Assembly: GCA_025408425.1 (NCBI GenBank)
Contig: JANXYX010000013.1
Coordinates: 124,001-188,000 of the forward strand
Direction: 5' to 3'
Length of the DNA: 64,000 bases
Origin: Granulicella sp.
GTDB lineage: Bacteria > Acidobacteriota > Terriglobia > Terriglobales > Acidobacteriaceae
The position numbers and the translations under genes were made by a program. Below are positions 1 to 64,000 of the stretch, in pieces. The notes under the pieces are model-generated. The model ran no database searches, was not told the DNA's origin, and saw nothing but the letters and a program-made list of their open reading frames with translations. Position 1 is the stretch's first letter. Each line of letters opens with the position of its first letter.

Positions 1-1
1 T

Positions 2-2842
2 CAGAGACATATCCACCGTCTGGATCAGATTCCGGACGAGGAAATGGGCCTGCTGGCCAGCCGAGGGCTGAATGGTCTTTGGTTGATTGGCCTTTGGGAG
101 CGCAGCACGGCCTCACAGACAATTAAGCGGCTGCGAGGGCAGGCGGACGCTGTTGCTTCAGCCTACTCCTTGAAGGACTATCGGATCGCAGAGGACCTGG
201 GAGGCCCGGCCGCCTATGAACACCTGCGCAACCGGGCTGCCGCGGCTGGAATTCGGCTGGCGAGCGATATGGTTCCGAATCACATGGGCATTGATTCGAC
301 CTGGGTGATGGAACATCCAGAGTGGTTTCTTTCCCGGCACGACAGTCCGTTCCCGGCTTATCAGTTTCAAGGGCCGGACCTGTCCACCGACAGCCGGTTT
401 GAGATCAGGATCGAAGACCACTACTACGAAGAGACGGACGCCGCGGTCGTATTTCAACTGCGCGATCGACGGAACGGTAGAACAGAGTACGTTTACCACG
501 GCAACGACGGTACGACGTTTGCCTGGAACGATACAGCGCAGTTGAACTACTCTCGGGCGGATGTACGAGAGCATGTGATTCAGACGATTCTGAACGTGGC
601 CAGGCAGTTTCCGATCATCCGTTTCGACGCAGCGATGACGCTGGCCAAGAAACATGTCCAACGGCTTTGGTTCCCGCTGCCGGGAGTGGGCGGTTCGATT
701 CCTTCACGATCTGAGTCTGCTATGTCGCAGGAAGAGTTCGACGCGCTGATGCCGAATGAGTTCTGGCGGGAGGTAGTAGATCGGGTTGCGGTGGAAGTCC
801 CGGGCACGCTGTTGCTGGCGGAGGCCTTCTGGCTGCTGGAGGGCTATTTCGTTCGGACGCTTGGGATGCATCGCGTCTATAACAGCGCCTTCATGAATAT
901 GCTGCGCGATGAAGAGAACGCCAAGTATCGCTCCTATTTGAAGAAGACGATCGAGTTCGACCCCGACATTCTGAAGCGCTACGTTAACTTTATGAGCAAT
1001 CCGGATGAGCGCACGGCGATCGACCAGTTTGGCACGGGTGATAAGTACTTTGGCACTTGTACGTTGCTGGCGACGCTTCCGGGCCTGCCAATGTTTGGTC
1101 ACGGCCAGATTGAAGCGTTTGCCGAGAAGTATGGGATGGAGTACAAGCGGGCGCGATTCGATGAGTATCCGGACGAAGACCTGGTGCGTCGGCATCAGCG
1201 CGAGATTGCGCCTCTGTTGAAGCGGAGATATCTCTTCGCCGAGAGCAGTAATTTTGTGATGTACGATTTTTGGGGCGAAGACGGCAAGGTGAACGAAAAC
1301 GTCTTTGCCTATTCGAATCGCTGCGGTGACGAGCGCGCCCTGGTGCTCTACAACAACTCTTACAGCAGCACGCGGGGCACGATCCATGCCTCTGCGGAGT
1401 CCATGGACAAGGGTAGCGGCCAGTTGAGACAGCGGAGCCTGACCGAGGCACTGCACCTGCCCTCGACGGACTCGATCATCCTCGCGTACAAGGACACCGC
1501 GACGAATCTGATCTATCTGCGCCGCTCCAAGGCGTTTGATCATAGTGGCTTTTCCATTGATCTTCGCGGGTATCAATATGTTGTTTTGCAGTACTGGATT
1601 GAGCTTCAGTCGAGCGCGGAGTACCCCTGGGACAGGCTGTGCGACGCACTGCATGGCGAAGGTGTGTACAACCTTGAAGAGGCGTTGACGAAGCTGCGTC
1701 TGCGTCCGCTGCATGAGGCGCTGTGGGCAGTGCTTAGCCCGAGCATGATCAGGGGTTATGTTGATTTTGCGGAGGAACATCTGACGCCAGCCAAGTCCGG
1801 AGTCAAGGATATTACTGCGATTCCGCAGGATACTTCGGCGGGTGAGAAGGTCGCTGGGAAGAACGCGAAATTGGAGCAAGCCAAGAAGCCGAGCGCGCAA
1901 GGGAAGACGCAGGATGCGACCCCGTCAAAGGATGGCGCTCCTGCTACGAAGGACATCGTCGATCCAAGGATTGATGCACTGACTGAACGAGCGGTTGCTT
2001 TCTTTGAAGCAGTCTGGAAGAGCGACGAGCAGGTGATTGTGCCTCATCGGCGCGAATCTGCCGCAGGTCAGAAGCCTGGCGCTCAAGAAGTTGAGTTTGA
2101 GTCTAGATTCAAATCGGCAGCAATCGCTGCAGCGAGCGTGTCTCGCCTGAAGCAGGAATTCGGCTACCAATGGCCGGAATCGGTTAGACCGTTGCTTCCG
2201 GGGGGACACACGGAGAATCGACAGAAGACTGTTTTGGGGCCCATCCTTGCATGGATACTGCTGAGCCGGTTCTTACCAGAGATCGAGGGAATCGATGCGT
2301 TGTTCGATCCGTTACAACTGCGGTCTGCGCTAGCACAGAGCTTTGCCCAGATCGGGATTGTTGGGGAAGACCTGTGGCGGGCTGCGGCACGTGTTCAAGC
2401 TTTGCTGTCGTTGCAGTCGCATCAGTCCGCGATGGCTGCGCTTCAATCGCCGGATTTCTGGAGGAATCCCGATGTTCGATGGCTGGCCGGAGTCAGTGAA
2501 GCCTTTGGGACGACCTACATTAATAAAGAGCTATTTGAAGAACTGCTGTGGTGGCTTGAACTGCCGGGGCTGATTGAGAAGGTAGAGAAGGGGACGACCC
2601 ATCCCGAGATGTTCCTCGAGATCGAGGGCCGCGTCATTTCTGCAAGTGACGCAGCGCAGGAAGCTGGCTACGAGTTGGATAAATTGCTCGTGCTGCTTCC
2701 GGTCGCGCTACGACAGCATGTGCACTTCACTACCCGGCAGAAGCGCGACTCGATGCTCCGTTCCGTACCCACTCGGGATGCTGATGGCAAAGCATCTGAA
2801 GTGCAGGTCGAATCTTCCGAGGCGTCAAACAGGAATAGATGA
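2..2842 (+). CDS. GH13 alpha-amylase-family glycosidase, 5' end outside window
   Basis: The reading frame is open to the left edge, so the start codon lies upstream. Four GH13 conserved regions are visible, counting from the first ATG at 44: DMVPNH (residues 75-80), RFDAA (about 192-196, the Asp being the expected nucleophile), LLAEAF (about 257-262, the Glu being the expected acid/base) and FMSNPDE (about 316-322), where the usual NHD has become NPD. The protein should therefore act on alpha-glucosidic bonds. After about residue 600 there is a Lys/Ala/Gly-rich linker followed by about 280 residues of mostly helical sequence that I do not recognise. No signal peptide can be judged because the N-terminus is missing. 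The substrate is unknown. Confidence 0.85.
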   Translation, partial: QRHIHRLDQIPDEEMGLLASRGLNGLWLIGLWERSTASQTIKRLRGQADAVASAYSLKDYRIAEDLGGPAAYEHLRNRAAAAGIRLASDMVPNHMGIDSTWVMEHPEWFLSRHDSPFPAYQFQGPDLSTDSRFEIRIEDHYYEETDAAVVFQLRDRRNGRTEYVYHGNDGTTFAWNDTAQLNYSRADVREHVIQTILNVARQFPIIRFDAAMTLAKKHVQRLWFPLPGVGGSIPSRSESAMSQEEFDALMPNEFWREVVDRVAVEVPGTLLLAEAFWLLEGYFVRTLGMHRVYNSAFMNMLRDEENAKYRSYLKKTIEFDPDILKRYVNFMSNPDERTAIDQFGTGDKYFGTCTLLATLPGLPMFGHGQIEAFAEKYGMEYKRARFDEYPDEDLVRRHQREIAPLLKRRYLFAESSNFVMYDFWGEDGKVNENVFAYSNRCGDERALVLYNNSYSSTRGTIHASAESMDKGSGQLRQRSLTEALHLPSTDSIILAYKDTATNLIYLRRSKAFDHSGFSIDLRGYQYVVLQYWIELQSSAEYPWDRLCDALHGEGVYNLEEALTKLRLRPLHEALWAVLSPSMIRGYVDFAEEHLTPAKSGVKDITAIPQDTSAGEKVAGKNAKLEQAKKPSAQGKTQDATPSKDGAPATKDIVDPRIDALTERAVAFFEAVWKSDEQVIVPHRRESAAGQKPGAQEVEFESRFKSAAIAAASVSRLKQEFGYQWPESVRPLLPGGHTENRQKTVLGPILAWILLSRFLPEIEGIDALFDPLQLRSALAQSFAQIGIVGEDLWRAAARVQALLSLQSHQSAMAALQSPDFWRNPDVRWLAGVSEAFGTTYINKELFEELLWWLELPGLIEKVEKGTTHPEMFLEIEGRVISASDAAQEAGYELDKLLVLLPVALRQHVHFTTRQKRDSMLRSVPTRDADGKASEVQVESSEASNRNR

Positions 2843-3045
2843 TTGTCTGGATGAGATTGTAGCCTCTGCCGTTGTGTGGTTGGAGCGGGCAGGGGCCACA
2901 GTCGTCGTTTATGTTTCGAAGACGGCTTTAGCCGCGTTGGCATGCGAATTTTCACTTCAAAAAATACTGTGGAATACTAAGCGCTCAACGTCGAGACCGC
3001 GAAACTGTCGGACAGTTGATATCGGGTTCACGATAGGGAGGCAGG

Positions 3046-4380
3046 TTGGCTTCACAGACCATCTTTGAGGAGCACCCTGAGATAGCGAAGCTATTTCCAG
3101 ATCTTCATCCGCCTTTGACCAGGCAGGCGGCAGTGATTGAATCGGACCGCTGTCTGAACTGTTTTGATGCGCCCTGTACGAGCGCGTGTCCAACACACAT
3201 CGATGTGCCCAGGTTTATCAAGAAGATAGCCAGCGGAAATCTGCAAGGGTCGGCTCTGAGCATTCTGGATGCGAACGTACTTGCAGCCAGTTGCTCGCGA
3301 GTTTGCCCGGTCGAGGTACTGTGTGAGGGTGCCTGTGTGATGCATCGCTATAACAAGCAGCCGATTGAAATAGCACGGTTGCAGCGCCACGCGATGGATA
3401 CGTTTCATGCCAAAGGTGGAAGTCTCCCGATGAAGTCCGATATTGAGAGGCCGGGGAAGATTGCGTGCCTCGGGGCGGGCCCGGCTTCTCTCGCGGCTGC
3501 TGCAGAGTTGAGGCAGCAGGGATATCAGGTGACAGTATTCGATAAGCGCCCGCTGCCTGGGGGATTGAACACGTATGGGGTGGCCGAATACAAGCTGCCT
3601 ACCTCCAGTAGCTTGCGCGAGATTCAACTGATCGCAGACCTGGGCGTTGAGTTTCGTTTCGGGATCGAGATCGCTGATGAGGCAGCTCTGGCTGAGTTGG
3701 AGCGAGAGTTTGACGTTATTTTTCTTGGTGTGGGGCTGGGTGCCATGCAGAAGTTGGTGGTGCCGGGCGGTGACCATCCTGCGGTGGTAGATGCCTTGAA
3801 GTTTATTGAAGAGTACAAGTTGGGATTGAAGACCAAGGTCGTGGGAGACGTGGTTGTGGTGGGGGCTGGAAATACAGCGATCGACGCTGCTTGTGCCGCG
3901 AAGAGACTGGGCGCCAACAGCGTTCGGATTCTGTACCGAAGGACGGAAGAACATATCTCCGCGTTCGACTTTGAGTATGAGCACGCCCGGCATGAGGGAG
4001 TGTCGTTTGACTGGCTGACCCAGCCGGTTGCGGTACATAGCTTCGACGATGGGCTTAGTTCAATTGAGTGTGTCGCGATGGAGATTGGTGCCGACGGGAG
4101 TGTTAAACAGGTGACGGGATCGAGCTTTCATATCAAATGCGATCTTGTGATTCCTGCCATAGGCCAGTCTCCGTTGTTGGAGTTTTTGTCTAAGTTCCGC
4201 GATCTCAAGATGGATAAGGGCTGCATTGTGGTGGATCGTGCGACTGGGCAGACGACGGATCCCAAGTACTTTGCCGGTGGGGACTGCGTGAACGGTGGCC
4301 GCGAAGTGGTAGACGCGGTGGCGGATGGAAAGCGGTCTGGGGTTGCAATTGCGGAATTACTGGAGGGTGCGCATGTCTAG
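3046..4380 (+). CDS. preT: NAD-dependent dihydropyrimidine dehydrogenase subunit PreT
   Basis: This is the electron-input subunit of the enzyme that reduces uracil and thymine to their dihydro forms. It resembles the small subunit of glutamate synthase. The N-terminus has two cysteine clusters for [4Fe-4S] centres (CLNCFDAPCTSACP near residues 37-50, and CSRVCPVEVLCEGAC near 85-99). These precede an FAD-binding GAGPASLAAAAELR motif and a pyridine-nucleotide site GAGNTAIDAACAAKRLGA. Length 444 aa is normal for the family. The start is TTG, supported by AGGGAGG five bases upstream. It overlaps preA by 8 nt and is the first gene of a five-gene operon. Confidence 0.92.
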   Translation: MASQTIFEEHPEIAKLFPDLHPPLTRQAAVIESDRCLNCFDAPCTSACPTHIDVPRFIKKIASGNLQGSALSILDANVLAASCSRVCPVEVLCEGACVMHRYNKQPIEIARLQRHAMDTFHAKGGSLPMKSDIERPGKIACLGAGPASLAAAAELRQQGYQVTVFDKRPLPGGLNTYGVAEYKLPTSSSLREIQLIADLGVEFRFGIEIADEAALAELEREFDVIFLGVGLGAMQKLVVPGGDHPAVVDALKFIEEYKLGLKTKVVGDVVVVGAGNTAIDAACAAKRLGANSVRILYRRTEEHISAFDFEYEHARHEGVSFDWLTQPVAVHSFDDGLSSIECVAMEIGADGSVKQVTGSSFHIKCDLVIPAIGQSPLLEFLSKFRDLKMDKGCIVVDRATGQTTDPKYFAGGDCVNGGREVVDAVADGKRSGVAIAELLEGAHV

Positions 4381-5800
4381 CGGGATAGTGAAGCGTCCGG
4401 ACACCTCAGTCGATTTTGCGGGCATCAAGTCGCCTAACCCGTTCTGGTTGGCATCTGCGCCTCCAACGAACTGTGGTGAGCAGATCATGCGCGCGTTTGA
4501 CGCAGGCTGGGGTGGCGCGGTTTGGAAGACGATTGGGGCACAGGTGACGAATGTGTCGTCGCGCTACTCCTCGATTGACTGGAACGGCCAGCGGATGATG
4601 GGACTGAACAACATCGAACTGATCAGCGACCGCCCGATCGAGGTAAACCTGCGTGAGATTACCGAGGTGAAGAAGCGGTATCCGAAGCACGCGGTGATTG
4701 CGTCGTTAATGGTGGAATCAACGCGTGAGGCGTGGCACACGGTGGTTCAGCAGGCGGAGGACGCCGGTGCGGATGGACTGGAACTGAACTTCGGGTGCCC
4801 GCATGGAATGAGCGAGCGCGGCATGGGCGCGGCAGTAGGCCAGGTGCCCGAGTACGCGGAGATGATCACGGCCTGGGTGAAGGAGCGCGCGCGAACGCCG
4901 GTGATCGTGAAGCTGACGCCAAACATCTCGGACATCCGCGTTGTAGCCCGGGCGGCGAAGCACGGCGGGGCGGATGCGCTCTCCGCGATCAATACCATCA
5001 ATTCGATTACTGGCATCGATCTGGATACTTTTACTCCGCGGCCTTATGTTGGTGGTAAATCCTCGCACGGAGGATATTGCGGGCCTGTGGTGAAGCCGAT
5101 TGCGCTGAACATGGTCCAGCAGGTGATGAGCGATCCGGATGCTGTGCTGCCGATGTCGGGTATTGGCGGGATTGCAAACTGGAAGGATGCAGTGGAGTTC
5201 ATCCTTTTGGGGTCAGGCACGGTGCAGGTGTGTACGGCTGCGATGCATTATGGGTATCGCATCGTTGAGGACATGATCGATGGCCTTCAGAACTGGATGA
5301 CGGAGAAGAAATTCAACACGATTGAAGACTTCCGCGGCTTGAGCCTGGAGAAGGTAACGGACTGGAAGCATCTGGATCTGAACTACAAGGTTGTTGCAAG
5401 AATCGACGAATCGAAGTGCATCGGTTGCGATCTTTGCTATACAGCGTGTTGGGATGGGGCGCACCAGTGCATTCATCTGGATCGGGTGAGCGGGCCGGTC
5501 GATGGCCATGTGGAAGTGCATCGGAAACCTGCGGAGGTGGAGGCAATGAGCCGGGAACGGATCACGGTGACGCCCATCCCCAAGCTGGATCCTCCGCCAG
5601 AGGCAGGTGGGCCGTATGTGACCCCGCTGGCTCGCATACCTCGTGTGGATGAGACGGAGTGCGTGGGGTGTAATCTGTGTTCGCTTGTCTGCCCAGTAGA
5701 GGATTGCATCACGATGGTGGAAGTGAATACCGGATTGCCACCGCAGTCCTGGGAGCAGCGGACGAGTTCGAGCCCGGAGAGCGTGGCGGAGAAGAGCTGA
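4373..5800 (+). CDS. preA: Dihydropyrimidine dehydrogenase catalytic subunit PreA
   Basis: This is the FMN TIM-barrel subunit that reduces the pyrimidine ring. The motif ELNFGCPHGM matches the active-site loop of mammalian DPD, keeping both the substrate-binding Asn and the catalytic Cys (Asn668/Cys671 in DPD). The C-terminus carries two ferredoxin-like [4Fe-4S] motifs, CIGCDLCYTAC and CVGCNLCSLVCP, to take electrons from PreT. I chose ATG 4373 because it has GGAGG seven bases upstream and overlaps the preT stop. The open frame extends 16 codons further upstream. The next gene starts one base after its stop codon. Confidence 0.92.
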   Translation: MSSGIVKRPDTSVDFAGIKSPNPFWLASAPPTNCGEQIMRAFDAGWGGAVWKTIGAQVTNVSSRYSSIDWNGQRMMGLNNIELISDRPIEVNLREITEVKKRYPKHAVIASLMVESTREAWHTVVQQAEDAGADGLELNFGCPHGMSERGMGAAVGQVPEYAEMITAWVKERARTPVIVKLTPNISDIRVVARAAKHGGADALSAINTINSITGIDLDTFTPRPYVGGKSSHGGYCGPVVKPIALNMVQQVMSDPDAVLPMSGIGGIANWKDAVEFILLGSGTVQVCTAAMHYGYRIVEDMIDGLQNWMTEKKFNTIEDFRGLSLEKVTDWKHLDLNYKVVARIDESKCIGCDLCYTACWDGAHQCIHLDRVSGPVDGHVEVHRKPAEVEAMSRERITVTPIPKLDPPPEAGGPYVTPLARIPRVDETECVGCNLCSLVCPVEDCITMVEVNTGLPPQSWEQRTSSSPESVAEKS

Positions 5801-5801
5801 T

Positions 5802-7205
5802 ATGAGTCTTGTGATTCGAAATGGCGAGATCGTAACCAGCGAAGATCGTTATTTTGCCGATCTCTACATCGAGAACGAAGTGATAACGGCTATTGGGAAG
5901 AACCTGGAAGTGCCGCTGGGAACTGAGGTAGTGGATGCCTCAGGGAAGCTGATTTTTCCGGGATTTATCGATCCTCATGTCCATATTTATCTGCCCTTTA
6001 TGGGGACCTTCGCAAAGGACACTTACGCGACGGCTAGTGTTGCCGCGCTGGTTGGTGGGACGACGAGCATGATTGAGATGTGTTGTCCGTCGCGGCAGGA
6101 GGATGCGCTTGAGGGCTATCGGCTATGGAAGAGCAAGGCCGAGGGACAGAGTGCCTGTGACTACGCGTTCCATATGGCGGTGACACGGTTCGATGAGCAG
6201 ACGGAGGGTCAACTGCGGGAGATCGTCGCAGATGGCACCACGTCGTTCAAGATATTTCTCTCGTATAAGAACTTCTTCGGTGTGGATGATGGTGAGATGT
6301 ATCAGACGCTGAAGCTGGCGCGGGAGTTGGGTGTTACGGTAACGGCGCACTGCGAGAACGCGGAACTGGTGAGCCGGTTGCAACAGGAGTTGCTGGCCCA
6401 GGGCAAGACCGGGCCGGAGTGGCATGAGCCAAGCCGACCGGAGACGGTCGAAGCTGAGGGTACCACCCGTTTTGCCACGTTTCTGGAGACGACGGGTGCT
6501 ACAGGATATGTCGTGCACCTTTCGTGCGCCCCCGCGTTGAAGGCGGCACTCGACGCAAAGAAGCGCGGGGTGAAGCTGTCGGTCGAGTCGGTTCTGCCCC
6601 ACTTTCTGCTGGATAGAACGTACGCCGAACGCGATGGAGTCGAGGGGCTGAAGTACGTAATGTCTCCACCGCTGCGGGAGAAGGCGAATCAGCAGGTACT
6701 GTGGGATGCTTTGCAGGCGGGCGAGATCGATACAGTGGGGACGGATCACTGTCCCTTCGATGTCAAACAGAAGTTGATGGGGAAGGATGCGTTTACGCAG
6801 ATTCCTAACGGCATTCCGGGGCTCGAAGATCGTGTGAATTTGATGTATACCTACGGGGTTAAACGCGGTTCGCTGGACATCCACCGGTTTGTGGACGCGT
6901 TGAGTACACGTGTCAGCAAACTGTTTGGGCTCTATCCGCGTAAAGGCTCGATTGCGGTTGGCAGCGATGCGGACCTGGTTGTTTACGATCCGGAGTATCG
7001 CGGGGTCATCTCGGCAAAGACCCAGCATATGAACAATGACTACAGTGGGTTTGAAGGTGTTTCGATCGAGGGGCGGCCCTCAGTTGTGACGGTGCGGGGG
7101 AAGATTCAAGTCCGCGATGGAGCTTTCGTTGGTGAGCGTACAAGAGGTTATTTGTTGCGTCGCGCGGTACAGAAGGCCGTGACGGAGGCGAGCGATGCCG
7201 GCTGA
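5802..7205 (+). CDS. hydA: Dihydropyrimidinase (hydantoinase family)
   Basis: An amidohydrolase-superfamily cyclic amidase that opens dihydrouracil or dihydrothymine to the N-carbamoyl beta-amino acid. Visible metal-site elements are DPHVHI (first His pair), FKIFLSYK (carboxylated Lys region), HCENA and HLSCAP (further His ligands) and GTDHCPF (Asp ligand). Length 467 aa is typical. It follows preA with one base between, with a GGAGAAGAG ribosome site inside the end of preA, and overlaps the next gene by 11 nt. The operon context favours dihydropyrimidinase over allantoinase or D-hydantoinase. Confidence 0.88.
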   Translation: MSLVIRNGEIVTSEDRYFADLYIENEVITAIGKNLEVPLGTEVVDASGKLIFPGFIDPHVHIYLPFMGTFAKDTYATASVAALVGGTTSMIEMCCPSRQEDALEGYRLWKSKAEGQSACDYAFHMAVTRFDEQTEGQLREIVADGTTSFKIFLSYKNFFGVDDGEMYQTLKLARELGVTVTAHCENAELVSRLQQELLAQGKTGPEWHEPSRPETVEAEGTTRFATFLETTGATGYVVHLSCAPALKAALDAKKRGVKLSVESVLPHFLLDRTYAERDGVEGLKYVMSPPLREKANQQVLWDALQAGEIDTVGTDHCPFDVKQKLMGKDAFTQIPNGIPGLEDRVNLMYTYGVKRGSLDIHRFVDALSTRVSKLFGLYPRKGSIAVGSDADLVVYDPEYRGVISAKTQHMNNDYSGFEGVSIEGRPSVVTVRGKIQVRDGAFVGERTRGYLLRRAVQKAVTEASDAG

Positions 7206-8436
7206 TGCGAAGAACGTAATCGCAAACCTGAACGAGTTGCGAGTGTTGACTGGCAACTCCGATGGTGCACAGCGGGTGGCATGGACGCCGGGGTGGCAGA
7301 AGGCGCGAGATTGGTTTGAATCGAAGCTGCAAGGTCTCCCGGTCGAGCATCATCTGGACGCGGCAGGGAACCGCTGGGTGACGATGAAGGGTGCTTCGGA
7401 GCGGGTGCTGGTAGTGGGTAGTCATCTGGACTCTGTGCCGAATGGTGGCTGGCTGGACGGGTGCCTGGGAGTGTTGACTGCGTTGGAAGTGCTGCGAGGA
7501 CTCGCTGAGGACTTCGATGGTCGACCACCTGTGACCGTCCGGTTGGTGGACTGGGCCGATGAGGAAGGAGCGCGGTTTGGGCGCAGTCTATTTGGGTCGT
7601 CTGCGTTTGCAGGAACGCACACAATTTCAGCGGATAGGGTTCGGACGGATCGGAACGGCGTGGCGCTTGAAGAGGCGCTACGGGAGTGTGGCATCGATGT
7701 CAGCCGGATTGGTGATGCCGCGATCGAGCGGGAGGGAGCTGCCGCCTACCTTGAGTTGCATATTGAGCAGGGACCTGTGCTGGAAGAGCTTGGTCTGCCG
7801 CTGGCGGTAGTGCTGGGGACAAAGGGCGTGGAGCGTCATACGATTACGTTTCATGGGCAGGAAGCCCACTCGGGCTCCACGCCGATGGCGGTGCGTCGAG
7901 ACGCACTGGCTGCTGCTGCGCGACTGGCGCTGGAGATTCGGAGTATTGCTGGTCGCCACAAAGATGCTGTCTGCACGATGGGTAGCGTGAAGACTTTTCC
8001 GGGGATTGTGACGGCGGTGGTTGGACGATGCGAGGTGACGCTCGATCAGCGCGATCTTGATGCAGATGTACTGGCATCGATGCTGCTCGAGGCGCAGGAG
8101 GCGAGCCAGCGCTTTGCCGCGGAGGAGCGCTGCACGGTGGACTGGTCGAGGATATGGAGTATTGAGCCGATTCCATTTAATGCGGAGTTGATCGGGCTTT
8201 GCGATGCAGCGATCAAGGAGACGGTCGGCGTCTCGCACCGGATGCCCTCCGGTCCGTTGCATGATGCGGCTGAGGTCGCAAGGGCTGGAATTCCAACGGC
8301 GATGATGTTTGTACAGTCGCTGGCTGGGATTAGTCACAACAAGATCGAAGATACGAAGCTGGAACATCTTGCACTGGCAGTGACCGCATTCGATCGGTTG
8401 GCGGCCAAGACCATGCAATGGATAAGACAGGATTGA
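7195..8436 (+). CDS. M20-family N-carbamoyl amidohydrolase (beta-ureidopropionase type)
   Basis: A zinc-dependent amidohydrolase of the hydantoinase/carbamoylase group. It has GSHLDSVPNGGWLDG (metal-binding His and Asp), DEEGARFGRSLFGS (catalytic Glu pair), HIEQGPVLE and a C-terminal SGPLHDAAEVARAG block with the substrate or metal His. Its likely reaction is hydrolysis of N-carbamoyl-beta-alanine (or the methyl form) to the beta-amino acid, ammonia and CO2. The sequence alone cannot exclude allantoate or N-carbamoyl-L-amino-acid hydrolase. The start overlaps hydA by 11 nt with GGAGG just upstream, so translation is probably coupled. Confidence 0.85.
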   Translation: MPADAKNVIANLNELRVLTGNSDGAQRVAWTPGWQKARDWFESKLQGLPVEHHLDAAGNRWVTMKGASERVLVVGSHLDSVPNGGWLDGCLGVLTALEVLRGLAEDFDGRPPVTVRLVDWADEEGARFGRSLFGSSAFAGTHTISADRVRTDRNGVALEEALRECGIDVSRIGDAAIEREGAAAYLELHIEQGPVLEELGLPLAVVLGTKGVERHTITFHGQEAHSGSTPMAVRRDALAAAARLALEIRSIAGRHKDAVCTMGSVKTFPGIVTAVVGRCEVTLDQRDLDADVLASMLLEAQEASQRFAAEERCTVDWSRIWSIEPIPFNAELIGLCDAAIKETVGVSHRMPSGPLHDAAEVARAGIPTAMMFVQSLAGISHNKIEDTKLEHLALAVTAFDRLAAKTMQWIRQD

Positions 8437-8508
8437 TGCGGCCTCAGCTTTTTGAGAGGGCTTCGAATTTCACGTGCGACATTGGCGTTGGACGCCGGAG
8501 GTATTGAT

Positions 8509-10023
8509 ATGGGTACGACTTCGCTGGCAGAAGCATTGCAGATCAACAACTGGATTGGTGGTGCATCCTCTGAGACGACCTCCGGTAGGTCAGGCGTGGC
8601 GTGGAATCCTGCCACTGGCAAGCAGATCGCTCAGGTGAATTTCGCAACAGTGGAGGATGTCGACCACGCGGTTGCAGTTGCGAAGGCTGCTTTTACTGGG
8701 TGGCGTACGACGTCGCTCTCGCGCAGGTCGGAGATATTATTCAAGCTTCGCAATCTCATCGAGATGAATCGCGACAGGCTGGCTGAGATCATCTCGACAG
8801 AGAATGGCAAGACGATTGCCGACGCTCGTGGTGAGGTGGCGCGCGGCCTGGAGAATATCGAGTTTGCGTGTGGGATACCCACCCTATTGAAGGGTGGGTA
8901 TTCCGAGCAGGCGAGCGGTGGCGTTGATGTGTACCAGATACGGCAGCCGTTGGGCGTCGTGGCCGGCATCACCCCGTTCAATTTTCCTGCGATGGTGCCA
9001 ATGTGGATGTTTGCCAATGCGATTGCCTGCGGCAACGCTTTTATTCTGAAGCCCTCGGAAAAGGTGCCATCTGCAAGCCTGTTGCTCGCCGAACTGGCCC
9101 AGCAGGCGGGGCTCCCTGATGGTGTCTTCAACGTGGTACAAGGTGACAAGGTCGCGGTTGATCGAATCCTTGCACATCCTGATGTAAGGGCGGTCAGCTT
9201 TGTTGGGTCAACCCCTGTTGCGAAGTCAATCTATGAGACGGGGACGCGCAACGGCAAGCGCGTGCAAGCACTGGGCGGCGCAAAGAATCATATGCTGGTT
9301 CTGCCCGATGCAGACGTGGATGCCGCTGCGGATGCCGCTGTTTCAGCCGCGTATGGCGCAGCTGGACAACGCTGCATGGCGATATCTGTGGTGGTCGCGG
9401 TGGGGACTGTCGCTGATCCGCTGGTGGCAGCAATCCGTCAGCGCATCGGACGCATCAAGGTTGGTCCGGGCATGGAACCGGGGAGCGAGATGGGCCCGCT
9501 GGTCACGCGGGAGCATCGGGACCGAGTTGCCTCCTACCTTGATAAGGCGAAGGAAGAGGGCGCGTCGATTGAAGTCGATGGACGGGACGATGCGGCAACG
9601 CAACGGGAAGGGTTCTTCCTGGGGGCGACGCTGCTGGATCATGTCCAGCCGGGCACCCGTTGCTATCAGGATGAGATATTTGGCCCGGTGCTGAGCGTCG
9701 TTCGAACGCAGACGTATGCCGATGCTCTGAAGATCATCAACGAAAATCCTTACGGGAACGGCACGGCAATCTTCACTCAGAATGGAGGTGCCGCAAGGCA
9801 GTTTCAGTTCGATGTAGAGGTTGGCATGGTTGGGATCAATGTGCCGATACCGGTGCCTGTCGCGTATTACAGCTTCGGGGGATGGAAGTCGTCGCTGTTT
9901 GGGGATCTGCACATGTATGGCCCGGAAGGAGTCCAGTTCTACACGCGCAGCAAGGTGGTGACGAGTCGCTGGCCGGACCCAGGAACGAGTGCGGTTGATC
10001 TAGGCTTCCCGCAGGTGCGATGA
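8509..10023 (+). CDS. mmsA: CoA-acylating methylmalonate-semialdehyde dehydrogenase
   Basis: An aldehyde dehydrogenase of the MmsA/IolA subgroup. It oxidises malonate semialdehyde or methylmalonate semialdehyde to acetyl-CoA or propionyl-CoA. Signature stretches are TPFNFPAMVPMWMFANAI, SFVGSTPVAKSIYE, LGGAKNHM and GAAGQRCMAIS, the last with the catalytic Cys. The frame is open from a TTG at 8452, but ATG 8509 has CGGAGG seven bases upstream and fits the family N-terminus, giving 504 aa. It is the last gene of the pyrimidine operon and would process the carbon skeletons left after transamination of beta-alanine or beta-aminoisobutyrate. Confidence 0.88.
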   Translation: MGTTSLAEALQINNWIGGASSETTSGRSGVAWNPATGKQIAQVNFATVEDVDHAVAVAKAAFTGWRTTSLSRRSEILFKLRNLIEMNRDRLAEIISTENGKTIADARGEVARGLENIEFACGIPTLLKGGYSEQASGGVDVYQIRQPLGVVAGITPFNFPAMVPMWMFANAIACGNAFILKPSEKVPSASLLLAELAQQAGLPDGVFNVVQGDKVAVDRILAHPDVRAVSFVGSTPVAKSIYETGTRNGKRVQALGGAKNHMLVLPDADVDAAADAAVSAAYGAAGQRCMAISVVVAVGTVADPLVAAIRQRIGRIKVGPGMEPGSEMGPLVTREHRDRVASYLDKAKEEGASIEVDGRDDAATQREGFFLGATLLDHVQPGTRCYQDEIFGPVLSVVRTQTYADALKIINENPYGNGTAIFTQNGGAARQFQFDVEVGMVGINVPIPVPVAYYSFGGWKSSLFGDLHMYGPEGVQFYTRSKVVTSRWPDPGTSAVDLGFPQVR

Positions 10024-10197
10024 ACCATCTGTCGCGCTGTTGGAAAGATGCGTGGGGTTGGGATTGGTTTACTTCGGGTTGATAGGTGCGTGTGTCTGCC
10101 GCTTGCAAACCTTAAAGTAATCGTTTACGTTGCGTATTGGCGATCTGCCGAGACGGCGCATCGTTGTCAAATCAAGCAACGGACTGGTGGCGGTTAT

Positions 10198-12720
10198 ATG
10201 GGTTTTGCAACTACGCGGCGTCGATTTATCGCTTTGATTGGATCAACATTTATTTCTCCGAGAATGAAAGGTGCGCTGATTTCGCCTAAGGGTGAGACGG
10301 GCGTTGCTGGGCAAGGTACAAACCACTTGCTTTGGTTCGATCAACCCGCGGCACAGTGGGCCGATGCGCTGCCACTGGGTAATGGCCGAATTGGAGCAAT
10401 GGTTTTTGGCGACGCTCGCCGAGAGCGCATTGCGTTGAATGAAGACACGCTCTGGTCTGGCTTCCCGCGCGACTGGAACAATCCTGACGCCAAATCGCAC
10501 CTGCCGACCGTGCGTAAGTTGGTTCTGGAACAGCAGGACTATACCGGCGCTGACCAGGAGATTCGTAAGATGCAGGGTCCGTTCAATCAGTCATTCGAAC
10601 CGTTGGGCGACCTGATCATCGAACTAACGCACAGTGGTCAGGTGACGGACTACAAGCGAGAGCTGGATCTGGATACCGCGATTTCGAAGGTTAGCTATGT
10701 CGTGGATGGCGATCGCTACACGAGGGAGACATTTGTCTCGACACCTGCTCAAGTGATTGTGGTGAAGCTGACCAGCAGCAGTAAGAGTGGGCTGACAGGA
10801 ATTGTCAGGTTGAAGAGCGACCTGCATGCCAGCTCGGAGGCGCCGGATGATCGCACGATTCACCTCATGGGTAAGGCTCCGAGCGACTCTTCACCGAACT
10901 ATCTGAAGGCTGACGATCCTGTCCGTTACAGTACGAAGACGGGCGAGGGGATGCACTTCGCTGCGGCTCTTCGAGCGCATGTCGAAGGCGGCACTGTTCG
11001 TAGGATGGCGGGTGGCAGCTTGTCGATTGAGGGGGGGAAGAGTGCGGTATTGCTGGTTGGAATGTCGACCGGCTACAAGGGCTACGCGGTGGCTCCTGAC
11101 AAGACCCCATCGGAGGTTTTGTTGGCGGCGAAGCGGCCGCTGGAGGATTCCGAGTCGCTGAGCTATGAGCAGTTGTATGCGGATCATGTTGTTGATCACC
11201 GCAAACTCTACCGCCGCGTAGGTCTGGACCTTGGGAGTGAGAACGAGAGTATCCATCAGCCGACCGACAAGCGGGTAGCAGACTTTGCCAACAACCCTGA
11301 TCCTGCACTTCTGGCTCTTTACTTCCACCTGGGCCGGTATCTATTGGTGACGAGTTCGAGGCCGGGGACGCAGCCAGCAAACCTGCAGGGCATCTGGAAT
11401 GCGGAGGTTCGTCCGCCTTGGAGTTCCAACTGGACTGCCAATATTAATGTGCAGATGAATTACTGGCATGCAGAGACGTGCAATCTCTCTGAGTGCCATC
11501 TGCCGCTGTTTGATATGGTCACCGACCTTAGCCATAATGGAGCAGCGACTGCGCAGGTCAACTACGGGGCCAAGGGGTGGGTCTCGCATCACAATATTGA
11601 TCTTTGGCGGCAATCGGCACCTGTGGGTATGGGGATGGATTTTGCCGATCCCACCTGGGCCAACTTCTGTATGAGCGGTCCATGGCTCTGCTCGCATCTC
11701 TGGGAGCACTATCTCTTCAGCGGCGATAAGGAGTTTTTGCGAACGAGTTATCCGGTGATGAAAGGATCGGCGGAGTTCTGTCTCAATTGGCTCGTTGAGG
11801 ACGGCAAGGGAGAGCTAACGACCTGCCCGTCTGTCTCGACGGAAAACAGCTTTCTGGCACCGAATGGCAAATCGGCGAGTGTTAGCGCCGGGTGCACGAT
11901 GGATATTGCTCTGATCCGCGAACTGTTTGGCAACGTCATTCAAGCTGCGAAAGTACTTGGGACTGATGCGGAGTTTTCCGCACAGTTGGCGACTGCGGTC
12001 CAGCGCCTGCCCGAGTACCAGATTGGGCGGTACGGTCAACTCCAGGAGTGGTCGGTCGACTTCGACGAGAATCAGCCTGGTCAGAGACACATGTCTCATC
12101 TCTATCCCGTTTACCCTGGTGCCGAGATCACGCTGCGCAGTCAGCCGAAGATTGCTGCGGCAGCGCGCAAGTCGCTTGAGCGCCGCCTGGCAAATGGTGG
12201 AGCCTACACGGGCTGGAGCCGTGCCTGGGCTATCGGGCTTTGGGCGCGTTTGCTGGATGGTGACATGGCGTGGGATTCACTGAAGATGTTGATTCAGCAC
12301 AGTACTGGGGCAAACCTCTTCGACACCCATCCTGCTTCGGGGGGCAGCATCTTTCAGATTGATGGCAATTTCGGTACGACGGCTGCCATTGCGGAGTTGT
12401 TGCTCCAGAGCCACGACGGTGAGATCAGCCTATTGCCCGCGCTTCCCAAGGCATGGCAAGACGGTTCGATCCGAGGGCTCCGAGCACGCGGTGGCGCCGA
12501 GATCAACTTGCATTGGTCAGGCGGCCGATTGGTTGACGCAGAGATCTATGCACTGCGCACTGGGACGCACAGTCTGCGTGTTCCGCAAAGTGTGAAGGTG
12601 GTCCGAGTGACCAATGGTTCACGCACTATTTCCGGTGTGCAGGATGGTGCGGATGTTCATGTCTTGTCACTTAGCGTGGAAGCCGGGAAACGATACAAGC
12701 TGAAGCTCGCCTCGGCTTAG
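10198..12720 (+). CDS. GH95 alpha-L-fucosidase, Tat-exported
   Basis: A glycoside hydrolase family 95 enzyme, typically inverting and releasing terminal alpha-1,2-linked L-fucose. The N-terminal block [18 protein letters not shown] is family-typical. NINVQMNYW (about residues 415-423) holds the two Asn/Gln-type residues that activate water. STENSF (about 545) holds the expected general-acid Glu, and QIDGNFG (about 719) the partner Asp. ATG 10198 is preferred to the upstream frame start because it is followed by TTRRRFIAL, a twin-arginine export motif with a hydrophobic stretch. The result is 840 aa, as usual for GH95. A strong hairpin overlaps the stop codon. Confidence 0.9.
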
Positions 12721-12739
12721 AGACAAGTCGAGGCGAGCT
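12704..12739. terminator. Hairpin between convergent GH95 and GH29 genes
   Basis: An 11-bp perfect stem, AGCTCGCCTCG (12704-12714) pairing with CGAGGCGAGCT (12729-12739), with a 14-base loop that contains the GH95 stop codon. There is no T-run on either side, so it may act as a bidirectional block between convergent transcripts rather than as a classical intrinsic terminator. A smaller 7-bp hairpin (CCTTTAG/CTAAAGG, 12756-12772) follows over the GH29 stop. Confidence 0.45.
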
Positions 12740-12765
12740 AGTTACGGAGGCCGAGCCTTTAGAGG

Positions 12766-14127
12766 CTAAAGGGTTCTGAGGGTGATGACGCTGACGTTTG
12801 CGTCGGGCGCATGAGGAGGCAGGTCAATCTGTAAGCCGCCTTCTGTCTGGCGGAACTTCAATGGCTGCCCGTTGGCGAGCAGGTTAGCGGAGAGGACCTT
12901 GGGCCCGATTCCGGTAACCTGCAGGGGTGAATTGGGCCAGTCGAAGACGTGGACGAAGACTTTATTTTCCTTCGCGGTGGTCCTGAGACTCTTGATTCCT
13001 TGCACTGGGCCGTAGGTGGTGCCGTAGATGGAGTCCCCATTGACGGCAAGCCAGTCACCGATTGCGCGCAGGCGTTCTTGAAACTCTGGTTGGATAAGGC
13101 CGTCGGGCTGTGGGCCTACGTTGAGAAGGAAGTTGCCGCCACGGCTCGCCACTTCTACCAGGCTGCGAACGAGAAACTCTGCGGACTTGTAGTTGACGTC
13201 GTTCTTGTTGTACGCCCAGGTGTCATTGATGGTCATGCATGTCTCCCAAAGCTGGAAGTCCTCGGGCTTGGGAATGGTGGGCTTCAACTGCTTTTGTACG
13301 CTGGTATCGACGGCGTTGAAGACTACGCCCTTGGTGGGAATCGCGTTGGGGATGAACTGCTCGGGGGTCTGGTAGTCTCCCTGCACTCCAATGCGATCGT
13401 TGACCAGCGTCCGGTGCTGCAGTCTGTGAATGAGATCGAGGAAGCGAGCGCCGTTATACTTGCCCTGGTTATTCAGGCCATCGAACCAAACCAGGGCTGC
13501 AGGACCGTAGTTGGTTAGTAACTCGGTCAGTTGCAATTCCATGTAGTCGAGGTAGAGCGCCCATTCTGCGCGCGTCGGTTCCCCATGCCAGTTGTCTTTT
13601 GCGAGCTTTGAGGTGTCACGAAATCCGGGATGGTAGAGGTCGGGCGGAGAGTAATAAAAGCCAAGGGGCATGTCGGAGTGCTTTGCTGCCGCAGCGAGTT
13701 GCGCCACGATGTCTTTACCGTACGGGGTGTTGGTGATCTTGTGCTCGGTATACGAAGAGTCGAACATGCAGAAGCCGTCGTGGTGTTTGGTGGTAAAGAC
13801 CATGTACTGCTGGCCTGCACTGCGGGCCAGATCGACGAAGGACTGCGGATCGAATTTAGTTGGATTGAAGCGCTGGGGGAGGGAGCGATACTCGGCTTCA
13901 GTAATGCCACCGGGCTTGGGCGTCATGATGGGCCAGGAGGCCTCAACGCTGGCCAGCGAGTAGGGTCCCCAGTGAATGAACATGCCGAACTTGGCGTTGC
14001 GATACCAGGCGGTATGGTCGTCGCCCGATGTGGTGGCCGCAAAGGCTGAACCGGGCAGGAGGGGGGCGGCGGAGGCTGCCAGGGCGAGTTGAATGAACTT
14101 CCGTCGGTGATAAGAATAAGCACTCAT
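12766..14127 (-). CDS. GH29 alpha-L-fucosidase, exported
   Basis: A retaining family-29 fucosidase. The early motif WYRNAKFGMFIHWGPYS and the block YMVFTTKHHDGFCMF are typical. LVWFDGLN near residue 213 carries the nucleophilic Asp. The frame extends upstream, but ATG 14127 gives an N-terminus with HRRKFIQLALAASAAPLLPG, a Tat-like or Sec signal peptide ending near an AFAA cleavage site, and a 453-aa protein of normal length. It runs convergently to GH95 and divergently from the GntR regulator. GH95 and GH29 together would cover 1,2- and other alpha-fucosyl linkages. Confidence 0.88.
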   Translation of the reverse strand: MSAYSYHRRKFIQLALAASAAPLLPGSAFAATTSGDDHTAWYRNAKFGMFIHWGPYSLASVEASWPIMTPKPGGITEAEYRSLPQRFNPTKFDPQSFVDLARSAGQQYMVFTTKHHDGFCMFDSSYTEHKITNTPYGKDIVAQLAAAAKHSDMPLGFYYSPPDLYHPGFRDTSKLAKDNWHGEPTRAEWALYLDYMELQLTELLTNYGPAALVWFDGLNNQGKYNGARFLDLIHRLQHRTLVNDRIGVQGDYQTPEQFIPNAIPTKGVVFNAVDTSVQKQLKPTIPKPEDFQLWETCMTINDTWAYNKNDVNYKSAEFLVRSLVEVASRGGNFLLNVGPQPDGLIQPEFQERLRAIGDWLAVNGDSIYGTTYGPVQGIKSLRTTAKENKVFVHVFDWPNSPLQVTGIGPKVLSANLLANGQPLKFRQTEGGLQIDLPPHAPDANVSVITLRTL

Positions 14128-14212
14128 ATTGGCGGAACCATATGGCACGCGAAATAGAGGTGTCAAGCTTAATGTCGGATATACATCCACATTTATTGGG
14201 AATAAATCTTGA

Positions 14213-14242
14213 TTGACAGTTTGAAAGCCAGAAGGCTATTGT
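14213..14242 (+). promoter_or_regulatory. Candidate sigma-70 promoter of the GntR regulator gene
   Basis: TTGACA at 14213-14218 and TATTGT at 14237-14242 are separated by 18 bases. A start of transcription near 14249 would leave a leader of about 23 bases before the ATG at 14272. The interval is shared with the divergent GH29 gene, so a regulator bound here could affect both. Confidence 0.5.
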
Positions 14243-14271
14243 GATGACGAACTAATTTAAGTGCTCAAAAT

Positions 14272-14946
14272 ATGCCGACTCCCTCATCTTCGTCAACGAA
14301 TGGTCTGCTAAAGACCGACCTGGCCGAACGGCTACGACGAGAGATCGTGAGAGGCTCACTGGCTCCCGGGGAGCGCATTGTGGAGGGTAAGTGGGCGGCG
14401 AAGTTCGGCGTCGCACAGGGCTCGATACGGGAGGCAATCAACATCCTGACGCAGGATGGATTTATTACCAAAGCGTCTGGGCGGAGTGCGCGGGTCATCC
14501 ACCTGAGCGAAGGGGATGTGGCTCACCTCTACGATCTTCGAGGTGCGATCGAGGGTCTGGCCGCGCGGCTAGCTGCGACGGCACAGTCAGACTTCGGAAG
14601 CCTTCAAGCGACGGTGCATGCGATGCGGAAGGCGGCTAAGTCGGGGGACCGTGAACTGCTGCTGGACTGCGATCTGCAATTTCATCTGGAACTCTGCCGG
14701 CTCTCTCAGAACCCCTATGTGATTGAGCAGGCGCGCCGTATTCTGCTGCCATTCTTCGCCTTTGTGCGCATGCGGGTTACCACCAGCGGTCAGGAGACGA
14801 CAGTGTGGGATAAAGACCTGGAAGCGCACCAGCGAATTGTCGACTTACTGCGCGACGGTGACGGTGAGGTTGCCGAGCAGTATGTGAAGAGGGCGATGGC
14901 GCGCTTTGGCAAGACGGCCTACGACCACTGGGAGAAGCGGTCTTGA
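14272..14946 (+). CDS. GntR-family regulator, FadR/FCD subgroup
   Basis: A 224-aa winged-helix regulator. The N-terminal half has the GntR helix-turn-helix (KWAAKFGVAQGSIREAINIL, near residues 39-58) followed by a wing ending in FITK. The C-terminal half is an all-helical FCD ligand domain (HLYDLRGAIEGLAARLAA and later metal-type Asp/His positions such as DLQFHLELCR). FCD regulators often sense sugar acids or organic acids. Placement beside fuconate dehydratase and fucosidases suggests a fucose-derived acid as effector, which is inference. The ribosome site is weak. Confidence 0.85.
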   Translation: MPTPSSSSTNGLLKTDLAERLRREIVRGSLAPGERIVEGKWAAKFGVAQGSIREAINILTQDGFITKASGRSARVIHLSEGDVAHLYDLRGAIEGLAARLAATAQSDFGSLQATVHAMRKAAKSGDRELLLDCDLQFHLELCRLSQNPYVIEQARRILLPFFAFVRMRVTTSGQETTVWDKDLEAHQRIVDLLRDGDGEVAEQYVKRAMARFGKTAYDHWEKRS

Positions 14947-15050
14947 TCGGATGGATCAGCGAAGGTGGTCATGCAATCTGACCGGTCGCATGCTGCCGAG
15001 GTGCACCAAAGCTGAGTTAGGAAATTGATGAAAACTGAACGGGAGAAGCG

Positions 15051-16307
15051 ATGCCAAGTTACATGATCAATAAGATCTCAACCCACGATGCAAGATACAA
15101 GCTGCCTGCCGGGGCGGGTACCGATGCGGTGCATACGAATCCTGAGTACTGCATGGCGGTGACGCTGCTGGAGAGCGATCATGGGTTGTACGGGACGGGG
15201 ATCGCGCTGACTCTGGGGGAGGGGAACCGGCTGGTGTGCGAGGCGATCGAGTTGCTGGCGCGGCCGCTTGCCGGCCTGGAGATCGAAGAATTGATGTCCG
15301 ACTTTGGGAGTATGGCGCAGCGGCTGGCTAACGATCCATGTCTTCGCTGGCTTGGACCGCACAAGGGCGTAGTGCATCTGGCGCTGGCCTCGATTACGAA
15401 CGCCTGTTTTGATCTATGGGCGAAGAGCCGCGGCGTACCGCTGTGGAAGCTGCTGCTTGATTTGAAGCCGGAGGAGGTCGTTCGGCTGTTGGATCTGAGC
15501 TATCTCGAAGACGAGATGACCGAGCAGGACGCGCTGCAGCTATTGCGCGACAAGATGGGCAGTCGTGCAGAGCGGGCACGTATTCTTGAGACCGGCTATC
15601 CGGGGTACGACACGTCTGTTGGGTGGATGGCCTATGACGACAATAAGGTTCGTGAGTTGACGATGCGAGCGATCGACGAGGGATTCACTGCCTTCAAGTT
15701 GAAGGTGGGTTCCTCCGACCCAACTCGTGACCTGCGTCGTGCCGTGATGCTACGAGAGTGTGTTGGCGATGCGGGGACGTTGATGCTCGATGCCAATCAG
15801 CGCTGGAATGTGCCGGTGGCACTGCGGCGCTGCCGTGAACTTGCGAAGGTTCGGCCGCTCTGGATTGAGGAGCCTACCCATCCTGACGACATACAGGGTC
15901 ATGCAACGCTGGCGCATGCGATTGCACCCGTGAAGGTAGCAACGGGAGAGCACATACCGAATCGCGTTGTATTCAAGAACTTCATGCAGTCTTCGGCGGT
16001 TCATTACGTTCAGGCCGACTGCACGCGATTGGCGGGCGTGAGTGAGTTTCTCGCAGTGAGTCTGATGGCGAAGGAGTTTGGTCTGCCGGTCGCACCGCAC
16101 GTGGGCGACATGGGACAACTGCATCAGCACCTGGTGCTGTTCAACCACATTGCGATGGGGCACGAGGCGTTGCTGCTGGAGCATATCCCACACCTGCGCT
16201 CTCACTTCGTGCAACCTGCGCAGGTGAGCGGTGGGGTTTACAAGACACCGCAGGAGCCGGGCGCTTCCTGTGATCTCAAATTGGTTTCCAGGGGTGGATC
16301 GAAGTGA
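15051..16307 (+). CDS. Enolase-superfamily dehydratase, L-fuconate dehydratase-like
   Basis: A mandelate-racemase-group enzyme of 418 aa. The block RWLGPHKGVVHLALASITNA is typical of L-fuconate dehydratases. FKLKVG supplies the KxK bases, LDANQRW and WIEEP supply metal-binding Asp and Glu, TGEH supplies the third ligand, and APHVGD the catalytic His. The expected reaction is L-fuconate to 2-keto-3-deoxy-L-fuconate in the non-phosphorylating fucose pathway. Fucose dehydrogenase, lactonase and the later steps are not in the window. The ATG has GGGAGAAG just upstream. The stop overlaps the next gene by 4 nt (GTGA). Confidence 0.82.
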   Translation: MPSYMINKISTHDARYKLPAGAGTDAVHTNPEYCMAVTLLESDHGLYGTGIALTLGEGNRLVCEAIELLARPLAGLEIEELMSDFGSMAQRLANDPCLRWLGPHKGVVHLALASITNACFDLWAKSRGVPLWKLLLDLKPEEVVRLLDLSYLEDEMTEQDALQLLRDKMGSRAERARILETGYPGYDTSVGWMAYDDNKVRELTMRAIDEGFTAFKLKVGSSDPTRDLRRAVMLRECVGDAGTLMLDANQRWNVPVALRRCRELAKVRPLWIEEPTHPDDIQGHATLAHAIAPVKVATGEHIPNRVVFKNFMQSSAVHYVQADCTRLAGVSEFLAVSLMAKEFGLPVAPHVGDMGQLHQHLVLFNHIAMGHEALLLEHIPHLRSHFVQPAQVSGGVYKTPQEPGASCDLKLVSRGGSK

Positions 16308-17317
16308 CGCAAAATCTCTTGAACGGCATTACCTTGACCATGATTGCAGGGCTGATGTCGGGCAACTGCATGTTGCCCATGAAGTTCACGCGGTCGTGGA
16401 AGTGGGAGAACGTCTGGCTGATCTTTAGCGTGGTCTCGCTGGTGATTCTGCCGTGGTCGCTTGCCGTGGTTCTGGTGGGTCATCTGCTGGAGATCTATCG
16501 CGGGCTAGGGCTGGGGCAGCTAGCCGTGCCATTGCTGCTGGGAGCAGGCTGGGGCGTTGCGCAGATTCTGTTCGGCATCTCTGTGAAGCGTCTGGGACTA
16601 GGTGTGGCGTATGGCATTATCGTCGGTTTGGGAGCGGTACTGGGGACGCTGGTTCCGCTGCTGATCCAGCAGAACGCGGCAACGATCGGACACGCGGCGT
16701 ACTTCATCTTCAGTGGCGTGATCATCATGGTGGCTGGGGTGTTCTTTACAGCGTGGGGCGGGCAGGTAAGAGAGCGCGGCGTAACGGCCGTAGCGGATAC
16801 GACCTTGCGACAAGGTTACACCGCTGCGATTCTGCTGGCAGTCGTCTGCGGGGTGATGGCGCCGATGCTGAATTACTCTTTTGCCTTTGGGCAGGACATT
16901 GCGAAGGAGGCTGTACGGCTAGGAGCGCCTGCGGTGCACGCGAGCTATGCGGTGTGGCCGATCGCGCTGGCTGGCGGGTTTATTCCGAATATCGCCTACT
17001 GCCTCTATCTACTATCGAAGAACAAGACGTGGGGGCTCTTCCGTGTGCCGGGACAAGACTTCTTCTGGTCATCGCTGATGGGGGTGCTGTGGATGGGAGC
17101 CTTTGCGCTCTACGGTATGAGTGCGAGCTACCTGGGAACCTTCGGAACGTCCATTGGCTGGGGACTCTTCCAAATTTTCATGATTATGACGGCGACATTG
17201 TCTGGAGTTCTAACGGGCGAATGGAAGCGTGCGTCACAGTTGTCCAAGAGCTTGCTGGGTGTAGGACTAACCTGTTTGACTGGTGCGACAATTCTGCTGG
17301 CGCTCGGCAACCGGTAA
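16304..17317 (+). CDS. RhaT-type sugar:proton symporter (10-TM family)
   Basis: A 337-aa hydrophobic protein with about ten membrane spans, related to the E. coli L-rhamnose permease RhaT (LMSGNCMLPMKFTRSWKWEN and GWGVAQILFGISVKRLG stretches). It likely imports a deoxyhexose across the inner membrane. The adjacent fuconate dehydratase suggests L-fucose or a related 6-deoxy sugar. GTG start overlaps the previous stop by 4 nt, so the two genes are almost surely cotranscribed and translationally coupled. Confidence 0.85.
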   Translation: MTQNLLNGITLTMIAGLMSGNCMLPMKFTRSWKWENVWLIFSVVSLVILPWSLAVVLVGHLLEIYRGLGLGQLAVPLLLGAGWGVAQILFGISVKRLGLGVAYGIIVGLGAVLGTLVPLLIQQNAATIGHAAYFIFSGVIIMVAGVFFTAWGGQVRERGVTAVADTTLRQGYTAAILLAVVCGVMAPMLNYSFAFGQDIAKEAVRLGAPAVHASYAVWPIALAGGFIPNIAYCLYLLSKNKTWGLFRVPGQDFFWSSLMGVLWMGAFALYGMSASYLGTFGTSIGWGLFQIFMIMTATLSGVLTGEWKRASQLSKSLLGVGLTCLTGATILLALGNR

Positions 17318-17383
17318 GTGAGGTGAGGAGCGGTGGACGGCTTCCCGGTGGCGACTTCACCGTGGATTGCACATCCACCTTTG

Positions 17384-18820
17384 TCAGAGCCTGGTCTGCA
17401 GAGCCATGGGCGGAGGCAGATATCCAAAGTCCTGATCCAGCAATTCAGCGATGGCAAGTACGGCTTCATCCTGGTGGGGATAGCTGGCGACCTGAACGCC
17501 AATGGGAAGCCCATCGCTTGATCTGCCGACCGGCACGACCGCGGCGGGTGCACCCAGCAGATTGAACCACTGGGTAAATCGCATGGCGCTGAAATACTCT
17601 ACTTTCTGGCCTTCGACCTGCCACTCTCGTTCACCATGTTTGAACGCGGGGACACTACATACGGGGGAGAGGATTGCAGAGTAGGACGCCAACTCCTCAT
17701 TGAGGGCAGCGCGAACCTGATCGGATTGCGTCCATGCAGAGAGCAGCTCCTGGCCCATGAGGATCGGTTCTCTGCGGGCCACATCGAGAAAGTAGCGAAA
17801 GGTAGGACTCAACTCGCTTTCGCGGCCTTCGATCGCGGGCTCCAGCAGCATGCGGCCGCAGCGCATGAAGAACGTCCACCACAACTGTCTTGCCGTTTCA
17901 AGAAGTTCGGAACGGAACGGTTTGATCTGGAAGCCTCGCTGTTCGAGAGCGGCGGCAGCGGAGCGGACAGCAAGTCGCGTCTCTGGGGTGACCGGGACGA
18001 GTCCGTCATCTTCGAGCACGCCAATGGGCCGTGAGCGCAGATCGAATGGGTGGGCCGAAGGGGAGGGAACTGTGATGCCAGTCGCGATAGATGGGTACGG
18101 GGCCGAGAGTTGGTTGAAGAACAGCGAGACGTCGCGCATCGTCCGGGCCATAGGGCCTACGGCGCCGAGAATCGAGAAGGGGCCGATGCAGGGGAGCATG
18201 TGTCCCTGGCTGGGGATGCGGCCGGGTGTGGGCTTTAGAGAGCAGATGCCGGTGAAGTGCGCAGGCTCCCGAACTGATCCGCCGCTATCGCTGCCGATGC
18301 CTCCCGCTGAGAGACCGGCGGCGATGGCGGATGCCTCGCCTCCGCTTGATCCGCCGGCAGAGTGCTGAAGACTCCATGGATTGGCAGTGGCACCATAGAG
18401 CAGGTTGTCGGTTTCGTAGGCCATCAAGAACTCGGGACAGTTGGTGGTGCCAAGAATAATTGCTCCAGCCTGTCGCATCCGAGCAACGACCACAGCGTCG
18501 TCATTCGCGACAAGTCCTCGATTGAGAACGGTACCTGTTTCGCATCGATACCCAGCGGTCGCGATGGAGGACTTGATACTGATGGGCAGACCCAATAGTG
18601 GGGCGTCTTCGACGGATCTGCGTGATGTCGTGCGTAATGCGTCCGCTTCACGTGCAGCGCGGCGGAGCCGATCTGGATCGAAGTCGACGAAGGCGCGCAA
18701 GCTGGGGTTGAGCCGTTCGATTTCGCGAATGTGCTCTTCTGCGAGCTCAAAGGAAGAGATAGTGCGCTGCTGCAACATGGAGAGAAGTTCGCTGGCAGGC
18801 TTGACGGTTAGTTCGCTCAT
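17384..18820 (-). CDS. Amidase-signature family hydrolase
   Basis: A 478-aa amidase of the GatA/AS family with the Ser-cisSer-Lys triad visible: Lys in LPISIKSS (near residue 82), then the Gly/Ser-rich GGSSGGEASAIAAG and DSGGSVREPAHFTG. The substrate cannot be read from the sequence. It is not a GatA of tRNA amidation by context, since no gatB or gatC is nearby. It converges on the permease gene and is oriented away from the fucose genes, so its link to that pathway is doubtful. Confidence 0.85.
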   Translation of the reverse strand: MSELTVKPASELLSMLQQRTISSFELAEEHIREIERLNPSLRAFVDFDPDRLRRAAREADALRTTSRRSVEDAPLLGLPISIKSSIATAGYRCETGTVLNRGLVANDDAVVVARMRQAGAIILGTTNCPEFLMAYETDNLLYGATANPWSLQHSAGGSSGGEASAIAAGLSAGGIGSDSGGSVREPAHFTGICSLKPTPGRIPSQGHMLPCIGPFSILGAVGPMARTMRDVSLFFNQLSAPYPSIATGITVPSPSAHPFDLRSRPIGVLEDDGLVPVTPETRLAVRSAAAALEQRGFQIKPFRSELLETARQLWWTFFMRCGRMLLEPAIEGRESELSPTFRYFLDVARREPILMGQELLSAWTQSDQVRAALNEELASYSAILSPVCSVPAFKHGEREWQVEGQKVEYFSAMRFTQWFNLLGAPAAVVPVGRSSDGLPIGVQVASYPHQDEAVLAIAELLDQDFGYLPPPMALQTRL

Positions 18821-18970
18821 AGATAGCTCTCTGGTTCTGTAAGAAGCTGCAGGTTCGAGCGTGCTGCTTCCGGCTGTTTAGCGGGTACGGGGACGCGCAT
18901 TTAATCCAAGATACAGCTGGAGTATGGCGCGTCCGGTTGAGGACGTTTAAGTGCGGTCCAAATTTCAAGT

Positions 18971-21274
18971 TTATTGTTTTGCAAGCGTAGCGCGATTTGA
19001 GTGCGCCTGCATTGCCGAGATCGTGGGTGCGGTGGGCGAGGCAGTTGACTTCCACGACTGCAACTTGCCCTGCACCCACTCCGCTGTCTTTTCGGTGTGG
19101 CAGAGAATGCAGGCGTTAGGGCTATCAGCCTGGCCGAAGCGCATGGTCATCTCTGCATTAGGGATGTCGTCGATCTGGTGCGAGCGGGCACGGAAGAGCA
19201 ATGCGTCCATGATGCGAGGCATGTGGCAAGAGACGCAGCGGCTGGCCTCGGAGTCGCTGGTGTGGTGGGTATGCGCTGCTGCTGCGGTCTTGTCTGCCAA
19301 CTGAGTATGGCAATTGACGCACATGCGATCGGGGTCATCCTTGAACTTCAGCGAAGTGTTATTGGAGGGTCCGTTGTGACTATGTGGATCGTGGCAGCTT
19401 CCGCAGCTGGCGTTGCCTTTGCGAAAGCACTGTGAGCGTTCGAGAGCCTCGACAATAAATGTTGTCTGGCTGAAGCGTCCGTCTTTGTAGAATCCTTTGC
19501 GGGAGAACTCGTCGAAGGGCACGGAAGCATTGCGCAGGAAGAACGTAGCGGTGCTCGAATAGTTCAGTTCTCCGGCGGAATTTGCTGCATGGACGTTGGA
19601 CTGCAGATGACACTGCGCGCAGATGCTGACAAAGTCACGGTTGTTGAGGCGATTGAACTGAACCGGTGGGTCAAGCGGGCCCTTACGATAGGTCTCACCC
19701 GTAGATATGGCCGCGATGTGAGTCGCTGAGGGGCCGTGGCACATCTCGCAGCCAATACCTGGCTCGCGGAAGACAAGATTATCGGCGTCGAGACTGCCAC
19801 CTTTAACGTTACGAAGCTGACTGGTATGACAGATGGCGCAGTTCGCTTTGTAATTTGTAGCGATGCTGAATTGCTCCCAGTTGTAAGGGTTGGAGCGAGT
19901 GGTGCCCGCGCTGTCGATGACCTTCCAGTAGTTCAACCAGCGCTTCTCGATAGTGTTGTATTGAATAGGGAAGACGTGAATCTGTTTGTTGGGCAAGGTG
20001 GTAGCGTAGGCCTGCTGCCATTTAGAGCCGATGATGTAATCAACCGGATAGGAGTGCCAGTGACCATCTGACTGCTTGATGTCGAAGAAGTGGCGGCCGT
20101 TGCGGAGGACCATGCGCGCGAAGAGTGCGCGATCAGGAGCGGGAGTTATCTGAAGATTGCCGTTCCGGTAGGCTATGTCGTCGCCGGCATAGAATTCGTT
20201 GTTGCTTGTGAAGTCGCCGATGACGTTCTCAGGCTGATAGGACCGCAGCATCTTCGACATGCCGCTCTGGTCCCACTGGCGATAGATACCGCCGTGACAG
20301 GTTTTGCAGGCGGCTGATCCAGCGTAGTCGTGATGCTGGGACGCAGATTCGGTGGATGGGGCCGCAGTTGATGGAGCAGAAGGCGCGTGCCTGGCCGCCT
20401 CGTCTACAAATGCTTCAAAATTACCTTTGACCGAAGGTTTGCCAGCGTTATAGATGAGCTGGAGTTGCTCCTTTGCCTGGGGAGCGAATTGTCCGGGCTG
20501 GCGATAGACAAACGCAAATTCGGCAGCTGCGTGGGTGAGGTCATCGGAGAACAAGTAGTCTTCGCCGAGTAGATACGCGATCTCAGTGTCCGCAGGGTTT
20601 AGCGCGCGGGCCTGAGAGAGGGATTCGCCGGCTTGATCGAAAAGAGATGAGCGCAGTGCACCGGTGGGCTGCTGAATCGCCTTCTGGATGAGAGCCCTGC
20701 CAAGGGCGAAGTGGGCGATCGCCTGCTGGCTCCGCTTGATCTCAGGCCAGTCAGCCTCGGTGATAGCGACAGGCCTGGTAAAGCGATCAAGATAGTCGAG
20801 AGCGTCCCGAGCGTTAGATATTGCTATGTCGTTCAAATGCTCGCGGGCCTGAACATCGGCGACGGCGACTAAAAATAGCGGGTTCTCAGGTAACAGGGCC
20901 AACGATTGTCGGGCGTACTCCAATCCAGATTTGGATTCGTTGAGGTCGAAGCTGCTGCGAGCGGCAATCTCATAGGTGGTGGCGAGAAAAGCAGACTGGC
21001 TATAGCTTCGAAGAAATTCCTGTGCGAGTAGGAGCTTCTTGCTGGGGGAGTTTTTTTGAAAGAGCGCGAGGAATGCTGCTCTTTCCGCGGGATCATGGAT
21101 CTCATCAGCGATCGTGGCGGGCTTGCGGTTTTCAGAGGTAATGATGGCGTCTACATCCTGTGCTGCCAGAGGCAGCACCAGGGTCAGGATTGCAATCAAG
21201 AAGGTACATCCGCAGATACACCTGCGTATACTACGGTCTCCCAAGTCGAAGCTGCGTGAGAAATCTAGCCGCAT
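18971..21274 (-). CDS. Octaheme cytochrome c with N-terminal TPR region
   Basis: A 767-aa exported protein with a signal peptide (LIAILTLVLPLAAQ). Residues about 60-320 form TPR-like helices. The rest carries eight CxxCH haem-binding motifs: CKTCH, CAICH, CEMCH, CAQCH, CGSCH, CVNCH, CVSCH and CILCH. The pattern resembles the cytochrome c554/NapC-NrfB-like doubled cassettes found in acidobacteria. It should be a periplasmic electron carrier or oxidoreductase, and TPR helices may dock partners. It is followed 38 bases upstream on the same strand by a giant TPR gene. The exact donor and acceptor are unknown. Confidence 0.8.
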   Translation of the reverse strand: MRLDFSRSFDLGDRSIRRCICGCTFLIAILTLVLPLAAQDVDAIITSENRKPATIADEIHDPAERAAFLALFQKNSPSKKLLLAQEFLRSYSQSAFLATTYEIAARSSFDLNESKSGLEYARQSLALLPENPLFLVAVADVQAREHLNDIAISNARDALDYLDRFTRPVAITEADWPEIKRSQQAIAHFALGRALIQKAIQQPTGALRSSLFDQAGESLSQARALNPADTEIAYLLGEDYLFSDDLTHAAAEFAFVYRQPGQFAPQAKEQLQLIYNAGKPSVKGNFEAFVDEAARHAPSAPSTAAPSTESASQHHDYAGSAACKTCHGGIYRQWDQSGMSKMLRSYQPENVIGDFTSNNEFYAGDDIAYRNGNLQITPAPDRALFARMVLRNGRHFFDIKQSDGHWHSYPVDYIIGSKWQQAYATTLPNKQIHVFPIQYNTIEKRWLNYWKVIDSAGTTRSNPYNWEQFSIATNYKANCAICHTSQLRNVKGGSLDADNLVFREPGIGCEMCHGPSATHIAAISTGETYRKGPLDPPVQFNRLNNRDFVSICAQCHLQSNVHAANSAGELNYSSTATFFLRNASVPFDEFSRKGFYKDGRFSQTTFIVEALERSQCFRKGNASCGSCHDPHSHNGPSNNTSLKFKDDPDRMCVNCHTQLADKTAAAAHTHHTSDSEASRCVSCHMPRIMDALLFRARSHQIDDIPNAEMTMRFGQADSPNACILCHTEKTAEWVQGKLQSWKSTASPTAPTISAMQAHSNRATLAKQ

Positions 21275-21312
21275 AAGCGAAAGAATGATTCAAGGCATCT
21301 TAGCCGAAATTT

Positions 21313-23886
21313 CTACTTTTGCAATGAGTCGAGTATCTGAAGCGCTCTGGTTACATCTGGGTCGGTTGGAGAAAGTTTTTGCGCGGCGAGCAATTCGGCT
21401 CGTCCACTCTTCAATTCGCCGGAGCGGCAATAAATAAGCCCTAGATCTTTATGGAGCAACGGCAGAGCACTGCAGTCTTTGCAGAGTTCAATACCCTCCT
21501 TTAGCTGGGCGATAGCTTGCGGCCAATCATGAGCATCCGCCGAAGCCAGAGCAAAGTTTCCCAGAGTCTGTGCGCGGTCCATGACGTGCTTCTGTGTTTG
21601 CAGGTTGTCGAAGCGAGTCTGCAGACGCTTTGCATCTTCGGGATCGGATTTGGCGAGCAGGCGCGCTAGGTTGTAGAGTGCTTCGCCATAGTCGGGCTGG
21701 ATCTCAATGGCCTTGCGCCACTGCTCGATTGCACCGGCATTGTCCCCCTTGTGCAGTAATTCGCGTCCGAGCATGTAGCGCGCGTCGGCATAGTCAGGCT
21801 TCAACGCAACTGCCCGCGAAAACTGCTGGATGGCCGCATCGGTATCTCCTGATTGGTGTGCAATGAGCCCGAGGAGATACCAGGACTCAGTTGACCCCGA
21901 GTCAAGACTGGTTGCTGCTTCCAACTCCGGTTTTGCTTCCTGGTTGCGCTGAAGATCCAGCAGCACTCTGCCACGGTTGTAATGGGCGACCGCTGTATTT
22001 GGTGCGAGTCTCACCGCTTCAGAGAACGCGGCCAAAGCATCGTTGAGGTTGAACTGATCTGCCAGCGCAATTCCAAGATTCAGGTGAGCTTCCGCCGACT
22101 GGGGATTAAGTTCGATCACCTTACGGAAAGACGCGATGGCGTCGGTGGGACGGCTTAGACGAGTCAACACCATCGCATCGGCGGTGAGAGCTGAGATGTT
22201 GCCGGGCTCAAGCTGTACGGCGTGGTGCAAGACTTCTTCCGCGTCTGCAAATCGTGTCTGTGCCGCTAGAACCAGTCCAAGATTTACGAACGCCTGAGTG
22301 TATTTGGGATTGTTCTCGGTCGCTTGCCGTAACAGTACTTCTGCTTCGTGATTGTGTCCCTGCTGACCATAGAGGACACCCAGATTGCCTTGTGCCTCGG
22401 CGTATTGCGGGTCCAGTGAAATGGCGAGCTTTAGCTGCTGCTCGGCGTCCGCCAACTGGCCTGCCTGCAGGCTGAGCAGTCCAATTTGGTTGTGGGAGGG
22501 AGCGAATGCAGCGTCCAGTGCGATTGACTTGACCAGAGCATCTCGCTCGGACGCGATGTCTCCGGCTTGATCCAGAGCCAACGCGTAATCGTAATAGGTG
22601 CGCGCATTGTTTGGGTCGCCGACGAGAGCTTCGCGGTATAGTTCAAGGGCCTTCTTGACGTCACCAGTAAGCAGATATTGGTTGGCCTGGTTGACCGTTA
22701 CGCCTGCGACGTCCTGCTTGACTGTCTCAGCTTTTTTTTGCTGGAAGACCTTCAACTCCTGGTTTGCCTGATCTTTTTGGCCGAGGGCGCGCAGGACTGA
22801 GGCGAGTTGGAATCGGGCTTCGTTGGACGAGGGATTGAGTTGTAGCGCCTTTTCAAGCTGCACTCGCGCTTCCGCCGGCCTGCCAAGCTTGGCTAGAACA
22901 AAGCCAAGATCGTAGCGGGAATCATAGTTATCCGCGCGTTTCGCAACGGCTTTGGACAGCACTTTTTCCGCTTCGGAATATCTTCCGAGTTCGCGATCTA
23001 CAGATCCCATCAAGTAGAGCGCTTCAAAGTCGTTGGGTTTGCGGCGTAGATATTCTTCCGTCAGCGGCAAAGCGGTATCTGCCTGGGCCAGAATGATCAA
23101 CGCCTTGATGTAAGAGACACGCGCAACGTCATCTGTTGGATCAAGCCGCAGAGCTTGCTGAAATTCGTCTGCCGCATCGCGGTAGCGACTCTGCTGGGTA
23201 TAGATAATGGCTAGGTTTACGTGGGCCTGCGCGTAGTCCGGATGTTCCTTGACGATTGCAGTTAGGGTTTGCAGCGCCTCGTCGAGATTTCCGTTCTTTG
23301 AGTAGGCGATCGCGAGATTCAATTGCAGCACTTCGTCGACTGGCGCATCCTTCAGATAGGTGATGGCCGCCGAGTACCTCTTCTGGGCAATCAGCGCCTT
23401 GGTCAGACCGTCGAGTGCGGGTATTGATCCTGGATCGTTCTGCAGGACAGCTTTGAATGCATCGATAGCTGCTTCTGACTGGTTCGCCTGATTGAGTGCG
23501 ACCCCAAGTGCAAGCTGAATTTGTGGTGTTCCCGGCTTTAGTCCTAACGCGGTCCGCAGCTCTCGTGCAGCTTGTTCTGCATCACCGTGCTGCAGAAGTG
23601 CGATGGCAAGATCGTAATGTGCCTCCCATGATCCCGGGGCAAGTCGAAGCGCGGAGCGGAAGGCAGGGATCGCACAGGAGAGCTGATTGTGCTGCCCAAA
23701 GTAGGCGCCGAGTGCGTCAAAGGCGGCTGCAGTAGGATGCGCCGCAATGGCGCGTTCCAGTTCCGCCGGCCCTTTGCAATGGGAAGCCTGTGGTTGAGAG
23801 ATGGCGCAGCCGCAGCAGCAGAGAACCGTTAGAGCCGAGCGAAATAAACCGGAAGATGTTAGGCGAGCCATCATTGCTGCAAGCAT
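21313..23886 (-). CDS. Large exported TPR-repeat protein
   Basis: An 857-aa protein made almost entirely of tetratricopeptide repeats (about twenty copies of the 34-residue unit, for example AEAHLNLGIALADQFNLNDA). A short hydrophobic N-terminus with CCCGCAIS may be a signal peptide or lipoprotein signal. Start at 23886 has GGGA five bases upstream. TPR solenoids mediate protein contacts, so it is probably a periplasmic scaffold for the octaheme cytochrome encoded next to it. It is divergent from a CRTAC1 gene with 267 bases between. Confidence 0.75.
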   Translation of the reverse strand: MLAAMMARLTSSGLFRSALTVLCCCGCAISQPQASHCKGPAELERAIAAHPTAAAFDALGAYFGQHNQLSCAIPAFRSALRLAPGSWEAHYDLAIALLQHGDAEQAARELRTALGLKPGTPQIQLALGVALNQANQSEAAIDAFKAVLQNDPGSIPALDGLTKALIAQKRYSAAITYLKDAPVDEVLQLNLAIAYSKNGNLDEALQTLTAIVKEHPDYAQAHVNLAIIYTQQSRYRDAADEFQQALRLDPTDDVARVSYIKALIILAQADTALPLTEEYLRRKPNDFEALYLMGSVDRELGRYSEAEKVLSKAVAKRADNYDSRYDLGFVLAKLGRPAEARVQLEKALQLNPSSNEARFQLASVLRALGQKDQANQELKVFQQKKAETVKQDVAGVTVNQANQYLLTGDVKKALELYREALVGDPNNARTYYDYALALDQAGDIASERDALVKSIALDAAFAPSHNQIGLLSLQAGQLADAEQQLKLAISLDPQYAEAQGNLGVLYGQQGHNHEAEVLLRQATENNPKYTQAFVNLGLVLAAQTRFADAEEVLHHAVQLEPGNISALTADAMVLTRLSRPTDAIASFRKVIELNPQSAEAHLNLGIALADQFNLNDALAAFSEAVRLAPNTAVAHYNRGRVLLDLQRNQEAKPELEAATSLDSGSTESWYLLGLIAHQSGDTDAAIQQFSRAVALKPDYADARYMLGRELLHKGDNAGAIEQWRKAIEIQPDYGEALYNLARLLAKSDPEDAKRLQTRFDNLQTQKHVMDRAQTLGNFALASADAHDWPQAIAQLKEGIELCKDCSALPLLHKDLGLIYCRSGELKSGRAELLAAQKLSPTDPDVTRALQILDSLQK

Positions 23887-24153
23887 TCGTGTCCCACTTC
23901 AGTGATGCCCGCATCCTTAAAATCCTGGCGATTAGCGTCGGCCATCTCGGAGCCCGTAACGCATCTCGCGAGAAAATCTTGTGTATGACGGGGAGCCGTA
24001 ACGCTTGCTCTGCATTGTTTTGCAGGTGCGGAGCGTCGCTCGATGAGAAGTCTAGCACAAACAAAAGTTGCTTCTGGAACCGGAGTTCCGATGGAATGAC
24101 TGCGGCGTTATGACTCTGCAGCACGAACGGTTGAGGATGCTAAAATCCGCGAG

Positions 24154-25953
24154 GTGATCAGGAATAGCTCTTTTACTCGCCATGCCAGTCTTCTTCTTGT
24201 CTTGTTATGTTCCGCCTTGCTGGGTTGGTGCGGCACTACTATCGCCTGTGCGCAAGGCATGGGAGTCGCGACCGGGAGCGGTAAATCTGCTCCTGCGAAG
24301 CCTTTGCCTCCAGGGATGAAGGCTCCGGTTGTCCGATACGAAGATATTGCGGCCCAGGCTGGATTGAAGGGCGTCACCATCTCCGGTTCGGAGAAGGGAA
24401 AGCAATACATCATTGAGACCACGGGCACCGGTGTCGCGATCATCGACTATGACAATGATGGGCTCCCCGATATCTTTGTGGTGAACGGCGGGCGGCTTGA
24501 CGCAGAGCAGGCTCCAACTCACTATCTTTACCACAACCTTGGTGGTTTGAAGTTCGAAGACGTGACGGCGAAGTCCGGGCTCGCACACACTGGTTGGGGA
24601 CAAGGGGTATGCGCGGGCGATGTCGATAACGCTGGGAACGTCGACCTGTTTGTCACACAGTGGGGTCAGAATGCGCTTTACCATAATCTCGGAGACGGCA
24701 AGTTTCGTGATGAGGCCAAAGAGCGCGGATTGACGACCGAACAACGGCGGTGGAGCACAGGCTGCGCCTTCGTCGACTTCAACAGGGATGGCTTTCTCGA
24801 TCTGGTAGTGGTGCACTATATCGAATTTGATCCGGCCAAGACACCGCGGCCGGGAGATAAGTCGCAGTGCCGATGGAAGGGGTTGCCCGTGTTGTGTGGT
24901 CCTCGGGGACTGCCGGCGGAGACAGTCTCGCTCTATGAGAACGATGGCCACGGCCATTTCAAAGACGTCTCCGATCAACTCCATGTGACGACGCCAAAGA
25001 ACTACTATGGCTTCACCGCGCTGACGGGCGACTTCGATAATGACGGCTGGCCCGATATTTATGTGGCCTGTGACTCCACAGCAAGCCTCTACTACCACAA
25101 TCTGGCAGGCAAGGGCTTTGAAGAGATTGCAGCGAAGTCCGGTGTTGCCTACAACGAAGATGGCCGCGAGCAGGCTGGGATGGGAGGGAGTGCAGGCGAC
25201 TTTAATCACGATGGTCGCTTGGATATCTTCAAGACCAACTTCGCGGATGACACGCACACGCTCTATCAAAACGAGGGTGACAACAACTTTGTCGATGCAA
25301 CGATTGATAGTGGTCTGGCAGTGAATACGCGTTATCTGGGATGGGGGACCTCGTTTCTCGACTTCGACAACGACGGTTGGCCGGACCTGATCGTCGCGAA
25401 TGGGCACGTCTATCCAGAGGTGGAAGACGGACACACTGGGGAGCGTTTCAAGCAGCAGCGGCTGCTCTACTGGAACCGCGGAGACAGCCAGTTCTTCGAT
25501 CTCTCCGCTGCCGGCGGGCAAGGGATATCCGACGTGCATTCGTCGCGAGGTCTGGCGGTGGGCGACCTGGACAACGACGGGCAGCAGGAGATCGTCATTG
25601 TAAATATGGGAGAGGCGCCGACGCTGCTAAAAAACCTTGCTCCTGTGGCTGGTAGTTCGCTGACCGTGAGGGCTCTGACTGCTAGCGGACGAGATGCGAT
25701 TGGCGCACGGCTGACGTTGACCGTCGGGGGGCATCAGCAGATCGACGAGGTCCGCAGTGGCGGATCGTTTCTGTCGCAGAGCGACCTGCGCCTGCACTTT
25801 GGTTTAGGCAAGGCCACGACTGCGGAACTCACGGTCCGGTGGCTCAGCGGTAAGACGGAGAGCTTTGCAAAGGTTGAAGCCGGACAGATCGTGACGATTC
25901 AAGAGGGCAAGGGTATCGTTCGGAAGCAGCCTTACTCGCTCGCTAAAAAGTAG
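24154..25953 (+). CDS. CRTAC1-family protein (FG-GAP/VCBS beta-propeller plus ASPIC/UnbV)
   Basis: A 599-aa exported protein. The N-terminus MIRNSSFTRHASLLLVLLCS is a signal peptide. Seven Ca-binding-type repeats of the form D-x-D-x-D-G are visible (DYDNDGLPD, DVDNAGNVD, DFNRDGFLD, DFDNDGWPD, DFNHDGRLD, DFDNDGWPD, DLDNDGQQE), consistent with a seven-bladed integrin-like propeller. The last about 90 residues match the ASPIC/UnbV domain (HFGLGKATTAELTVRW). The function in bacteria is not established. GTG start, weak ribosome site. It is a paralogue of the gene at 27015-28727. Confidence 0.82.
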   Translation: MIRNSSFTRHASLLLVLLCSALLGWCGTTIACAQGMGVATGSGKSAPAKPLPPGMKAPVVRYEDIAAQAGLKGVTISGSEKGKQYIIETTGTGVAIIDYDNDGLPDIFVVNGGRLDAEQAPTHYLYHNLGGLKFEDVTAKSGLAHTGWGQGVCAGDVDNAGNVDLFVTQWGQNALYHNLGDGKFRDEAKERGLTTEQRRWSTGCAFVDFNRDGFLDLVVVHYIEFDPAKTPRPGDKSQCRWKGLPVLCGPRGLPAETVSLYENDGHGHFKDVSDQLHVTTPKNYYGFTALTGDFDNDGWPDIYVACDSTASLYYHNLAGKGFEEIAAKSGVAYNEDGREQAGMGGSAGDFNHDGRLDIFKTNFADDTHTLYQNEGDNNFVDATIDSGLAVNTRYLGWGTSFLDFDNDGWPDLIVANGHVYPEVEDGHTGERFKQQRLLYWNRGDSQFFDLSAAGGQGISDVHSSRGLAVGDLDNDGQQEIVIVNMGEAPTLLKNLAPVAGSSLTVRALTASGRDAIGARLTLTVGGHQQIDEVRSGGSFLSQSDLRLHFGLGKATTAELTVRWLSGKTESFAKVEAGQIVTIQEGKGIVRKQPYSLAKK

Positions 25954-25965
25954 TGAGTCGTCGAT

Positions 25966-27018
25966 CTATTGCGGTGGCGCCTGCTCGTATCCCTTGCGCA
26001 CAGGAGGAGGCGTCTCCCGAGTCAGGGCTGCATACTTTTCGGCGAGTTCCGTTTCACCCAGTCGCCGATAGATCTGCTCCAGCAGAGCATAGATCTGGAG
26101 ATCGATGATGCCGCCGGTTTGGCCGGTGAGGCTGGCGGCCTTTTCAGCGTCCGTTCGCGCCTCTGGGTAGTTGCCCATCCGCAGGTTCACCTTCGCGCGG
26201 TCATACCATGTGGCGCGGAAATCGGGCACCAGTTCTACCGCCCGGTCGAGGTGTCGCTTACTCTCGAGGAGTTGGTCACGCTTAGCCAGGAAGCGACCGT
26301 AGTTGTAGTCGAGAAATGCGTCGAAGTGTGGCCCATCCTGGTTTACTGCAAGCGCCTTCTTGTAGGCTGCGTCAGCACGCTCGACCTCGCCGAGTGGTTC
26401 AAGGTTCAGAGCGAGGTAATCCCAAGCAGGAGGGTAACCGGGATCGAGGTCTACGACTTTCTGGAAATGCTTTACAGCATCGGCGGGACGTTTGGCCCGG
26501 TCGTAGAGAGCTCCGAGTTGAAACTGCGCGTCGGCATTGTCCGGATCAAGCTCGCAGGATCTTTTGAGCAATTCCAGTCCGAGTTGGGACTGCCGCTTCA
26601 TATCCAGAATCTGACCACGAACAGCCAGGGCTGCTGGGTCTCCGGGCCCGCGATCCAGAGCGCTGGCGGAGAGATCGTCCGCCCGCTGATACTCAGCTTG
26701 ATCGATGAGGAAACGGGCGAAGTAGGCCATGCCGGTTGAATCGTCTGGTGCTTGTTCCTGGTAACGTAAAAACAGTTCTTGCGCTTCTGCAACAGATCCC
26801 TGCGCGGCTTTGATCCGGGCATGTACAAGTAGCAGTTGTGCGCAATCGGGATGGGCGGCCTCGAGCGGTGCCAACAAGTTCTCAGCAGCGGTCGTCGCAT
26901 TGCGTCCTAGATCTTTTGAAATGGTTTTGAGTTGTGGCTCTATCGCTGTGCAGCTATCCGCGAAGGCAGCTGGAGAAGCTACTGTGATCCATACAAGTGA
27001 GAGCCAAATTGCTTTCAT
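25966..27018 (-). CDS. Exported TPR-repeat protein
   Basis: A 350-aa protein with a signal peptide (MKAIWLSLVWITVASPAAFA) followed by about eight TPR units. It is the third gene of a minus-strand operon. Its ATG overlaps the stop of the upstream CRTAC1 gene by 4 nt. It converges on the other CRTAC1 gene, with only 12 bases between stops. It probably supports assembly or docking of the CRTAC1/cytochrome products. No catalytic motif is seen. Confidence 0.75.
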   Translation of the reverse strand: MKAIWLSLVWITVASPAAFADSCTAIEPQLKTISKDLGRNATTAAENLLAPLEAAHPDCAQLLLVHARIKAAQGSVAEAQELFLRYQEQAPDDSTGMAYFARFLIDQAEYQRADDLSASALDRGPGDPAALAVRGQILDMKRQSQLGLELLKRSCELDPDNADAQFQLGALYDRAKRPADAVKHFQKVVDLDPGYPPAWDYLALNLEPLGEVERADAAYKKALAVNQDGPHFDAFLDYNYGRFLAKRDQLLESKRHLDRAVELVPDFRATWYDRAKVNLRMGNYPEARTDAEKAASLTGQTGGIIDLQIYALLEQIYRRLGETELAEKYAALTRETPPPVRKGYEQAPPQ

Positions 27019-28727
27019 GACGCAGCCTCGGTCACCTTCAGGATTTGATCCGCCTTGACGTTGTGCAGTATCTGGATCGCTCCGCTTGGCCAGCGGAGTT
27101 CGATCTCCTTCACCAGCTTGTCATGACCGAGTCCGAAATGGACTCGCTTATCCGAAGAGCTTGCGTAGCTGCCGGCGGTCGTCACCTGGTTGTACTGTAC
27201 GACGCCCGAGGCTGAGGTCAGTTTGATCTGCGTGCCAATACCATCGCGATTACTCTTGACCCCAATGGCCTGAATCAGTAGCCAATGATTGGCGCTCTCG
27301 GAGGTGTTATAGAGCAGTTCCGCAGGACCCCCAATAGACGAGACGACGATATCGATCTTGCCATCGTTATTCAAGTCGCCGAAAGCACAACCGCGATGGG
27401 CTGCACGCAGGGACAGGGCAGTGCCCGCCTGCGCGCTGACGTCCTGAAACGTACCGTTCTGCAAGTTCAGGAAGACTGCATTGGGCTGCAGGTAGTGCTG
27501 CTGCGGGTCAAGGTCCGCGTTCTCGCTTACATGGGAGTTCGCGCTGAACAAATCCTTGAATCCATCATTGTTCAAGTCGTAGATACCTGCTCCCCAACCG
27601 CTCATCTTGTAGGTGGAGAAGCCGATCTTGGCGGGATAGGTGTCCATGCTGAAGAGGTCGTTACCCTCGTTCCGGTATAGCGGGAAGGTCTCTCCTCCGA
27701 GCGCTGTGATGAAGAGACCAGGCTTGCCGTCGTTGCGATAGTCGCGAAAATCGACGCCCATGCTTGAGACCGGAATGCCATCCTCCGTATAAGCAACGCC
27801 CGCCTCAACACCGACTTCATCGAAGCCCTTGCCCTTGCGGTTCCTGAACAGGAAGTTCCTCTGGTTATCGTTCGCGACGAAGATATCCATCCATCCATCG
27901 GAGTTGTAGTCTGCAATGGCTACGCCCATGCCCTTGCCGATATGACTGGCGATACCCATTGCCACGGAGACGTCGGTGAAGGTGCCATCCCCATTGTTGT
28001 GATACAGAATGTTCGGTTGACCGGGGTAGAGCGAGGGCGGGCAGGATAGCCGCTTACCTGGTTCTCCACAGACTTTGGATGTTTCAGGCGTCCAGTCCAG
28101 ATAATTCGTCACAAAAAGGTCGAGCCGGCCATCGTTGTCGTAGTCGATCCAGGCAGCGGAGACAGCCAACAACTTCTTGCCTTCGGACGTAGCTCCGGAG
28201 ACACCGGCGTGGTCGGTGACATCCGTAAACGTGCCGTCGTGATTATTGCGGTACAGAATATTTCGATTGATCCCGGTGACATAGAGATCGGTCCATCCAT
28301 CATTGTCAAAGTCTGCTGCAGCCGCACCCATGCTGTAGCCTGCACCGCGCAAGCCAGCACGGTCGGTTACGTCGGTAAACGTGCCGTCGTGATTGTTGTG
28401 GTACAGCCGGTTGTGAAAGACCGGGCTGTCCTTGGTGAGAGTTGGAATCTGGGCGCCGTTGGCGAAAAAAATATCCAGGAAGCCATCGTTGTCATAGTCC
28501 AGCAGCGCGACTCCGCCTGGAATACTGTCAACAATTGGTTTGTCGCTGGTGGTTCCGTTGTTCAAGACGAAATCGACGCCTGAATGCAGTTGGTGATTTT
28601 CAAATCGAATCTCGGCGGCGTTCTGGGCAAGCAGGACTGGGGTACATAATGCGAACAGCAATCCGGCTGTGATAGCGAATGTGGATGGGGTATGGCAACG
28701 GCCTCGTTGCAGGCTGGGGTCGATCAT
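27015..28727 (-). CDS. CRTAC1-family protein (FG-GAP/VCBS beta-propeller plus ASPIC/UnbV)
   Basis: A 570-aa exported paralogue of the protein at 24154. Signal peptide near residues 15-35 (AITAGLLFALCTPVLLAQ). Seven Ca-type repeats are visible, among them DYDNDGFLD, DFDNDGWTD, DYDNDGRLD, DYNSDGWMD and DLNNDGFKD. The C-terminus has the ASPIC/UnbV domain (HFGLGHDKLVKEIELRWPSG). It overlaps both operon neighbours by 4 nt, which implies coupled translation with a heptaheme cytochrome and a TPR protein. Confidence 0.82.
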   Translation of the reverse strand: MIDPSLQRGRCHTPSTFAITAGLLFALCTPVLLAQNAAEIRFENHQLHSGVDFVLNNGTTSDKPIVDSIPGGVALLDYDNDGFLDIFFANGAQIPTLTKDSPVFHNRLYHNNHDGTFTDVTDRAGLRGAGYSMGAAAADFDNDGWTDLYVTGINRNILYRNNHDGTFTDVTDHAGVSGATSEGKKLLAVSAAWIDYDNDGRLDLFVTNYLDWTPETSKVCGEPGKRLSCPPSLYPGQPNILYHNNGDGTFTDVSVAMGIASHIGKGMGVAIADYNSDGWMDIFVANDNQRNFLFRNRKGKGFDEVGVEAGVAYTEDGIPVSSMGVDFRDYRNDGKPGLFITALGGETFPLYRNEGNDLFSMDTYPAKIGFSTYKMSGWGAGIYDLNNDGFKDLFSANSHVSENADLDPQQHYLQPNAVFLNLQNGTFQDVSAQAGTALSLRAAHRGCAFGDLNNDGKIDIVVSSIGGPAELLYNTSESANHWLLIQAIGVKSNRDGIGTQIKLTSASGVVQYNQVTTAGSYASSSDKRVHFGLGHDKLVKEIELRWPSGAIQILHNVKADQILKVTEAAS

Positions 28728-30532
28728 TTCTGTGCAGGTTCTCCTTTGGCCAGACCCAGCATCTTCCGCATGTAGGAATCCTGCGGGAATATCTCCAGGT
28801 AGTGCTCCATTGCGACCAGTGCGTTCGCGTATTGCTTCAAACTGATGAGGCGCACAACCAGTGTCTTTTGCAGCACTGGATTGAAGGGATCGAGCGCCGT
28901 TGCTTTCTGCAGCAGGACGATGCCTTCCTCAGGCCGTCCCAGCTTTGTGGTGACCTCGGCTAGATCGCCATAAACCGTGGCTTGTGGCGGTCCGATCTGT
29001 AGCGCGCGCTGCAGATGGTCGGCGGCTTCCTGCAGCTTGCCACTCTTGAGATCTCTGCGGCCCAGAGCAGCCTGCACGATTGCCTTGCCGGGATCGGTCT
29101 GCTCCAGTTGCGCGAGAACCTTGAGATAGGGAGCGACATACTCGGGTTTATTCGCTGCAAGCTCGCCGTAGGCCTGCAAAAGCGTTAGCGGGGGGATCAC
29201 ATCGTCCTTGGTCCCGGGTACAGGATTTAGATGGATCAGGTCGGGCAAGGCCGGAGTCGTCTGGTGAAAGGCGGTCTCCGGAAAGCTTTCGTCGGGTCGG
29301 GCGAGAATCCGGTGGCTGGTGACGCTGGAGTGCGAAATCACCTGCACATCACGTTTCGGCATGTGGCACCCAATGCAGTTATCCGCGGGCTTGCTTTGCT
29401 CACGGGAGGCAAGGGGAAGTTTGCAACTCTGTTTCGTATGGCAGGTCATGCAGCGCGCATTGAAGTATGCCGGGGCCTCTTCCCGCGAGGGTTCGACGTG
29501 CGGATTGTGGCAGGTGATGCATCCCATCCGGCCTGGGCTGGCCCGATAGCACTTGCTCAACGTCATCGAGTAGAAGTGCTCCAGATGATCGGCCTGTGGG
29601 GGGGCTTGTGGGTCTGGAGGAACCATCAGGATCGAAAGGACATCGTCGAGGGGTTTCCCAGGCCTGAAGTCCTGATATGTCTTGCCCTCTTTGAAAATTC
29701 GCTCATTGCCGGTCTGATGGCAGGACATGCAGATGTTATTTGCCAGATCCATGCTGAGGCCGGCAGGATTTACGATGCCGTTCCCCTTTTCGGGCGAGTC
29801 GTCTGAATCCATGGCGCGAATATGGGCTGCGCCTGGTCCGTGACAGTTTTCGCAGCCGATCGCCATTTCACGAAACGGGGGTGTCTCAAAACGACCAACG
29901 GTTGCGGCTATCGGCTGCGGACGTCCGCTATGGCAGGAGATGCAACCAGCCAGAATGGGACGGTTAAATCCGTAGTCACCAAACTCGTACCCAGGAGACG
30001 GCCCCCAGGTGCCTGGTTTGGAGTAGAAGGATAAGGGTGCCTGGAAGAGAAAGTTGTCGCGTTGAACCAAAGCTCCAAAGCCATTGGCTCCAGCTCCAAT
30101 GATCCAATCGAGTTTTTGCGTGTCGCGGAAGATGTCTTTCCCCTCCGTGTCCGTCTGGTACTCGCTCTGGTAGAGCTTTCCTTCTTTGGCATGTACCTCA
30201 AAGTGCCGGTCCAGCTTGGCATCGTAAAGGTCCGCGGAGGAGGGGAGAGTCTGCAGGAGCTCTGGAGTAATCGCAGCCATCGAACGCCCCATGCTGGTCC
30301 GCGAAAACTGCTTATAAATCCCCAAGTGACACCGGGAGCAACTTGCCGCCCCCACGTAGCCTTCGTGGTCCTGAGGCGCTGTGTGCTGGAGGGCTTCAGC
30401 TTCAGGTTGCTTAGCGGCGGCGGGGGGCGCCTTCCTTGTTTGTCCGAAACCCTCCAGCAGCAGGAGGGTAGAAAGCACGCTGCACACTATCGATCCTGCG
30501 TACTGTTTCAACCGGCGCTGGTGAGTCCTCAT
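28724..30532 (-). CDS. Heptaheme cytochrome c with C-terminal TPR region
   Basis: A 602-aa exported protein, first gene of the minus-strand operon cytochrome-CRTAC1-TPR. Signal peptide SIVCSVLSTLLLLEGFG. Seven CxxCH motifs are visible: CSRCH, CISCH, CENCH, CMSCH, CITCH, CMTCH and CIGCH. The last about 160 residues are TPR helices (LQEAADHLQRALQIGPPQAT). The domain order is the reverse of the octaheme protein at 18971. Probably a periplasmic or outer-membrane-associated electron carrier. Partners are inferred from the operon only. Confidence 0.8.
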   Translation of the reverse strand: MRTHQRRLKQYAGSIVCSVLSTLLLLEGFGQTRKAPPAAAKQPEAEALQHTAPQDHEGYVGAASCSRCHLGIYKQFSRTSMGRSMAAITPELLQTLPSSADLYDAKLDRHFEVHAKEGKLYQSEYQTDTEGKDIFRDTQKLDWIIGAGANGFGALVQRDNFLFQAPLSFYSKPGTWGPSPGYEFGDYGFNRPILAGCISCHSGRPQPIAATVGRFETPPFREMAIGCENCHGPGAAHIRAMDSDDSPEKGNGIVNPAGLSMDLANNICMSCHQTGNERIFKEGKTYQDFRPGKPLDDVLSILMVPPDPQAPPQADHLEHFYSMTLSKCYRASPGRMGCITCHNPHVEPSREEAPAYFNARCMTCHTKQSCKLPLASREQSKPADNCIGCHMPKRDVQVISHSSVTSHRILARPDESFPETAFHQTTPALPDLIHLNPVPGTKDDVIPPLTLLQAYGELAANKPEYVAPYLKVLAQLEQTDPGKAIVQAALGRRDLKSGKLQEAADHLQRALQIGPPQATVYGDLAEVTTKLGRPEEGIVLLQKATALDPFNPVLQKTLVVRLISLKQYANALVAMEHYLEIFPQDSYMRKMLGLAKGEPAQK

Positions 30533-30659
30533 ATGCCTACCTGATCCGTGTGCGCCTCAGCCAAAAGCAGGTGTGACCACGAGCCATTCTCCCACACCAA
30601 TTCGCCATGGAGCCTGAGGGGAATCGCTTCGGGCACATGGGTTAAGGGGATCGGGCCTC

Positions 30660-30679
30660 TCTCCACCCTAGGGTGGAGA
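30660..30679. promoter_or_regulatory. 20-bp perfect palindrome, candidate operator
   Basis: Half-site TCTCCACCCT (30660-30669) is followed at once by its exact complement AGGGTGGAGA (30670-30679). It sits between the divergent heptaheme operon (start 30532) and the TonB receptor gene, 31 bases upstream of the receptor's putative -35. No T-run follows, which argues against a terminator. The binding protein is unknown. Confidence 0.55.
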
Positions 30680-30710
30680 TGGAGGTCAATGTAAAAGATG
30701 ATTTTTATTC

Positions 30711-30740
30711 TTGACAATCGCTGTCAGGGAAGACTAAAAG
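30711..30740 (+). promoter_or_regulatory. Candidate promoter of the TonB-dependent receptor gene
   Basis: TTGACA (30711-30716) and TAAAAG (30735-30740), spaced 18 bases. This would give a leader of about 110 bases before the chosen GTG at 30859. Confidence 0.45.
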
Positions 30741-30858
30741 TGTGTTTCAAGTCAAGTTAGCGTAAAAGTAAAGGAACAAGTGCCCCGTTGAGAGGTGCGT
30801 TTTCTTGACCTTCAAGGTAGCGAACATGCAGAAAAGAAAGACTTTATGGAGGTTAGGC

Positions 30859-33800
30859 GTGCAAATTGAAAACCGCGAGCGCAATAGAATCGTGAAGAAA
30901 TTATTTAGAAGTGTTGTCCTGCTGAGCAGCGTAATCCTGCTGTTCTCAGTTCAGATGTTTGCCCAACTTTCCACAGCGGCACTGAACGGCGTAGTTCGCG
31001 ATCCGACTTTAGCGGTGGTTCCCAGCGCTAAAGTGTCGCTGACAGCCGTGGATACCTCAGTGGTCCGCACGACCGTCTCCAACAATGCCGGCGAATATGT
31101 CTTCACCAGTCTCACTCCGGGCCGGTACACCGTCGAAGCGACCGCCTCGGGCTTCCAGTCGAAGAAGGTCTCGCAGTTCCTACTTGCCTTGGGGCAGACG
31201 GGTACGATCGACTTCTCGCTCACCATTGGCTCTGAGAGCAGTGTTGTGACTGTCGAAGCGTCGGCGCAGCAGTTGGATGCTACCAGCTCCAATCTGGGCA
31301 CGGTACTCGCCACCAAGCAGGTAAACGACCTTCCAACGAATGGCCGTAACTTCACCGCACTCCTTTCGCTGACACCCGGCGTTGTGCCGGTCAGCACCGG
31401 TCAAAACGGCGGCATGGGTGGTGGCGGATTTACCGCACCTGTCGCAGTAGGCGCCGCGTTCACCTTTCCTGCAATCAACGGAGCAACAAACCGCAGCAAC
31501 TTCTTCCTGACCGACGGTCTGAACAACTTTGGCAGCTTTCTCAGCACGTACGCCGTTCCTCCCATTATCGATGCAATTCAAGAGGTCAAGGTCGTCTCCC
31601 ATACCGACAGTGCTGAATATGGTTCTGTGCTGGGTGGCGTGGTCAACGTCGTCAGCAAGTCCGGTGGTAATGCTTTCCATGGCTCTGCATGGGAGTACCT
31701 CCGCAATGAAGCGTTCGATGCCCGTTCGTATTTCCTCCCAAAGACGCAGCCTAAGGCAACCTTCCATCAGAACCAGTTTGGCGGATCTGCTGGCGGGCCG
31801 GTGTTGATCCCGAAGCTTTACAACGGCAGGGATAAGACCTTCTTCTTCGCTGCTTACCAGGGATTCCGCTACAACACCCCTGCCAACAACAATCTGAAGG
31901 TGCCGACGGCGGCCCAGCTTGCTGGCGACCTGACGGGATCCCCTCAGATCTACGATCCTTTCTCCACTGTTCCTGATCCTCTGCACCCTGGTCAGTACCT
32001 GCGCACACCTTTTGTCGGAAACCAAATTCCGACAAACAGGATTGATCAGCGCATGGTGGCCTATGCGCAGTTCATATTCCCCACAGCTGGTGCAGTAGTC
32101 GATGCCAATGGTGACAACGCGATCGATTCCACACCTCTGGTGCAGACCGAGAACGAATACAACGCTAGAATCGACCAGAACTTTGGCCAAAAGAATTCGG
32201 TTTGGTTTCGCTATAGCGCAATCAACGACGTGACAAACCACTCGGGCGGCCTTCCTGGACTGCTCGCCCAAAACACCCTTCCCGCTCGTAACTGGGGAGG
32301 TAGCTATGTGCATACTTTTGGACCAAGCCTTATCGCGCAGGTGCAATATGCCCGAACGACGGTTCAGTCCAACTCGACGACTCTGTGGAATAAGTCAATC
32401 GACGCTGTCTTCAAAACCGCCGGATTTTCGACTGGATTTGCAGGCGGTTTTGCCGGAAATGGCGGCGGTAATCTGCTCCCCTCACCGGGAATCAGTGGCT
32501 ATTCGGGTGGCGGCGAGAGTATTCAAGCTACTCCTAAAGCCACAGACAGCCACCAGGTTAGTGGTGTGGTTACCAAGATCCTTGGCAATCATGAACTGCG
32601 GATCGGTGGCGGGTTCATCAGTAACGAATTTGCCAGCCCCATCTCGTACGCTAACCTCACCTTCCAGGCGCAGCAGACGGCGAACCCCAACGTTGCGGGT
32701 ACGGGCAATGCGCTCGCATCCTTCCTCCTGGGAGTTCCAGACGGAGCTAATCGCCGGAATGTGAATGAAACCACACGCCCCGGCGGAGTTATGGACTTCT
32801 TCCTCCAGGACTCCTGGAAGGCGACGCAAAAGCTCACGGTCAATGCAGGTCTGCGCTATGACTATTCCTTCCTTCCCGCATACGGTACCGACGCCACGAT
32901 TGGTCAGCAAGGTGGCATCGAGACCGGTGACATGAACTTCAATGACGGCACTTATGTGTTGCAGAAGCTGCCGCCATCGTGCACCTCGCGCGGCTTTGCT
33001 CCCTGCATCCCTGGCAATGGCCAGTTGCCGGCACACGTTGTGATCGATCCTCGCGGCAAGATCTCCCATAACGTTCCTGACAACTTTGGACCACGCCTGG
33101 GGCTGTCCTACCGACTTGGAGAGAAGACGGTTATTCACGGTGGTTTCGGTGTGGTGTTTGACAACTGGGCTGCTGTAGCCCAGATGGCACAGAATATCGA
33201 AGGCGCGTGGCCTGATATCGGACAACTGATCTCAAACGGTCAGAACCAGCCAACCTCGACCTCGGCGAGGCCAACCGTAACACCGCAGGATCCTTTCGGC
33301 GGCGGCGGCGGGGGACTCTTCCCGGCTGCTACACCATTCAACCAGGTGCAGTGGTTCTATGATCCAAACATCAAGAATGCCTACTCGGAGCAGTGGAACG
33401 TTGGAGTGCAGCGTCAGTTGACTCCTTCTACCGCACTAACCGTCAACTATGTCGGATCTACTTCGCATCGGGTGATCACAGGCGGCTACTACAACACCGC
33501 CTTGACTCCTGGGCCGGGCGATCCACAGGCACGCGCCCTCTACCCGTACATCGGCCCCACGTTCTACGATCGCAGCACCGGGACCGCTTCTTATAACGCA
33601 GGCCAGCTCCAGTTGGATAAGCGCTACTCCAATGGATTGTCCTACTCCGTTGGTTACACCTACTCCAAGTCGATCAATGCCGGCGGTGACGGCTGGTTCG
33701 GTGCGGAAGGCGGTGTGCCAGTTGACCCCTATCACCCGAATGCCTTCGGAAGTCGCTCTGTCTCCGGTACGGACCTGACGCACGTCCTGACCGAAAATAC

Positions 33801-34320
33801 GATCTTCCAGATTCCAGTCGGCAGAGGACAGCGCTGGTCCACTGGTAACAAAGCGGCAGACTACATCCTTGGAAATTGGCAGCTCAACAATTTCTTCACC
33901 GCTCGGTCCGGCCTTCCCTTCACTCCCACGATCAGCAGCGACGTTGCTAATACTGGGAACGTAGGTTGGGCAGGATATGAGCATGCCAATCTGGTGGGTG
34001 ACCCTCACAAGAATGTTCCGAAGGGCTATGGGTTCAATCCTGCAGCTTACGCTGCACCAACAACCTACACCTACGGCACAGCTGCTCGTAACTCGTTGCG
34101 CTCCGCTCACTACATCAACATGGATGCTTCAGTCTTCCGTCAGTTCCCAGTATGGGGCGAGCGTAGATTTGAGTTCCGAGTGGAGACGTTCAACTTGTTC
34201 AACCATCCAACCATGGGAACTCCCAATAGCGATTTGAATAACGGGAGATCGTTCGGAACGATCAACGGTACGGCAAGTTCCGCCAGACAAATGCAACTCG
34301 GAGGAAAGTTCATCTTCTAA
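30859..34320 (+). CDS. TonB-dependent receptor with N-terminal carboxypeptidase-regulatory-like (Cna-B) domain
   Basis: A 1153-aa outer-membrane receptor of the acidobacterial SusC-like or oar-like type. A signal peptide (VVLLSSVILLFSVQMFAQ) leads into a Cna-B-like fold (LNGVVRDPTLAVVPSAKVSL to about residue 110). A TonB plug follows (LPTNGRNFTALLSLTPG, then VKVVSHTDSAEYG) and a long beta-barrel ending in MQLGGKFIF with the terminal Phe typical of outer-membrane proteins. The frame opens at 30805, but GTG 30859 has GGAGG six bases upstream. It likely imports oligosaccharides or other large ligands. Its neighbours include GH29 and multiheme cytochromes. A clear terminator follows. Confidence 0.9.
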   Translation: MQIENRERNRIVKKLFRSVVLLSSVILLFSVQMFAQLSTAALNGVVRDPTLAVVPSAKVSLTAVDTSVVRTTVSNNAGEYVFTSLTPGRYTVEATASGFQSKKVSQFLLALGQTGTIDFSLTIGSESSVVTVEASAQQLDATSSNLGTVLATKQVNDLPTNGRNFTALLSLTPGVVPVSTGQNGGMGGGGFTAPVAVGAAFTFPAINGATNRSNFFLTDGLNNFGSFLSTYAVPPIIDAIQEVKVVSHTDSAEYGSVLGGVVNVVSKSGGNAFHGSAWEYLRNEAFDARSYFLPKTQPKATFHQNQFGGSAGGPVLIPKLYNGRDKTFFFAAYQGFRYNTPANNNLKVPTAAQLAGDLTGSPQIYDPFSTVPDPLHPGQYLRTPFVGNQIPTNRIDQRMVAYAQFIFPTAGAVVDANGDNAIDSTPLVQTENEYNARIDQNFGQKNSVWFRYSAINDVTNHSGGLPGLLAQNTLPARNWGGSYVHTFGPSLIAQVQYARTTVQSNSTTLWNKSIDAVFKTAGFSTGFAGGFAGNGGGNLLPSPGISGYSGGGESIQATPKATDSHQVSGVVTKILGNHELRIGGGFISNEFASPISYANLTFQAQQTANPNVAGTGNALASFLLGVPDGANRRNVNETTRPGGVMDFFLQDSWKATQKLTVNAGLRYDYSFLPAYGTDATIGQQGGIETGDMNFNDGTYVLQKLPPSCTSRGFAPCIPGNGQLPAHVVIDPRGKISHNVPDNFGPRLGLSYRLGEKTVIHGGFGVVFDNWAAVAQMAQNIEGAWPDIGQLISNGQNQPTSTSARPTVTPQDPFGGGGGGLFPAATPFNQVQWFYDPNIKNAYSEQWNVGVQRQLTPSTALTVNYVGSTSHRVITGGYYNTALTPGPGDPQARALYPYIGPTFYDRSTGTASYNAGQLQLDKRYSNGLSYSVGYTYSKSINAGGDGWFGAEGGVPVDPYHPNAFGSRSVSGTDLTHVLTENTIFQIPVGRGQRWSTGNKAADYILGNWQLNNFFTARSGLPFTPTISSDVANTGNVGWAGYEHANLVGDPHKNVPKGYGFNPAAYAAPTTYTYGTAARNSLRSAHYINMDASVFRQFPVWGERRFEFRVETFNLFNHPTMGTPNSDLNNGRSFGTINGTASSARQMQLGGKFIF

Positions 34321-34352
34321 AGATTTTTATCTAATGCCTCTCTTTGAAACAC

Positions 34353-34389
34353 TGCCCACCTTCCAGATCCTCTGGAGGTGGGCATTTTT
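34353..34389 (+). terminator. Rho-independent terminator of the TonB receptor gene
   Basis: TGCCCACC plus TCCAG (34353-34366, one bulged T) pairs with CTGGA plus GGTGGGCA (34372-34384), with a five-base loop, and is followed by TTTTTA. It begins 33 bases after the stop codon. Confidence 0.85.
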
Positions 34390-34390
34390 A

Positions 34391-34738
34391 TTGGAGTCAG
34401 AGCCGATAACTCTGTTAAGGAAAGGGAGGGTTGGCACTGACGTGGCAGGATCAAATTTATCCATCGCAATCAGATTCCGCGGAGCCTAAGAGTTGCCTCA
34501 AATGCCTCGCCATTGATACGGCGTGATGAGGTCCAGGCCACGAACTTCTGAGCAGCTTTGCACTCCAAGGTCAGCCACCCAAACGATCATGGAAATCTGA
34601 AGGATTGCGCGCAGCAATGAGTTTGCACGTGATCTAACTTCGCTTGGGCGAGGTGCTCTGGAGTCAATCTCGGCTGCCGCAACGCCCGGGGCGTGGATAT
34701 TGCCGACCAGTACGTGGCGTCTCAGGCTGGGAGAGGGA
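34391..34738. other. Intergenic stretch without a recognised gene
   Basis: About 350 bases between the receptor's terminator and the end of the next minus-strand gene. A 106-codon minus-strand frame (34498-34818) runs through it and into the cytochrome gene, but it has no recognisable domain and its composition looks like chance. I see no RNA gene or repeat here. Confidence 0.5.
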
Positions 34739-35911
34739 CTACGGCAGAAATCCGGAACCGGGGCGGACGATTCGAATGTCATGGTCCGTAAACATCGCAT
34801 GCACGGCCGGAATCTCATACTTCGGCATGTGGCATGAAACGCAGTTTACTTTGCCAACTGTGCAGCCAACAAGCAGTGTTGAAGTAGGGGGGCTCCCGGT
34901 ACTGGCATGGCATTTCAGGCACGTTGCATCGTAGGTGGCCGGGTCGCGCACCAATGGTTTGTGAGGATTGTGACAAGCGACGCAGGTAATTCGTGCGTCT
35001 CCTTTTTGTCCCCAACATAAGCTGCGCTCCAGCCGATAGGGCTGAAATCTCAGGTTTGCAATTCCCATGTTGGCGGGCATAAACGCAGCCACGTCGACGG
35101 GGGTTCTATGACAGGCTCCACAGAAGTCAACTGAGTCGACCGGGGACAAATCCCTTGTACTGAAGATGGTCTTTTCAACCGGGCCAGGCTCATCGTTATT
35201 CATTGCAGCTACATGCTTCGCCCCTGGGCCATGGCAGGCCTCACACGTAAGACCCAGGGTGGCATGATCGGGGTCAAATATTGCTGATGTAGTCGATCCG
35301 GTCGTATGGCATCCGAAGCATCGCGGCGTGGTCTCGGAATCGATCGGATCGCCGAGGGCATCTTCTAAATTCTGCGGGGCCACTGCAGAGTGGCCGGTTG
35401 TGATTCCGAGAGCCATCAGGCTGGTGTAGTAGGAGAGTCGGCTTTCAAGGAAGTCATTATTGCGCTTCAGGACGTAGGTCTGTGCCACCTCGCCCGATCC
35501 AAAGGCCCAGTCGATGGGGGCCGACACTGTTCCAGTGTCGTTCTTGACCACAAACTTGCTCTCCGTCGGCTGACGGGACAGAACGTAACTATATTCAGCT
35601 TCGGAGAAGGGAAGACCGGTATGGTGCCGCAGCAGGTCGGAGTCCGACGGACGGCTCGCAGCGTTAAACATTGGAGTTTTGCGTTGGGCTGCGGCGATGC
35701 CGGCGTGGCACCCCGCGCACGTCTCAGCACCAGCAAATTCTGCTCGGGATGGAACTCCGCTGGTCGGCCACCAACTATTCGCCTTCCAATGGGCGGGTGT
35801 GGATTGTGAGCCTCCCGGCGGGGCTGGATCTTGCGCCCGCGCCGCGCAGAGCAGCAGGAGGGCCATGAAGACCCCCTGCTGCAAGGGTTGAATCGGTCTG
35901 CGCTTTTTCAT
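34739..35911 (-). CDS. Heptaheme cytochrome c, no TPR
   Basis: A 390-aa exported multihaem protein. Signal peptide GVFMALLLLCAARA. Seven CxxCH motifs: CAGCH, CFGCH, CEACH, CGACH, CVACH, CLKCH and CVSCH. It resembles the haem portion of the proteins at 18971 and 28724 (GPGAKHVAAM, ITCVACHNPHKP, NCVSCHMPKYE) but lacks TPR helices. It is 49 bases from the start side of a GH29 gene on the same strand and could be cotranscribed downstream of it. Confidence 0.8.
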   Translation of the reverse strand: MKKRRPIQPLQQGVFMALLLLCAARAQDPAPPGGSQSTPAHWKANSWWPTSGVPSRAEFAGAETCAGCHAGIAAAQRKTPMFNAASRPSDSDLLRHHTGLPFSEAEYSYVLSRQPTESKFVVKNDTGTVSAPIDWAFGSGEVAQTYVLKRNNDFLESRLSYYTSLMALGITTGHSAVAPQNLEDALGDPIDSETTPRCFGCHTTGSTTSAIFDPDHATLGLTCEACHGPGAKHVAAMNNDEPGPVEKTIFSTRDLSPVDSVDFCGACHRTPVDVAAFMPANMGIANLRFQPYRLERSLCWGQKGDARITCVACHNPHKPLVRDPATYDATCLKCHASTGSPPTSTLLVGCTVGKVNCVSCHMPKYEIPAVHAMFTDHDIRIVRPGSGFLP

Positions 35912-35960
35912 GACGATGCTGCTCCGTCATAAGAGTAGCGGGTGAATGGATCACCCGAAC

Positions 35961-37646
35961 TCATTTAGTTTGTGTATCAGGTCGCGCAGCGCTGTCCAGG
36001 GTTATGCGAAGGGCAAAAGCTATATCCCCAGCAGGTTTTGCTGGGAGTTTGACGTGCAATCCATCCGCTCGTTGCTCGTAAGAGAGCTTGCTCTCCGAAC
36101 CTAGCAGTGAGATGGCCTGGATGTGTTGCCCCGGTGGAAGTCCTGCCGTCCCGAGTGAGTGAATAACTGCTTCACCACTGGTTGGCCACGCAAGTTCAAT
36201 CGCAAACAGGTCAGAGCCTTTTGTAGTGAAGCGGAAATCATCTGCTGTATAAGGTTGCGTCTCCGTGTCGTGGAAAGAGCCTGCCGCAACTTTGGTTGGC
36301 CCTTCTCCATAGACTTTCCAGGGCCGTGTTCCGTAGATTGCATCGCCGTTGACCTTGAGCCAGCCTCCCACTTCAAGTAGTACCTGCTGTACTTCGTTAG
36401 GGATCGTTCCGTCAGAACGTGGCCCGATGTTCATTAGCAGATTGCCGTTCTTGCTGACGACATCAGCCAACTGATGCACGATGAATGCAGGAGTCTTGAA
36501 AGTGTCATGCTCAATGTAGCCCCAGGACTTGTTACTGACTGATGTGTCCGTCTGCCAATACGAGGGACGAATCTCCGAGAGTTGACCGCGCTCGAGATCG
36601 AGGACGCCGGAGTCTTTCTGCATGTCCACCCACTTGTAGGTAATGATACCCACCGGGCCATGCTTCAGAGATTCGTTGTAGTAGTACGACGCAAACTGCG
36701 CTAGGTAGGGACGAACGGACGGTTGCCCGATCCACCAGTCGAAGAAGATGATCTCTGGGTGGTATTTCTGCACCATCTCTGCGGAGCGTGCGACCCAGTC
36801 GTTAGCGTAAGCGGGGCTCACATGGGTCCAGTCCTCGGCTAGATCGTTGCCCGCGTCGTTAACCTTGTCCTTAATCTGGACCTGCGCCGGGCCATAGAAT
36901 GCTGCGTACTTTGGATCATTTACATCGGACGGCTGCTCTCTGCCGCCATCCATAAACCAGTCATGCTCGATGCGGTGGGAGGAGGCTCCAAGGTGCATTC
37001 CTTCGGCTCGAACTGCTTTGGCCAGATCCCCAACGAGGTCGCGCTTGGGACCCATCTTGGCGGCGGTCCAATCCGACAGCTGGCTGTCATACATTGCGAA
37101 TCCATCATGGTGCTCGAAGACGGGTACGACGTATTGTGCCCCGGCCTGTTTGAACAATCGGGCCCATGCCTGTGGATCGTAGTGTTCCGCTTTGAACATC
37201 GGAATGAAGTCTTTGTAGCCAAACTTCGTCAACGGTCCATAGGTAGCTACCTGATGTTTGTTGATCTCCGAGCCTGCAAGGTACATCTCGCGCGGATACC
37301 ATTCACTGCCGAAGGCCGGAACCGAATAGAGTCCCCAGTGAATGAATATTCCAAATTTGGCGTCTTTGTACCACTCTGGCACCTCGTACTGCGAGAGAGT
37401 ACCCCAATCTGGGCGAAACTTTCCGTCATGCGCTACCTTTTCTACCTCATTGAGTATGCGTGTTCGGGCTGGGTCATACTTCGCGCTGGCCTTCTGCCAC
37501 TGTTCTGCCAACGACTCAGCGTGTTGTTTTGAGGTACTGTCCATGGGACTTGGGGCCTGGGCAGTTACAAAAACTGATGAGAGGGCGAGCAAACCTATGC
37601 TTAGCAGCAGAGGGCGATAGATGTTGCTGGGGGAACTTGGAGACAT
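35961..37646 (-). CDS. GH29 alpha-L-fucosidase, exported
   Basis: A second family-29 enzyme, 561 aa and longer than the one at 12766. Signal peptide LLLSIGLLALSSVFVTAQA. Family motifs are WYKDAKFGIFIHWGLYS, YVVPVFEHHDGFAMYDS and IIFFDWWIGQ (about residue 302), the last with the nucleophilic Asp. A C-terminal beta domain follows. The immediate neighbours are a LacI regulator (upstream) and a heptaheme cytochrome (downstream), unlike the sugar-catabolic setting of the first GH29. Activity on fucosides is likely; linkage is unknown. Confidence 0.87.
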   Translation of the reverse strand: MSPSSPSNIYRPLLLSIGLLALSSVFVTAQAPSPMDSTSKQHAESLAEQWQKASAKYDPARTRILNEVEKVAHDGKFRPDWGTLSQYEVPEWYKDAKFGIFIHWGLYSVPAFGSEWYPREMYLAGSEINKHQVATYGPLTKFGYKDFIPMFKAEHYDPQAWARLFKQAGAQYVVPVFEHHDGFAMYDSQLSDWTAAKMGPKRDLVGDLAKAVRAEGMHLGASSHRIEHDWFMDGGREQPSDVNDPKYAAFYGPAQVQIKDKVNDAGNDLAEDWTHVSPAYANDWVARSAEMVQKYHPEIIFFDWWIGQPSVRPYLAQFASYYYNESLKHGPVGIITYKWVDMQKDSGVLDLERGQLSEIRPSYWQTDTSVSNKSWGYIEHDTFKTPAFIVHQLADVVSKNGNLLMNIGPRSDGTIPNEVQQVLLEVGGWLKVNGDAIYGTRPWKVYGEGPTKVAAGSFHDTETQPYTADDFRFTTKGSDLFAIELAWPTSGEAVIHSLGTAGLPPGQHIQAISLLGSESKLSYEQRADGLHVKLPAKPAGDIAFALRITLDSAARPDTQTK

Positions 37647-37692
37647 GGGAGAAGAGCCTGCCTTTCAGGGCGGTTTATGTGCGATAACTATA

Positions 37693-37707
37693 CCGATAAA
37701 GTATCGG
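37693..37707. promoter_or_regulatory. Inverted repeat upstream of GH29, candidate operator
   Basis: CCGATA-AAG-TATCGG, 6-bp perfect arms, 47 bases upstream of the GH29 start. The neighbouring LacI gene makes it a plausible operator, but its half-site does not match the repeats upstream of the LacI gene itself. Confidence 0.35.
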
Positions 37708-37931
37708 GTGGCGAAAGCCATAATTTGGTTGCCAAGGCGGTCTTGGGGGCGTTGGTTGTATTGCTCAAAATGCTTCATTATCTCAATGACGGTTGCTCGC
37801 ATCTGCATCATTCATAGGGAGGGAGATGTAGGAGTCCTGGCCGCGCCCAGGGGATGGGGAAGTGGGATGAAAAACACGGCAGTGCGGAGAGTTTGATCTT
37901 AGTGAAGAAGGGACTGAGTTGTGTTGCGGGA

Positions 37932-38945
37932 CTAGCTTTTTTTTGTCGAACCCCGAACAACCAGGGACGGCTCAAGGATGACCGTCCGAGGCGCAGGCAA
38001 TTCCTTTGACTCAATCAGGCTGAGCACAATTTCGGCAGTTAGCTGCCCAATTTGCTCACTATGCTGATCGATACTGGACAGCCCGACGCGAAGGCAATCG
38101 TCGTAGTGCAGGTTACCGCAACCGATGATTGCAATGTCCTCAGGGATTCTCAAGCCAGCGTCCAGAATGGCTCTCATCGCTCCGATCGCGAGAGGATCAT
38201 TGTGGCAAAACACGCCGTCTGGCCGCGGATTTCGTTGCAGGAGTTGACGCATTGCCTCTGCGCCTTGTTCGGTGCTCTCCGTGTCGACATTCATTCTGGT
38301 GACAACGTAGTCGTCGGAGAAGGGAAGACCATGACTCAAAAGAGCTTTCCTGTAGCCCTCAAATCTGCGAATCCCCGTGCTGTTCTGGTGCCCACCAATA
38401 TGTGCCACACGGCGGCAGCCGATATTGATCAGGTGCTCGGTCGCAATCCGTCCTGCGGCTTCGTCATCGATGCCGACAAAGTTGGCCACCAGTTCTGGAA
38501 ACTCTCGATCAATCAAAATATACGGCTGTTTTTGAAGTTCCATGCGCTTGAACTGCTCGATGCTTGTTCCAGACGACGCAATGACGAGCGCGTCCAACTG
38601 CCGCGCCAGCAGTTGGCGTATCTCTTGTCTTTCCAACTCAGGATCTTCTTCTGACGAAGAGACAATCAGAGAGTAGCCCTTCTCTCGGATCACTATTGAG
38701 AGCGCCCTTGCAATCTCAGCGAAGAAAGGATGAAGCAACCCTGGAACCACCAGGCCGACAAGATAGCTACGCCCCGTCACCAGACTGCGGGCAAGTACGT
38801 TGGGTTGATAGTCCAACTCCTTTACGCGAGTCAAAACCCGCTGGCGAGTCTCCTCGCCAATATCAGGGTGATTACGAAGAACTTTGGAAACCGTTACCAC
38901 GGATAATCCAAGATCCTGCGCTATGTCCTTCATTCGTATAGCCAC
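37932..38945 (-). CDS. LacI-family transcriptional regulator
   Basis: A 337-aa repressor. The N-terminus MKDIAQDLGLSVVTVSKVLR is the LacI helix-turn-helix, followed by the hinge (YQPNVLARSLVTGRSYLVGL) and a periplasmic-binding-protein-like sugar domain (HIGGHQNSTGIRRFEGYRKAL, GVFCHNDPLAIGAMRAILDAG). It probably controls the GH29 gene downstream. The frame begins with GTG 38945, with no ribosome site; an ATG lies four codons in at 38933. A TATAAT box lies only 6 bases upstream of the GTG, so the mRNA may be leaderless. Confidence 0.88.
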   Translation of the reverse strand: MAIRMKDIAQDLGLSVVTVSKVLRNHPDIGEETRQRVLTRVKELDYQPNVLARSLVTGRSYLVGLVVPGLLHPFFAEIARALSIVIREKGYSLIVSSSEEDPELERQEIRQLLARQLDALVIASSGTSIEQFKRMELQKQPYILIDREFPELVANFVGIDDEAAGRIATEHLINIGCRRVAHIGGHQNSTGIRRFEGYRKALLSHGLPFSDDYVVTRMNVDTESTEQGAEAMRQLLQRNPRPDGVFCHNDPLAIGAMRAILDAGLRIPEDIAIIGCGNLHYDDCLRVGLSSIDQHSEQIGQLTAEIVLSLIESKELPAPRTVILEPSLVVRGSTKKS

Positions 38946-38951
38946 ACATAT

Positions 38952-38994
38952 ATTATATCGAGGATTTTGTAGTCGATACGGTCGAATGCCGTAT
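38952..38994 (-). promoter_or_regulatory. Promoter and possible operator of the LacI gene
   Basis: Reading the minus strand, a perfect -10 TATAAT occupies 38957-38952. The -35 zone is covered by an inverted repeat, ATACGG-N7-CCGTAT (38976-38994). A second small repeat, GTTAC-T-GTAAC, lies at 39016-39026. The layout fits autoregulation. Confidence 0.45.
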
Positions 38995-39069
38995 TACTTG
39001 AAATTTACTTGATCGGTTACTGTAACGAGGAATTTTTATCATCAGCATAGGCCGTGAATATGTCGCAGC

Positions 39070-40413
39070 CTAAACCCCGGATGGAAATGTCTCGGCAGGC
39101 TCGCCAATGCCTATGATGCCGACTGGTTCCAATGGCTCGACAGCTCGGGTTTGGTCGAAATGGATGATTGCATCAAACTGATCCGAGAGGCGCGCCCGGA
39201 AGTAGTGACTGGCTAGTTCTGATTGCGGAAGGTAGACGACACCAATAGCCCTCTCAAGCATAGGCTCGCGAAGTCCACCCGTAACATGTGTGCCAGGTTC
39301 AAGCGTAAGCGAGAATGCTGGCATACCAACTTTGTGGAAGAGTCCTTCGTAGCTATCCGGCCTGGCTGGCCGTACCTGTTTGCGCTCCGCTGGACTGTCC
39401 CAGTTTGATGCAGCAGTTACCGTTCCCGTGTAAGTCGTAAATCCGATCAGTCGACAATCTGGGCCATGCCTCTGTCGAACAAGCTGTCCGACGTTCCACT
39501 CCCCCCCGTCGCCCATCTGCGTTGCGCGAGCGTCGCCAAGATGTGAATTATGTGCCCATATCACCACCTTTGCCTCGCGACGTTGGAGGCGTAAGTGTTC
39601 GGCTAAGGCTTCGAGTGTATCCGCCATGTGTTGATCGCGCAGATTCCAGGAGTCGACACGTCCACGAAACATTGCCCGGTAATAATGTTCTGCGTCCTTG
39701 ACCAGGTGTGCGTTTTGCTGGGCATCGAAGAAGCGCTCGGCAGCAACCGATCCGTCCATGCTGGAATACTGGATAGCGCGTTGTTGTAGGTCCATCAACT
39801 GAGCCACAACTTCAGACTCGCAGGTGTGACTTAGTCCGAATGCAGCAGCATATCCATAAGCTTGAGGATCTTCGCCGTAGTGCTCAAAACAAGCATAACG
39901 ATAGCGCGCGCGACGGGCACCCTCAGGGTCAACTCTGTCGAGATACCCCAGAACGGCCTCGATGGAAGCATGCAAGCTGTAGAGATCGAGACCGTAGAAG
40001 CCGACCTTTTCTGACGGTGTCAGAGCGTCATTGTAGGTGCGTAGCCAACCGACGAAGTCGAGAACGTCAGCGTTGCGCCACATCCAGGCAGGGAATCGCT
40101 TGAAGCCGCTCAACGCTTCGACTGCATCGGAGTCGACGTTACCTCCCTGGATGTAGCGGTTTACCCGATATGCGTCGGGCCAGTCTGACTCCACGGCAAT
40201 TGCGCTAAAGCCCTTCTCGCGGATCAAGCGTTGCGTAATACGTGCCCGCTCGCGATAGAACTCGTGGGTTCCATGAGAGGCTTCTCCGAGCAGGACGAAG
40301 TGTGCGTCTCCAATGAACTCGAGTAGATGGTCGTAGTCTACCTGCGAACCAGTCAACGGATGAGCAGCGTCGCGGACCAAGTCTGTAACGATAGCGAAAG
40401 TCGCATCGAGCAA
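39070..40413 (-). CDS. Erythromycin-esterase-family protein
   Basis: A 447-aa protein of the EreA/succinoglycan-type family. The motif GEASHGTHEFYRER (near residues 38-51) holds the family's Glu and His pair, and VIWAHNSHLGD (near 290) the second His cluster. In mycobacteria a related domain is part of Rv2030c of the DosR dormancy regulon. Macrolide resistance is not implied by this context; the true substrate is unknown. It lies 77 bases after the phosphoribosyltransferase-hydrolase gene on the same strand and probably shares its promoter. It is the left edge of the stress island. Confidence 0.82.
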   Translation of the reverse strand: MLDATFAIVTDLVRDAAHPLTGSQVDYDHLLEFIGDAHFVLLGEASHGTHEFYRERARITQRLIREKGFSAIAVESDWPDAYRVNRYIQGGNVDSDAVEALSGFKRFPAWMWRNADVLDFVGWLRTYNDALTPSEKVGFYGLDLYSLHASIEAVLGYLDRVDPEGARRARYRYACFEHYGEDPQAYGYAAAFGLSHTCESEVVAQLMDLQQRAIQYSSMDGSVAAERFFDAQQNAHLVKDAEHYYRAMFRGRVDSWNLRDQHMADTLEALAEHLRLQRREAKVVIWAHNSHLGDARATQMGDGGEWNVGQLVRQRHGPDCRLIGFTTYTGTVTAASNWDSPAERKQVRPARPDSYEGLFHKVGMPAFSLTLEPGTHVTGGLREPMLERAIGVVYLPQSELASHYFRARLSDQFDAIIHFDQTRAVEPLEPVGIIGIGEPAETFPSGV

Positions 40414-40490
40414 GAGAGCCTCCTTCGAAACTTCTGGCCGAAGTAACTAGAATGCCAAGCTAGTTATTGATCAGTCGCACCTTGCGGCGC

Positions 40491-41873
40491 TCAGCGCGAG
40501 CCCGACATCCTAACCGCATCGCTTACCCTGGCTGAATGTTCGGGCGTAAGGTGATGAACGAACCAATCTGCGGCCGTGCTTGCTGCCTGCTCCAGTGTTC
40601 CAGGTTCTTCAAATAGATGAGTTGCTCCAGGAATAATGACGAGCTGCTTCAGACGACACCTCAATCTTGCATGTGCCTGGCGGTTCAGAGTAATTACAAT
40701 CTCGTCATTACCCCCTACGATAAGTAGAACCGGAGCACGAACTACATCCAATGCCTCGGCCGCAAGGTCGGGCCTGCCTCCTCGTGAGACGACTGCAGCA
40801 ATGAGACCCGGAAGCTTCGCTGCAGCTACGAGTGCGGCAGCAGCCCCAGTGCTGGCTCCGAAGTATCCGATTGGCAGAGTTCGGGTGGTTGGCTGCTGCG
40901 TCACCCACTTGGTAGCACCGATCAATCGTCTGGATAGCAGCCCAATGTCGAACCGAAGCTTGGATGTTCGCAGATCGAGCGCTTCCTCCTCGCTGGTCAA
41001 AAGGTCAAATAATAGCGTTGCAATTCCTTGCGATTGCAGTACCTGCGCGACATACCGATTTCGCGGGCTACGCCGACTGCTGCCACTGCCATGGGCAAAC
41101 AACACAATCCCTGTTGCATTCTTTGGAATCCCTAGAGTTCCCTGGAGCGTAATGTTGTCAAAGTTGATGGCGACCTCATGCTCACTTCCCTCCGCATCCG
41201 GCGTGGGCTGGCCTTCCTTACTCGAATCGGAAGGCGACTGTCCGGCCCGCCGGAGTAGGTCCTTGACTTCTTCATCTTCGACCTGTGCGAAGTCCTCGTA
41301 AAATTGGCCGACAGCATGGAACTGCACTGGTTCGTGTAAGCAGATAAACTGGTCTACGACCGTCCTGAGCCAGGCGCAGGTGGAAGCGGGCGCGACCGGA
41401 ACCGCAACTACAAGCTTGGCCGGATTCACCTGTCGCAGCGCGTTGATTGCGGCATACACACTAGCTCCAGTGGCGATGCCATCATCGACCAGAATGACTG
41501 TTCTACCAGTGAGTTCGAGCGGCGATTGACTCCCTCGATAAAGAGCGGCGCGCTGTTGCAGCGTCTCTTTTACCTGTGCCGTGATGGCCTCGACTTGCTG
41601 CTCAGAGATGCCTGCTGCCGCTATCACCGATTCATCCAGATACCGCCCATCGCCTGCCGCAATTGCGCCGAACGCAAGCTCCTCGTGCCCGGGAACTCCT
41701 AGTTTCCGCGATAAAAATATGTCCAGTGGCACCTTCAAGGACTGCGCGACTTGAAATGCGACTGTAACTCCACCACGCGGTATTCCCAGCACTACCACAT
41801 CCTTTCGATCGGCATAAGCAGATAATCGATTCGCCAGATGACGTCCAGCATCAACGCGATTTCTAAATTTCAT
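40491..41873 (-). CDS. Phosphoribosyltransferase / alpha-beta hydrolase fusion
   Basis: A 460-aa two-domain protein. Residues about 1-210 form a type-I phosphoribosyltransferase with the PRPP loop VILVDDGIATGAS (about 125-137). Residues about 240-450 form a dienelactone-hydrolase-like fold with nucleophile GASTG (about 338), an Asp in GGNDE (about 387) and a His in GATHLF (about 417). The same fusion is known as Rv0571c in the mycobacterial DosR regulon. The frame opens at GTG 41897, but ATG 41873 has GGAG about seven bases upstream. Biological substrates are unknown. A perfect GTGA-N6-TCAC site lies about 95 bases upstream. Confidence 0.85.
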   Translation of the reverse strand: MKFRNRVDAGRHLANRLSAYADRKDVVVLGIPRGGVTVAFQVAQSLKVPLDIFLSRKLGVPGHEELAFGAIAAGDGRYLDESVIAAAGISEQQVEAITAQVKETLQQRAALYRGSQSPLELTGRTVILVDDGIATGASVYAAINALRQVNPAKLVVAVPVAPASTCAWLRTVVDQFICLHEPVQFHAVGQFYEDFAQVEDEEVKDLLRRAGQSPSDSSKEGQPTPDAEGSEHEVAINFDNITLQGTLGIPKNATGIVLFAHGSGSSRRSPRNRYVAQVLQSQGIATLLFDLLTSEEEALDLRTSKLRFDIGLLSRRLIGATKWVTQQPTTRTLPIGYFGASTGAAAALVAAAKLPGLIAAVVSRGGRPDLAAEALDVVRAPVLLIVGGNDEIVITLNRQAHARLRCRLKQLVIIPGATHLFEEPGTLEQAASTAADWFVHHLTPEHSARVSDAVRMSGSR

Positions 41874-41967
41874 TGTCTTACTCCATTCTTCGCACACCTA
41901 CACCCCAAGCCCCGCCTCTTCACTGCAGGCTGGATATATTAGTACTGCCAAAGATATTGCGAGCGCA

Positions 41968-41981
41968 GTGATAGCTATCAC
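41968..41981. promoter_or_regulatory. CRP-like site GTGA-N6-TCAC (phosphoribosyltransferase/CBS interval)
   Basis: GTGATAGCTATCAC, a perfect 14-base palindrome in the divergent interval between the phosphoribosyltransferase-hydrolase gene (start 41873) and the CBS gene (start 42155). Centre about 101 bases upstream of the former. Confidence 0.65.
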
Positions 41982-42044
41982 CCACAATTAGGAATAAAAG
42001 CAAAGAATATGCTGTACCGATTAGTATCCTGTTGCCATTGGGGA

Positions 42045-42058
42045 GTGATGTTTGTCAC
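42045..42058. promoter_or_regulatory. CRP-like site GTGA-N6-TCAC upstream of the CBS gene
   Basis: GTGATGTTTGTCAC, centre about 103 bases upstream of the CBS ATG. Second site in the same divergent interval. Confidence 0.6.
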
Positions 42059-42154
42059 ATCTGCGGCACGAATATGGTGCTAATTTGAGATGGCGGTGTT
42101 GACCAAAACACGCCGGCCATCCTCCGGGAATCGGATGGATGCAAGGAGATAGAT

Positions 42155-42607
42155 ATGCAAGTCAAAGATCTAATGAGCAAGAAGCTATATTGCTGTACGC
42201 CAGTCGATACAATTCAGACAGCGGCTGGGCTAATGAAGAATAATGACGTTGGAGCCATCGCAGTAGTGAACGACTGCAGTGAGCGCAAGCTGGTTGGAAT
42301 CATCACCGACCGGGATATATGTGTCAAAGCGGTTGCTGTCGGGGGCTCTACTGCTCTAAAAGTCAACGATCTGATGAGTAAAGCGCTAGTGACATGCAGC
42401 CCCGATGAGTCGATCGAAGCGTGTGAAGCAAAGATGGAGCGCAGCCAAGTCCGGCGGATCCCGGTGATAGATGCACGAGGCATTTGTCTTGGCGTCGTCT
42501 CCCAGGCCGATATAGCACTACGCGACACAGCAGAACATACTCATCACACCATAGCCGCAATATCTCAGCATCGCCCCCAGTCTCTAATGACGGCTTCCGC
42601 CCCATAG
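42155..42607 (+). CDS. Two-CBS-domain protein (Hrp1-like)
   Basis: A 150-aa protein consisting of two CBS domains, each beginning with a DLMSK motif (VKDLMSKKLYCC near residue 3; VNDLMSKALVTC near 71) and ending in GIITDRDI and GVVSQADI. Pairs of CBS domains bind adenine nucleotides. Overall it resembles Rv2626c (Hrp1), a hypoxia-induced CBS protein of mycobacteria. ATG 42155 has AAGGAG six bases upstream. It is a single-gene unit with its own CRP-like site and converges on the eRF1-like gene. Confidence 0.85.
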   Translation: MQVKDLMSKKLYCCTPVDTIQTAAGLMKNNDVGAIAVVNDCSERKLVGIITDRDICVKAVAVGGSTALKVNDLMSKALVTCSPDESIEACEAKMERSQVRRIPVIDARGICLGVVSQADIALRDTAEHTHHTIAAISQHRPQSLMTASAP

Positions 42608-42618
42608 GGTGACATCGG

Positions 42619-42678
42619 AAAAAAACCTGCAAATGGGCCGCGGCCTTCAGATTAGAGGTCTCCGCGACCCATTTGCAG
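42619..42678 (-). terminator. Rho-independent terminator of the eRF1-like gene
   Basis: CTGCAAATGGG (42627-42637) pairs perfectly with CCCATTTGCAG (42668-42678), and the stem continues inward with five more pairs after one mismatch. On the minus strand the hairpin is followed by seven T (the A-run at 42619-42625). It lies between convergent genes and probably also slows plus-strand transcription from the CBS gene. Confidence 0.85.
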
Positions 42679-42700
42679 TGCTATCTAAACCTTGTGAGCT

Positions 42701-43864
42701 CTAGTAGCGAAGCATGGCACCAACTTCGCCAAAGGAAGAGAGGGATGCCTTGTCAGGAGCAACGATAGTCGCTCGCGTTAGCAACGCCTTGCGAAGCAAT
42801 AGCTCTTCAGCCGGCATGACAGTAGGACCAGTCGTCCCGCAGGATGCGCAGATATCATTCAACAAATTGAGAGACCAGGAGTTGCAGTGAGAGCACTCAG
42901 TGACATGCGTTCCAGCGAGGTCACCGAGAAGCAGTGTTTGTACGCGACCTATTTCGAGATTACGCAATACTTGATCAACACCAATCGCACTTTGTTCCAC
43001 TGTTTCATTAATCCCTTCCCATAATTCCGTATATCGTTGCCGACGCTTCTTCTCGAATACCGGTGTAGCAGCTTGCACGACGTCATTTGGCGACATCTCA
43101 AAGTTTGACAAGGTGAAGTGCCCTGCAACCATGGAACTTAGTCCAGCTTTGGCCAGATGTGGTTCAATCTCACTCCAGACATCTTTGCGACATCCCACTA
43201 CCAGATATTGGAATTGTGAACTTTGTATAAGTTGTTGCAATTGGTGAGTCAGATCCTTCATGTACGCTTTTGTTCGTTCTTCCACATCGGCGTCGATGTG
43301 GTGCGACCAGCCCACACGCGAATCATCTGCATCTAAGGATAAATCCTCAGACTCAAGAAGGTCTTTCATCTCCACAACCTCATTGCCACGAATGCTGAAG
43401 ATTCGTGCCTTTCCACGCTCAATCATCACAGCGCAGTATGGAGTACAAGCCTCCATGGCTCGGAGCAGCGGAACAAGCAGAAAATGTTTGGTGCAATCCA
43501 AGTGGCCGATATCTGCACGAATCGGCAAGTTGACTTCATGCCAGATCTGGCGGTTACTACACGCGAAGATAGCGCGAAATACCGCGGGAGACTCGCGAAT
43601 GCCAGATTCCATGCTTAAAATCTGCTCGAGATCCTTTGACAGACCAGGGTCAATCACTTCGGAGTGATTTCTACTTCTGGCTTCGTCTACCAAGTGTTCG
43701 ACACTTACTCTCTCTTCACGATGAGCTTTGTCTGCGAATGATGAGCGACTGAAATAAAACGAAACGGCACGCGCCTCCTCATCGTGGAAACGTGCGAGCA
43801 CAGCCAGGAGTTCTAGCGGAGTTGTCAGATTGCGCTGGCTATCTGAGATAGTGGCATTAGTCAT
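42701..43864 (-). CDS. Bacterial eRF1-like (baeRF) family protein
   Basis: A 387-aa protein resembling the archaeo-eukaryotic release-factor-like family in bacteria, including Rv2629 of the DosR regulon. Supporting stretches are the middle domain CAVMIERGKARIFSIRGNEV and the C-terminal VQTLLLGD followed by a zinc-ribbon-like CSHC...CASC (near residues 335-355). The GGQ peptidyl-tRNA hydrolysis motif of true release factors is absent, so it is not expected to terminate translation. A role on stressed ribosomes is possible but unproven. A CRP-like site is centred 60 bases upstream of the ATG. Confidence 0.7.
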   Translation of the reverse strand: MTNATISDSQRNLTTPLELLAVLARFHDEEARAVSFYFSRSSFADKAHREERVSVEHLVDEARSRNHSEVIDPGLSKDLEQILSMESGIRESPAVFRAIFACSNRQIWHEVNLPIRADIGHLDCTKHFLLVPLLRAMEACTPYCAVMIERGKARIFSIRGNEVVEMKDLLESEDLSLDADDSRVGWSHHIDADVEERTKAYMKDLTHQLQQLIQSSQFQYLVVGCRKDVWSEIEPHLAKAGLSSMVAGHFTLSNFEMSPNDVVQAATPVFEKKRRQRYTELWEGINETVEQSAIGVDQVLRNLEIGRVQTLLLGDLAGTHVTECSHCNSWSLNLLNDICASCGTTGPTVMPAEELLLRKALLTRATIVAPDKASLSSFGEVGAMLRY

Positions 43865-43917
43865 TACGAACCTCCAGAATGCAATGATGACGTTAGCAAT
43901 TCGAAAATGTAGTTGCC

Positions 43918-43931
43918 GTGATCGTAATCAC
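43918..43931. promoter_or_regulatory. CRP-like site GTGA-N6-TCAC upstream of the eRF1-like gene
   Basis: GTGATCGTAATCAC followed by an extra A (TCACA), centre 60 bases upstream of the start at 43864 and just after the 3' end of the M50 protease gene. Confidence 0.65.
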
Positions 43932-43954
43932 ACAGATGAGGAGCAATAGAATCC

Positions 43955-45109
43955 CTAGTGTTTGCCGGCCGGCAGCAGGACTCTATCGTCACCCTGCAAC
44001 TCTATTCGAGTCTGAAGATAACTGATGATTTTTTCACGGGATAATATTCCCTCTAGATACCCGTCTACGATGACAGGGAGTTGGTTCAGTTCCTCGCGTG
44101 CCATCACTTCCAGGGCTTTTATCAGCGGGGAATTGGGGGTAATGGCCCGGAGCTTACTTAACGGACGCATTGCGAAATCCAGTCTTGTCACAGGCCAGAG
44201 TGCACGATCGACATGCTTTACTTCATGCGGCGTGATCAGGCCTGCCACGCGACCGGCTTCGGTCACGATAAAGAAGCGACGGCCGGTAGGCAGCAATTGT
44301 TCTTCCACGAAAGTCTGAAGGCTCATCTGCGAGTCTACTGTGGGGCACTCGCGCGTCATCACATCACTTACTCGAACTCCCAAGAGCGATCGTTTCAATC
44401 CGATTTCAATATAGCTCTCTCGGGCAGCTTGGAGAATAAACCATCCAATGAATGCTATCCACAAACCGCCGAGGCCGCCTCCGGTGAAGTACCCGACAAT
44501 GCCAAGAGCGATGAAGACAATCGCGACGATCTGTCCGGTTCTTGCTGCAATACGCGTGGAGCGATCGAGGCTCCCAGTCTTCCACCAGAGGATTGCACGC
44601 AGAATGCGACCGCCGTCCATAGGATAGCCAGGGATTAAGTTGAATGCTGCAAGCCCAAGATTTATATAGCCAAGCCACAACAACAGTGCGCGCAGAGGAC
44701 CCAATGTCGCGCTGCCGACCAGAGCATGGGCAACTGCTAAGCACGTCAGGCCAATGCCAGCACTCGTCAGCGGGCCAACGACAGCGATCATAAATTCGGA
44801 GCGGGCGTTGGTGGCATCCTGTTCAATGCTGGCAACGCCTCCCAGCGCAAACAGCGTAATTTCGCGCACAGATAGGCCATGAGCCTTTGCCATGAGCGAA
44901 TGGGAAAGCTCGTGCAGAAGAAGTGATAGGAAAAAGAGAAATGCTGTGGTAATCGATAAGGCCAAGACCAGCCCGTGGCTCCAATTGGGATACTTCAATC
45001 TGTATTCGCCGGACAACGAAAATACGATCAGGAGAGCTATCAGGAACCAGCTATAGTGCAGGCCAATTCTGACTCCAAAGATCCGGCCAATCTTGATGTG
45101 AGATCTCAT
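43955..45109 (-). CDS. M50 site-2-protease-family membrane metalloprotease with CBS domains (Rip3-like)
   Basis: A 384-aa protein with about six membrane spans. The zinc motif HELSH (near residues 66-70) and the second motif YPMDGGR (near 160) define the S2P/SpoIVFB-type active site. The C-terminal about 140 residues are two CBS domains ([22 protein letters not shown]). Rv2625c (Rip3) of the mycobacterial DosR regulon has the same architecture. The frame extends to 45208, but ATG 45109 has GAGG about eight bases upstream and starts at the conserved [20 protein letters not shown]. It also leaves a CRP-like site upstream instead of inside the gene. Confidence 0.85.
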
Positions 45110-45166
45110 GCGGTGGGCCTCGCTAAATGCACCAGTTACAGGGTGATCTCTTAACCGCTGCAGTGC

Positions 45167-45182
45167 TGTGACCACCGTCACA
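45167..45182. promoter_or_regulatory. CRP-like site between the M50 protease and groEL genes
   Basis: TGTGACCACCGTCACA, matching both full CRP half-sites TGTGA-N6-TCACA. Centre 65 bases upstream of the protease ATG (45109) and 77 bases upstream of the groEL ATG (45252), so it may serve both divergent genes. Confidence 0.7.
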
Positions 45183-45251
45183 TCAAGGTTGCAGTCACCG
45201 TAGAACACTCATTGCTAAGAGAATACGCGCAGCGCTGTGTGGAAGGTATCT

Positions 45252-46874
45252 ATGGCGTTCAAACAACTTCTATTCGAATCGGCAGCTCGCGAAAAAATCC
45301 TGAGAGGGGCGTCGTTGCTCGCAGATGCGGTGCGCGTTACTCTCGGGCCTAAGTCAAAGTGTGTACTTATCGAGAAGAGCTTTGGCAAGCCGATTGTCTG
45401 CAACGACGGAGTAACCATTGCGAAGGAAATTACCCTGCGCGACCCGGAGGAGAATCTTGGTGCTGCCATGATGCGCGAGGCGGCAGAGCGAACGGGCGAC
45501 GCGGTCGGAGATGGGACAAGCACCTCAACAATTCTTGCCCATGCGATTCTCGCGGAAGGACTTCGCAACATCGCTGCTGGTACAAGTGCGATAGACCTTA
45601 AGCGTGGATTGGATCGTGGCCTGAAGTTGGCTGTGGAAACGATTCATACACTTTCTCGCCCGGTAGCCAGTCGAAAAGAGCGGGTCCAGGTCGCAGCGGT
45701 CTCTGCGCATAATGACGCAAGCATCGGTGAATTAGTGGCAGACGCGTTGGAGAAGATTGGCGTTGAAGGTGTCGTTTCGGTCGAGGAAAGCAAGGGCATC
45801 GAGACTGTTTTGGATGTTGTAGAAGGTATGCAGTTCGACCGAGGTTACTTATCTGCATACTTCGTAACTAATACCGAGAAGATGCAGGCAATCCTGGATG
45901 AGCCTTTCATCCTATTGAGCGAGAAGAAGATAAGTAACCTTCAGGATCTAGTTCCCGTGTTGGAGCAAATAGCAAAGACTGGAAGGCCACTGCTGATCGT
46001 TGCTGACGATGTAGATGGCGAGGCCCTGGCGACATTAGTTGTAAATAAATTGAGGGGATCGCTGATCTCGGCCGCGGTAAAGGCCCCAGGTTATGGTGAC
46101 CGCCGCAAGGCTGCGATGCAGGACATCGCCATCTTAACTGGTGGAAAGCTTCTGGCAGAAGAACTCGGAATTAAACTGCAAGACGTTACGCCAGCAGATC
46201 TGGGGACAGCGAAGCGAGTGATAATAGACCGCGAAACGACTACGGTGATCGAAGGAGGTGGCACGAAAGAAGCGCTTGATGGACGATGCAGCGAACTACG
46301 CAGAGAACTGGAGAAGTGCACTTCCGAATATGACCGAGAAAAGATACAGGAGCGCCTGGCAAAACTGGCAGGTGGAATAGCCATTATCCGAGTGGGTGCC
46401 CCTTCCGAAGCGGAGATGAAGAATCGAAAAGAAGCGTTTGAAGATGCGATTAGTGCAACCAAGGCCGCAAGCGCGGAGGGGATCGTTCCCGGGGGTGGCC
46501 TGGCTCTGCTTCGCGCGATTGACGTAATCGCAAAAGAGGAGGAAAACTGTGGTGGTGATGAACGGATTGGTCTGCGGATTCTGAAGCATGCGCTGGAAGC
46601 CCCAACGAGGCAGATCGCAGAGAATTCTGCTGTCGATGGTGGAGTGGTCGTAGAGCGTATGCGGTCTGGTACGGGAAATTACGGTTTTGATGCAGCCTCA
46701 GGAAGTTATGTCGATTTGGTCGAGTCTGGCATCATTGACCCCACCAAGGTGGTGCGGACGGCGCTGGAAAATGCAGTGTCGGTGGCCAGCATACTACTTC
46801 TTACCGAGGCTACAGTGACTAGTATCCCCGAAGATAAGAATAAGGTTAGTTCGGGTGATCTATCAGATGTTTAG
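45252..46874 (+). CDS. groL: GroEL-type chaperonin, accessory paralogue
   Basis: A 540-aa 60-kDa chaperonin. Family landmarks are LADAVRVTLGPKSKCVLIEKS, GDGTSTSTILAHAI (with the ATPase Asp; the usual GDGTT has a Ser) and GIVPGGGLALLRA. The C-terminus ends in VSSGDLSDV and lacks the GGM-repeat tail of housekeeping GroEL. No groES is adjacent. ATG 45252 has GGAAGG five bases upstream. The absence of GroES and of CIRCE suggests a stress-specific second copy under other control. Confidence 0.9.
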   Translation: MAFKQLLFESAAREKILRGASLLADAVRVTLGPKSKCVLIEKSFGKPIVCNDGVTIAKEITLRDPEENLGAAMMREAAERTGDAVGDGTSTSTILAHAILAEGLRNIAAGTSAIDLKRGLDRGLKLAVETIHTLSRPVASRKERVQVAAVSAHNDASIGELVADALEKIGVEGVVSVEESKGIETVLDVVEGMQFDRGYLSAYFVTNTEKMQAILDEPFILLSEKKISNLQDLVPVLEQIAKTGRPLLIVADDVDGEALATLVVNKLRGSLISAAVKAPGYGDRRKAAMQDIAILTGGKLLAEELGIKLQDVTPADLGTAKRVIIDRETTTVIEGGGTKEALDGRCSELRRELEKCTSEYDREKIQERLAKLAGGIAIIRVGAPSEAEMKNRKEAFEDAISATKAASAEGIVPGGGLALLRAIDVIAKEEENCGGDERIGLRILKHALEAPTRQIAENSAVDGGVVVERMRSGTGNYGFDAASGSYVDLVESGIIDPTKVVRTALENAVSVASILLLTEATVTSIPEDKNKVSSGDLSDV

Positions 46875-46911
46875 CTCCTTCCCGGAGATTGAGCAACTGT
46901 CACGCATTGAG

Positions 46912-46925
46912 GTGACAGACATCAC
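46912..46925. promoter_or_regulatory. CRP-like site GTGA-N6-TCAC upstream of hsp20
   Basis: GTGACAGACATCAC, centre about 80 bases upstream of the hsp20 ATG. It is also part of a wider inverted repeat, CTGTCAC-N8-GTGACAG (46897-46918). Confidence 0.65.
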
Positions 46926-46998
46926 TTCGGTCTACGGTGGGACGGCATAAGTTGATGTAAGCGCATGTGTGCGCAATCGATTGCTCAAGGAGAATAAA

Positions 46999-47517
46999 AT
47001 GCCAACTTCACTCGCAGTAAAGCCCAGTGCTACCGGAAGAACCATCATTAAGTTTCCGCAAATAGGTAATGTATTTGAGGATTTTGAAGCGATAGCTAAT
47101 GCAATCGCGCAACGCGCCTTTGACATGTTTCAGAGCCGCGGTACAAACGGGTTGGACCTTGACGATTGGTTCCGTGCGGAGACAGAACTACTCAAGCCCA
47201 TGCCGATCGAGATGAGCGAAGCCGATGATGGATATACACTGCGCGCCGAGGTTCCGGGATTTGGCGCAAAGGATCTGGACGTTCGCGTGGAAGGAAGTTC
47301 GATCTACATTCATGGTAAGAGTGAGCAGAAAAAAGAAGAAAAGAAGGGAAAAGAGGTCAAGTACAGCGAGGTGTCCGCGAACGAACTGTGTCGCCGCATT
47401 GACCTGCCAAGCGCCATAAATCCCGATAAAGTCTCTGCAACTTTGACCAATGGAGTACTTGAACTCAATCTGCCGAAGGCTACACCACCAAAGACGATCG
47501 AAGTTAAAGCCGCCTGA
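46999..47517 (+). CDS. Small heat-shock protein, Hsp20/alpha-crystallin family
   Basis: A 172-aa ATP-independent holdase. The alpha-crystallin domain covers about residues 70-170 (YTLRAEVPGFGAKDLDVRVE, SIYIHGKSE, LTNGVLELNLPKA). The C-terminus KTIEVKAA contains the I-x-V element used in oligomer assembly. ATG 46999 has AAGGAG six bases upstream; the frame extends 10 codons further back without support. HspX (Rv2031c) is the corresponding family member of the DosR regulon. The cyclopropane synthase gene follows 98 bases downstream. Confidence 0.9.
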   Translation: MPTSLAVKPSATGRTIIKFPQIGNVFEDFEAIANAIAQRAFDMFQSRGTNGLDLDDWFRAETELLKPMPIEMSEADDGYTLRAEVPGFGAKDLDVRVEGSSIYIHGKSEQKKEEKKGKEVKYSEVSANELCRRIDLPSAINPDKVSATLTNGVLELNLPKATPPKTIEVKAA

Positions 47518-47536
47518 TGTGGTCATGCTAGGGCAT

Positions 47537-47580
47537 GCCGACCTATAGTGCATCCTGTAAAGGGTTGCGTGTAGGTCGGC
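47537..47580 (+). repeat. Intergenic hairpin between hsp20 and the cyclopropane synthase gene
   Basis: GCCGACCTA (47537-47545) is exactly complementary to TAGGTCGGC (47572-47580), with a 26-base loop. There is no T-run, so it may be an mRNA stabiliser or attenuator, not a terminator. Its position argues that the downstream gene starts at 47616, not at 47535. Confidence 0.5.
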
Positions 47581-47615
47581 GAACGCTTTGTTCTTGGATA
47601 AGAGAGGCGACGTCA

Positions 47616-48971
47616 ATGCTCGATTCAGTTCAGTCGCAACAGCTAAAACTAAGCAAAGGGCTTGATTCCATGTTTCAAGGTTATGCCGGCGTCCCCTTTG
47701 CGATTCGCCTGTGGGATGGGTGGCGCTGGACATCTTCGGCAAATGGCGCTCCTGTGTGCACTCTTGTAGTCAATTCAACAGATGCTTTGCGTGCGCTCCT
47801 GTCTCGTCCAAGCGAAATTACGCTTGGTGAAGCTTTTCTTTCGAAAGATATCGATGTTGAAGGCGACCTGTTTTCTGTGTTTGCAGTTACTGAGTATCTT
47901 TTTCGTTGCCCGCAAAGCCGGCGACAGAGATTGCTCGAGGTCATTGCGGACATATTTTTCGGATTGAATCAATGGTGGACGCAGGGAAGACGTCATTCAA
48001 TTGAAAGAGACCGCTCTTCTATCTCGTACCACTATGATCAACCGATCGATTTCTATCGACCTTGGCTCGGTGAGTCCCTCGCTTACTCCTGCGCCTACTT
48101 TCAGACGGGTGATGACTCCCTTGATGTTGCGCAAGAAAGCAAGCTGGAGTTGATCTGCAAAAAATTACGGTTATGTCCTGACGATCGCTTTCTCGACATC
48201 GGATGCGGGTGGGGAAGTCTCGTTTTGCATGCAGCTTCCAAGCATAATGTTTATGCACAGGGCATTACGATCAGTCACGAGCAGGCTGCAGTAGCAGCGG
48301 CGCGCATTGAGAGCATGCACCTGACCCAAAGCTGTAGTGTTCGGTTACTAGACTACCGTGAGGCACCAGGCCGTTTGCTGCCCTTTGACAAAATTGCCAG
48401 CCTGGGTATGTTTGAACACGTCGGGAGTAGAAATTTGCCTCGCTACTTTCGAAGCGTGCATCAATTGCTGAAACCCGGAGGAGTGTTTTTGAACCATGGA
48501 ATCGCCCGTACATTGGGGACACAAGATCGTGATACATGGCTCCCCATCAGTTCAATCAGATCTTTCCTTCAAAAATTGCCACTGGTGCGCCGCGCTCAGA
48601 GTTCTGCGTTTATTGAAAAGTATGTCTTTCCTGAAGGTGAATTAGTTCCTATCTCTGAAGCGCTGCGAGCTGCTGAGTCAGCTGGCTTTGAAGTACGCGA
48701 CGTCGAGAACCTGCGTGAGCACTACGAACTTACTTTGCGTCGTTGGGTAGATGGACTGCAAAAAAACGTCAAGGTTCTTTTGAATAATGTCCCCGAATAT
48801 ACCTATCGCATCTGGCTCTTATATATGGCAGGGTCTGCTGCAGCTTTCCGAAGAGGAGATATTGCTGTCTATCAAATGCTGTTGAGTCGTCCCGATCGGG
48901 GGGACAGCAAGCTGCCTCTCACTCGCGCAGACTGGTATCGTCCGGATACAAAAAATATCTGTAACGACTAG
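47616..48971 (+). CDS. cfa: Cyclopropane-fatty-acyl-phospholipid synthase family methyltransferase
   Basis: A 451-aa SAM-dependent enzyme that adds a methylene bridge to unsaturated membrane lipid chains. The C-terminal methyltransferase has motif I FLDIGCGWGSL (about residue 193), GITISHEQ, FEHVGSRN (catalytic Glu/His region), LKPGGVFLNHGI and FIEKYVFPEGEL. The N-terminal about 130 residues are the lipid-binding part. ATG 47616 has GAGG eight bases upstream and lies after the hairpin. Membrane cyclopropanation is a common response to acid and stationary phase, in keeping with the island. Related methyltransferases modify other lipids, so the exact product is not certain. Confidence 0.85.
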   Translation: MLDSVQSQQLKLSKGLDSMFQGYAGVPFAIRLWDGWRWTSSANGAPVCTLVVNSTDALRALLSRPSEITLGEAFLSKDIDVEGDLFSVFAVTEYLFRCPQSRRQRLLEVIADIFFGLNQWWTQGRRHSIERDRSSISYHYDQPIDFYRPWLGESLAYSCAYFQTGDDSLDVAQESKLELICKKLRLCPDDRFLDIGCGWGSLVLHAASKHNVYAQGITISHEQAAVAAARIESMHLTQSCSVRLLDYREAPGRLLPFDKIASLGMFEHVGSRNLPRYFRSVHQLLKPGGVFLNHGIARTLGTQDRDTWLPISSIRSFLQKLPLVRRAQSSAFIEKYVFPEGELVPISEALRAAESAGFEVRDVENLREHYELTLRRWVDGLQKNVKVLLNNVPEYTYRIWLLYMAGSAAAFRRGDIAVYQMLLSRPDRGDSKLPLTRADWYRPDTKNICND

Positions 48972-49037
48972 GCACCGTGTCTCGCAAACTGAACAATGCG
49001 TTTGTACCTGTAGTGGCTAATGATGCGGAGTAAGGGT

Positions 49038-49961
49038 TTATTTCACATGACCGCGGACGCCGAGTACACCACATTTGACCTGACGGATGACGTGAGAGAG
49101 CGTAGACCATGGCATGCGCTCGTCCAACACTGTTCTGGATTTGAGGCCGACCACAATCAAGCTTGCGGAATCGAGCAGTGCCACAGTCGAGATCACTTCA
49201 GAGGGTGTGCCATACTCTAGACGGATATTGAGAGCACCCAAGCGTGCCGCGTTGGCGCAGGCCGTCTTCTCAAGGTCCTGGCGAAGTCGATGTTCAATAA
49301 GCTTGGAGACGATTTCAGGTACATGGGCATGTTTTTCGATTACATGCAGTAACGTGAGCCGACTATTAAATTTCTCAGCGAGAGCCAAGGCATATTGCGC
49401 GGCTCGCAAGCCAGTTGTTTCGAGATCTGTAGCGAAAAGTATTGACCCGAATGGTGGCAAATCAACATCGACATTGGGACCTATAACCAGAACTGGACAC
49501 GGGGCCTTGCGCAAGACCGCCTCTGCTACGGAGCCTAAGATTAATTTCTCCAGACCGCTGGCACCGTGCGAGCCTACAGTAATTAGATCGGAGTTTTGTT
49601 TAACCGCAACGTCATGAATCAACTCTTCTGCGCCACAGTATGAAACAGTCATCTCCCACGGAATCGTGTTCAGTCGTGGCTCGTTGGCGATAGCCCGCCT
49701 CATCTCTTCCCTGGCGTTCTCCAGGTCTGCCTCAAGCAGATCAGGCGTTACTGGTCCTGCTTCATAGGGCGATACAGCGTTGACAAGCGAGAGTCTGGAT
49801 CCGAAGAGTGTGCCAATAGTGACGGCAACCTTCAAAGCTCGTTCGGCCGTCTGGGAGAAGTCAGTTCCAACTAGTATCCGATCGAATCGGACGTCGCATG
49901 GTCCTAGTGGGTCCGCTGCATTTCCGCTGGGTTTATTGATCGTCCCGAACAGAGGAATCAC
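49038..49961 (-). CDS. Tandem universal stress protein (two Usp domains)
   Basis: A 307-aa protein with two Usp folds. The first (DRILVGTDFSQTAERAL to VLVIGP, about residues 28-175) has the ATP-binding signature GSHGASGLEKLILGSVAEAVL. The second (SILFATDLETTGLRAAQYAL to the C-terminus) ends in VVGLKSRTVLDERMPWS, which does not keep the G-x2-G-x9-G pattern and may not bind ATP. Tandem Usp proteins such as Rv2623 and Rv2624c belong to the DosR regulon. A GTGA-N6-TCAC site is centred 78 bases upstream. It converges on the cyclopropane synthase gene. Confidence 0.88.
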   Translation of the reverse strand: MIPLFGTINKPSGNAADPLGPCDVRFDRILVGTDFSQTAERALKVAVTIGTLFGSRLSLVNAVSPYEAGPVTPDLLEADLENAREEMRRAIANEPRLNTIPWEMTVSYCGAEELIHDVAVKQNSDLITVGSHGASGLEKLILGSVAEAVLRKAPCPVLVIGPNVDVDLPPFGSILFATDLETTGLRAAQYALALAEKFNSRLTLLHVIEKHAHVPEIVSKLIEHRLRQDLEKTACANAARLGALNIRLEYGTPSEVISTVALLDSASLIVVGLKSRTVLDERMPWSTLSHVIRQVKCGVLGVRGHVK

Positions 49962-50032
49962 TTAGCACCTCACGAGTCAGCCAGAAAGCCAAAAAATCAA
50001 AATTAGTGTACGGCAAATGAAGAATAGCTGTG

Positions 50033-50046
50033 GTGACATGTGTCAC
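50033..50046. promoter_or_regulatory. CRP-like site GTGA-N6-TCAC upstream of the Usp gene
   Basis: GTGACATGTGTCAC, with six-base arms GTGACA/TGTCAC around TG. Centre 78 bases upstream of the start at 49961. Confidence 0.68.
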
Positions 50047-50168
50047 AAGGTAATGATAGCCAGACGATCGTTGTTACTGAGTGAGTGTCAGACCCACGGG
50101 ATAGCACCTAAGCTTTTGAAAATTAAGGAGACGTATTTAACCCCGCCAGGGGTACACGCTTATCACCA

Positions 50169-52859
50169 CTAACGGAGGGGTGGCTGTGGTCCTTGAACTT
50201 TTCTTACGTTTACCGCTGTCAATTTGTATTCGGGGGTATCTGTGTCGGCATCTCGGTATGGTCCAGTAACTCGATTGACCAAACGAGTGTTGTCATGAAA
50301 AGTTGCAAAGACTTGTCCTTGTTGCAGGGCAGTGGAGATGTGAACGGGCAGAACTGTTTTTCCATACTGGCTCTTTACTTCTACCCAGTCATTCTCAATT
50401 AGACCTATTGAGTGAGCATCCGCTTGAGATACATCGAGGTAGTCAGTGAACCGTAGATCTTTGTTGCCGCTGCGAGATGTCATTGTGCCGGAGTTGAATT
50501 GATGAAGTGTACGGCCCGTTACGAGTAGCAGCGGATATCTAATGCTTGGAACTTCAGAGGAGTTTGTGAAGTCAATGCACGCAAGGGAAGTGCTTGAAGA
50601 ATTGAGAAAACTATCCTGATGCAGGATTGCCGTCCCGGGGTGGGTCTCATCAGGACATGGCCATTGCAGGCCTGCATGTTGGATCCGGTCATACGTGATG
50701 CCTTGGCCCGTTTTCCAAACACCACGAATCTCATTCCAAATATCTTCGGTGGAATGAAAGTCAAAGAACTTCTGCTTTCCCATCACAGTCGCAATCTGAC
50801 AAATGATCTCCCAATCGGGTCGTGCTTCACCACGCGGAGATAGCGCGTGCCGCACACGTTGAACCCGGCGCTCCGAATTCATGAAGGTTCCGTCTTTTTC
50901 GAAAGAAGAGCAGGCAGGCAGAAAGACATGGGCGACTTCCCGTGCAGTCTCATTGATGAACATATCCTGCACCACGACAAACTCCAGAGCATCCAAAGCG
51001 AGTCGAGTGAATGCACTATTGGGATTGGTAAGCAGCACATCGTAGCCGATCGTCCAAAGCGCTTTGAAATCGCCAGTCACCGCTGAGTCCATCATCTGCA
51101 TGAGATTGAGCCCCTTGGATTGAGGGACAGCGGTCCCCCACGCATGCGCGAAGACTTCTGCGTGTTGCGACAAAGATAACGACCCGGTGAGGTAATCGGG
51201 ATCGCAGCCCATGTGGGCGCTGCCCTGCACATTGTTCTGTCCGCGTAGAGGATTTATCCCTGTACCCATCTTGCCGATGTTGCCCGTTAGCAATGCAAGA
51301 TTTACAAGGCATTTGACGCCATCGGTGCCCTGGGTGTGTTCCGTCACGCCGAGGCCGTGGAAGCAAATGCTGGGCGCGTTCTGTGCATAGAGGCGAGAGG
51401 CCTGACGGATCAAGTCAGGCTCCACCTTGCAGATGCCAGCCGCACGTTCTGGCGTCCAGGATGCGATGAACTGTTGATATGCGTCCCAGTTATTGATTCG
51501 ATTGTGAATAAAATCAGGATCGTAAAGTTTCTCCATCACAATCACGTTGGCCATCGCATTCAGCAGCGGCACATTCGTGCCTGGATGAAGTGCCAGGTGC
51601 AATCCGGGGTATGAGGCTAACTCTGTCTTGCGCGGATCGATGACGATCAGTCGCGCTCCACGTAAGACAGCCTGCTTGATGCGAGCTCCCACTATTGGAT
51701 GATTCTCAGTAGGATTGCAGCCGCAAATGACAATCGTGTTCGCCTGCTCAATATCATCGAACGAATTCGTCGCAGCGCCGGTACCAAGCATATCCCGCAT
51801 GGCTGCGGCGCTTGGAGCATGGCAGACACGGGCGCAGCAGTCTACGTTATTAGTCCCAAGCACGACCCGTGCAAACTTCTGAGCAAGATAGTTCTCCTCA
51901 TTTGTAGCTCGTGCAGATCCCAGTACTCCTATGCTGTGGGAGCCATGACGATCTAGTACTCGACGAAATCCTTCGGCCACGGCGGAGTTTGCTTCATCCC
52001 ATGTGACTTGCTGCCACTTCTGATTCTTTCGAATCATGGGGTGCAGCACTCGATCAGTGGAATCGACAAAGTCATAGGCGTAGCGCCCTTTGGAGCAGAG
52101 ATGGCCTTTACTCACCGGTGAATCCAACACCGGTCTGATGGTTACAATCTGATCATCACGCGTTCCAATGTTGATCTCACAGCCCGTACCGCAGTAGGAG
52201 CAGGTGCTACGTGTCCAGTCTGTTGGCTGTCCGTACTGGATGATCGACTTGTCTTCAAGTGCTCCGGTGGGGCATGTGTCAACGCACGCACCGCAGCTGA
52301 CGCAAGAGCTCTCGCGCAATGACGTACCGGAGTCAGGTCGGATTAGCGTTTTATCACCACGGTTCCAAACCTTCCAGACGAATTGTCCTTGCAACTCGTC
52401 GCAAATGCGGACGCAGCGGAAACACGATATGCATCGCGACATATTCACGCGAATATACGGATTAGACTCATCGACTCCGAAGGAGGAAGAGCGGCCTTCC
52501 GGGTTTGGCTGGATGTTGTACTGAAGCAGCCAATGATGAAACTCCTTCTCCTGAGTGCTAGTGATCGCATCGATTGGGTAGTCGTTCGCCAACAGCTGCA
52601 AAAGCGTCTTGCGAACACTTTCGAGTTCAGGCGTATGAGTCTGGATGGACATGCCGTCTTCCAGCGGGGTGGTGCATGAAGTCATGGGTAGCGGGTGGCC
52701 AGCGATGGAAACCAGGCAAAGTCGACATCCGCCGTAGGGCTTCAGTCGGCCATCGAAACAAAGTGTGGGCAGGCTAACACCCGCGGCTTTGACGGCATCG
52801 AGAACGGTTTCACCCTCCGTCCGATCCATCTCCTTGTTGTCTATCGTGACGCGAAGCAT
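50169..52859 (-). CDS. NAD-type formate dehydrogenase, molybdopterin alpha subunit
   Basis: An 896-aa FdsA/FdhF-like subunit that oxidises formate to CO2. The N-terminus is NuoG-like with a [2Fe-2S] set (CFDGRLKPYGGCRLC), followed by two [4Fe-4S] ferredoxin motifs (CISCFRCVRIC, CVSCGACVDTCP). The molybdenum part opens with CSYCGTGC and has CARVCHAPS near residue 345, so Cys replaces selenocysteine. The His-Cys3 cluster region normally found after the [2Fe-2S] site reads NDYPIDAITSTQEKEF and has no cysteines. ATG 52859 has AGGAG eight bases upstream and overlaps the beta gene by 19 nt. No FdhD or gamma subunit is adjacent. Confidence 0.88.
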   Translation of the reverse strand: MLRVTIDNKEMDRTEGETVLDAVKAAGVSLPTLCFDGRLKPYGGCRLCLVSIAGHPLPMTSCTTPLEDGMSIQTHTPELESVRKTLLQLLANDYPIDAITSTQEKEFHHWLLQYNIQPNPEGRSSSFGVDESNPYIRVNMSRCISCFRCVRICDELQGQFVWKVWNRGDKTLIRPDSGTSLRESSCVSCGACVDTCPTGALEDKSIIQYGQPTDWTRSTCSYCGTGCEINIGTRDDQIVTIRPVLDSPVSKGHLCSKGRYAYDFVDSTDRVLHPMIRKNQKWQQVTWDEANSAVAEGFRRVLDRHGSHSIGVLGSARATNEENYLAQKFARVVLGTNNVDCCARVCHAPSAAAMRDMLGTGAATNSFDDIEQANTIVICGCNPTENHPIVGARIKQAVLRGARLIVIDPRKTELASYPGLHLALHPGTNVPLLNAMANVIVMEKLYDPDFIHNRINNWDAYQQFIASWTPERAAGICKVEPDLIRQASRLYAQNAPSICFHGLGVTEHTQGTDGVKCLVNLALLTGNIGKMGTGINPLRGQNNVQGSAHMGCDPDYLTGSLSLSQHAEVFAHAWGTAVPQSKGLNLMQMMDSAVTGDFKALWTIGYDVLLTNPNSAFTRLALDALEFVVVQDMFINETAREVAHVFLPACSSFEKDGTFMNSERRVQRVRHALSPRGEARPDWEIICQIATVMGKQKFFDFHSTEDIWNEIRGVWKTGQGITYDRIQHAGLQWPCPDETHPGTAILHQDSFLNSSSTSLACIDFTNSSEVPSIRYPLLLVTGRTLHQFNSGTMTSRSGNKDLRFTDYLDVSQADAHSIGLIENDWVEVKSQYGKTVLPVHISTALQQGQVFATFHDNTRLVNRVTGPYRDADTDTPEYKLTAVNVRKVQGPQPPLR

Positions 52860-54430
52860 GCCTCTAACTCCTGTCGATAATAGTGCGAGACGCTCTCCGC
52901 GAACTCGGCCATCCCAGTGCCGTGGCCACACAAACTGGCTTGGCGCAACGCTTCAATCAGCTGGTTCCAGCGAACAGATGGTTCAACACCTGACGTTGAT
53001 CCGGACTGATGCGAGATAAGGTTTGCCACCTGTCTGCTCCCATGCCGGCAGGGCGTACATTTACCGCAGGACTCAAATGCGCCGAACTCAAATACGTGTT
53101 GCACCAGATCGACGATGGAAGTTCGCTCATCGAATGCCATCACCCCGCCGTGCCCTATGCTGGCGCCAATTGCTTGTAACTCCTCGAATCCAAACTGTGT
53201 GTCTAACAATTCCGGCGGAATAATGCCAGCCAATGGCCCTCCGATCATCACCCCTTTGAGATAACCATCGCGTAGCCCCCCGCCAATCTCTTCCACTATC
53301 TCCCTGACCGTGATTCCGAATTCCACTTCATATAGACCAGGTCGGCGGAATAGGGAGTTGAGGGAGACGGCCTTCGTGCCACGGCTATCAGAAAACCCGA
53401 GGCTATGGAAGGCCGCTCCGCCGTGCAGGACAATCCAGGGTATGTTCGCAAATGTCTCCACGTTGTTGACCACTGTTGGCTTGCCAAACAAGCCAACAGT
53501 GGTAGGGTAGGGAGGTCGAACGCGGACCTCTGGTCGCTTGCCCTCGATAGCATTCAGCAGTGCCGTCTCTTCGCCGCAGATGTAGCTTCCACGACCGGTG
53601 ACGAGAGTAATGTCAAACGTGAAGGTAGAACCATGAACCTTGCTCCCTAGCAGCCCATTGCTTCGAGCCTCCTCCAATGCATTGACAAGAATGCACTCCG
53701 CATCTCGGTACTCTTTGCGTAGATATATGTAACCGTGGGTGGCTCCAACAGCATATCCACAAATCATCATTGCCTCGATCAGGCAGTGCGGATCATCTTC
53801 GAGCAGCAAACGATCGATAAAAGCACCGGGGTCACCTTCATCAGCATTGGCAACTACAAACTTCTCGGGTGAAGCGTGACGGAAAACGCTCAACCACTTC
53901 TTTCCGGTGGCAAACCCTGCGCCTCCACGTCCCCGCAGTTGTGAAAGTTCCACCTCGTCGACTACCACTGCCTGGGTTCTCTTTAGGGCCAATTGCAGGG
54001 CACTATATCCACCTTGTTGTTGGTAGTCGTGCAAGGTTCGTACTGGTCCGCCGCGAATTCGCTCGAGCACGATAGACTCGCGGCAGCGAGACTCGATCGC
54101 TGGTCGCAGATTTCCATCCGCTGAAGCGGGGGCCTCATAGCACTTGCCGAGGCAATGCACCGTTTGACCTTGGGTGACCGCAGTGTTCCACCGGTCTGGG
54201 TTCAAGTGCCTCGCGACAAAGCAGGCGGTACCGCGACAGGCGGCGCCATCCATCAACTTTTCCTGTAGATGATAGAAAGACGCAATTCCTGCCGCTGCTT
54301 CCAGGTGTTGATCGGTCGCAAACTTCGTGGTCACCTGGAATGCCCCCTGAGCGGCAGTCGAAAAATCGTTGCAGACAGAACTCCACGATAGATGAATCTC
54401 TATGTCTAGACCGTCGGCGAGAGACTTCAA
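52841..54430 (-). CDS. Formate dehydrogenase beta subunit, NuoE-NuoF-like fusion
   Basis: A 529-aa diaphorase subunit. Residues 1-100 form a thioredoxin-like [2Fe-2S] domain with Cys65, Cys70, Cys93 and Cys97 (CRGTAC and CLGKC). The rest is NuoF-like: RGRGGAGF (166-173) for FMN, GRGSYICGEETALLNAIEGK for NADH, and ESCGKCTPCRHG near residue 455 for a [4Fe-4S] cluster. In most soluble formate dehydrogenases these are two genes (FdsG, FdsB). The start at TTG 54430 lacks a good ribosome site and lies only 38 bases from the centre of a CRP-like site, so a slightly later start is possible. Confidence 0.87.
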   Translation of the reverse strand: MKSLADGLDIEIHLSWSSVCNDFSTAAQGAFQVTTKFATDQHLEAAAGIASFYHLQEKLMDGAACRGTACFVARHLNPDRWNTAVTQGQTVHCLGKCYEAPASADGNLRPAIESRCRESIVLERIRGGPVRTLHDYQQQGGYSALQLALKRTQAVVVDEVELSQLRGRGGAGFATGKKWLSVFRHASPEKFVVANADEGDPGAFIDRLLLEDDPHCLIEAMMICGYAVGATHGYIYLRKEYRDAECILVNALEEARSNGLLGSKVHGSTFTFDITLVTGRGSYICGEETALLNAIEGKRPEVRVRPPYPTTVGLFGKPTVVNNVETFANIPWIVLHGGAAFHSLGFSDSRGTKAVSLNSLFRRPGLYEVEFGITVREIVEEIGGGLRDGYLKGVMIGGPLAGIIPPELLDTQFGFEELQAIGASIGHGGVMAFDERTSIVDLVQHVFEFGAFESCGKCTPCRHGSRQVANLISHQSGSTSGVEPSVRWNQLIEALRQASLCGHGTGMAEFAESVSHYYRQELEACFASR

Positions 54431-54461
54431 CTCAGGCTAGATGCCTGGATTGGATATAGAT

Positions 54462-54475
54462 GTGACCGGCATCAC
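54462..54475. promoter_or_regulatory. CRP-like site GTGA-N6-TCAC upstream of formate dehydrogenase
   Basis: GTGACCGGCATCAC, preceded by T (TGTGA). Centre 38 bases upstream of the assigned TTG of the beta subunit gene. Confidence 0.6.
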
Positions 54476-54959
54476 CACGGTGCCATCGCCACAGGAGCGT
54501 CGGTTCGGTACTAGTGCGATCGACGCATCGCCGAATACGTTGCCAGGAGATCGAGGTCGCGCAGACTCTTACAGCCCTCGGCCTTCGACCCACATCTTTT
54601 GTAGAAGCGATCGAGGCGCGTAGGACAGGTCTTCAGTGACACTCGATAGAGCATCATGATGACGCGTTGATCCTATACGGCCAAGCAAGCATGCCGTAAA
54701 GAATTGAATATTAATAAGCTAAAGATGGTGGAGGCGGTGGGAGTCGTTCTTTTCCACACCCTTTGGAATCTGTAAGTTGCTCAATCTACAAAGGGAAGAA
54801 AGGGATAAAAGGGACACTCTGCCGGGTTCGCCGTACATCTATCGCACACGGGATTACTTCTCTGGATGGGATCCACGCCGGAAATATGAATAACCAGATG
54901 GGAGCAACCGCACGACTTCCGAGTTGCACGCAACAATGGGAGCAAATCCGCCGTGCAGG
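54476..54959. other. Intergenic stretch at the right edge of the stress island
   Basis: About 480 bases with no recognisable gene. Two short plus-strand frames (54441-54623 and 54763-54963) have no family features. The stretch marks the change from the island to the redox-enzyme block. I looked for a tRNA, integrase remnant or long direct repeat as an attachment site and saw none. Only a short direct repeat (TGGGAGCAA, near 54899 and 54945) is present. Confidence 0.5.
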
Positions 54960-55355
54960 CTAATTAGACTCCAGCGCCTTTCGCACCATCGCGGTATCAA
55001 CATACTGCGTCATGCGTTGAATCTTGCCTTCTCTCAGTTCCCAGAGATGCGCAAATGCTGCACTCATGGATCTTCCGGTCGCCTTGTAAGTGCCAGAGTA
55101 GACACCAAAGGCGGCGACTCGGTTGCCGTCCTCCAGAAAGGTATGGACTTCGGCACGGTAGCCGATCCACTCGGTCCCCAGGCGATGAAAGACACCTGCA
55201 GTGATCGCCTCTGCGCCCACATAGGTGCCCGCATACGGGAAGCCTTCCGCTTCGGTCCATTCGGCATCGGGTGCAAGGGCCGCCAGCAAATTACGACCGT
55301 TGTCCTCTGACGAGCCCTCGTAGGTGGAACGGATGAGATCAAGATTAGCGCCCAT
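54960..55355 (-). CDS. SnoaL/NTF2-like protein
   Basis: A 131-aa single-domain protein of the NTF2-like superfamily (LDLIRSTYEGSSEDNGRNLL, APDAEWTEAEGFPYAGTYVG, VHTFLEDGNRVAAFGVYSGT). These small cone-shaped folds act as isomerases, cyclases or ligand binders, and the sequence does not reveal which. It is three bases downstream of the MBL-fold gene on the same strand, so the two form an operon. Confidence 0.78.
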   Translation of the reverse strand: MGANLDLIRSTYEGSSEDNGRNLLAALAPDAEWTEAEGFPYAGTYVGAEAITAGVFHRLGTEWIGYRAEVHTFLEDGNRVAAFGVYSGTYKATGRSMSAAFAHLWELREGKIQRMTQYVDTAMVRKALESN

Positions 55356-55358
55356 GAT

Positions 55359-56186
55359 TCAACCCCATTTCATTTCGCCGGTAGCAACCTTCGCACCGAT
55401 GTTGAGAGCCACGTCCATGCCAAGGCCCGGAAAACGGGCGTTCATTGCAGCGATCAGCGCGGCCGAATCTTTAGCCTTGGCGAGTTCTTCCTCGAAGGCG
55501 ACAAGATAGGCCTTGGTGTGCTCGACACCTGAAAGATCCGTAGCTGCGTCCAGAGCCATATGGCCGGGCACGACAACAGCAGGCTTGCGGGCGACGATCT
55601 TTTCAAGGTTGCCGATCCAGGCCGCGCGCTGCTCCTTCGTCGATGTATCGGCGGTCCAGACATGGACTCCAGAAAAGAGCAGTACGCCGCCGAACACGGC
55701 CTGGAGCGACGGCACCCAGAGATAACGGCGGTTGGTAAGCCCGTCGGCATTGACGATCTCTATCGCCTGACCATCGACGGTCAGCGTCTTGCCTTCGAAG
55801 GTGTCGGGGATCACCACATCGGCAAGCGTCTGGGGTCCGTTCTCCTTGAGCTGCGGTCCCCAGACTGCGAGTTTCTTCTCCACACTCGCACGGATGGCAG
55901 CCACCGTCTCCGGTGCCGCGAGCACCCGGGCCTCCGGGAAGGCTTCTTTTATAGGTCCCAAGCTGAAGTAGTAATCGGGATCGCTCTGGCTGATATAGAT
56001 GGTGGTGAGGCGCTTACCCGTCGCGAGAATCGCTTCAGAGAGTGCGCGACCATCGGAAAGCGTGAAGCCGCCGTCGATCAGCACCGCCTCGGTGGAGCCG
56101 GTGATGAGCACAGGGGCACGGAAGAAGCCATTCGGCCCGGCAGGAAAGTGTTGCCACGTCAGAGTGTCGGCAAGCGGTGTTGTCAT
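55359..56186 (-). CDS. MBL-fold hydrolase-like protein with degenerate metal motif
   Basis: A 275-aa metallo-beta-lactamase-fold protein (VLITGSTEAVLIDGGFT, VVVPGHMAL). Where an HxHxDH metal motif is expected it reads SQSDPDYYF: the histidines are replaced and only Asp is kept. The later VPGH His remains. It may bind metal differently or not act as a hydrolase. ATG 56186 has AAGGAG seven bases upstream. The frame extends 12 codons further back without support. It is divergent from an HxlR regulator, which probably controls it. Confidence 0.78.
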   Translation of the reverse strand: MTTPLADTLTWQHFPAGPNGFFRAPVLITGSTEAVLIDGGFTLSDGRALSEAILATGKRLTTIYISQSDPDYYFSLGPIKEAFPEARVLAAPETVAAIRASVEKKLAVWGPQLKENGPQTLADVVIPDTFEGKTLTVDGQAIEIVNADGLTNRRYLWVPSLQAVFGGVLLFSGVHVWTADTSTKEQRAAWIGNLEKIVARKPAVVVPGHMALDAATDLSGVEHTKAYLVAFEEELAKAKDSAALIAAMNARFPGLGMDVALNIGAKVATGEMKWG

Positions 56187-56314
56187 GATCGTTCTCCTTG
56201 AGAGCCCAGATGGGCCGCCCATATCTTGTATCAGGTCGAAAGTTAGCGTAGCAAAACAGATCCAGTCGTCCTTTTGACGAACTCGGATGTGTCAAGCAGA
56301 GCATACCGAACTAA

Positions 56315-56329
56315 CTTACTTTGCGTAAG
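56315..56329. promoter_or_regulatory. Candidate HxlR operator
   Basis: CTTAC-TTTGC-GTAAG, a perfect 5-bp inverted repeat 26 bases before the HxlR ATG, in the divergent interval with the MBL-fold gene. HxlR regulators commonly bind short inverted repeats of this kind between themselves and a divergent target. Confidence 0.5.
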
Positions 56330-56355
56330 GACGTACCTCCAGGTAAGCTATCCCT

Positions 56356-56754
56356 ATGCGACGCCAGTCCAAGTTAGTTGCGAAAGTACAGCAAGCACTC
56401 AAGGGAAATCTTCGCGTCGCCGAATGTCCCTCTCGGAGCGTGCTCGATCACGTCACGTCGCGCTGGGGCTCTTTAGTGCTTCTTCTGCTTCTGGAGGACA
56501 TCCGACGTTTCAGTGAACTTGCGCGAGGTATAGGCGGCGTCAGCGAAAAGATGCTGACCCAAACGCTGCGGACTCTGGAAGCGGATGGCCTTCTCCTGAG
56601 AACCGTCTATCCCACCAGCCCGCCGAAGGTTGAATACAGCTTGACTCAACTCGGAGGAGGAGTGGCGCTTCATATCAAATCTCTGACCGACTGGGTGGAA
56701 GAAAATACGCCTGAAATACTGGCGACTCGATCGAAGCGTATTGGCGTCCGGTAG
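56356..56754 (+). CDS. HxlR-family winged-helix regulator
   Basis: A 132-aa regulator. The family block CPSRSVLDHVTSRWGSLVLL (residues 25-44) holds the conserved Cys at the start of the DNA-binding domain, followed by RRFSELARGIGGVSEKMLTQ and LRTLEADGLL, the helix-turn-helix and wing. HxlR proteins often sense electrophiles or aldehydes through that Cys. It is divergent from the MBL-fold gene, which is its likely target together with itself. Confidence 0.85.
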   Translation: MRRQSKLVAKVQQALKGNLRVAECPSRSVLDHVTSRWGSLVLLLLLEDIRRFSELARGIGGVSEKMLTQTLRTLEADGLLLRTVYPTSPPKVEYSLTQLGGGVALHIKSLTDWVEENTPEILATRSKRIGVR

Positions 56755-56788
56755 ACTTTCCATGTCAATTTTGGCAGTCACCGCAACC

Positions 56789-57205
56789 CTAGAACTGAGC
56801 GCCGCTCATCGCTGCCATGAAGGCTGCGGGGTTCCAGTATTCGCGGTAGTTGACCATCAGGCCTTCCCGGAAGGTTGCGAAAGTCGCATAGCTCATTTCG
56901 TAGGGATTGCCGTTGGCCAGGACGACGCCCGATGCGCTCCACTCTGCGATGGCCATATTCGGATCGTCAGTCGCGTGGATCTTCAGTGTGGGAAGCGTCT
57001 TTACGTCAATGACGTTTGGGTAGTTGCGTAAATACTCATAGATGGCCGCGCGACCTACAATCTTTCTGGATGCGGCATTGGGTGCAAAAGGAAATTCGAC
57101 GACGATATTCTCGTCACAGAAATCAGCCCAGCCCCTCATATCTTTGGCGAGGAAGGTATCCAGGCTGCGTTGCAGAAGTTCCACGGCGGTAAGTTTATTG
57201 CTCAT
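56789..57205 (-). CDS. SnoaL/NTF2-like protein
   Basis: A 138-aa NTF2-fold protein (LQRSLDTFLAKDMRGWADFC, VEFPFAPNAASRKIVGRAAI, MVNYREYWNPAAFMAA). Resembles the ketosteroid-isomerase-like proteins often encoded beside SDR enzymes. ATG with GGAG six bases upstream. It follows the SDR gene's start-to-stop direction on the same strand with a 115-base gap. Function is not defined. Confidence 0.78.
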   Translation of the reverse strand: MSNKLTAVELLQRSLDTFLAKDMRGWADFCDENIVVEFPFAPNAASRKIVGRAAIYEYLRNYPNVIDVKTLPTLKIHATDDPNMAIAEWSASGVVLANGNPYEMSYATFATFREGLMVNYREYWNPAAFMAAMSGAQF

Positions 57206-57320
57206 TTGTCACTCCATTCGTTGAGATTAGTTTGAAGCATGGCCGCGTCGCTGCGCGTAAGCCCTCAGGGCCACGCAACGGACTGACGCGGCGTCTTCGT
57301 TCCAAGGTCGATTGTGGCGT

Positions 57321-58082
57321 TTACCAAATGGCCATGCCGCCATCGACCTTGATATCAATGCCAGTCACGAACGAACTTTCGTCCGATGCGAGGAACAGTG
57401 CGACGTTGGCGACCTCAACAGGTTTGCCAAGACGTCCGATGACCGTCTTGCCGATCATGTAGTCTGCCCATCCCTTGTCCTTCAGCTGCTCCCGCGTCTG
57501 GCTCGTCTCGATAACGCCAGGCGATATCGAATTGGCGCGCATCCCGTACTCGCGGCCCTCCATTGCCAGCTGCTTCGTCATTCCAATGATGCCCATCTTG
57601 GCGGTCGCATGGGCGAGGCCGCCAAGAGTACGAAACACCCGCCAGCCAGTCAGAGACGCGGTATTGACGATCGTTCCGCCGCTTCGTTTCAGGTGGGGCC
57701 AGGCGGCCTTCGTAAGGAAGAAGACAAGGTCAACCTCTTCTCTCGTGTTGCGATGCCACTCCTCTTCTGTGATGTCTTCGATCCAATTGAAGTGCGCCAT
57801 CGCCGCGTTGTTAAAGAGCACGTCGATCCTGCCGTGCTCAGCAATCGCCAGATCAACGAGTTTCTGGCAGTCGGCCATCGTGGTGAGGTCGGCAGGATGT
57901 AGCGAAACCATCTGGCCCCCAGCCGCGCGAACCAGATCGACCGTCTCCTGGCCAGCGTCAGCGTTGGTGTCACAGCCGACGACCAGCGCGCCTTCTTCAG
58001 CAAAGCGAAGCGCCGCTGCTCGTCCGATACTGTCACTGGTGCCGGTGATGACGCAAACCTTGTCTTGTAGTCTCTTTGCCAT
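57321..58082 (-). CDS. Short-chain dehydrogenase/reductase with His in place of catalytic Tyr
   Basis: A 253-aa SDR. The cofactor motif is VITGTSDSIGRAAAL, with NNAAMAHFN and the catalytic Ser in IVNTASLTG. The YxxxK position reads HATAK, so Tyr is replaced by His while Lys is kept. ISPGVIETSQT and the C-terminal DGGMAIW are family-typical. I recall a subgroup of SDRs with this change, so it may still be active, but that needs checking. ATG 58082 is preferred to the frame start at 58106. Substrate unknown. Confidence 0.83.
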   Translation of the reverse strand: MAKRLQDKVCVITGTSDSIGRAAALRFAEEGALVVGCDTNADAGQETVDLVRAAGGQMVSLHPADLTTMADCQKLVDLAIAEHGRIDVLFNNAAMAHFNWIEDITEEEWHRNTREEVDLVFFLTKAAWPHLKRSGGTIVNTASLTGWRVFRTLGGLAHATAKMGIIGMTKQLAMEGREYGMRANSISPGVIETSQTREQLKDKGWADYMIGKTVIGRLGKPVEVANVALFLASDESSFVTGIDIKVDGGMAIW

Positions 58083-58157
58083 GGAATGTCCCTTCTTCTG
58101 TCTCAAATCTCGGTTTAAATCGTGATGCTGTGTTCGGCCCAGGCCGCAAAAGTTGCC

Positions 58158-59198
58158 TCAGCCGATCTTTGTTGACGCTCGGATAACCGGAGCGACTTCG
58201 GCTCCGAGGAGTTCGATCGAACGCTTCATAGCGGCCGTTTCCAAGGAGGCCGAACTCATTTGGAAGGTGATGCGGCGGACGCCGCCGAGTGTATCGCTGG
58301 CATCGAGCATCTTGCTGGCAACGGTCGCTGGATCACCGATCAAAAAAGCTCCTTCCGGCCCGCACATCGCGTCGAACTGACGCCGCGTCGGTGCTGACCA
58401 GCCGCGCTCGCGACCGATTGTCGAGAACATATAGGCCCAGCCGGGGAAGAAGGCATCCCTGGCCTTCGCGGTGGTCTCGCCGACAAAACCCATCGCATGA
58501 ACGCCGACTGAAAGCTGCTCCGAGGTGTATCCGGCTCGCCGTCCGCTTTCGCGGTAGAGATCGACGAGCGGGCGGAAGTGCTCAAAACTTCCTCCGATAA
58601 TCGCGACCATCAGGGGAAGGCCGAGGGTGCCGGCACGGACAAAAGATTGCGGAGTGCCTCCAACACCAAGCCATACCGGGAGGCGCTGCTGATGGGGGCG
58701 AGGAAACACCCCTTGGCCGGTGAGCGCCGCGCGATAACGACCCTCCCATCTGGGATGAGTTGTTTCGCGGAGCTGAAGAAACAGGTCAAGCTTCTCCGCA
58801 AAAAGCGCGTCATAGTCTTGCGTCTTGAAACCGAACAACGGATAGGCTTCACCGAAGGAGCCTCGGCCAACGACAAGTTCGGCACGACCTTTCGAGATCA
58901 GATCGAGGGTAGCGAACTCTTGAAAGACTCGTACAGGGTCGGCGGCACTCAATACCGTCACCGCGCTCGTGAGCCGGATCGTCTTGGTGCGAGCTGCCGC
59001 TGCCGCCAGGATAATTGCTGGAGCGGAATCCAGAAATTCGGCGCGGTGGTGCTCCCCCATGCCGAAGACGTCCAGTCCAACGCGATCGGCAACTTCCACT
59101 TCTTCGAGGAGATCGGCCATGCGCTCTGTTGCTGAAGGAAGTTTTCCCGTCGTTGGATCAGGGAGGATTGCTGCAAAACTGTCGATACCGATTTCCAT
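58158..59198 (-). CDS. LLM-class flavin-dependent oxidoreductase
   Basis: A 346-aa luciferase-like TIM-barrel enzyme using reduced FMN or F420. Typical stretches are LDVFGMGEHHRAEFLDSAPA, IRLTSAVTVLSAADPVRVFQ and RAELVVGRGSFGEAYPLFG. GAGG lies a few bases upstream of the ATG. It lies 75 bases upstream of the SDR gene on the same strand and probably forms an operon with it. Substrate unknown. Confidence 0.85.
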   Translation of the reverse strand: MEIGIDSFAAILPDPTTGKLPSATERMADLLEEVEVADRVGLDVFGMGEHHRAEFLDSAPAIILAAAAARTKTIRLTSAVTVLSAADPVRVFQEFATLDLISKGRAELVVGRGSFGEAYPLFGFKTQDYDALFAEKLDLFLQLRETTHPRWEGRYRAALTGQGVFPRPHQQRLPVWLGVGGTPQSFVRAGTLGLPLMVAIIGGSFEHFRPLVDLYRESGRRAGYTSEQLSVGVHAMGFVGETTAKARDAFFPGWAYMFSTIGRERGWSAPTRRQFDAMCGPEGAFLIGDPATVASKMLDASDTLGGVRRITFQMSSASLETAAMKRSIELLGAEVAPVIRASTKIG

Positions 59199-59271
59199 AG
59201 CGTGCCCCTCGAAAAGTTCGAATTACGGTGGTGATGTCCGACGCTTCGAGCATTACCGTCGAGCCAGTAGA

Positions 59272-59304
59272 TGCCGACCGCTCTAAAAGAAGAAGCGGTC
59301 GGCA
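59272..59304 (-). terminator. Strong hairpin after the quinone oxidoreductase gene
   Basis: TGCCGACCGCT (59272-59282) is exactly complementary to AGCGGTCGGCA (59294-59304), 11 bp with an 11-base loop, starting 12 bases after the stop codon. No T-run follows on the minus strand, so termination may be Rho-assisted or the structure may protect the mRNA end. Confidence 0.5.
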
Positions 59305-59315
59305 CACAGTGACAG

Positions 59316-60278
59316 TTATGGGACCAGCACGACTTTGCCCGTCGTCTTGCGTCCCTCGAAGAGAGTGTGGACTTTGGCGGCGTCTTCCAGTGGGTATTTC
59401 GTGATCTCGATCTTGAGGGTGCCGTCGGCGACAAACTTGAAGAGATCGCCCAGCGCACGAGGGATGTGTTGGAGGCTCGCTCCAAGGTTGTAGCCGCGTA
59501 GTGTGATGTTCTCCTCAATCATTGCGGCAAGAGATTCGTGAGGAAGTGCCTTGCCGGAAGCAGATCGAGCGCCAAAAACAATCCATTGGCCCAACTTACC
59601 AAGAAGGGGGAACGCTTCTGTGGAGAGGTCGCCAATGGAGTCGAGATAGACCTGAAGGCCTTGACTTCCTACTGCCTCGCGTACTGAAGTCGGCCATTGT
59701 GCGTCGTCGTAGTCCACGACAAGATCTGCGCCAAGTTGTTTCACGGTGTTGAACTTCGACTTCGAAGCAAGGCCAATGACCTTTGCGCCCTTCGCTTTCG
59801 CCAACTGAACCGCGATACTTCCAAGACCTCCCGCGGCAGCCGAAATCAGAACAGCGTCGCCCGCTTTGACTTTGGCTTCTTCAAGAAGCATGTAGGCAGT
59901 GAGGCCCTGGACCAGGACTGCAGCTACAACTCCGGGATCGAGTCCGGGAGGAAGAGGAATCGTTGCAGCAGCAGGAATCAAAATGTGAGTAGCATATCCT
60001 CCGCCCCCCATGGTGATTGCCGCAACGGAGTCGCCTTCTTTGAAGCCATCCACGCCGTTGCCAACGCTCTTCACCACACCCGCGATCTCAAACCCTGGAG
60101 AAAAGGGGGCTACAGGTATTTGTGGATAGAAACCAGAACGGGCCATGATGTCCGCATAGTTCACACCTGCGGCCTTCACTTCGACCAGCAACATCCCGTC
60201 GCCTGGTGTAGGGGTTTGTGTCTCAAGAAGCGTGAGGACCTCTGGTCCGCCGAACTTTGTAACCTGGATATATTTCAT
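59316..60278 (-). CDS. NADPH:quinone oxidoreductase-like MDR enzyme
   Basis: A 320-aa member of the medium-chain reductase family, quinone-oxidoreductase branch (MKYIQVTKFGGPEVL, VKAAGVNYADIMARSGFYP, the NADPH motif AAAGGLGSIAVQLAKAKG). No structural-zinc Cys cluster is present. It likely reduces quinones or enals with NADPH. ATG 60278 has AGGAG eight bases upstream; the frame extends to 60362 but that region is AT-rich with a TATGTATGTATG repeat typical of a promoter. It lies downstream of the Rrf2 gene on the same strand. Confidence 0.87.
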   Translation of the reverse strand: MKYIQVTKFGGPEVLTLLETQTPTPGDGMLLVEVKAAGVNYADIMARSGFYPQIPVAPFSPGFEIAGVVKSVGNGVDGFKEGDSVAAITMGGGGYATHILIPAAATIPLPPGLDPGVVAAVLVQGLTAYMLLEEAKVKAGDAVLISAAAGGLGSIAVQLAKAKGAKVIGLASKSKFNTVKQLGADLVVDYDDAQWPTSVREAVGSQGLQVYLDSIGDLSTEAFPLLGKLGQWIVFGARSASGKALPHESLAAMIEENITLRGYNLGASLQHIPRALGDLFKFVADGTLKIEITKYPLEDAAKVHTLFEGRKTTGKVVLVP

Positions 60279-60366
60279 TTCTGTTTTCTCCTGTTTCGAT
60301 CCCAATGGGACTGTGGTTGTTATGTATGTATGTAGAGTACAAACGTACAGATAAGGACGCAAAAAA

Positions 60367-60816
60367 TTAGCAGGCTTTCCATGGAATCGTGAATTTACCG
60401 AGCCGCGCTACCTCCAGTGCGATATGTGCAATGGTCACTGAAGCGAGTTGATGTTCAAGAGCTGCAGTCGCCTGGTCCAGGGAAGGCCGAATGGCTGCCT
60501 GAATGTTCTTTCCGATCACACAGGATTCATTCGGTCCCTGCCGGTGAAAGGCAAAGACCTCGGAGTCTTCGACCGCGCGGTAGACATCGAGCAAACGGAT
60601 CTTCTCAGCGGGCTTTGCGAGTAAGGCTCCTCCCCCTGTTCCCATCTGCGAGGTCGTCAGGCCTGCTTCCTGCAGCCGTGAAAGCAGAGATCGTATGAAT
60701 GTAGCGTTGGTATTGACACTGAAGGCCAAGTCCTCCGAGCGCAGCGGTCCCCCTCCTGCCACCGCCAAGGATGCAAGAACGTGAATGGCCAGAACAAAAC
60801 GCGTACTCGTCGGCAA
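60367..60816 (-). CDS. Rrf2-family regulator
   Basis: A 149-aa winged-helix regulator (TSTRFVLAIHVLASLA, SLLSRLQEAGLTTSQMGTGG, LLDVYRAVEDSEVFAFH). It has one Cys in the sensor region (NESCVIGKN) and one at the very C-terminus, so it lacks the three-Cys Fe-S set of IscR/NsrR and is closer to YwnA-like members. It probably controls itself and the quinone oxidoreductase. A strong inverted repeat lies 15 bases upstream of its ATG. A fragment of a closely related gene is present near 62976-63029. Confidence 0.85.
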   Translation of the reverse strand: MPTSTRFVLAIHVLASLAVAGGGPLRSEDLAFSVNTNATFIRSLLSRLQEAGLTTSQMGTGGGALLAKPAEKIRLLDVYRAVEDSEVFAFHRQGPNESCVIGKNIQAAIRPSLDQATAALEHQLASVTIAHIALEVARLGKFTIPWKAC

Positions 60817-60830
60817 AAGGGCCCCTCCAA

Positions 60831-60863
60831 CACAGTGTGTACATACACATAATACACACTGTG
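60831..60863. promoter_or_regulatory. Inverted repeat upstream of the Rrf2 gene, candidate operator
   Basis: CACAGTGTGT (60831-60840) and ACACACTGTG (60854-60863), 10-bp perfect arms around a 13-base AT-rich spacer, positioned where the gene's promoter should be. Autoregulation by Rrf2 is the simplest reading. Confidence 0.55.
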
Positions 60864-60946
60864 ATTCAAGGTCGTTCGGAGTAGGGATCTAGATTTCGTC
60901 ATCGGGCGCATTTCAGGCCCGAGCCATCGGGTGAATGACGCATTTT

Positions 60947-60988
60947 GGAGTTTCGCAACACCCTCATTCGAGCTTGTTACGAAACTCC
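60947..60988. repeat. Long inverted repeat between the Rrf2 and ArsR genes
   Basis: GGAGTTTCG-C-AACA (60947-60960) faces TGTT-A-CGAAACTCC (60975-60988): 13 of 14 positions pair, with a 14-base loop. It lies 100 bases upstream of the ArsR ATG. It could be an operator or an RNA hairpin; there is no T-run. Confidence 0.5.
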
Positions 60989-61087
60989 GTAAATCTGAAT
61001 GGAAAGCGCTGAAAGGCACTTTGGCGGGCGCTAAGTTTTCTGAATCTTAGTTCGCCATATCGCGATCTAACGATTTATAGGGTCAAA

Positions 61088-61399
61088 ATGTCGAATGATA
61101 TCGAATTGGATCAGTGCCTGAGAGCGGTCTCCAACCCCGTTCGACGCGAGATCCTGTCTTTACTCAAGCATCCGAACGAGAATTTCGTTCCCAATGATCA
61201 CCTCCCCAACGAAGAGGGGATCTGTGTCGCAAGCATCATCCTCCGGATGAAGCTCGCCCAGTCCACTATTTCCAAACATCTAGCCATCCTGCACGGCGCC
61301 AAACTTCTCGCATCGAAAAGCGTCGGCCAATGGACCTACTTCAAGAGAAACGAGCAGGCGATTCGCCAATTTGCTCTGCTTCTCAAGCAGGAGCTTTGA
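61088..61399 (+). CDS. ArsR-family winged-helix regulator
   Basis: A 103-aa regulator (LDQCLRAVSNPVRREILSLL, ILRMKLAQSTISKHLAILHG, VGQWTYFKRNEQAIRQFALL). It has a single Cys in the dimer region and no obvious metal-binding CxC, so it may not sense metals. It lies 25 bases upstream of the HSL-type hydrolase gene and is probably cotranscribed with it. Confidence 0.83.
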   Translation: MSNDIELDQCLRAVSNPVRREILSLLKHPNENFVPNDHLPNEEGICVASIILRMKLAQSTISKHLAILHGAKLLASKSVGQWTYFKRNEQAIRQFALLLKQEL

Positions 61400-61424
61400 G
61401 TAATGACGATCCTGGAGGATCTTT

Positions 61425-62354
61425 ATGAGTTTTAGTCCCGCAGTCGAAAGCCTTGTTCACCAGTGGCAAACGCTCCTCGCATCAGTAGGGCCAATTTTGA
61501 AGGGAGACAGTCAGAAAACTACCTTGGACGAGTTCCGATCCCAGTACACAGAGTTTCAAAGTAGCTTACCGATTCGAGAGGGGGTATCGACAGAAAAGGT
61601 TGACGCCAGAGGCGTCCCCTCGTTATTGCTTACCCCCAAGGAAGTGGACAAGGAGCGCGTGCTTCTTTATCTCCACGGAGGCGGATACGTTTTTGGTGAT
61701 CCTGAGGGCTATAGATCACTTGGAAGCAACTTTGCGGTCGAGCTGAAAGCACAGGTTCTGATCCCGGCCTATCGTCTCGCGCCAGAAAACCCTTATCCCG
61801 CAGGGATTGATGATTGCTTACAGGCGTACCGTTGGCTTCTCGAGAAAGGGTACGACGCGACATCCATCGTGATCGCGGGAGATTCTGCGGGTGGCGCACT
61901 GACGGTTGCCCTGCTCATTGCGATCCGAGATGCAGGTCTTCCTCTTCCGGCTGGGGGAGCGGCTCTTTCCCCTTGGGCAAGCCTCGTTCATTCAGGCAGC
62001 TCAATCGTAAGCCGCGACGGTAAAGACCCATTGAATAACAAAGCAGGACTCGATCTGTTCGCGGAGGCTTATCTCGCGGGTGCCCCACGCGAAACCCCAT
62101 TTGCATCCCCAGCTTTTGCTGATGCTTCCAACCTTCCACCCGTTCTCATCCAGATAGGTGAAAATGAAGTCATGCTGAGCGAAGCTATGGAGCTTGCGGC
62201 TCATCTCGGGGAGAGCAAGGTCCGAGTGATACTGGAAGTCTGGCCTGAGATGTTCCACGTGTGGCACTTCTTCTCTCATGTGCTGCCGGAAGGGAGGCAA
62301 GCGATCGAGCACGCTGCTGCTTTTCTCGACGAAGCTATCCGCTTAGGCCGATAA
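61425..62354 (+). CDS. Alpha/beta hydrolase, hormone-sensitive-lipase (HSL) family
   Basis: A 309-aa esterase/lipase-like enzyme. LYLHGGGYVFGDP forms the oxyanion hole, GDSAGG (near residue 150) holds the nucleophilic Ser, and FHVW (near 285) the His. The acid position, usually Asp in ENEVLLSD-like stretches, reads NEVMLSEAM, so Glu may replace Asp. GGAGG lies six bases upstream of ATG 61425. It is probably cotranscribed with the ArsR gene. It converges with and overlaps the acyltransferase remnant by 12 bases. Confidence 0.85.
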   Translation: MSFSPAVESLVHQWQTLLASVGPILKGDSQKTTLDEFRSQYTEFQSSLPIREGVSTEKVDARGVPSLLLTPKEVDKERVLLYLHGGGYVFGDPEGYRSLGSNFAVELKAQVLIPAYRLAPENPYPAGIDDCLQAYRWLLEKGYDATSIVIAGDSAGGALTVALLIAIRDAGLPLPAGGAALSPWASLVHSGSSIVSRDGKDPLNNKAGLDLFAEAYLAGAPRETPFASPAFADASNLPPVLIQIGENEVMLSEAMELAAHLGESKVRVILEVWPEMFHVWHFFSHVLPEGRQAIEHAAAFLDEAIRLGR

Positions 62355-63030
62355 AACCGTCGGAGTTGTCATGGACTGCCAGTCGAGCCGCCCGGTTCGG
62401 CTGGCGTCGTCCACAATGAAGCAGCTCACGCCACGATCAAACATTATCCTTAGTATCGTTCCTGGTCGCTTAGGCGGTAAGCCGAGCACGCTGAGGAAGA
62501 GCAGCAGGGTTCCTGCCAGGACGAGTGCCCAGCCGATGGGGGCCTGCACGACGGTTGAGTGCAGAGTGTCAACCTGGACTCCAAAGGCTATCGAGGCCAC
62601 CAGGCAGCAGCTGACGCTAACCATGGCCGCTACCAAGCGCAGGAATGGGTTCCACTGCACGACGCGGCCTTTCAGGTGGAGCGAGAGCAGCGTTCCGGCG
62701 GCGAAGAACTGAAACTGGACGAAGCTGTTCGTCCATTGGCTGCTGAAACCATTCGCTGGATGCATCGCGTAGAACACGACCGCCACGTACGAGACCGCGA
62801 TTAGTACCAGCGAGACCGTCTTCACGCCAAAGCGGCGGCCGCAGAGGGCAATGATGGGGATGGCTATGTAGAACTGCTCCTTGACGGAGATGCTCCAGAG
62901 GGGATTGACGGGAAAGGCAGGAACCCAACCGTGGAGGCATATCCACCAGTTGCCGGCAAAGAAGGTGAAGGTGAACCTGCCGGTGAAAGGCAAAGACCTG
63001 GGCTTCTTCGACCGCGAGGTACACATCGAT
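62343..63030 (-). pseudogene. Acyltransferase-3 remnant joined to an Rrf2 gene fragment
   Basis: Reading the minus strand from 63030, the first about 54 bases (63029-62976) match the Rrf2 gene at 60590-60537 at 49 of 54 positions and encode DVYLAVEEAQVFAFHRQ in one frame. From about 62975 on, a different frame encodes part of an OafA-like acyltransferase 3: NPLWSISVKEQFYIAIPI followed by several membrane spans. The first about 150 residues of a normal acyltransferase are missing and the C-terminus degenerates after LPPKRPG. A 227-codon frame (62343-63026) reads through both parts but only the second is in the right frame, so this is best seen as a deletion scar. Confidence 0.7.
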
Positions 63031-63038
63031 TTCTACCT

Positions 63039-64000
63039 TTAAGCCGGTTGAGAATCTGTGGGAGATGCCGAGTTCCAAGTGGCTACCGTGTAGCGATAGT
63101 TTCCCTGCTGCTTTACCGTGCCGACTCGAGTAGCGGCGTTCCATGTGAGGTGAAGGGAATCGCCCTCTGGTGTGAGCAGCGAGAAGGGAAGGTGTCCGTC
63201 GCCGAAGACTCGGACTTCGAGATTGCGGCTTGCCGGATCGGCCGTGGAGTTGGTGATCGATGCTAGAGGGAAGACGGAGCCATCCATGACGAATACGGGG
63301 ATTTTGTGCGTCGCGGCGGGAATGTCGATGGTCGTGCCGCCAGCTACCGGTTCGCCCGTCCAGAAGTTATGCCACTGACCTGGAGGCAGCGTCAGCCGAC
63401 GACCAGGCTCTCCGGCAAATAGTGGAGCGACGAGCATACGGTCGCCAACCATCCAGGCATCTTCGGTCCTTGCGATGCCGGTATGATCGGGCCAGTCGAG
63501 TGCAAGGGCTCGGAATGGCGGCGTACCGTCAGTCGCATATCGGGCAAAGGCAGCGCGCAGATAGCAGATGAGTTGCATGCGCCAGCCAATGATTTCCCGG
63601 CAGCGGCCCTCAAGCTTTTCCCAGTTCGCCGCGAAATCGTTGGCATTGTTCTTCTTCCGGTCCAGTTGCTTCCAAGGTGGGCTCGGGATGTACCAACCAT
63701 TGATGAGCGCCAGCGGCGAAAACACAACAGTTTGAAGTCTGCGAATCAGGTCCTCTTCACTCTTTGCATCTCGAACCTCTGGGCACCAGAGCAGGCCGCT
63801 AAAGCCCGAGTTCACCAGCGCTCGCACGAACTGACGGTGGTCATATAAATCGCTGTACAGCACAAACGGATAAGGCGATGCAAGCGCTCCGCTCGACCGA
63901 ACCAGGCCGTAAGTCGACCTCTTGCGCTGTTCAAACTGTTTCCAAAGCGCGCTCTGATATCCGAGCCCAAAGAGACTGTGCATCTGTTCGCCATCGGGTC
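63039..64000 (-). CDS. GH31 alpha-glycosidase, 5' end outside window
   Basis: The frame is open to the right edge (PDGEQMHSLFGLGY across the boundary), so only the C-terminal about 320 residues are present. The GH31 pattern is visible: DGEQMHSLFGL, YGLVRSSGALASPYPFVLYS with the acid/base Asp region (YSDLYDH), SGFSGLLW, then the beta-sandwich VGDRMLVAPLFAGEPGRRLT, LPPGQWHNFWTGEPV and IPVFVMDGSVFPLA. The acid/base stretch is divergent from the common WSGD form. Probable alpha-glucosidase or alpha-xylosidase. The stop lies just past the acyltransferase/Rrf2 scar. Confidence 0.82.
   Translation of the reverse strand, partial: PDGEQMHSLFGLGYQSALWKQFEQRKRSTYGLVRSSGALASPYPFVLYSDLYDHRQFVRALVNSGFSGLLWCPEVRDAKSEEDLIRRLQTVVFSPLALINGWYIPSPPWKQLDRKKNNANDFAANWEKLEGRCREIIGWRMQLICYLRAAFARYATDGTPPFRALALDWPDHTGIARTEDAWMVGDRMLVAPLFAGEPGRRLTLPPGQWHNFWTGEPVAGGTTIDIPAATHKIPVFVMDGSVFPLASITNSTADPASRNLEVRVFGDGHLPFSLLTPEGDSLHLTWNAATRVGTVKQQGNYRYTVATWNSASPTDSQPA

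Follow-up and report, generated by a model that had tools for sequence, protein, structure and literature searches.

Analysis of a 64,000-nucleotide stretch of DNA (the window) from a soil acidobacterium revealed a conserved block of exported-looking genes for haem-rich cytochromes, an outer-membrane barrel, and two each of calcium-type propeller and TPR proteins. The block may well constitute one envelope cassette, attached as a redox module to a locus for the utilisation of alpha-L-fucosides, although we stop short of calling this probable. The cassette is a new combination of known parts. Two GH29 fucosidase genes flank the block, and several relatives again have such genes next to it, narrowing the view of the first-pass annotation that no pathway could be assigned.

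Gene content and borders of the block

The genes are listed in Table 1. The octahaem, large TPR, CRTAC1-type, TPR, CRTAC1-type and heptahaem-TPR genes of the original description were confirmed, with the coordinates, strands and CxxCH counts given there, and both 4-nt overlaps of the hept-CRT_B-TPR operon (27015-27018 and 28724-28727) are real, with overlaps also present at the equivalent joints in three relatives (1 and 4 nt in L036, 4 and 4 nt in L039, and one 4-nt overlap with one 7-nt gap in L038). What did not hold was the description of a repeated module: this is not a duplication, because CRT_A and CRT_B belong to separate CRTAC1 subfamilies (other copies in the same genome cluster with CRT_A, and yet another with CRT_B), and the similarity between the two cytochromes is no more than distant (62-64 bits). 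The original borders also proved too narrow, because a TonB/Oar-like gene recurs as part of the syntenic block and a second heptahaem gene, hept2, recurs next to that gene in one relative. Related genomes hold one cassette including the barrel gene, divergent from hept, and the nearest relative (G022) adds a further heptahaem protein, 68% identical to hept2 and at the equivalent position; a 41% identical protein lies ~6 kb from hept in G090. No TPR match was found in hept2.

Table 1. Features of the block and its surroundings (positions in the window)
Feature	Coordinates	Strand	Description
GH95	10048-12720	+	Fucoside-type gene, other side of block
GH29	12766-14190	-	Fucoside-type gene, other side of block
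GntR/FCD regulator	14272-14946	+	Fucoside-type gene, other side of block
MR/MLE enolase-type enzyme	15051-16307	+	Fucoside-type gene, other side of block
RhaT-like permease	16304-17317	+	Fucoside-type gene, other side of block
oct	18971-21274	-	Octahaem cytochrome domain, OcwA/c554-related, with N-terminal helical, weakly TPR-like region; 8 CxxCH
bigTPR	21313-23886	-	Large exported-looking TPR protein; 12 TPR_2 stretches
CRT_A	24154-25953	+	CRTAC1-type FG-GAP/UnbV_ASPIC protein, divergent from bigTPR; UnbV_ASPIC 73.6 bits, FG-GAP_3 159 bits
TPR	25966-27018	-	Small exported-looking TPR protein, operon gene 3; TPR families over cut-off
CRT_B	27015-28727	-	CRTAC1-type, operon gene 2; UnbV_ASPIC 75.9 bits; 4-nt overlaps both sides
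hept	28724-30532	-	Operon gene 1; heptahaem domain and C-terminal TPR; 7 CxxCH; TPR families over cut-off
TonB/Oar-like outer-membrane beta-barrel	30805-34320	+	CarboxypepD_reg N-terminus; divergent from hept
hept2	34739-35911	-	Second heptahaem protein, 390 aa; 7 CxxCH; Cytochrome_C554 over cut-off; convergent with barrel gene
GH29 alpha-L-fucosidase	35961-37646	-	Flanks block; Alpha_L_fucos 343.6 bits
LacI-type regulator	37932-38945	-	LacI and Peripla_BP families
Molybdopterin oxidoreductase	50169-52931		~20 kb from block

An envelope location of the products is supported by the signal-like N-termini of the six proteins, each with 1-5 positive residues ahead of a hydrophobic stretch (best 12-mer 2.1-2.9) and no strong internal hydrophobic stretch by the Kyte-Doolittle heuristic, as well as by the barrel gene in the block. 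Genes with at least four CxxCH motifs were absent from all 20 control regions of 20 kb.

With 682 bits to OMP_b-brl_4 and 70.8 bits to CarboxypepD_reg, the barrel is of the Oar type, and a TonB-like gene is found within 5 kb of hept in 15/26 acidobacterial orthologue loci; no solved relative of the barrel was found by sequence. It has the CarboxypepD_reg N-terminus on an outer-membrane barrel in common with Oar of Myxococcus xanthus, which, according to the available part of its description, is needed for PopC secretion (PMC6434023); a difference from Oar is that Pfam gave no Plug hit for the barrel at E 0.1. These domains, together with the conserved divergent synteny with hept, could befit an exporter placing CRTAC1, TPR and cytochrome proteins on the cell surface, the redox part being secondary; however, CRTAC1 genes taken generally show no excess of TonB-like neighbours (9/40 vs. 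11/74), and we regard such a role as highly unlikely.

Multihaem cytochromes and their solved relatives

The cytochrome domain of hept (about residues 57-416; model pLDDT 89.9) has the predicted fold of OcwA, OmhA and MccA, supporting the haem-redox character proposed at first pass. In structure comparisons of the model, OcwA of Thermincola potens scored highest (6I5B; Z 16.5, with 299 residues aligned at 3.8 A), ahead of an undecahaem cytochrome from the surface of Carboxydothermus ferrireducens (6QVM, which we take to be OmhA; Z 11.8) and the octahaem sulfite reductase MccA (4RKM; Z 9.4 over 273 residues); the Z of 5.3 for c554 is not above unrelated rows (best unrelated 7.0 over 83 residues). 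A beta-sheet insert of nine to ten strands (two models) between haem 1 and haem 2 belongs to the part of hept that aligns with OcwA and MccA; such an insert after haem 1 is common to hept, OcwA and 6QVM, and a beta-sheet domain common to MccA and OcwA is noted in the part of the OcwA report at hand (PMC6703420). Similarity to OcwA stops at residue 416, and residues 448-595 are modelled as nine helices of a TPR array. For oct, Cytochrome_C554 is over the Pfam cut-off, and a profile of seven homologues matches OcwA (6i5b, E 5.8e-13), c554 (E 2.8e-6) and MccA (E 0.0016). The label "octaheme-TPR" stands for its eight haem motifs; its TPR part has no Pfam match at E 0.1, a sub-threshold NCBIfam match and profile-level similarity to designed TPR chains (best E 5.5e-6).

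Several established families were considered and rejected. OcwA itself has nine haems (6QVM has eleven) vs. seven and eight CxxCH here, and a C-terminal three-helix bundle where hept has its TPR array; NrfA nitrite reductase has a catalytic CxxCK haem, whereas all motifs of hept and oct are CxxCH and no other CxxC motif occurs in either; the Mtrc-MtrF Pfam match of hept, pertinent to OmcA/MtrC-type proteins, reaches 24.5 vs. a cut-off of 30; and matches to DmsE/GSU2203 decahaem cytochromes fall far below NCBIfam cut-offs.

Further differences from OcwA are the gene context and a Met in hept where OcwA has His, presumably a distal haem ligand; Met81 of hept is kept in at least 90% of 53 rows, and oct likewise has Met where both OcwA and c554 have His, again a presumed distal ligand. 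The nearest solved relatives being surface cytochromes, one of them (OcwA) described in the accessible part of its report as a cell-surface terminal reductase (PMC6703420), hept and oct could be OcwA-like reductases delivering electrons to minerals or humics, with CRTAC1 and TPR proteins as surface anchors. We find this unlikely: the four COX1 matches of the genome (which also has three Cytochrom_C_asm matches) suggest an aerobe, the barrel is Oar-type and family scans of 30 window proteins (out of 45 script-called genes) recognised no MtrB-type porin, Met for His may imply a potential above that usual for metal reduction, and the closeness of fucosidases is left unexplained.

MccA carries an unusual haem motif and, at haem 2, a copper bound by two Cys. 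No such motif was found in hept or oct, and no sulfur genes were recognised among the scanned window proteins. One non-haem Cys, 8-10 residues ahead of haem 5, is invariant in both cytochromes (8 residues ahead in 8/8 oct sequences, L052 and L084 being from one genome), and a second occupies a fixed place in 16/21 hept rows. The invariant Cys, the MccA and c554 matches, the molybdopterin oxidoreductase and the reported ability of OcwA to reduce nitrite (slowly) and react with hydroxylamine (PMC6703420) would all suit an MccA/c554-type reductase or detoxifier of nitrite, hydroxylamine or sulfite, with TPR and CRTAC1 parts positioning it in the envelope. Such an enzyme seems very improbable, as NrfA-like CxxCK is lacking, scans of 30 window proteins picked out no other gene for nitrogen or sulfur oxyanions, and the fucosidase link would again go unexplained.

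Conservation, CRTAC1 partners and the fucoside link

The propellers were rightly recognised as calcium-type: CRT_A and CRT_B exceed the Pfam UnbV_ASPIC and FG-GAP cut-offs, the two carry five and six DxDxDG-type motifs, and CRT_B matches human CRTAC1 (9etn_A, E 8.3e-16). A literature search found no bacterial function for CRTAC1 (UnbV_ASPIC). Among 41 relatives, up to 14 such genes occur per genome (none in 12/41), and one further acidobacterial record has 46. Over the genomes counted, CRTAC1 density is 0-8 per Mb, and below 4 in all except two. CRTAC1 and cytochromes lying mostly apart is true for the CRTAC1 family but false for the orthologous pair. Six of the eight copies in the host genome, outside the window, have no gene with at least four CxxCH among the surrounding called genes, and the same holds within 5 kb for 32/40 copies sampled from relatives (27/40 with full flanks). 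More of the sampled copies have a TPR gene as partner (23/40 vs. 1/74 control anchors) than a multihaem gene (8/40 vs. 0/74).

Around hept, a CRTAC1 gene occurs within 5 kb in 12/26 acidobacterial orthologues, 4/12 acidobacterial paralogues, 4/16 named acidobacterial loci and 13/29 planctomycete loci; it is absent from that range in 28/28 Bacteroidota and 6/6 other loci, of which 15 and 3, respectively, have full flanks, meaning that hept is able to function with no propeller nearby. In a draw of 151 genomes of the class, oct (counted above 220 bits) is present in 10, of which 9 also hold hept (p 2e-7), within 10.2 kb in 8/9; bigTPR is present in 19, of which 16 hold hept (p 1e-12), within 11.2 kb in 12/16. 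CRT_A orthologues occupy the equivalent position in L036, L037 and L038, and small TPR orthologues occur in L036, L038 and L039. Co-inheritance and linkage of the cassette genes across families are supported; gene coupling is evidence of joint action, though short of the proof asserted earlier. Most CRTAC1 copies without cytochromes, and many hept copies without CRTAC1, would be expected of separate envelope functions gathered in a shared accessory island with no common complex. This is decidedly unlikely in view of the hept-CRT_B joint overlaps in four genomes, the pairing of a different, pentahaem cytochrome type with CRTAC1, and a tree of 121 domains on which the CRTAC1-near label is clustered, with 21 changes (11 or more of them forced) vs. 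a mean of 31.8 after shuffling (0/500 as low).

The window has the gene content of a putative fucoside locus, with GH95, two GH29, FCD and LacI regulators and a RhaT-like permease. A GH29 gene lies within 12 kb of hept in 8/25 genomes vs. 0.6 expected (5/22 without the window, G094 and G122, where the link was spotted before counting), the other 17 having none in that range on contigs of which several are short; within 12 kb of oct in 5/9 vs. 0.29; and within 5 kb of bigTPR in 8/16 vs. 0.23, a figure that ignores second bigTPR copies in some genomes and includes one weak partial match (G058). These distances were read by hand, with widths picked post hoc, and the contrast with control regions is modest (8/36 vs. 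0/20, p 0.04). A LacI or IclR gene overlaps the hept start in L037 and L039; the LacI-type gene of L037 (8132-9154, genome G001) directly precedes hept, overlapping its longest-ORF start by 4 nt.

Partial parallels exist. Sus-type glycan uptake loci unite a TonB-type barrel, glycoside hydrolases and a sugar regulator, a combination also present in the window, which adds multihaem cytochromes and CRTAC1 and has no SusD match among its 30 scanned proteins of 45 called genes. PSCyt cytochrome genes of freshwater Verrucomicrobia likewise lie near glycoside hydrolase (and sulfatase) genes, with a proposed role in carbohydrate use; by published domains they form a different family, and the available part of that report does not mention a CRTAC1 or Oar-type partner (PMC5615132). 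Hydrazine-synthase-like clusters of two clades, as far as the available text describes them, have a CRTAC1-family gene between the HZS-like alpha and beta-gamma genes (PMC12758564), again beside a haem enzyme, but one different from hept and oct.

Proposed role in fucoside utilisation

The recurring company of fucose-cleaving enzymes points to an unexplored envelope redox step in plant-sugar use. In the envelope cassette we favour, sugar-type regulators would switch the genes on, the Oar-type barrel would carry either a fucosylated ligand or one of the cassette proteins through the outer membrane, and Ca2+-binding CRTAC1 propellers and TPR proteins would form a docking scaffold on which hept and oct would sit via their own TPR or TPR-like parts. 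Both cytochromes would perform an extracytoplasmic redox step at haem 2, presumed open by analogy with the active-site haem of OcwA and MccA, and their other haems would exchange electrons with the respiratory chain; in favour are the Cytochrom_C_asm and COX1 matches of the genome. The weakest step of the proposal is the direction: flow from an oxidised sugar or by-product to terminal oxidases would be favoured because Met replaces His in both cytochromes, which should raise the potential of one haem. Against the proposal, scanning 30 window proteins brought up no periplasmic sugar dehydrogenase. A bolder extension, of which we are doubtful, is a redox-coupled glycan uptake machine, in which OcwA/MccA-type enzymes, held on CRTAC1 and TPR proteins at an Oar-type transporter, would oxidise or activate fucosylated sugars extracytoplasmically, and in Acidobacteriota and Planctomycetota CRTAC1 would serve generally as a docking partner for multihaem enzymes outside the cytoplasm.

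Overall, the cassette ties CRTAC1 to TPR proteins, to multihaem cytochromes of an electron-transfer/sulfite-reducing fold and to fucosidase genes, and thus offers a concrete system for testing CRTAC1 function. Should the redox step prove real, the use of glycans by soil bacteria would include an extracytoplasmic electron-transfer component.

Composition of the cassette

All six genes that the first-pass annotation had placed in the block are present, as is its operon, in which the heptahaem-TPR, CRT_B and small TPR genes are joined by two 4-nt overlaps. Genes were called as homology-first longest ORFs, and 30 window proteins, from 45 called genes, were scanned with Pfam. Both propeller proteins (CRT_A and CRT_B) exceed the UnbV_ASPIC and FG-GAP cut-offs of Pfam, and CxxCH motifs number eight in the octahaem protein and seven in the heptahaem protein. 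The TPR part is clear in the latter (by Pfam) and weak in the former, which has no Pfam match, but whose profile matches designed TPR chains. The block is flanked by genes for GH95 and GH29 fucosidases, an MR/MLE enzyme, a RhaT-like permease and FCD and LacI regulators (all by Pfam).

Genes of the cassette and further features of the window
Feature	Position	Strand	Characteristics
Octahaem protein	18971-21274	-	
Large TPR protein	21313-23886	-	
CRT_A	24154-25953	+	CRTAC1-type
Small TPR protein	25966-27018	-	
CRT_B	27015-28727	-	CRTAC1-type
Heptahaem-TPR protein	28724-30532	-	
TonB/Oar-like barrel	30805-34320	+	Divergent; OMP_b-brl_4 and CarboxypepD_reg; adjoins the block beyond its earlier borders
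Second heptahaem gene	34739-35911	-	7 haem motifs; adjoins the block beyond its earlier borders
Pyrimidine-type genes	3046-8436		Left of the block; resembles reductive pyrimidine breakdown (parts of a dihydropyrimidine dehydrogenase, an amidohydrolase and an M20 hydrolase)
Molybdopterin oxidoreductase	50169-52931		NuoG-like iron-sulfur domains

The initial description of the block as a repeated module did not survive: CRT_A and CRT_B sit in separate CRTAC1 groups, and the two cytochromes share only 62–64 bits. In the CRTAC1 tree, the closest copy to CRT_B in the organism's own genome (4.23 Mb, 53 contigs) is the one on contig C3, CRT_A groups with the copies on C30, C42 and C19 (fork support 92, drawn open), and the orthologues from the compared genomes G022 and G155 join CRT_A and CRT_B separately. 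Tandem duplication of the module is rejected on the basis of this tree (quick method, one fork open) together with the distance between the two cytochromes, and on these sequence comparisons the block should be read as a single cassette with paralogous parts.

Conservation across genomes and the fucosidase link

The order barrel / heptahaem-TPR, CRT_B, small TPR, (CRT_A reversed), large TPR is retained in G022 and in G155, the latter with an alpha-galactosidase-like gene inserted between the barrel and heptahaem genes. It is also retained in G001 without CRT_B and the small TPR gene and in G094 without CRT_A, while G122 has the arrangement heptahaem, large TPR, barrel. Relatives of the second heptahaem gene lie beside the barrel gene in G022 (68% identity) and near the heptahaem gene in G090 (41% identity). 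Co-occurrence was scored on the best few candidates per genome in a sample of 151 genomes of the class, 25 of which carry the heptahaem gene (> 280 bits). The octahaem gene (> 220 bits) was found in 10 genomes, nine of them with the heptahaem gene (p 2e-7; 9/13 when counted at E 1e-40, p 1e-5), and the large TPR gene (E 1e-100) in 19, 16 of them likewise alongside the heptahaem gene (p 1e-12), all of these p values being too small because related genomes are not independent. The octahaem and heptahaem genes are at most 10.2 kb apart in eight of the nine genomes (in the ninth they are on separate contigs), and the large TPR and heptahaem genes at most 11.2 kb apart in 12 of the 16 (separate contigs in the other four).

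The sugar link was first noticed in the window, G094 and G122 and counted afterwards. GH29/GH95-like genes occur at 8 of 36 distinct heptahaem loci (37 listed minus L084, which repeats L052). The corresponding counts are 0/20 for control regions (p 0.04) and 1/45 for CRTAC1 loci (p 0.009). Expected values were based on the genome-wide GH29 count, which ranges from 0 to 21 across the 25 heptahaem genomes. With distance widths set after viewing the data, GH29 lies within 12 kb of the heptahaem gene in 8/25 genomes (0.6 expected; 5/22 without the three discovery genomes), within 5 kb of the large TPR gene in 8/16 (0.23 expected; one by a weak partial match) and within 12 kb of the octahaem gene in 5/9 (0.29 expected). 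Counting against the link, no GH29 gene lies within 12 kb of the heptahaem gene in 17 of the 25 genomes, partly because contigs are short. The longest-ORF start of the heptahaem gene is overlapped by 4 nt by a LacI gene in G001 and by an IclR gene in G094.

CRTAC1 genes and their partners

A CRTAC1 gene lies within 5 kb of the heptahaem gene at 12/26 acidobacterial orthologues, 4/12 acidobacterial paralogues, 4/16 named acidobacterial loci and 13/29 planctomycete loci, and at 0/28 Bacteroidota and 0/6 other loci, many loci being short-flanked. Loci were assigned to these groups manually on the basis of record titles, with Rhodothermia placed with Bacteroidota; the count leaves out L058 (a heptahaem gene with a broken frame) and planctomycete L097, and its loci are not all separate (L086 and L090 share one contig, L091 and L096 one genome, and L084 has the sequence of L052). 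In a quick tree built from 121 cytochrome domains, the label for a nearby CRTAC1 gene changes 21 times, at least 11 of these changes being forced by starred branches, and is more clustered than in shuffles.

Neighbours of 40 CRTAC1 genes of relatives, approximately every second of about 150 best rows with the own genome and three cassette rows left out, were compared with those of 74 control anchors, which derive from 20 round-number places picked by hand and are not independent. Full 5-kb flanks were available at 27 of the 40 places, and the Pfam scan covered 88 of 90 listed neighbour genes (two TPR genes left out) and 102 of 127 control genes. Within 5 kb, a TPR gene was found at 23/40 vs. 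1/74, a gene with at least four CxxCH motifs at 8/40 vs. 0/74 and another CRTAC1 gene at 7/40 vs. 2/74. The usual partner of CRTAC1 is therefore a TPR protein, and the multihaem cytochrome is a recurrent yet minority partner. A general pairing of CRTAC1 with a TonB-like barrel was unsupported (9/40 vs. 11/74 within 5 kb).

All eight multihaem partners in this sample are pentahaem proteins with c554-like haem spacing, and a TPR signal is present in six. Such proteins, of ~650–925 aa and mostly with a TPR signal, lie near CRTAC1 in several relatives; the pentahaem loci are L166, L173, L174, L179, L180, L189, L190, L194, L073 and, in the own genome, C9 (L075:9603-11900). The C9 protein belongs to the C554 and TPR families and is 64% identical to that of L190, with no CRTAC1 gene within the fetched stretch around it. 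No gene with at least four CxxCH motifs is found among the called genes surrounding the six other own-genome CRTAC1 copies. Three of these six, C42 and the pair on C30, have a strong TPR gene directly upstream, and the TPR call ahead of the C41 copy is weaker. A published case of CRTAC1 between hydrazine-synthase-like genes (PMC12758564) fits the partner pattern seen here.

Several side observations concern the wider family. UnbV_ASPIC is extremely expanded in G209 (46 matches; genome of L152) and G188 (44; genome of L100), and an ASPIC gene appears in tables of paralogues in PMC3174227. A glucuronyl-esterase-like gene lies near, and a weak GH10/GH5-like gene next to, other own-genome CRTAC1 copies (L005:7521-8834, L001:6041-7258), which may therefore indicate a wider tie of CRTAC1 to plant cell wall use. 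A prepilin-like DUF1559 gene recurs near heptahaem and CRTAC1 genes in Planctomycetota (L086, by Pfam; L091, L093, L095, L096, L102, L104 and L121, by clustering). Many Bacteroidota loci have a heptahaem gene but no CRTAC1; the heptahaem gene lies directly before an mltG-like (YceG) gene at eight loci (L105, L126, L127, L131, L143, L145, L146, L147) and has an apparent tyrosyl-tRNA synthetase gene (judged by eye) directly upstream at six (L107, L110, L114, L116, L117, L119).

The haem domain and the proposed working of the cassette

Structures were predicted for the whole heptahaem protein (pLDDT 88.2) and for its haem domain alone (pLDDT 89.9). Folds were compared for both models; PDB sequence searches and a first fold search with the whole protein were swamped by TPR chains, which the domain alone avoided. 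The best fold match is OcwA (Z 13.4 over 288 residues for the whole protein, Z 16.5 over 299 for the domain), and the next matches of the domain are 6qvm (Z 11.8) and MccA (Z 9.4). The best unrelated row reaches Z 7.0 and is confined to 83 residues within the insert, and c554, at Z 5.3, is unremarkable by Z alone. Chains of HAO, NrfA and OTR are absent among the matches listed for the domain, which is uninformative on the fold of these proteins. The octahaem profile matches OcwA (E 5.8e-13), c554 (E 2.8e-6) and MccA (E 0.0016). In both models nine to ten strands separate haem 1 from haem 2 of the heptahaem protein, and OcwA and MccA are described as having an extra beta-sheet domain in common (PMC6703420). 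Unlike OcwA, in which a three-helix bundle is found, the heptahaem protein has TPR after its haem domain. The cassette involves no new fold.

Over 53 heptahaem sequences from several phyla, every CxxCH motif is invariant, as are Cys328, His237, His345 and His407; for Met81 and His401 conservation is at least 90%. Met81 aligns with a His of OcwA, and Met339 of the octahaem protein with a His of both OcwA and c554; in these relatives the His is a distal haem ligand. A change from His to Met usually leads to a higher haem potential. A non-haem Cys lies 8–10 residues ahead of haem 5 in all sequences examined (21/21 heptahaem, 8/8 octahaem), and a second, nine residues past the start of the haem-6 motif, in 16/21 heptahaem sequences; these conserved residues possibly form a metal or disulfide site. 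As to a possible MccA-like copper site, conserved non-haem Cys are present, but a search with the C-terminal octahaem profile did not match MccA.

No description of the multihaem-CRTAC1-TPR-barrel-fucosidase combination was found in the accessible literature (subscription journals and preprints being outside this scope). On CRTAC1 or multihaem cytochromes together with such partners, only PMC12758564, PMC5615132 and PMC3174227 were relevant among the papers listed. The closest precedents of the combination are the PSCyt cytochromes of Verrucomicrobia, encoded close to genes for sulfatases and glycoside hydrolases (PMC5615132), and Oar-dependent secretion (PMC6434023). Overall, the parts of the cassette are exported-looking, co-inherited and co-linear, with a haem domain of the OcwA/MccA type. 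In the favoured reading, the CRTAC1 and TPR proteins would form a surface or periplasmic scaffold, the barrel would serve transport, and redox chemistry would take place at haem 2. Electrons would pass to oxidases, the own genome having four COX1 and three cytochrome-c assembly matches. Possible rival explanations are a loose neighbourhood, export of the Oar type, reductive detoxification and extracellular electron transfer. In the proposed working, the sugar and a by-product are both candidate substrates, as is an electron shuttle.
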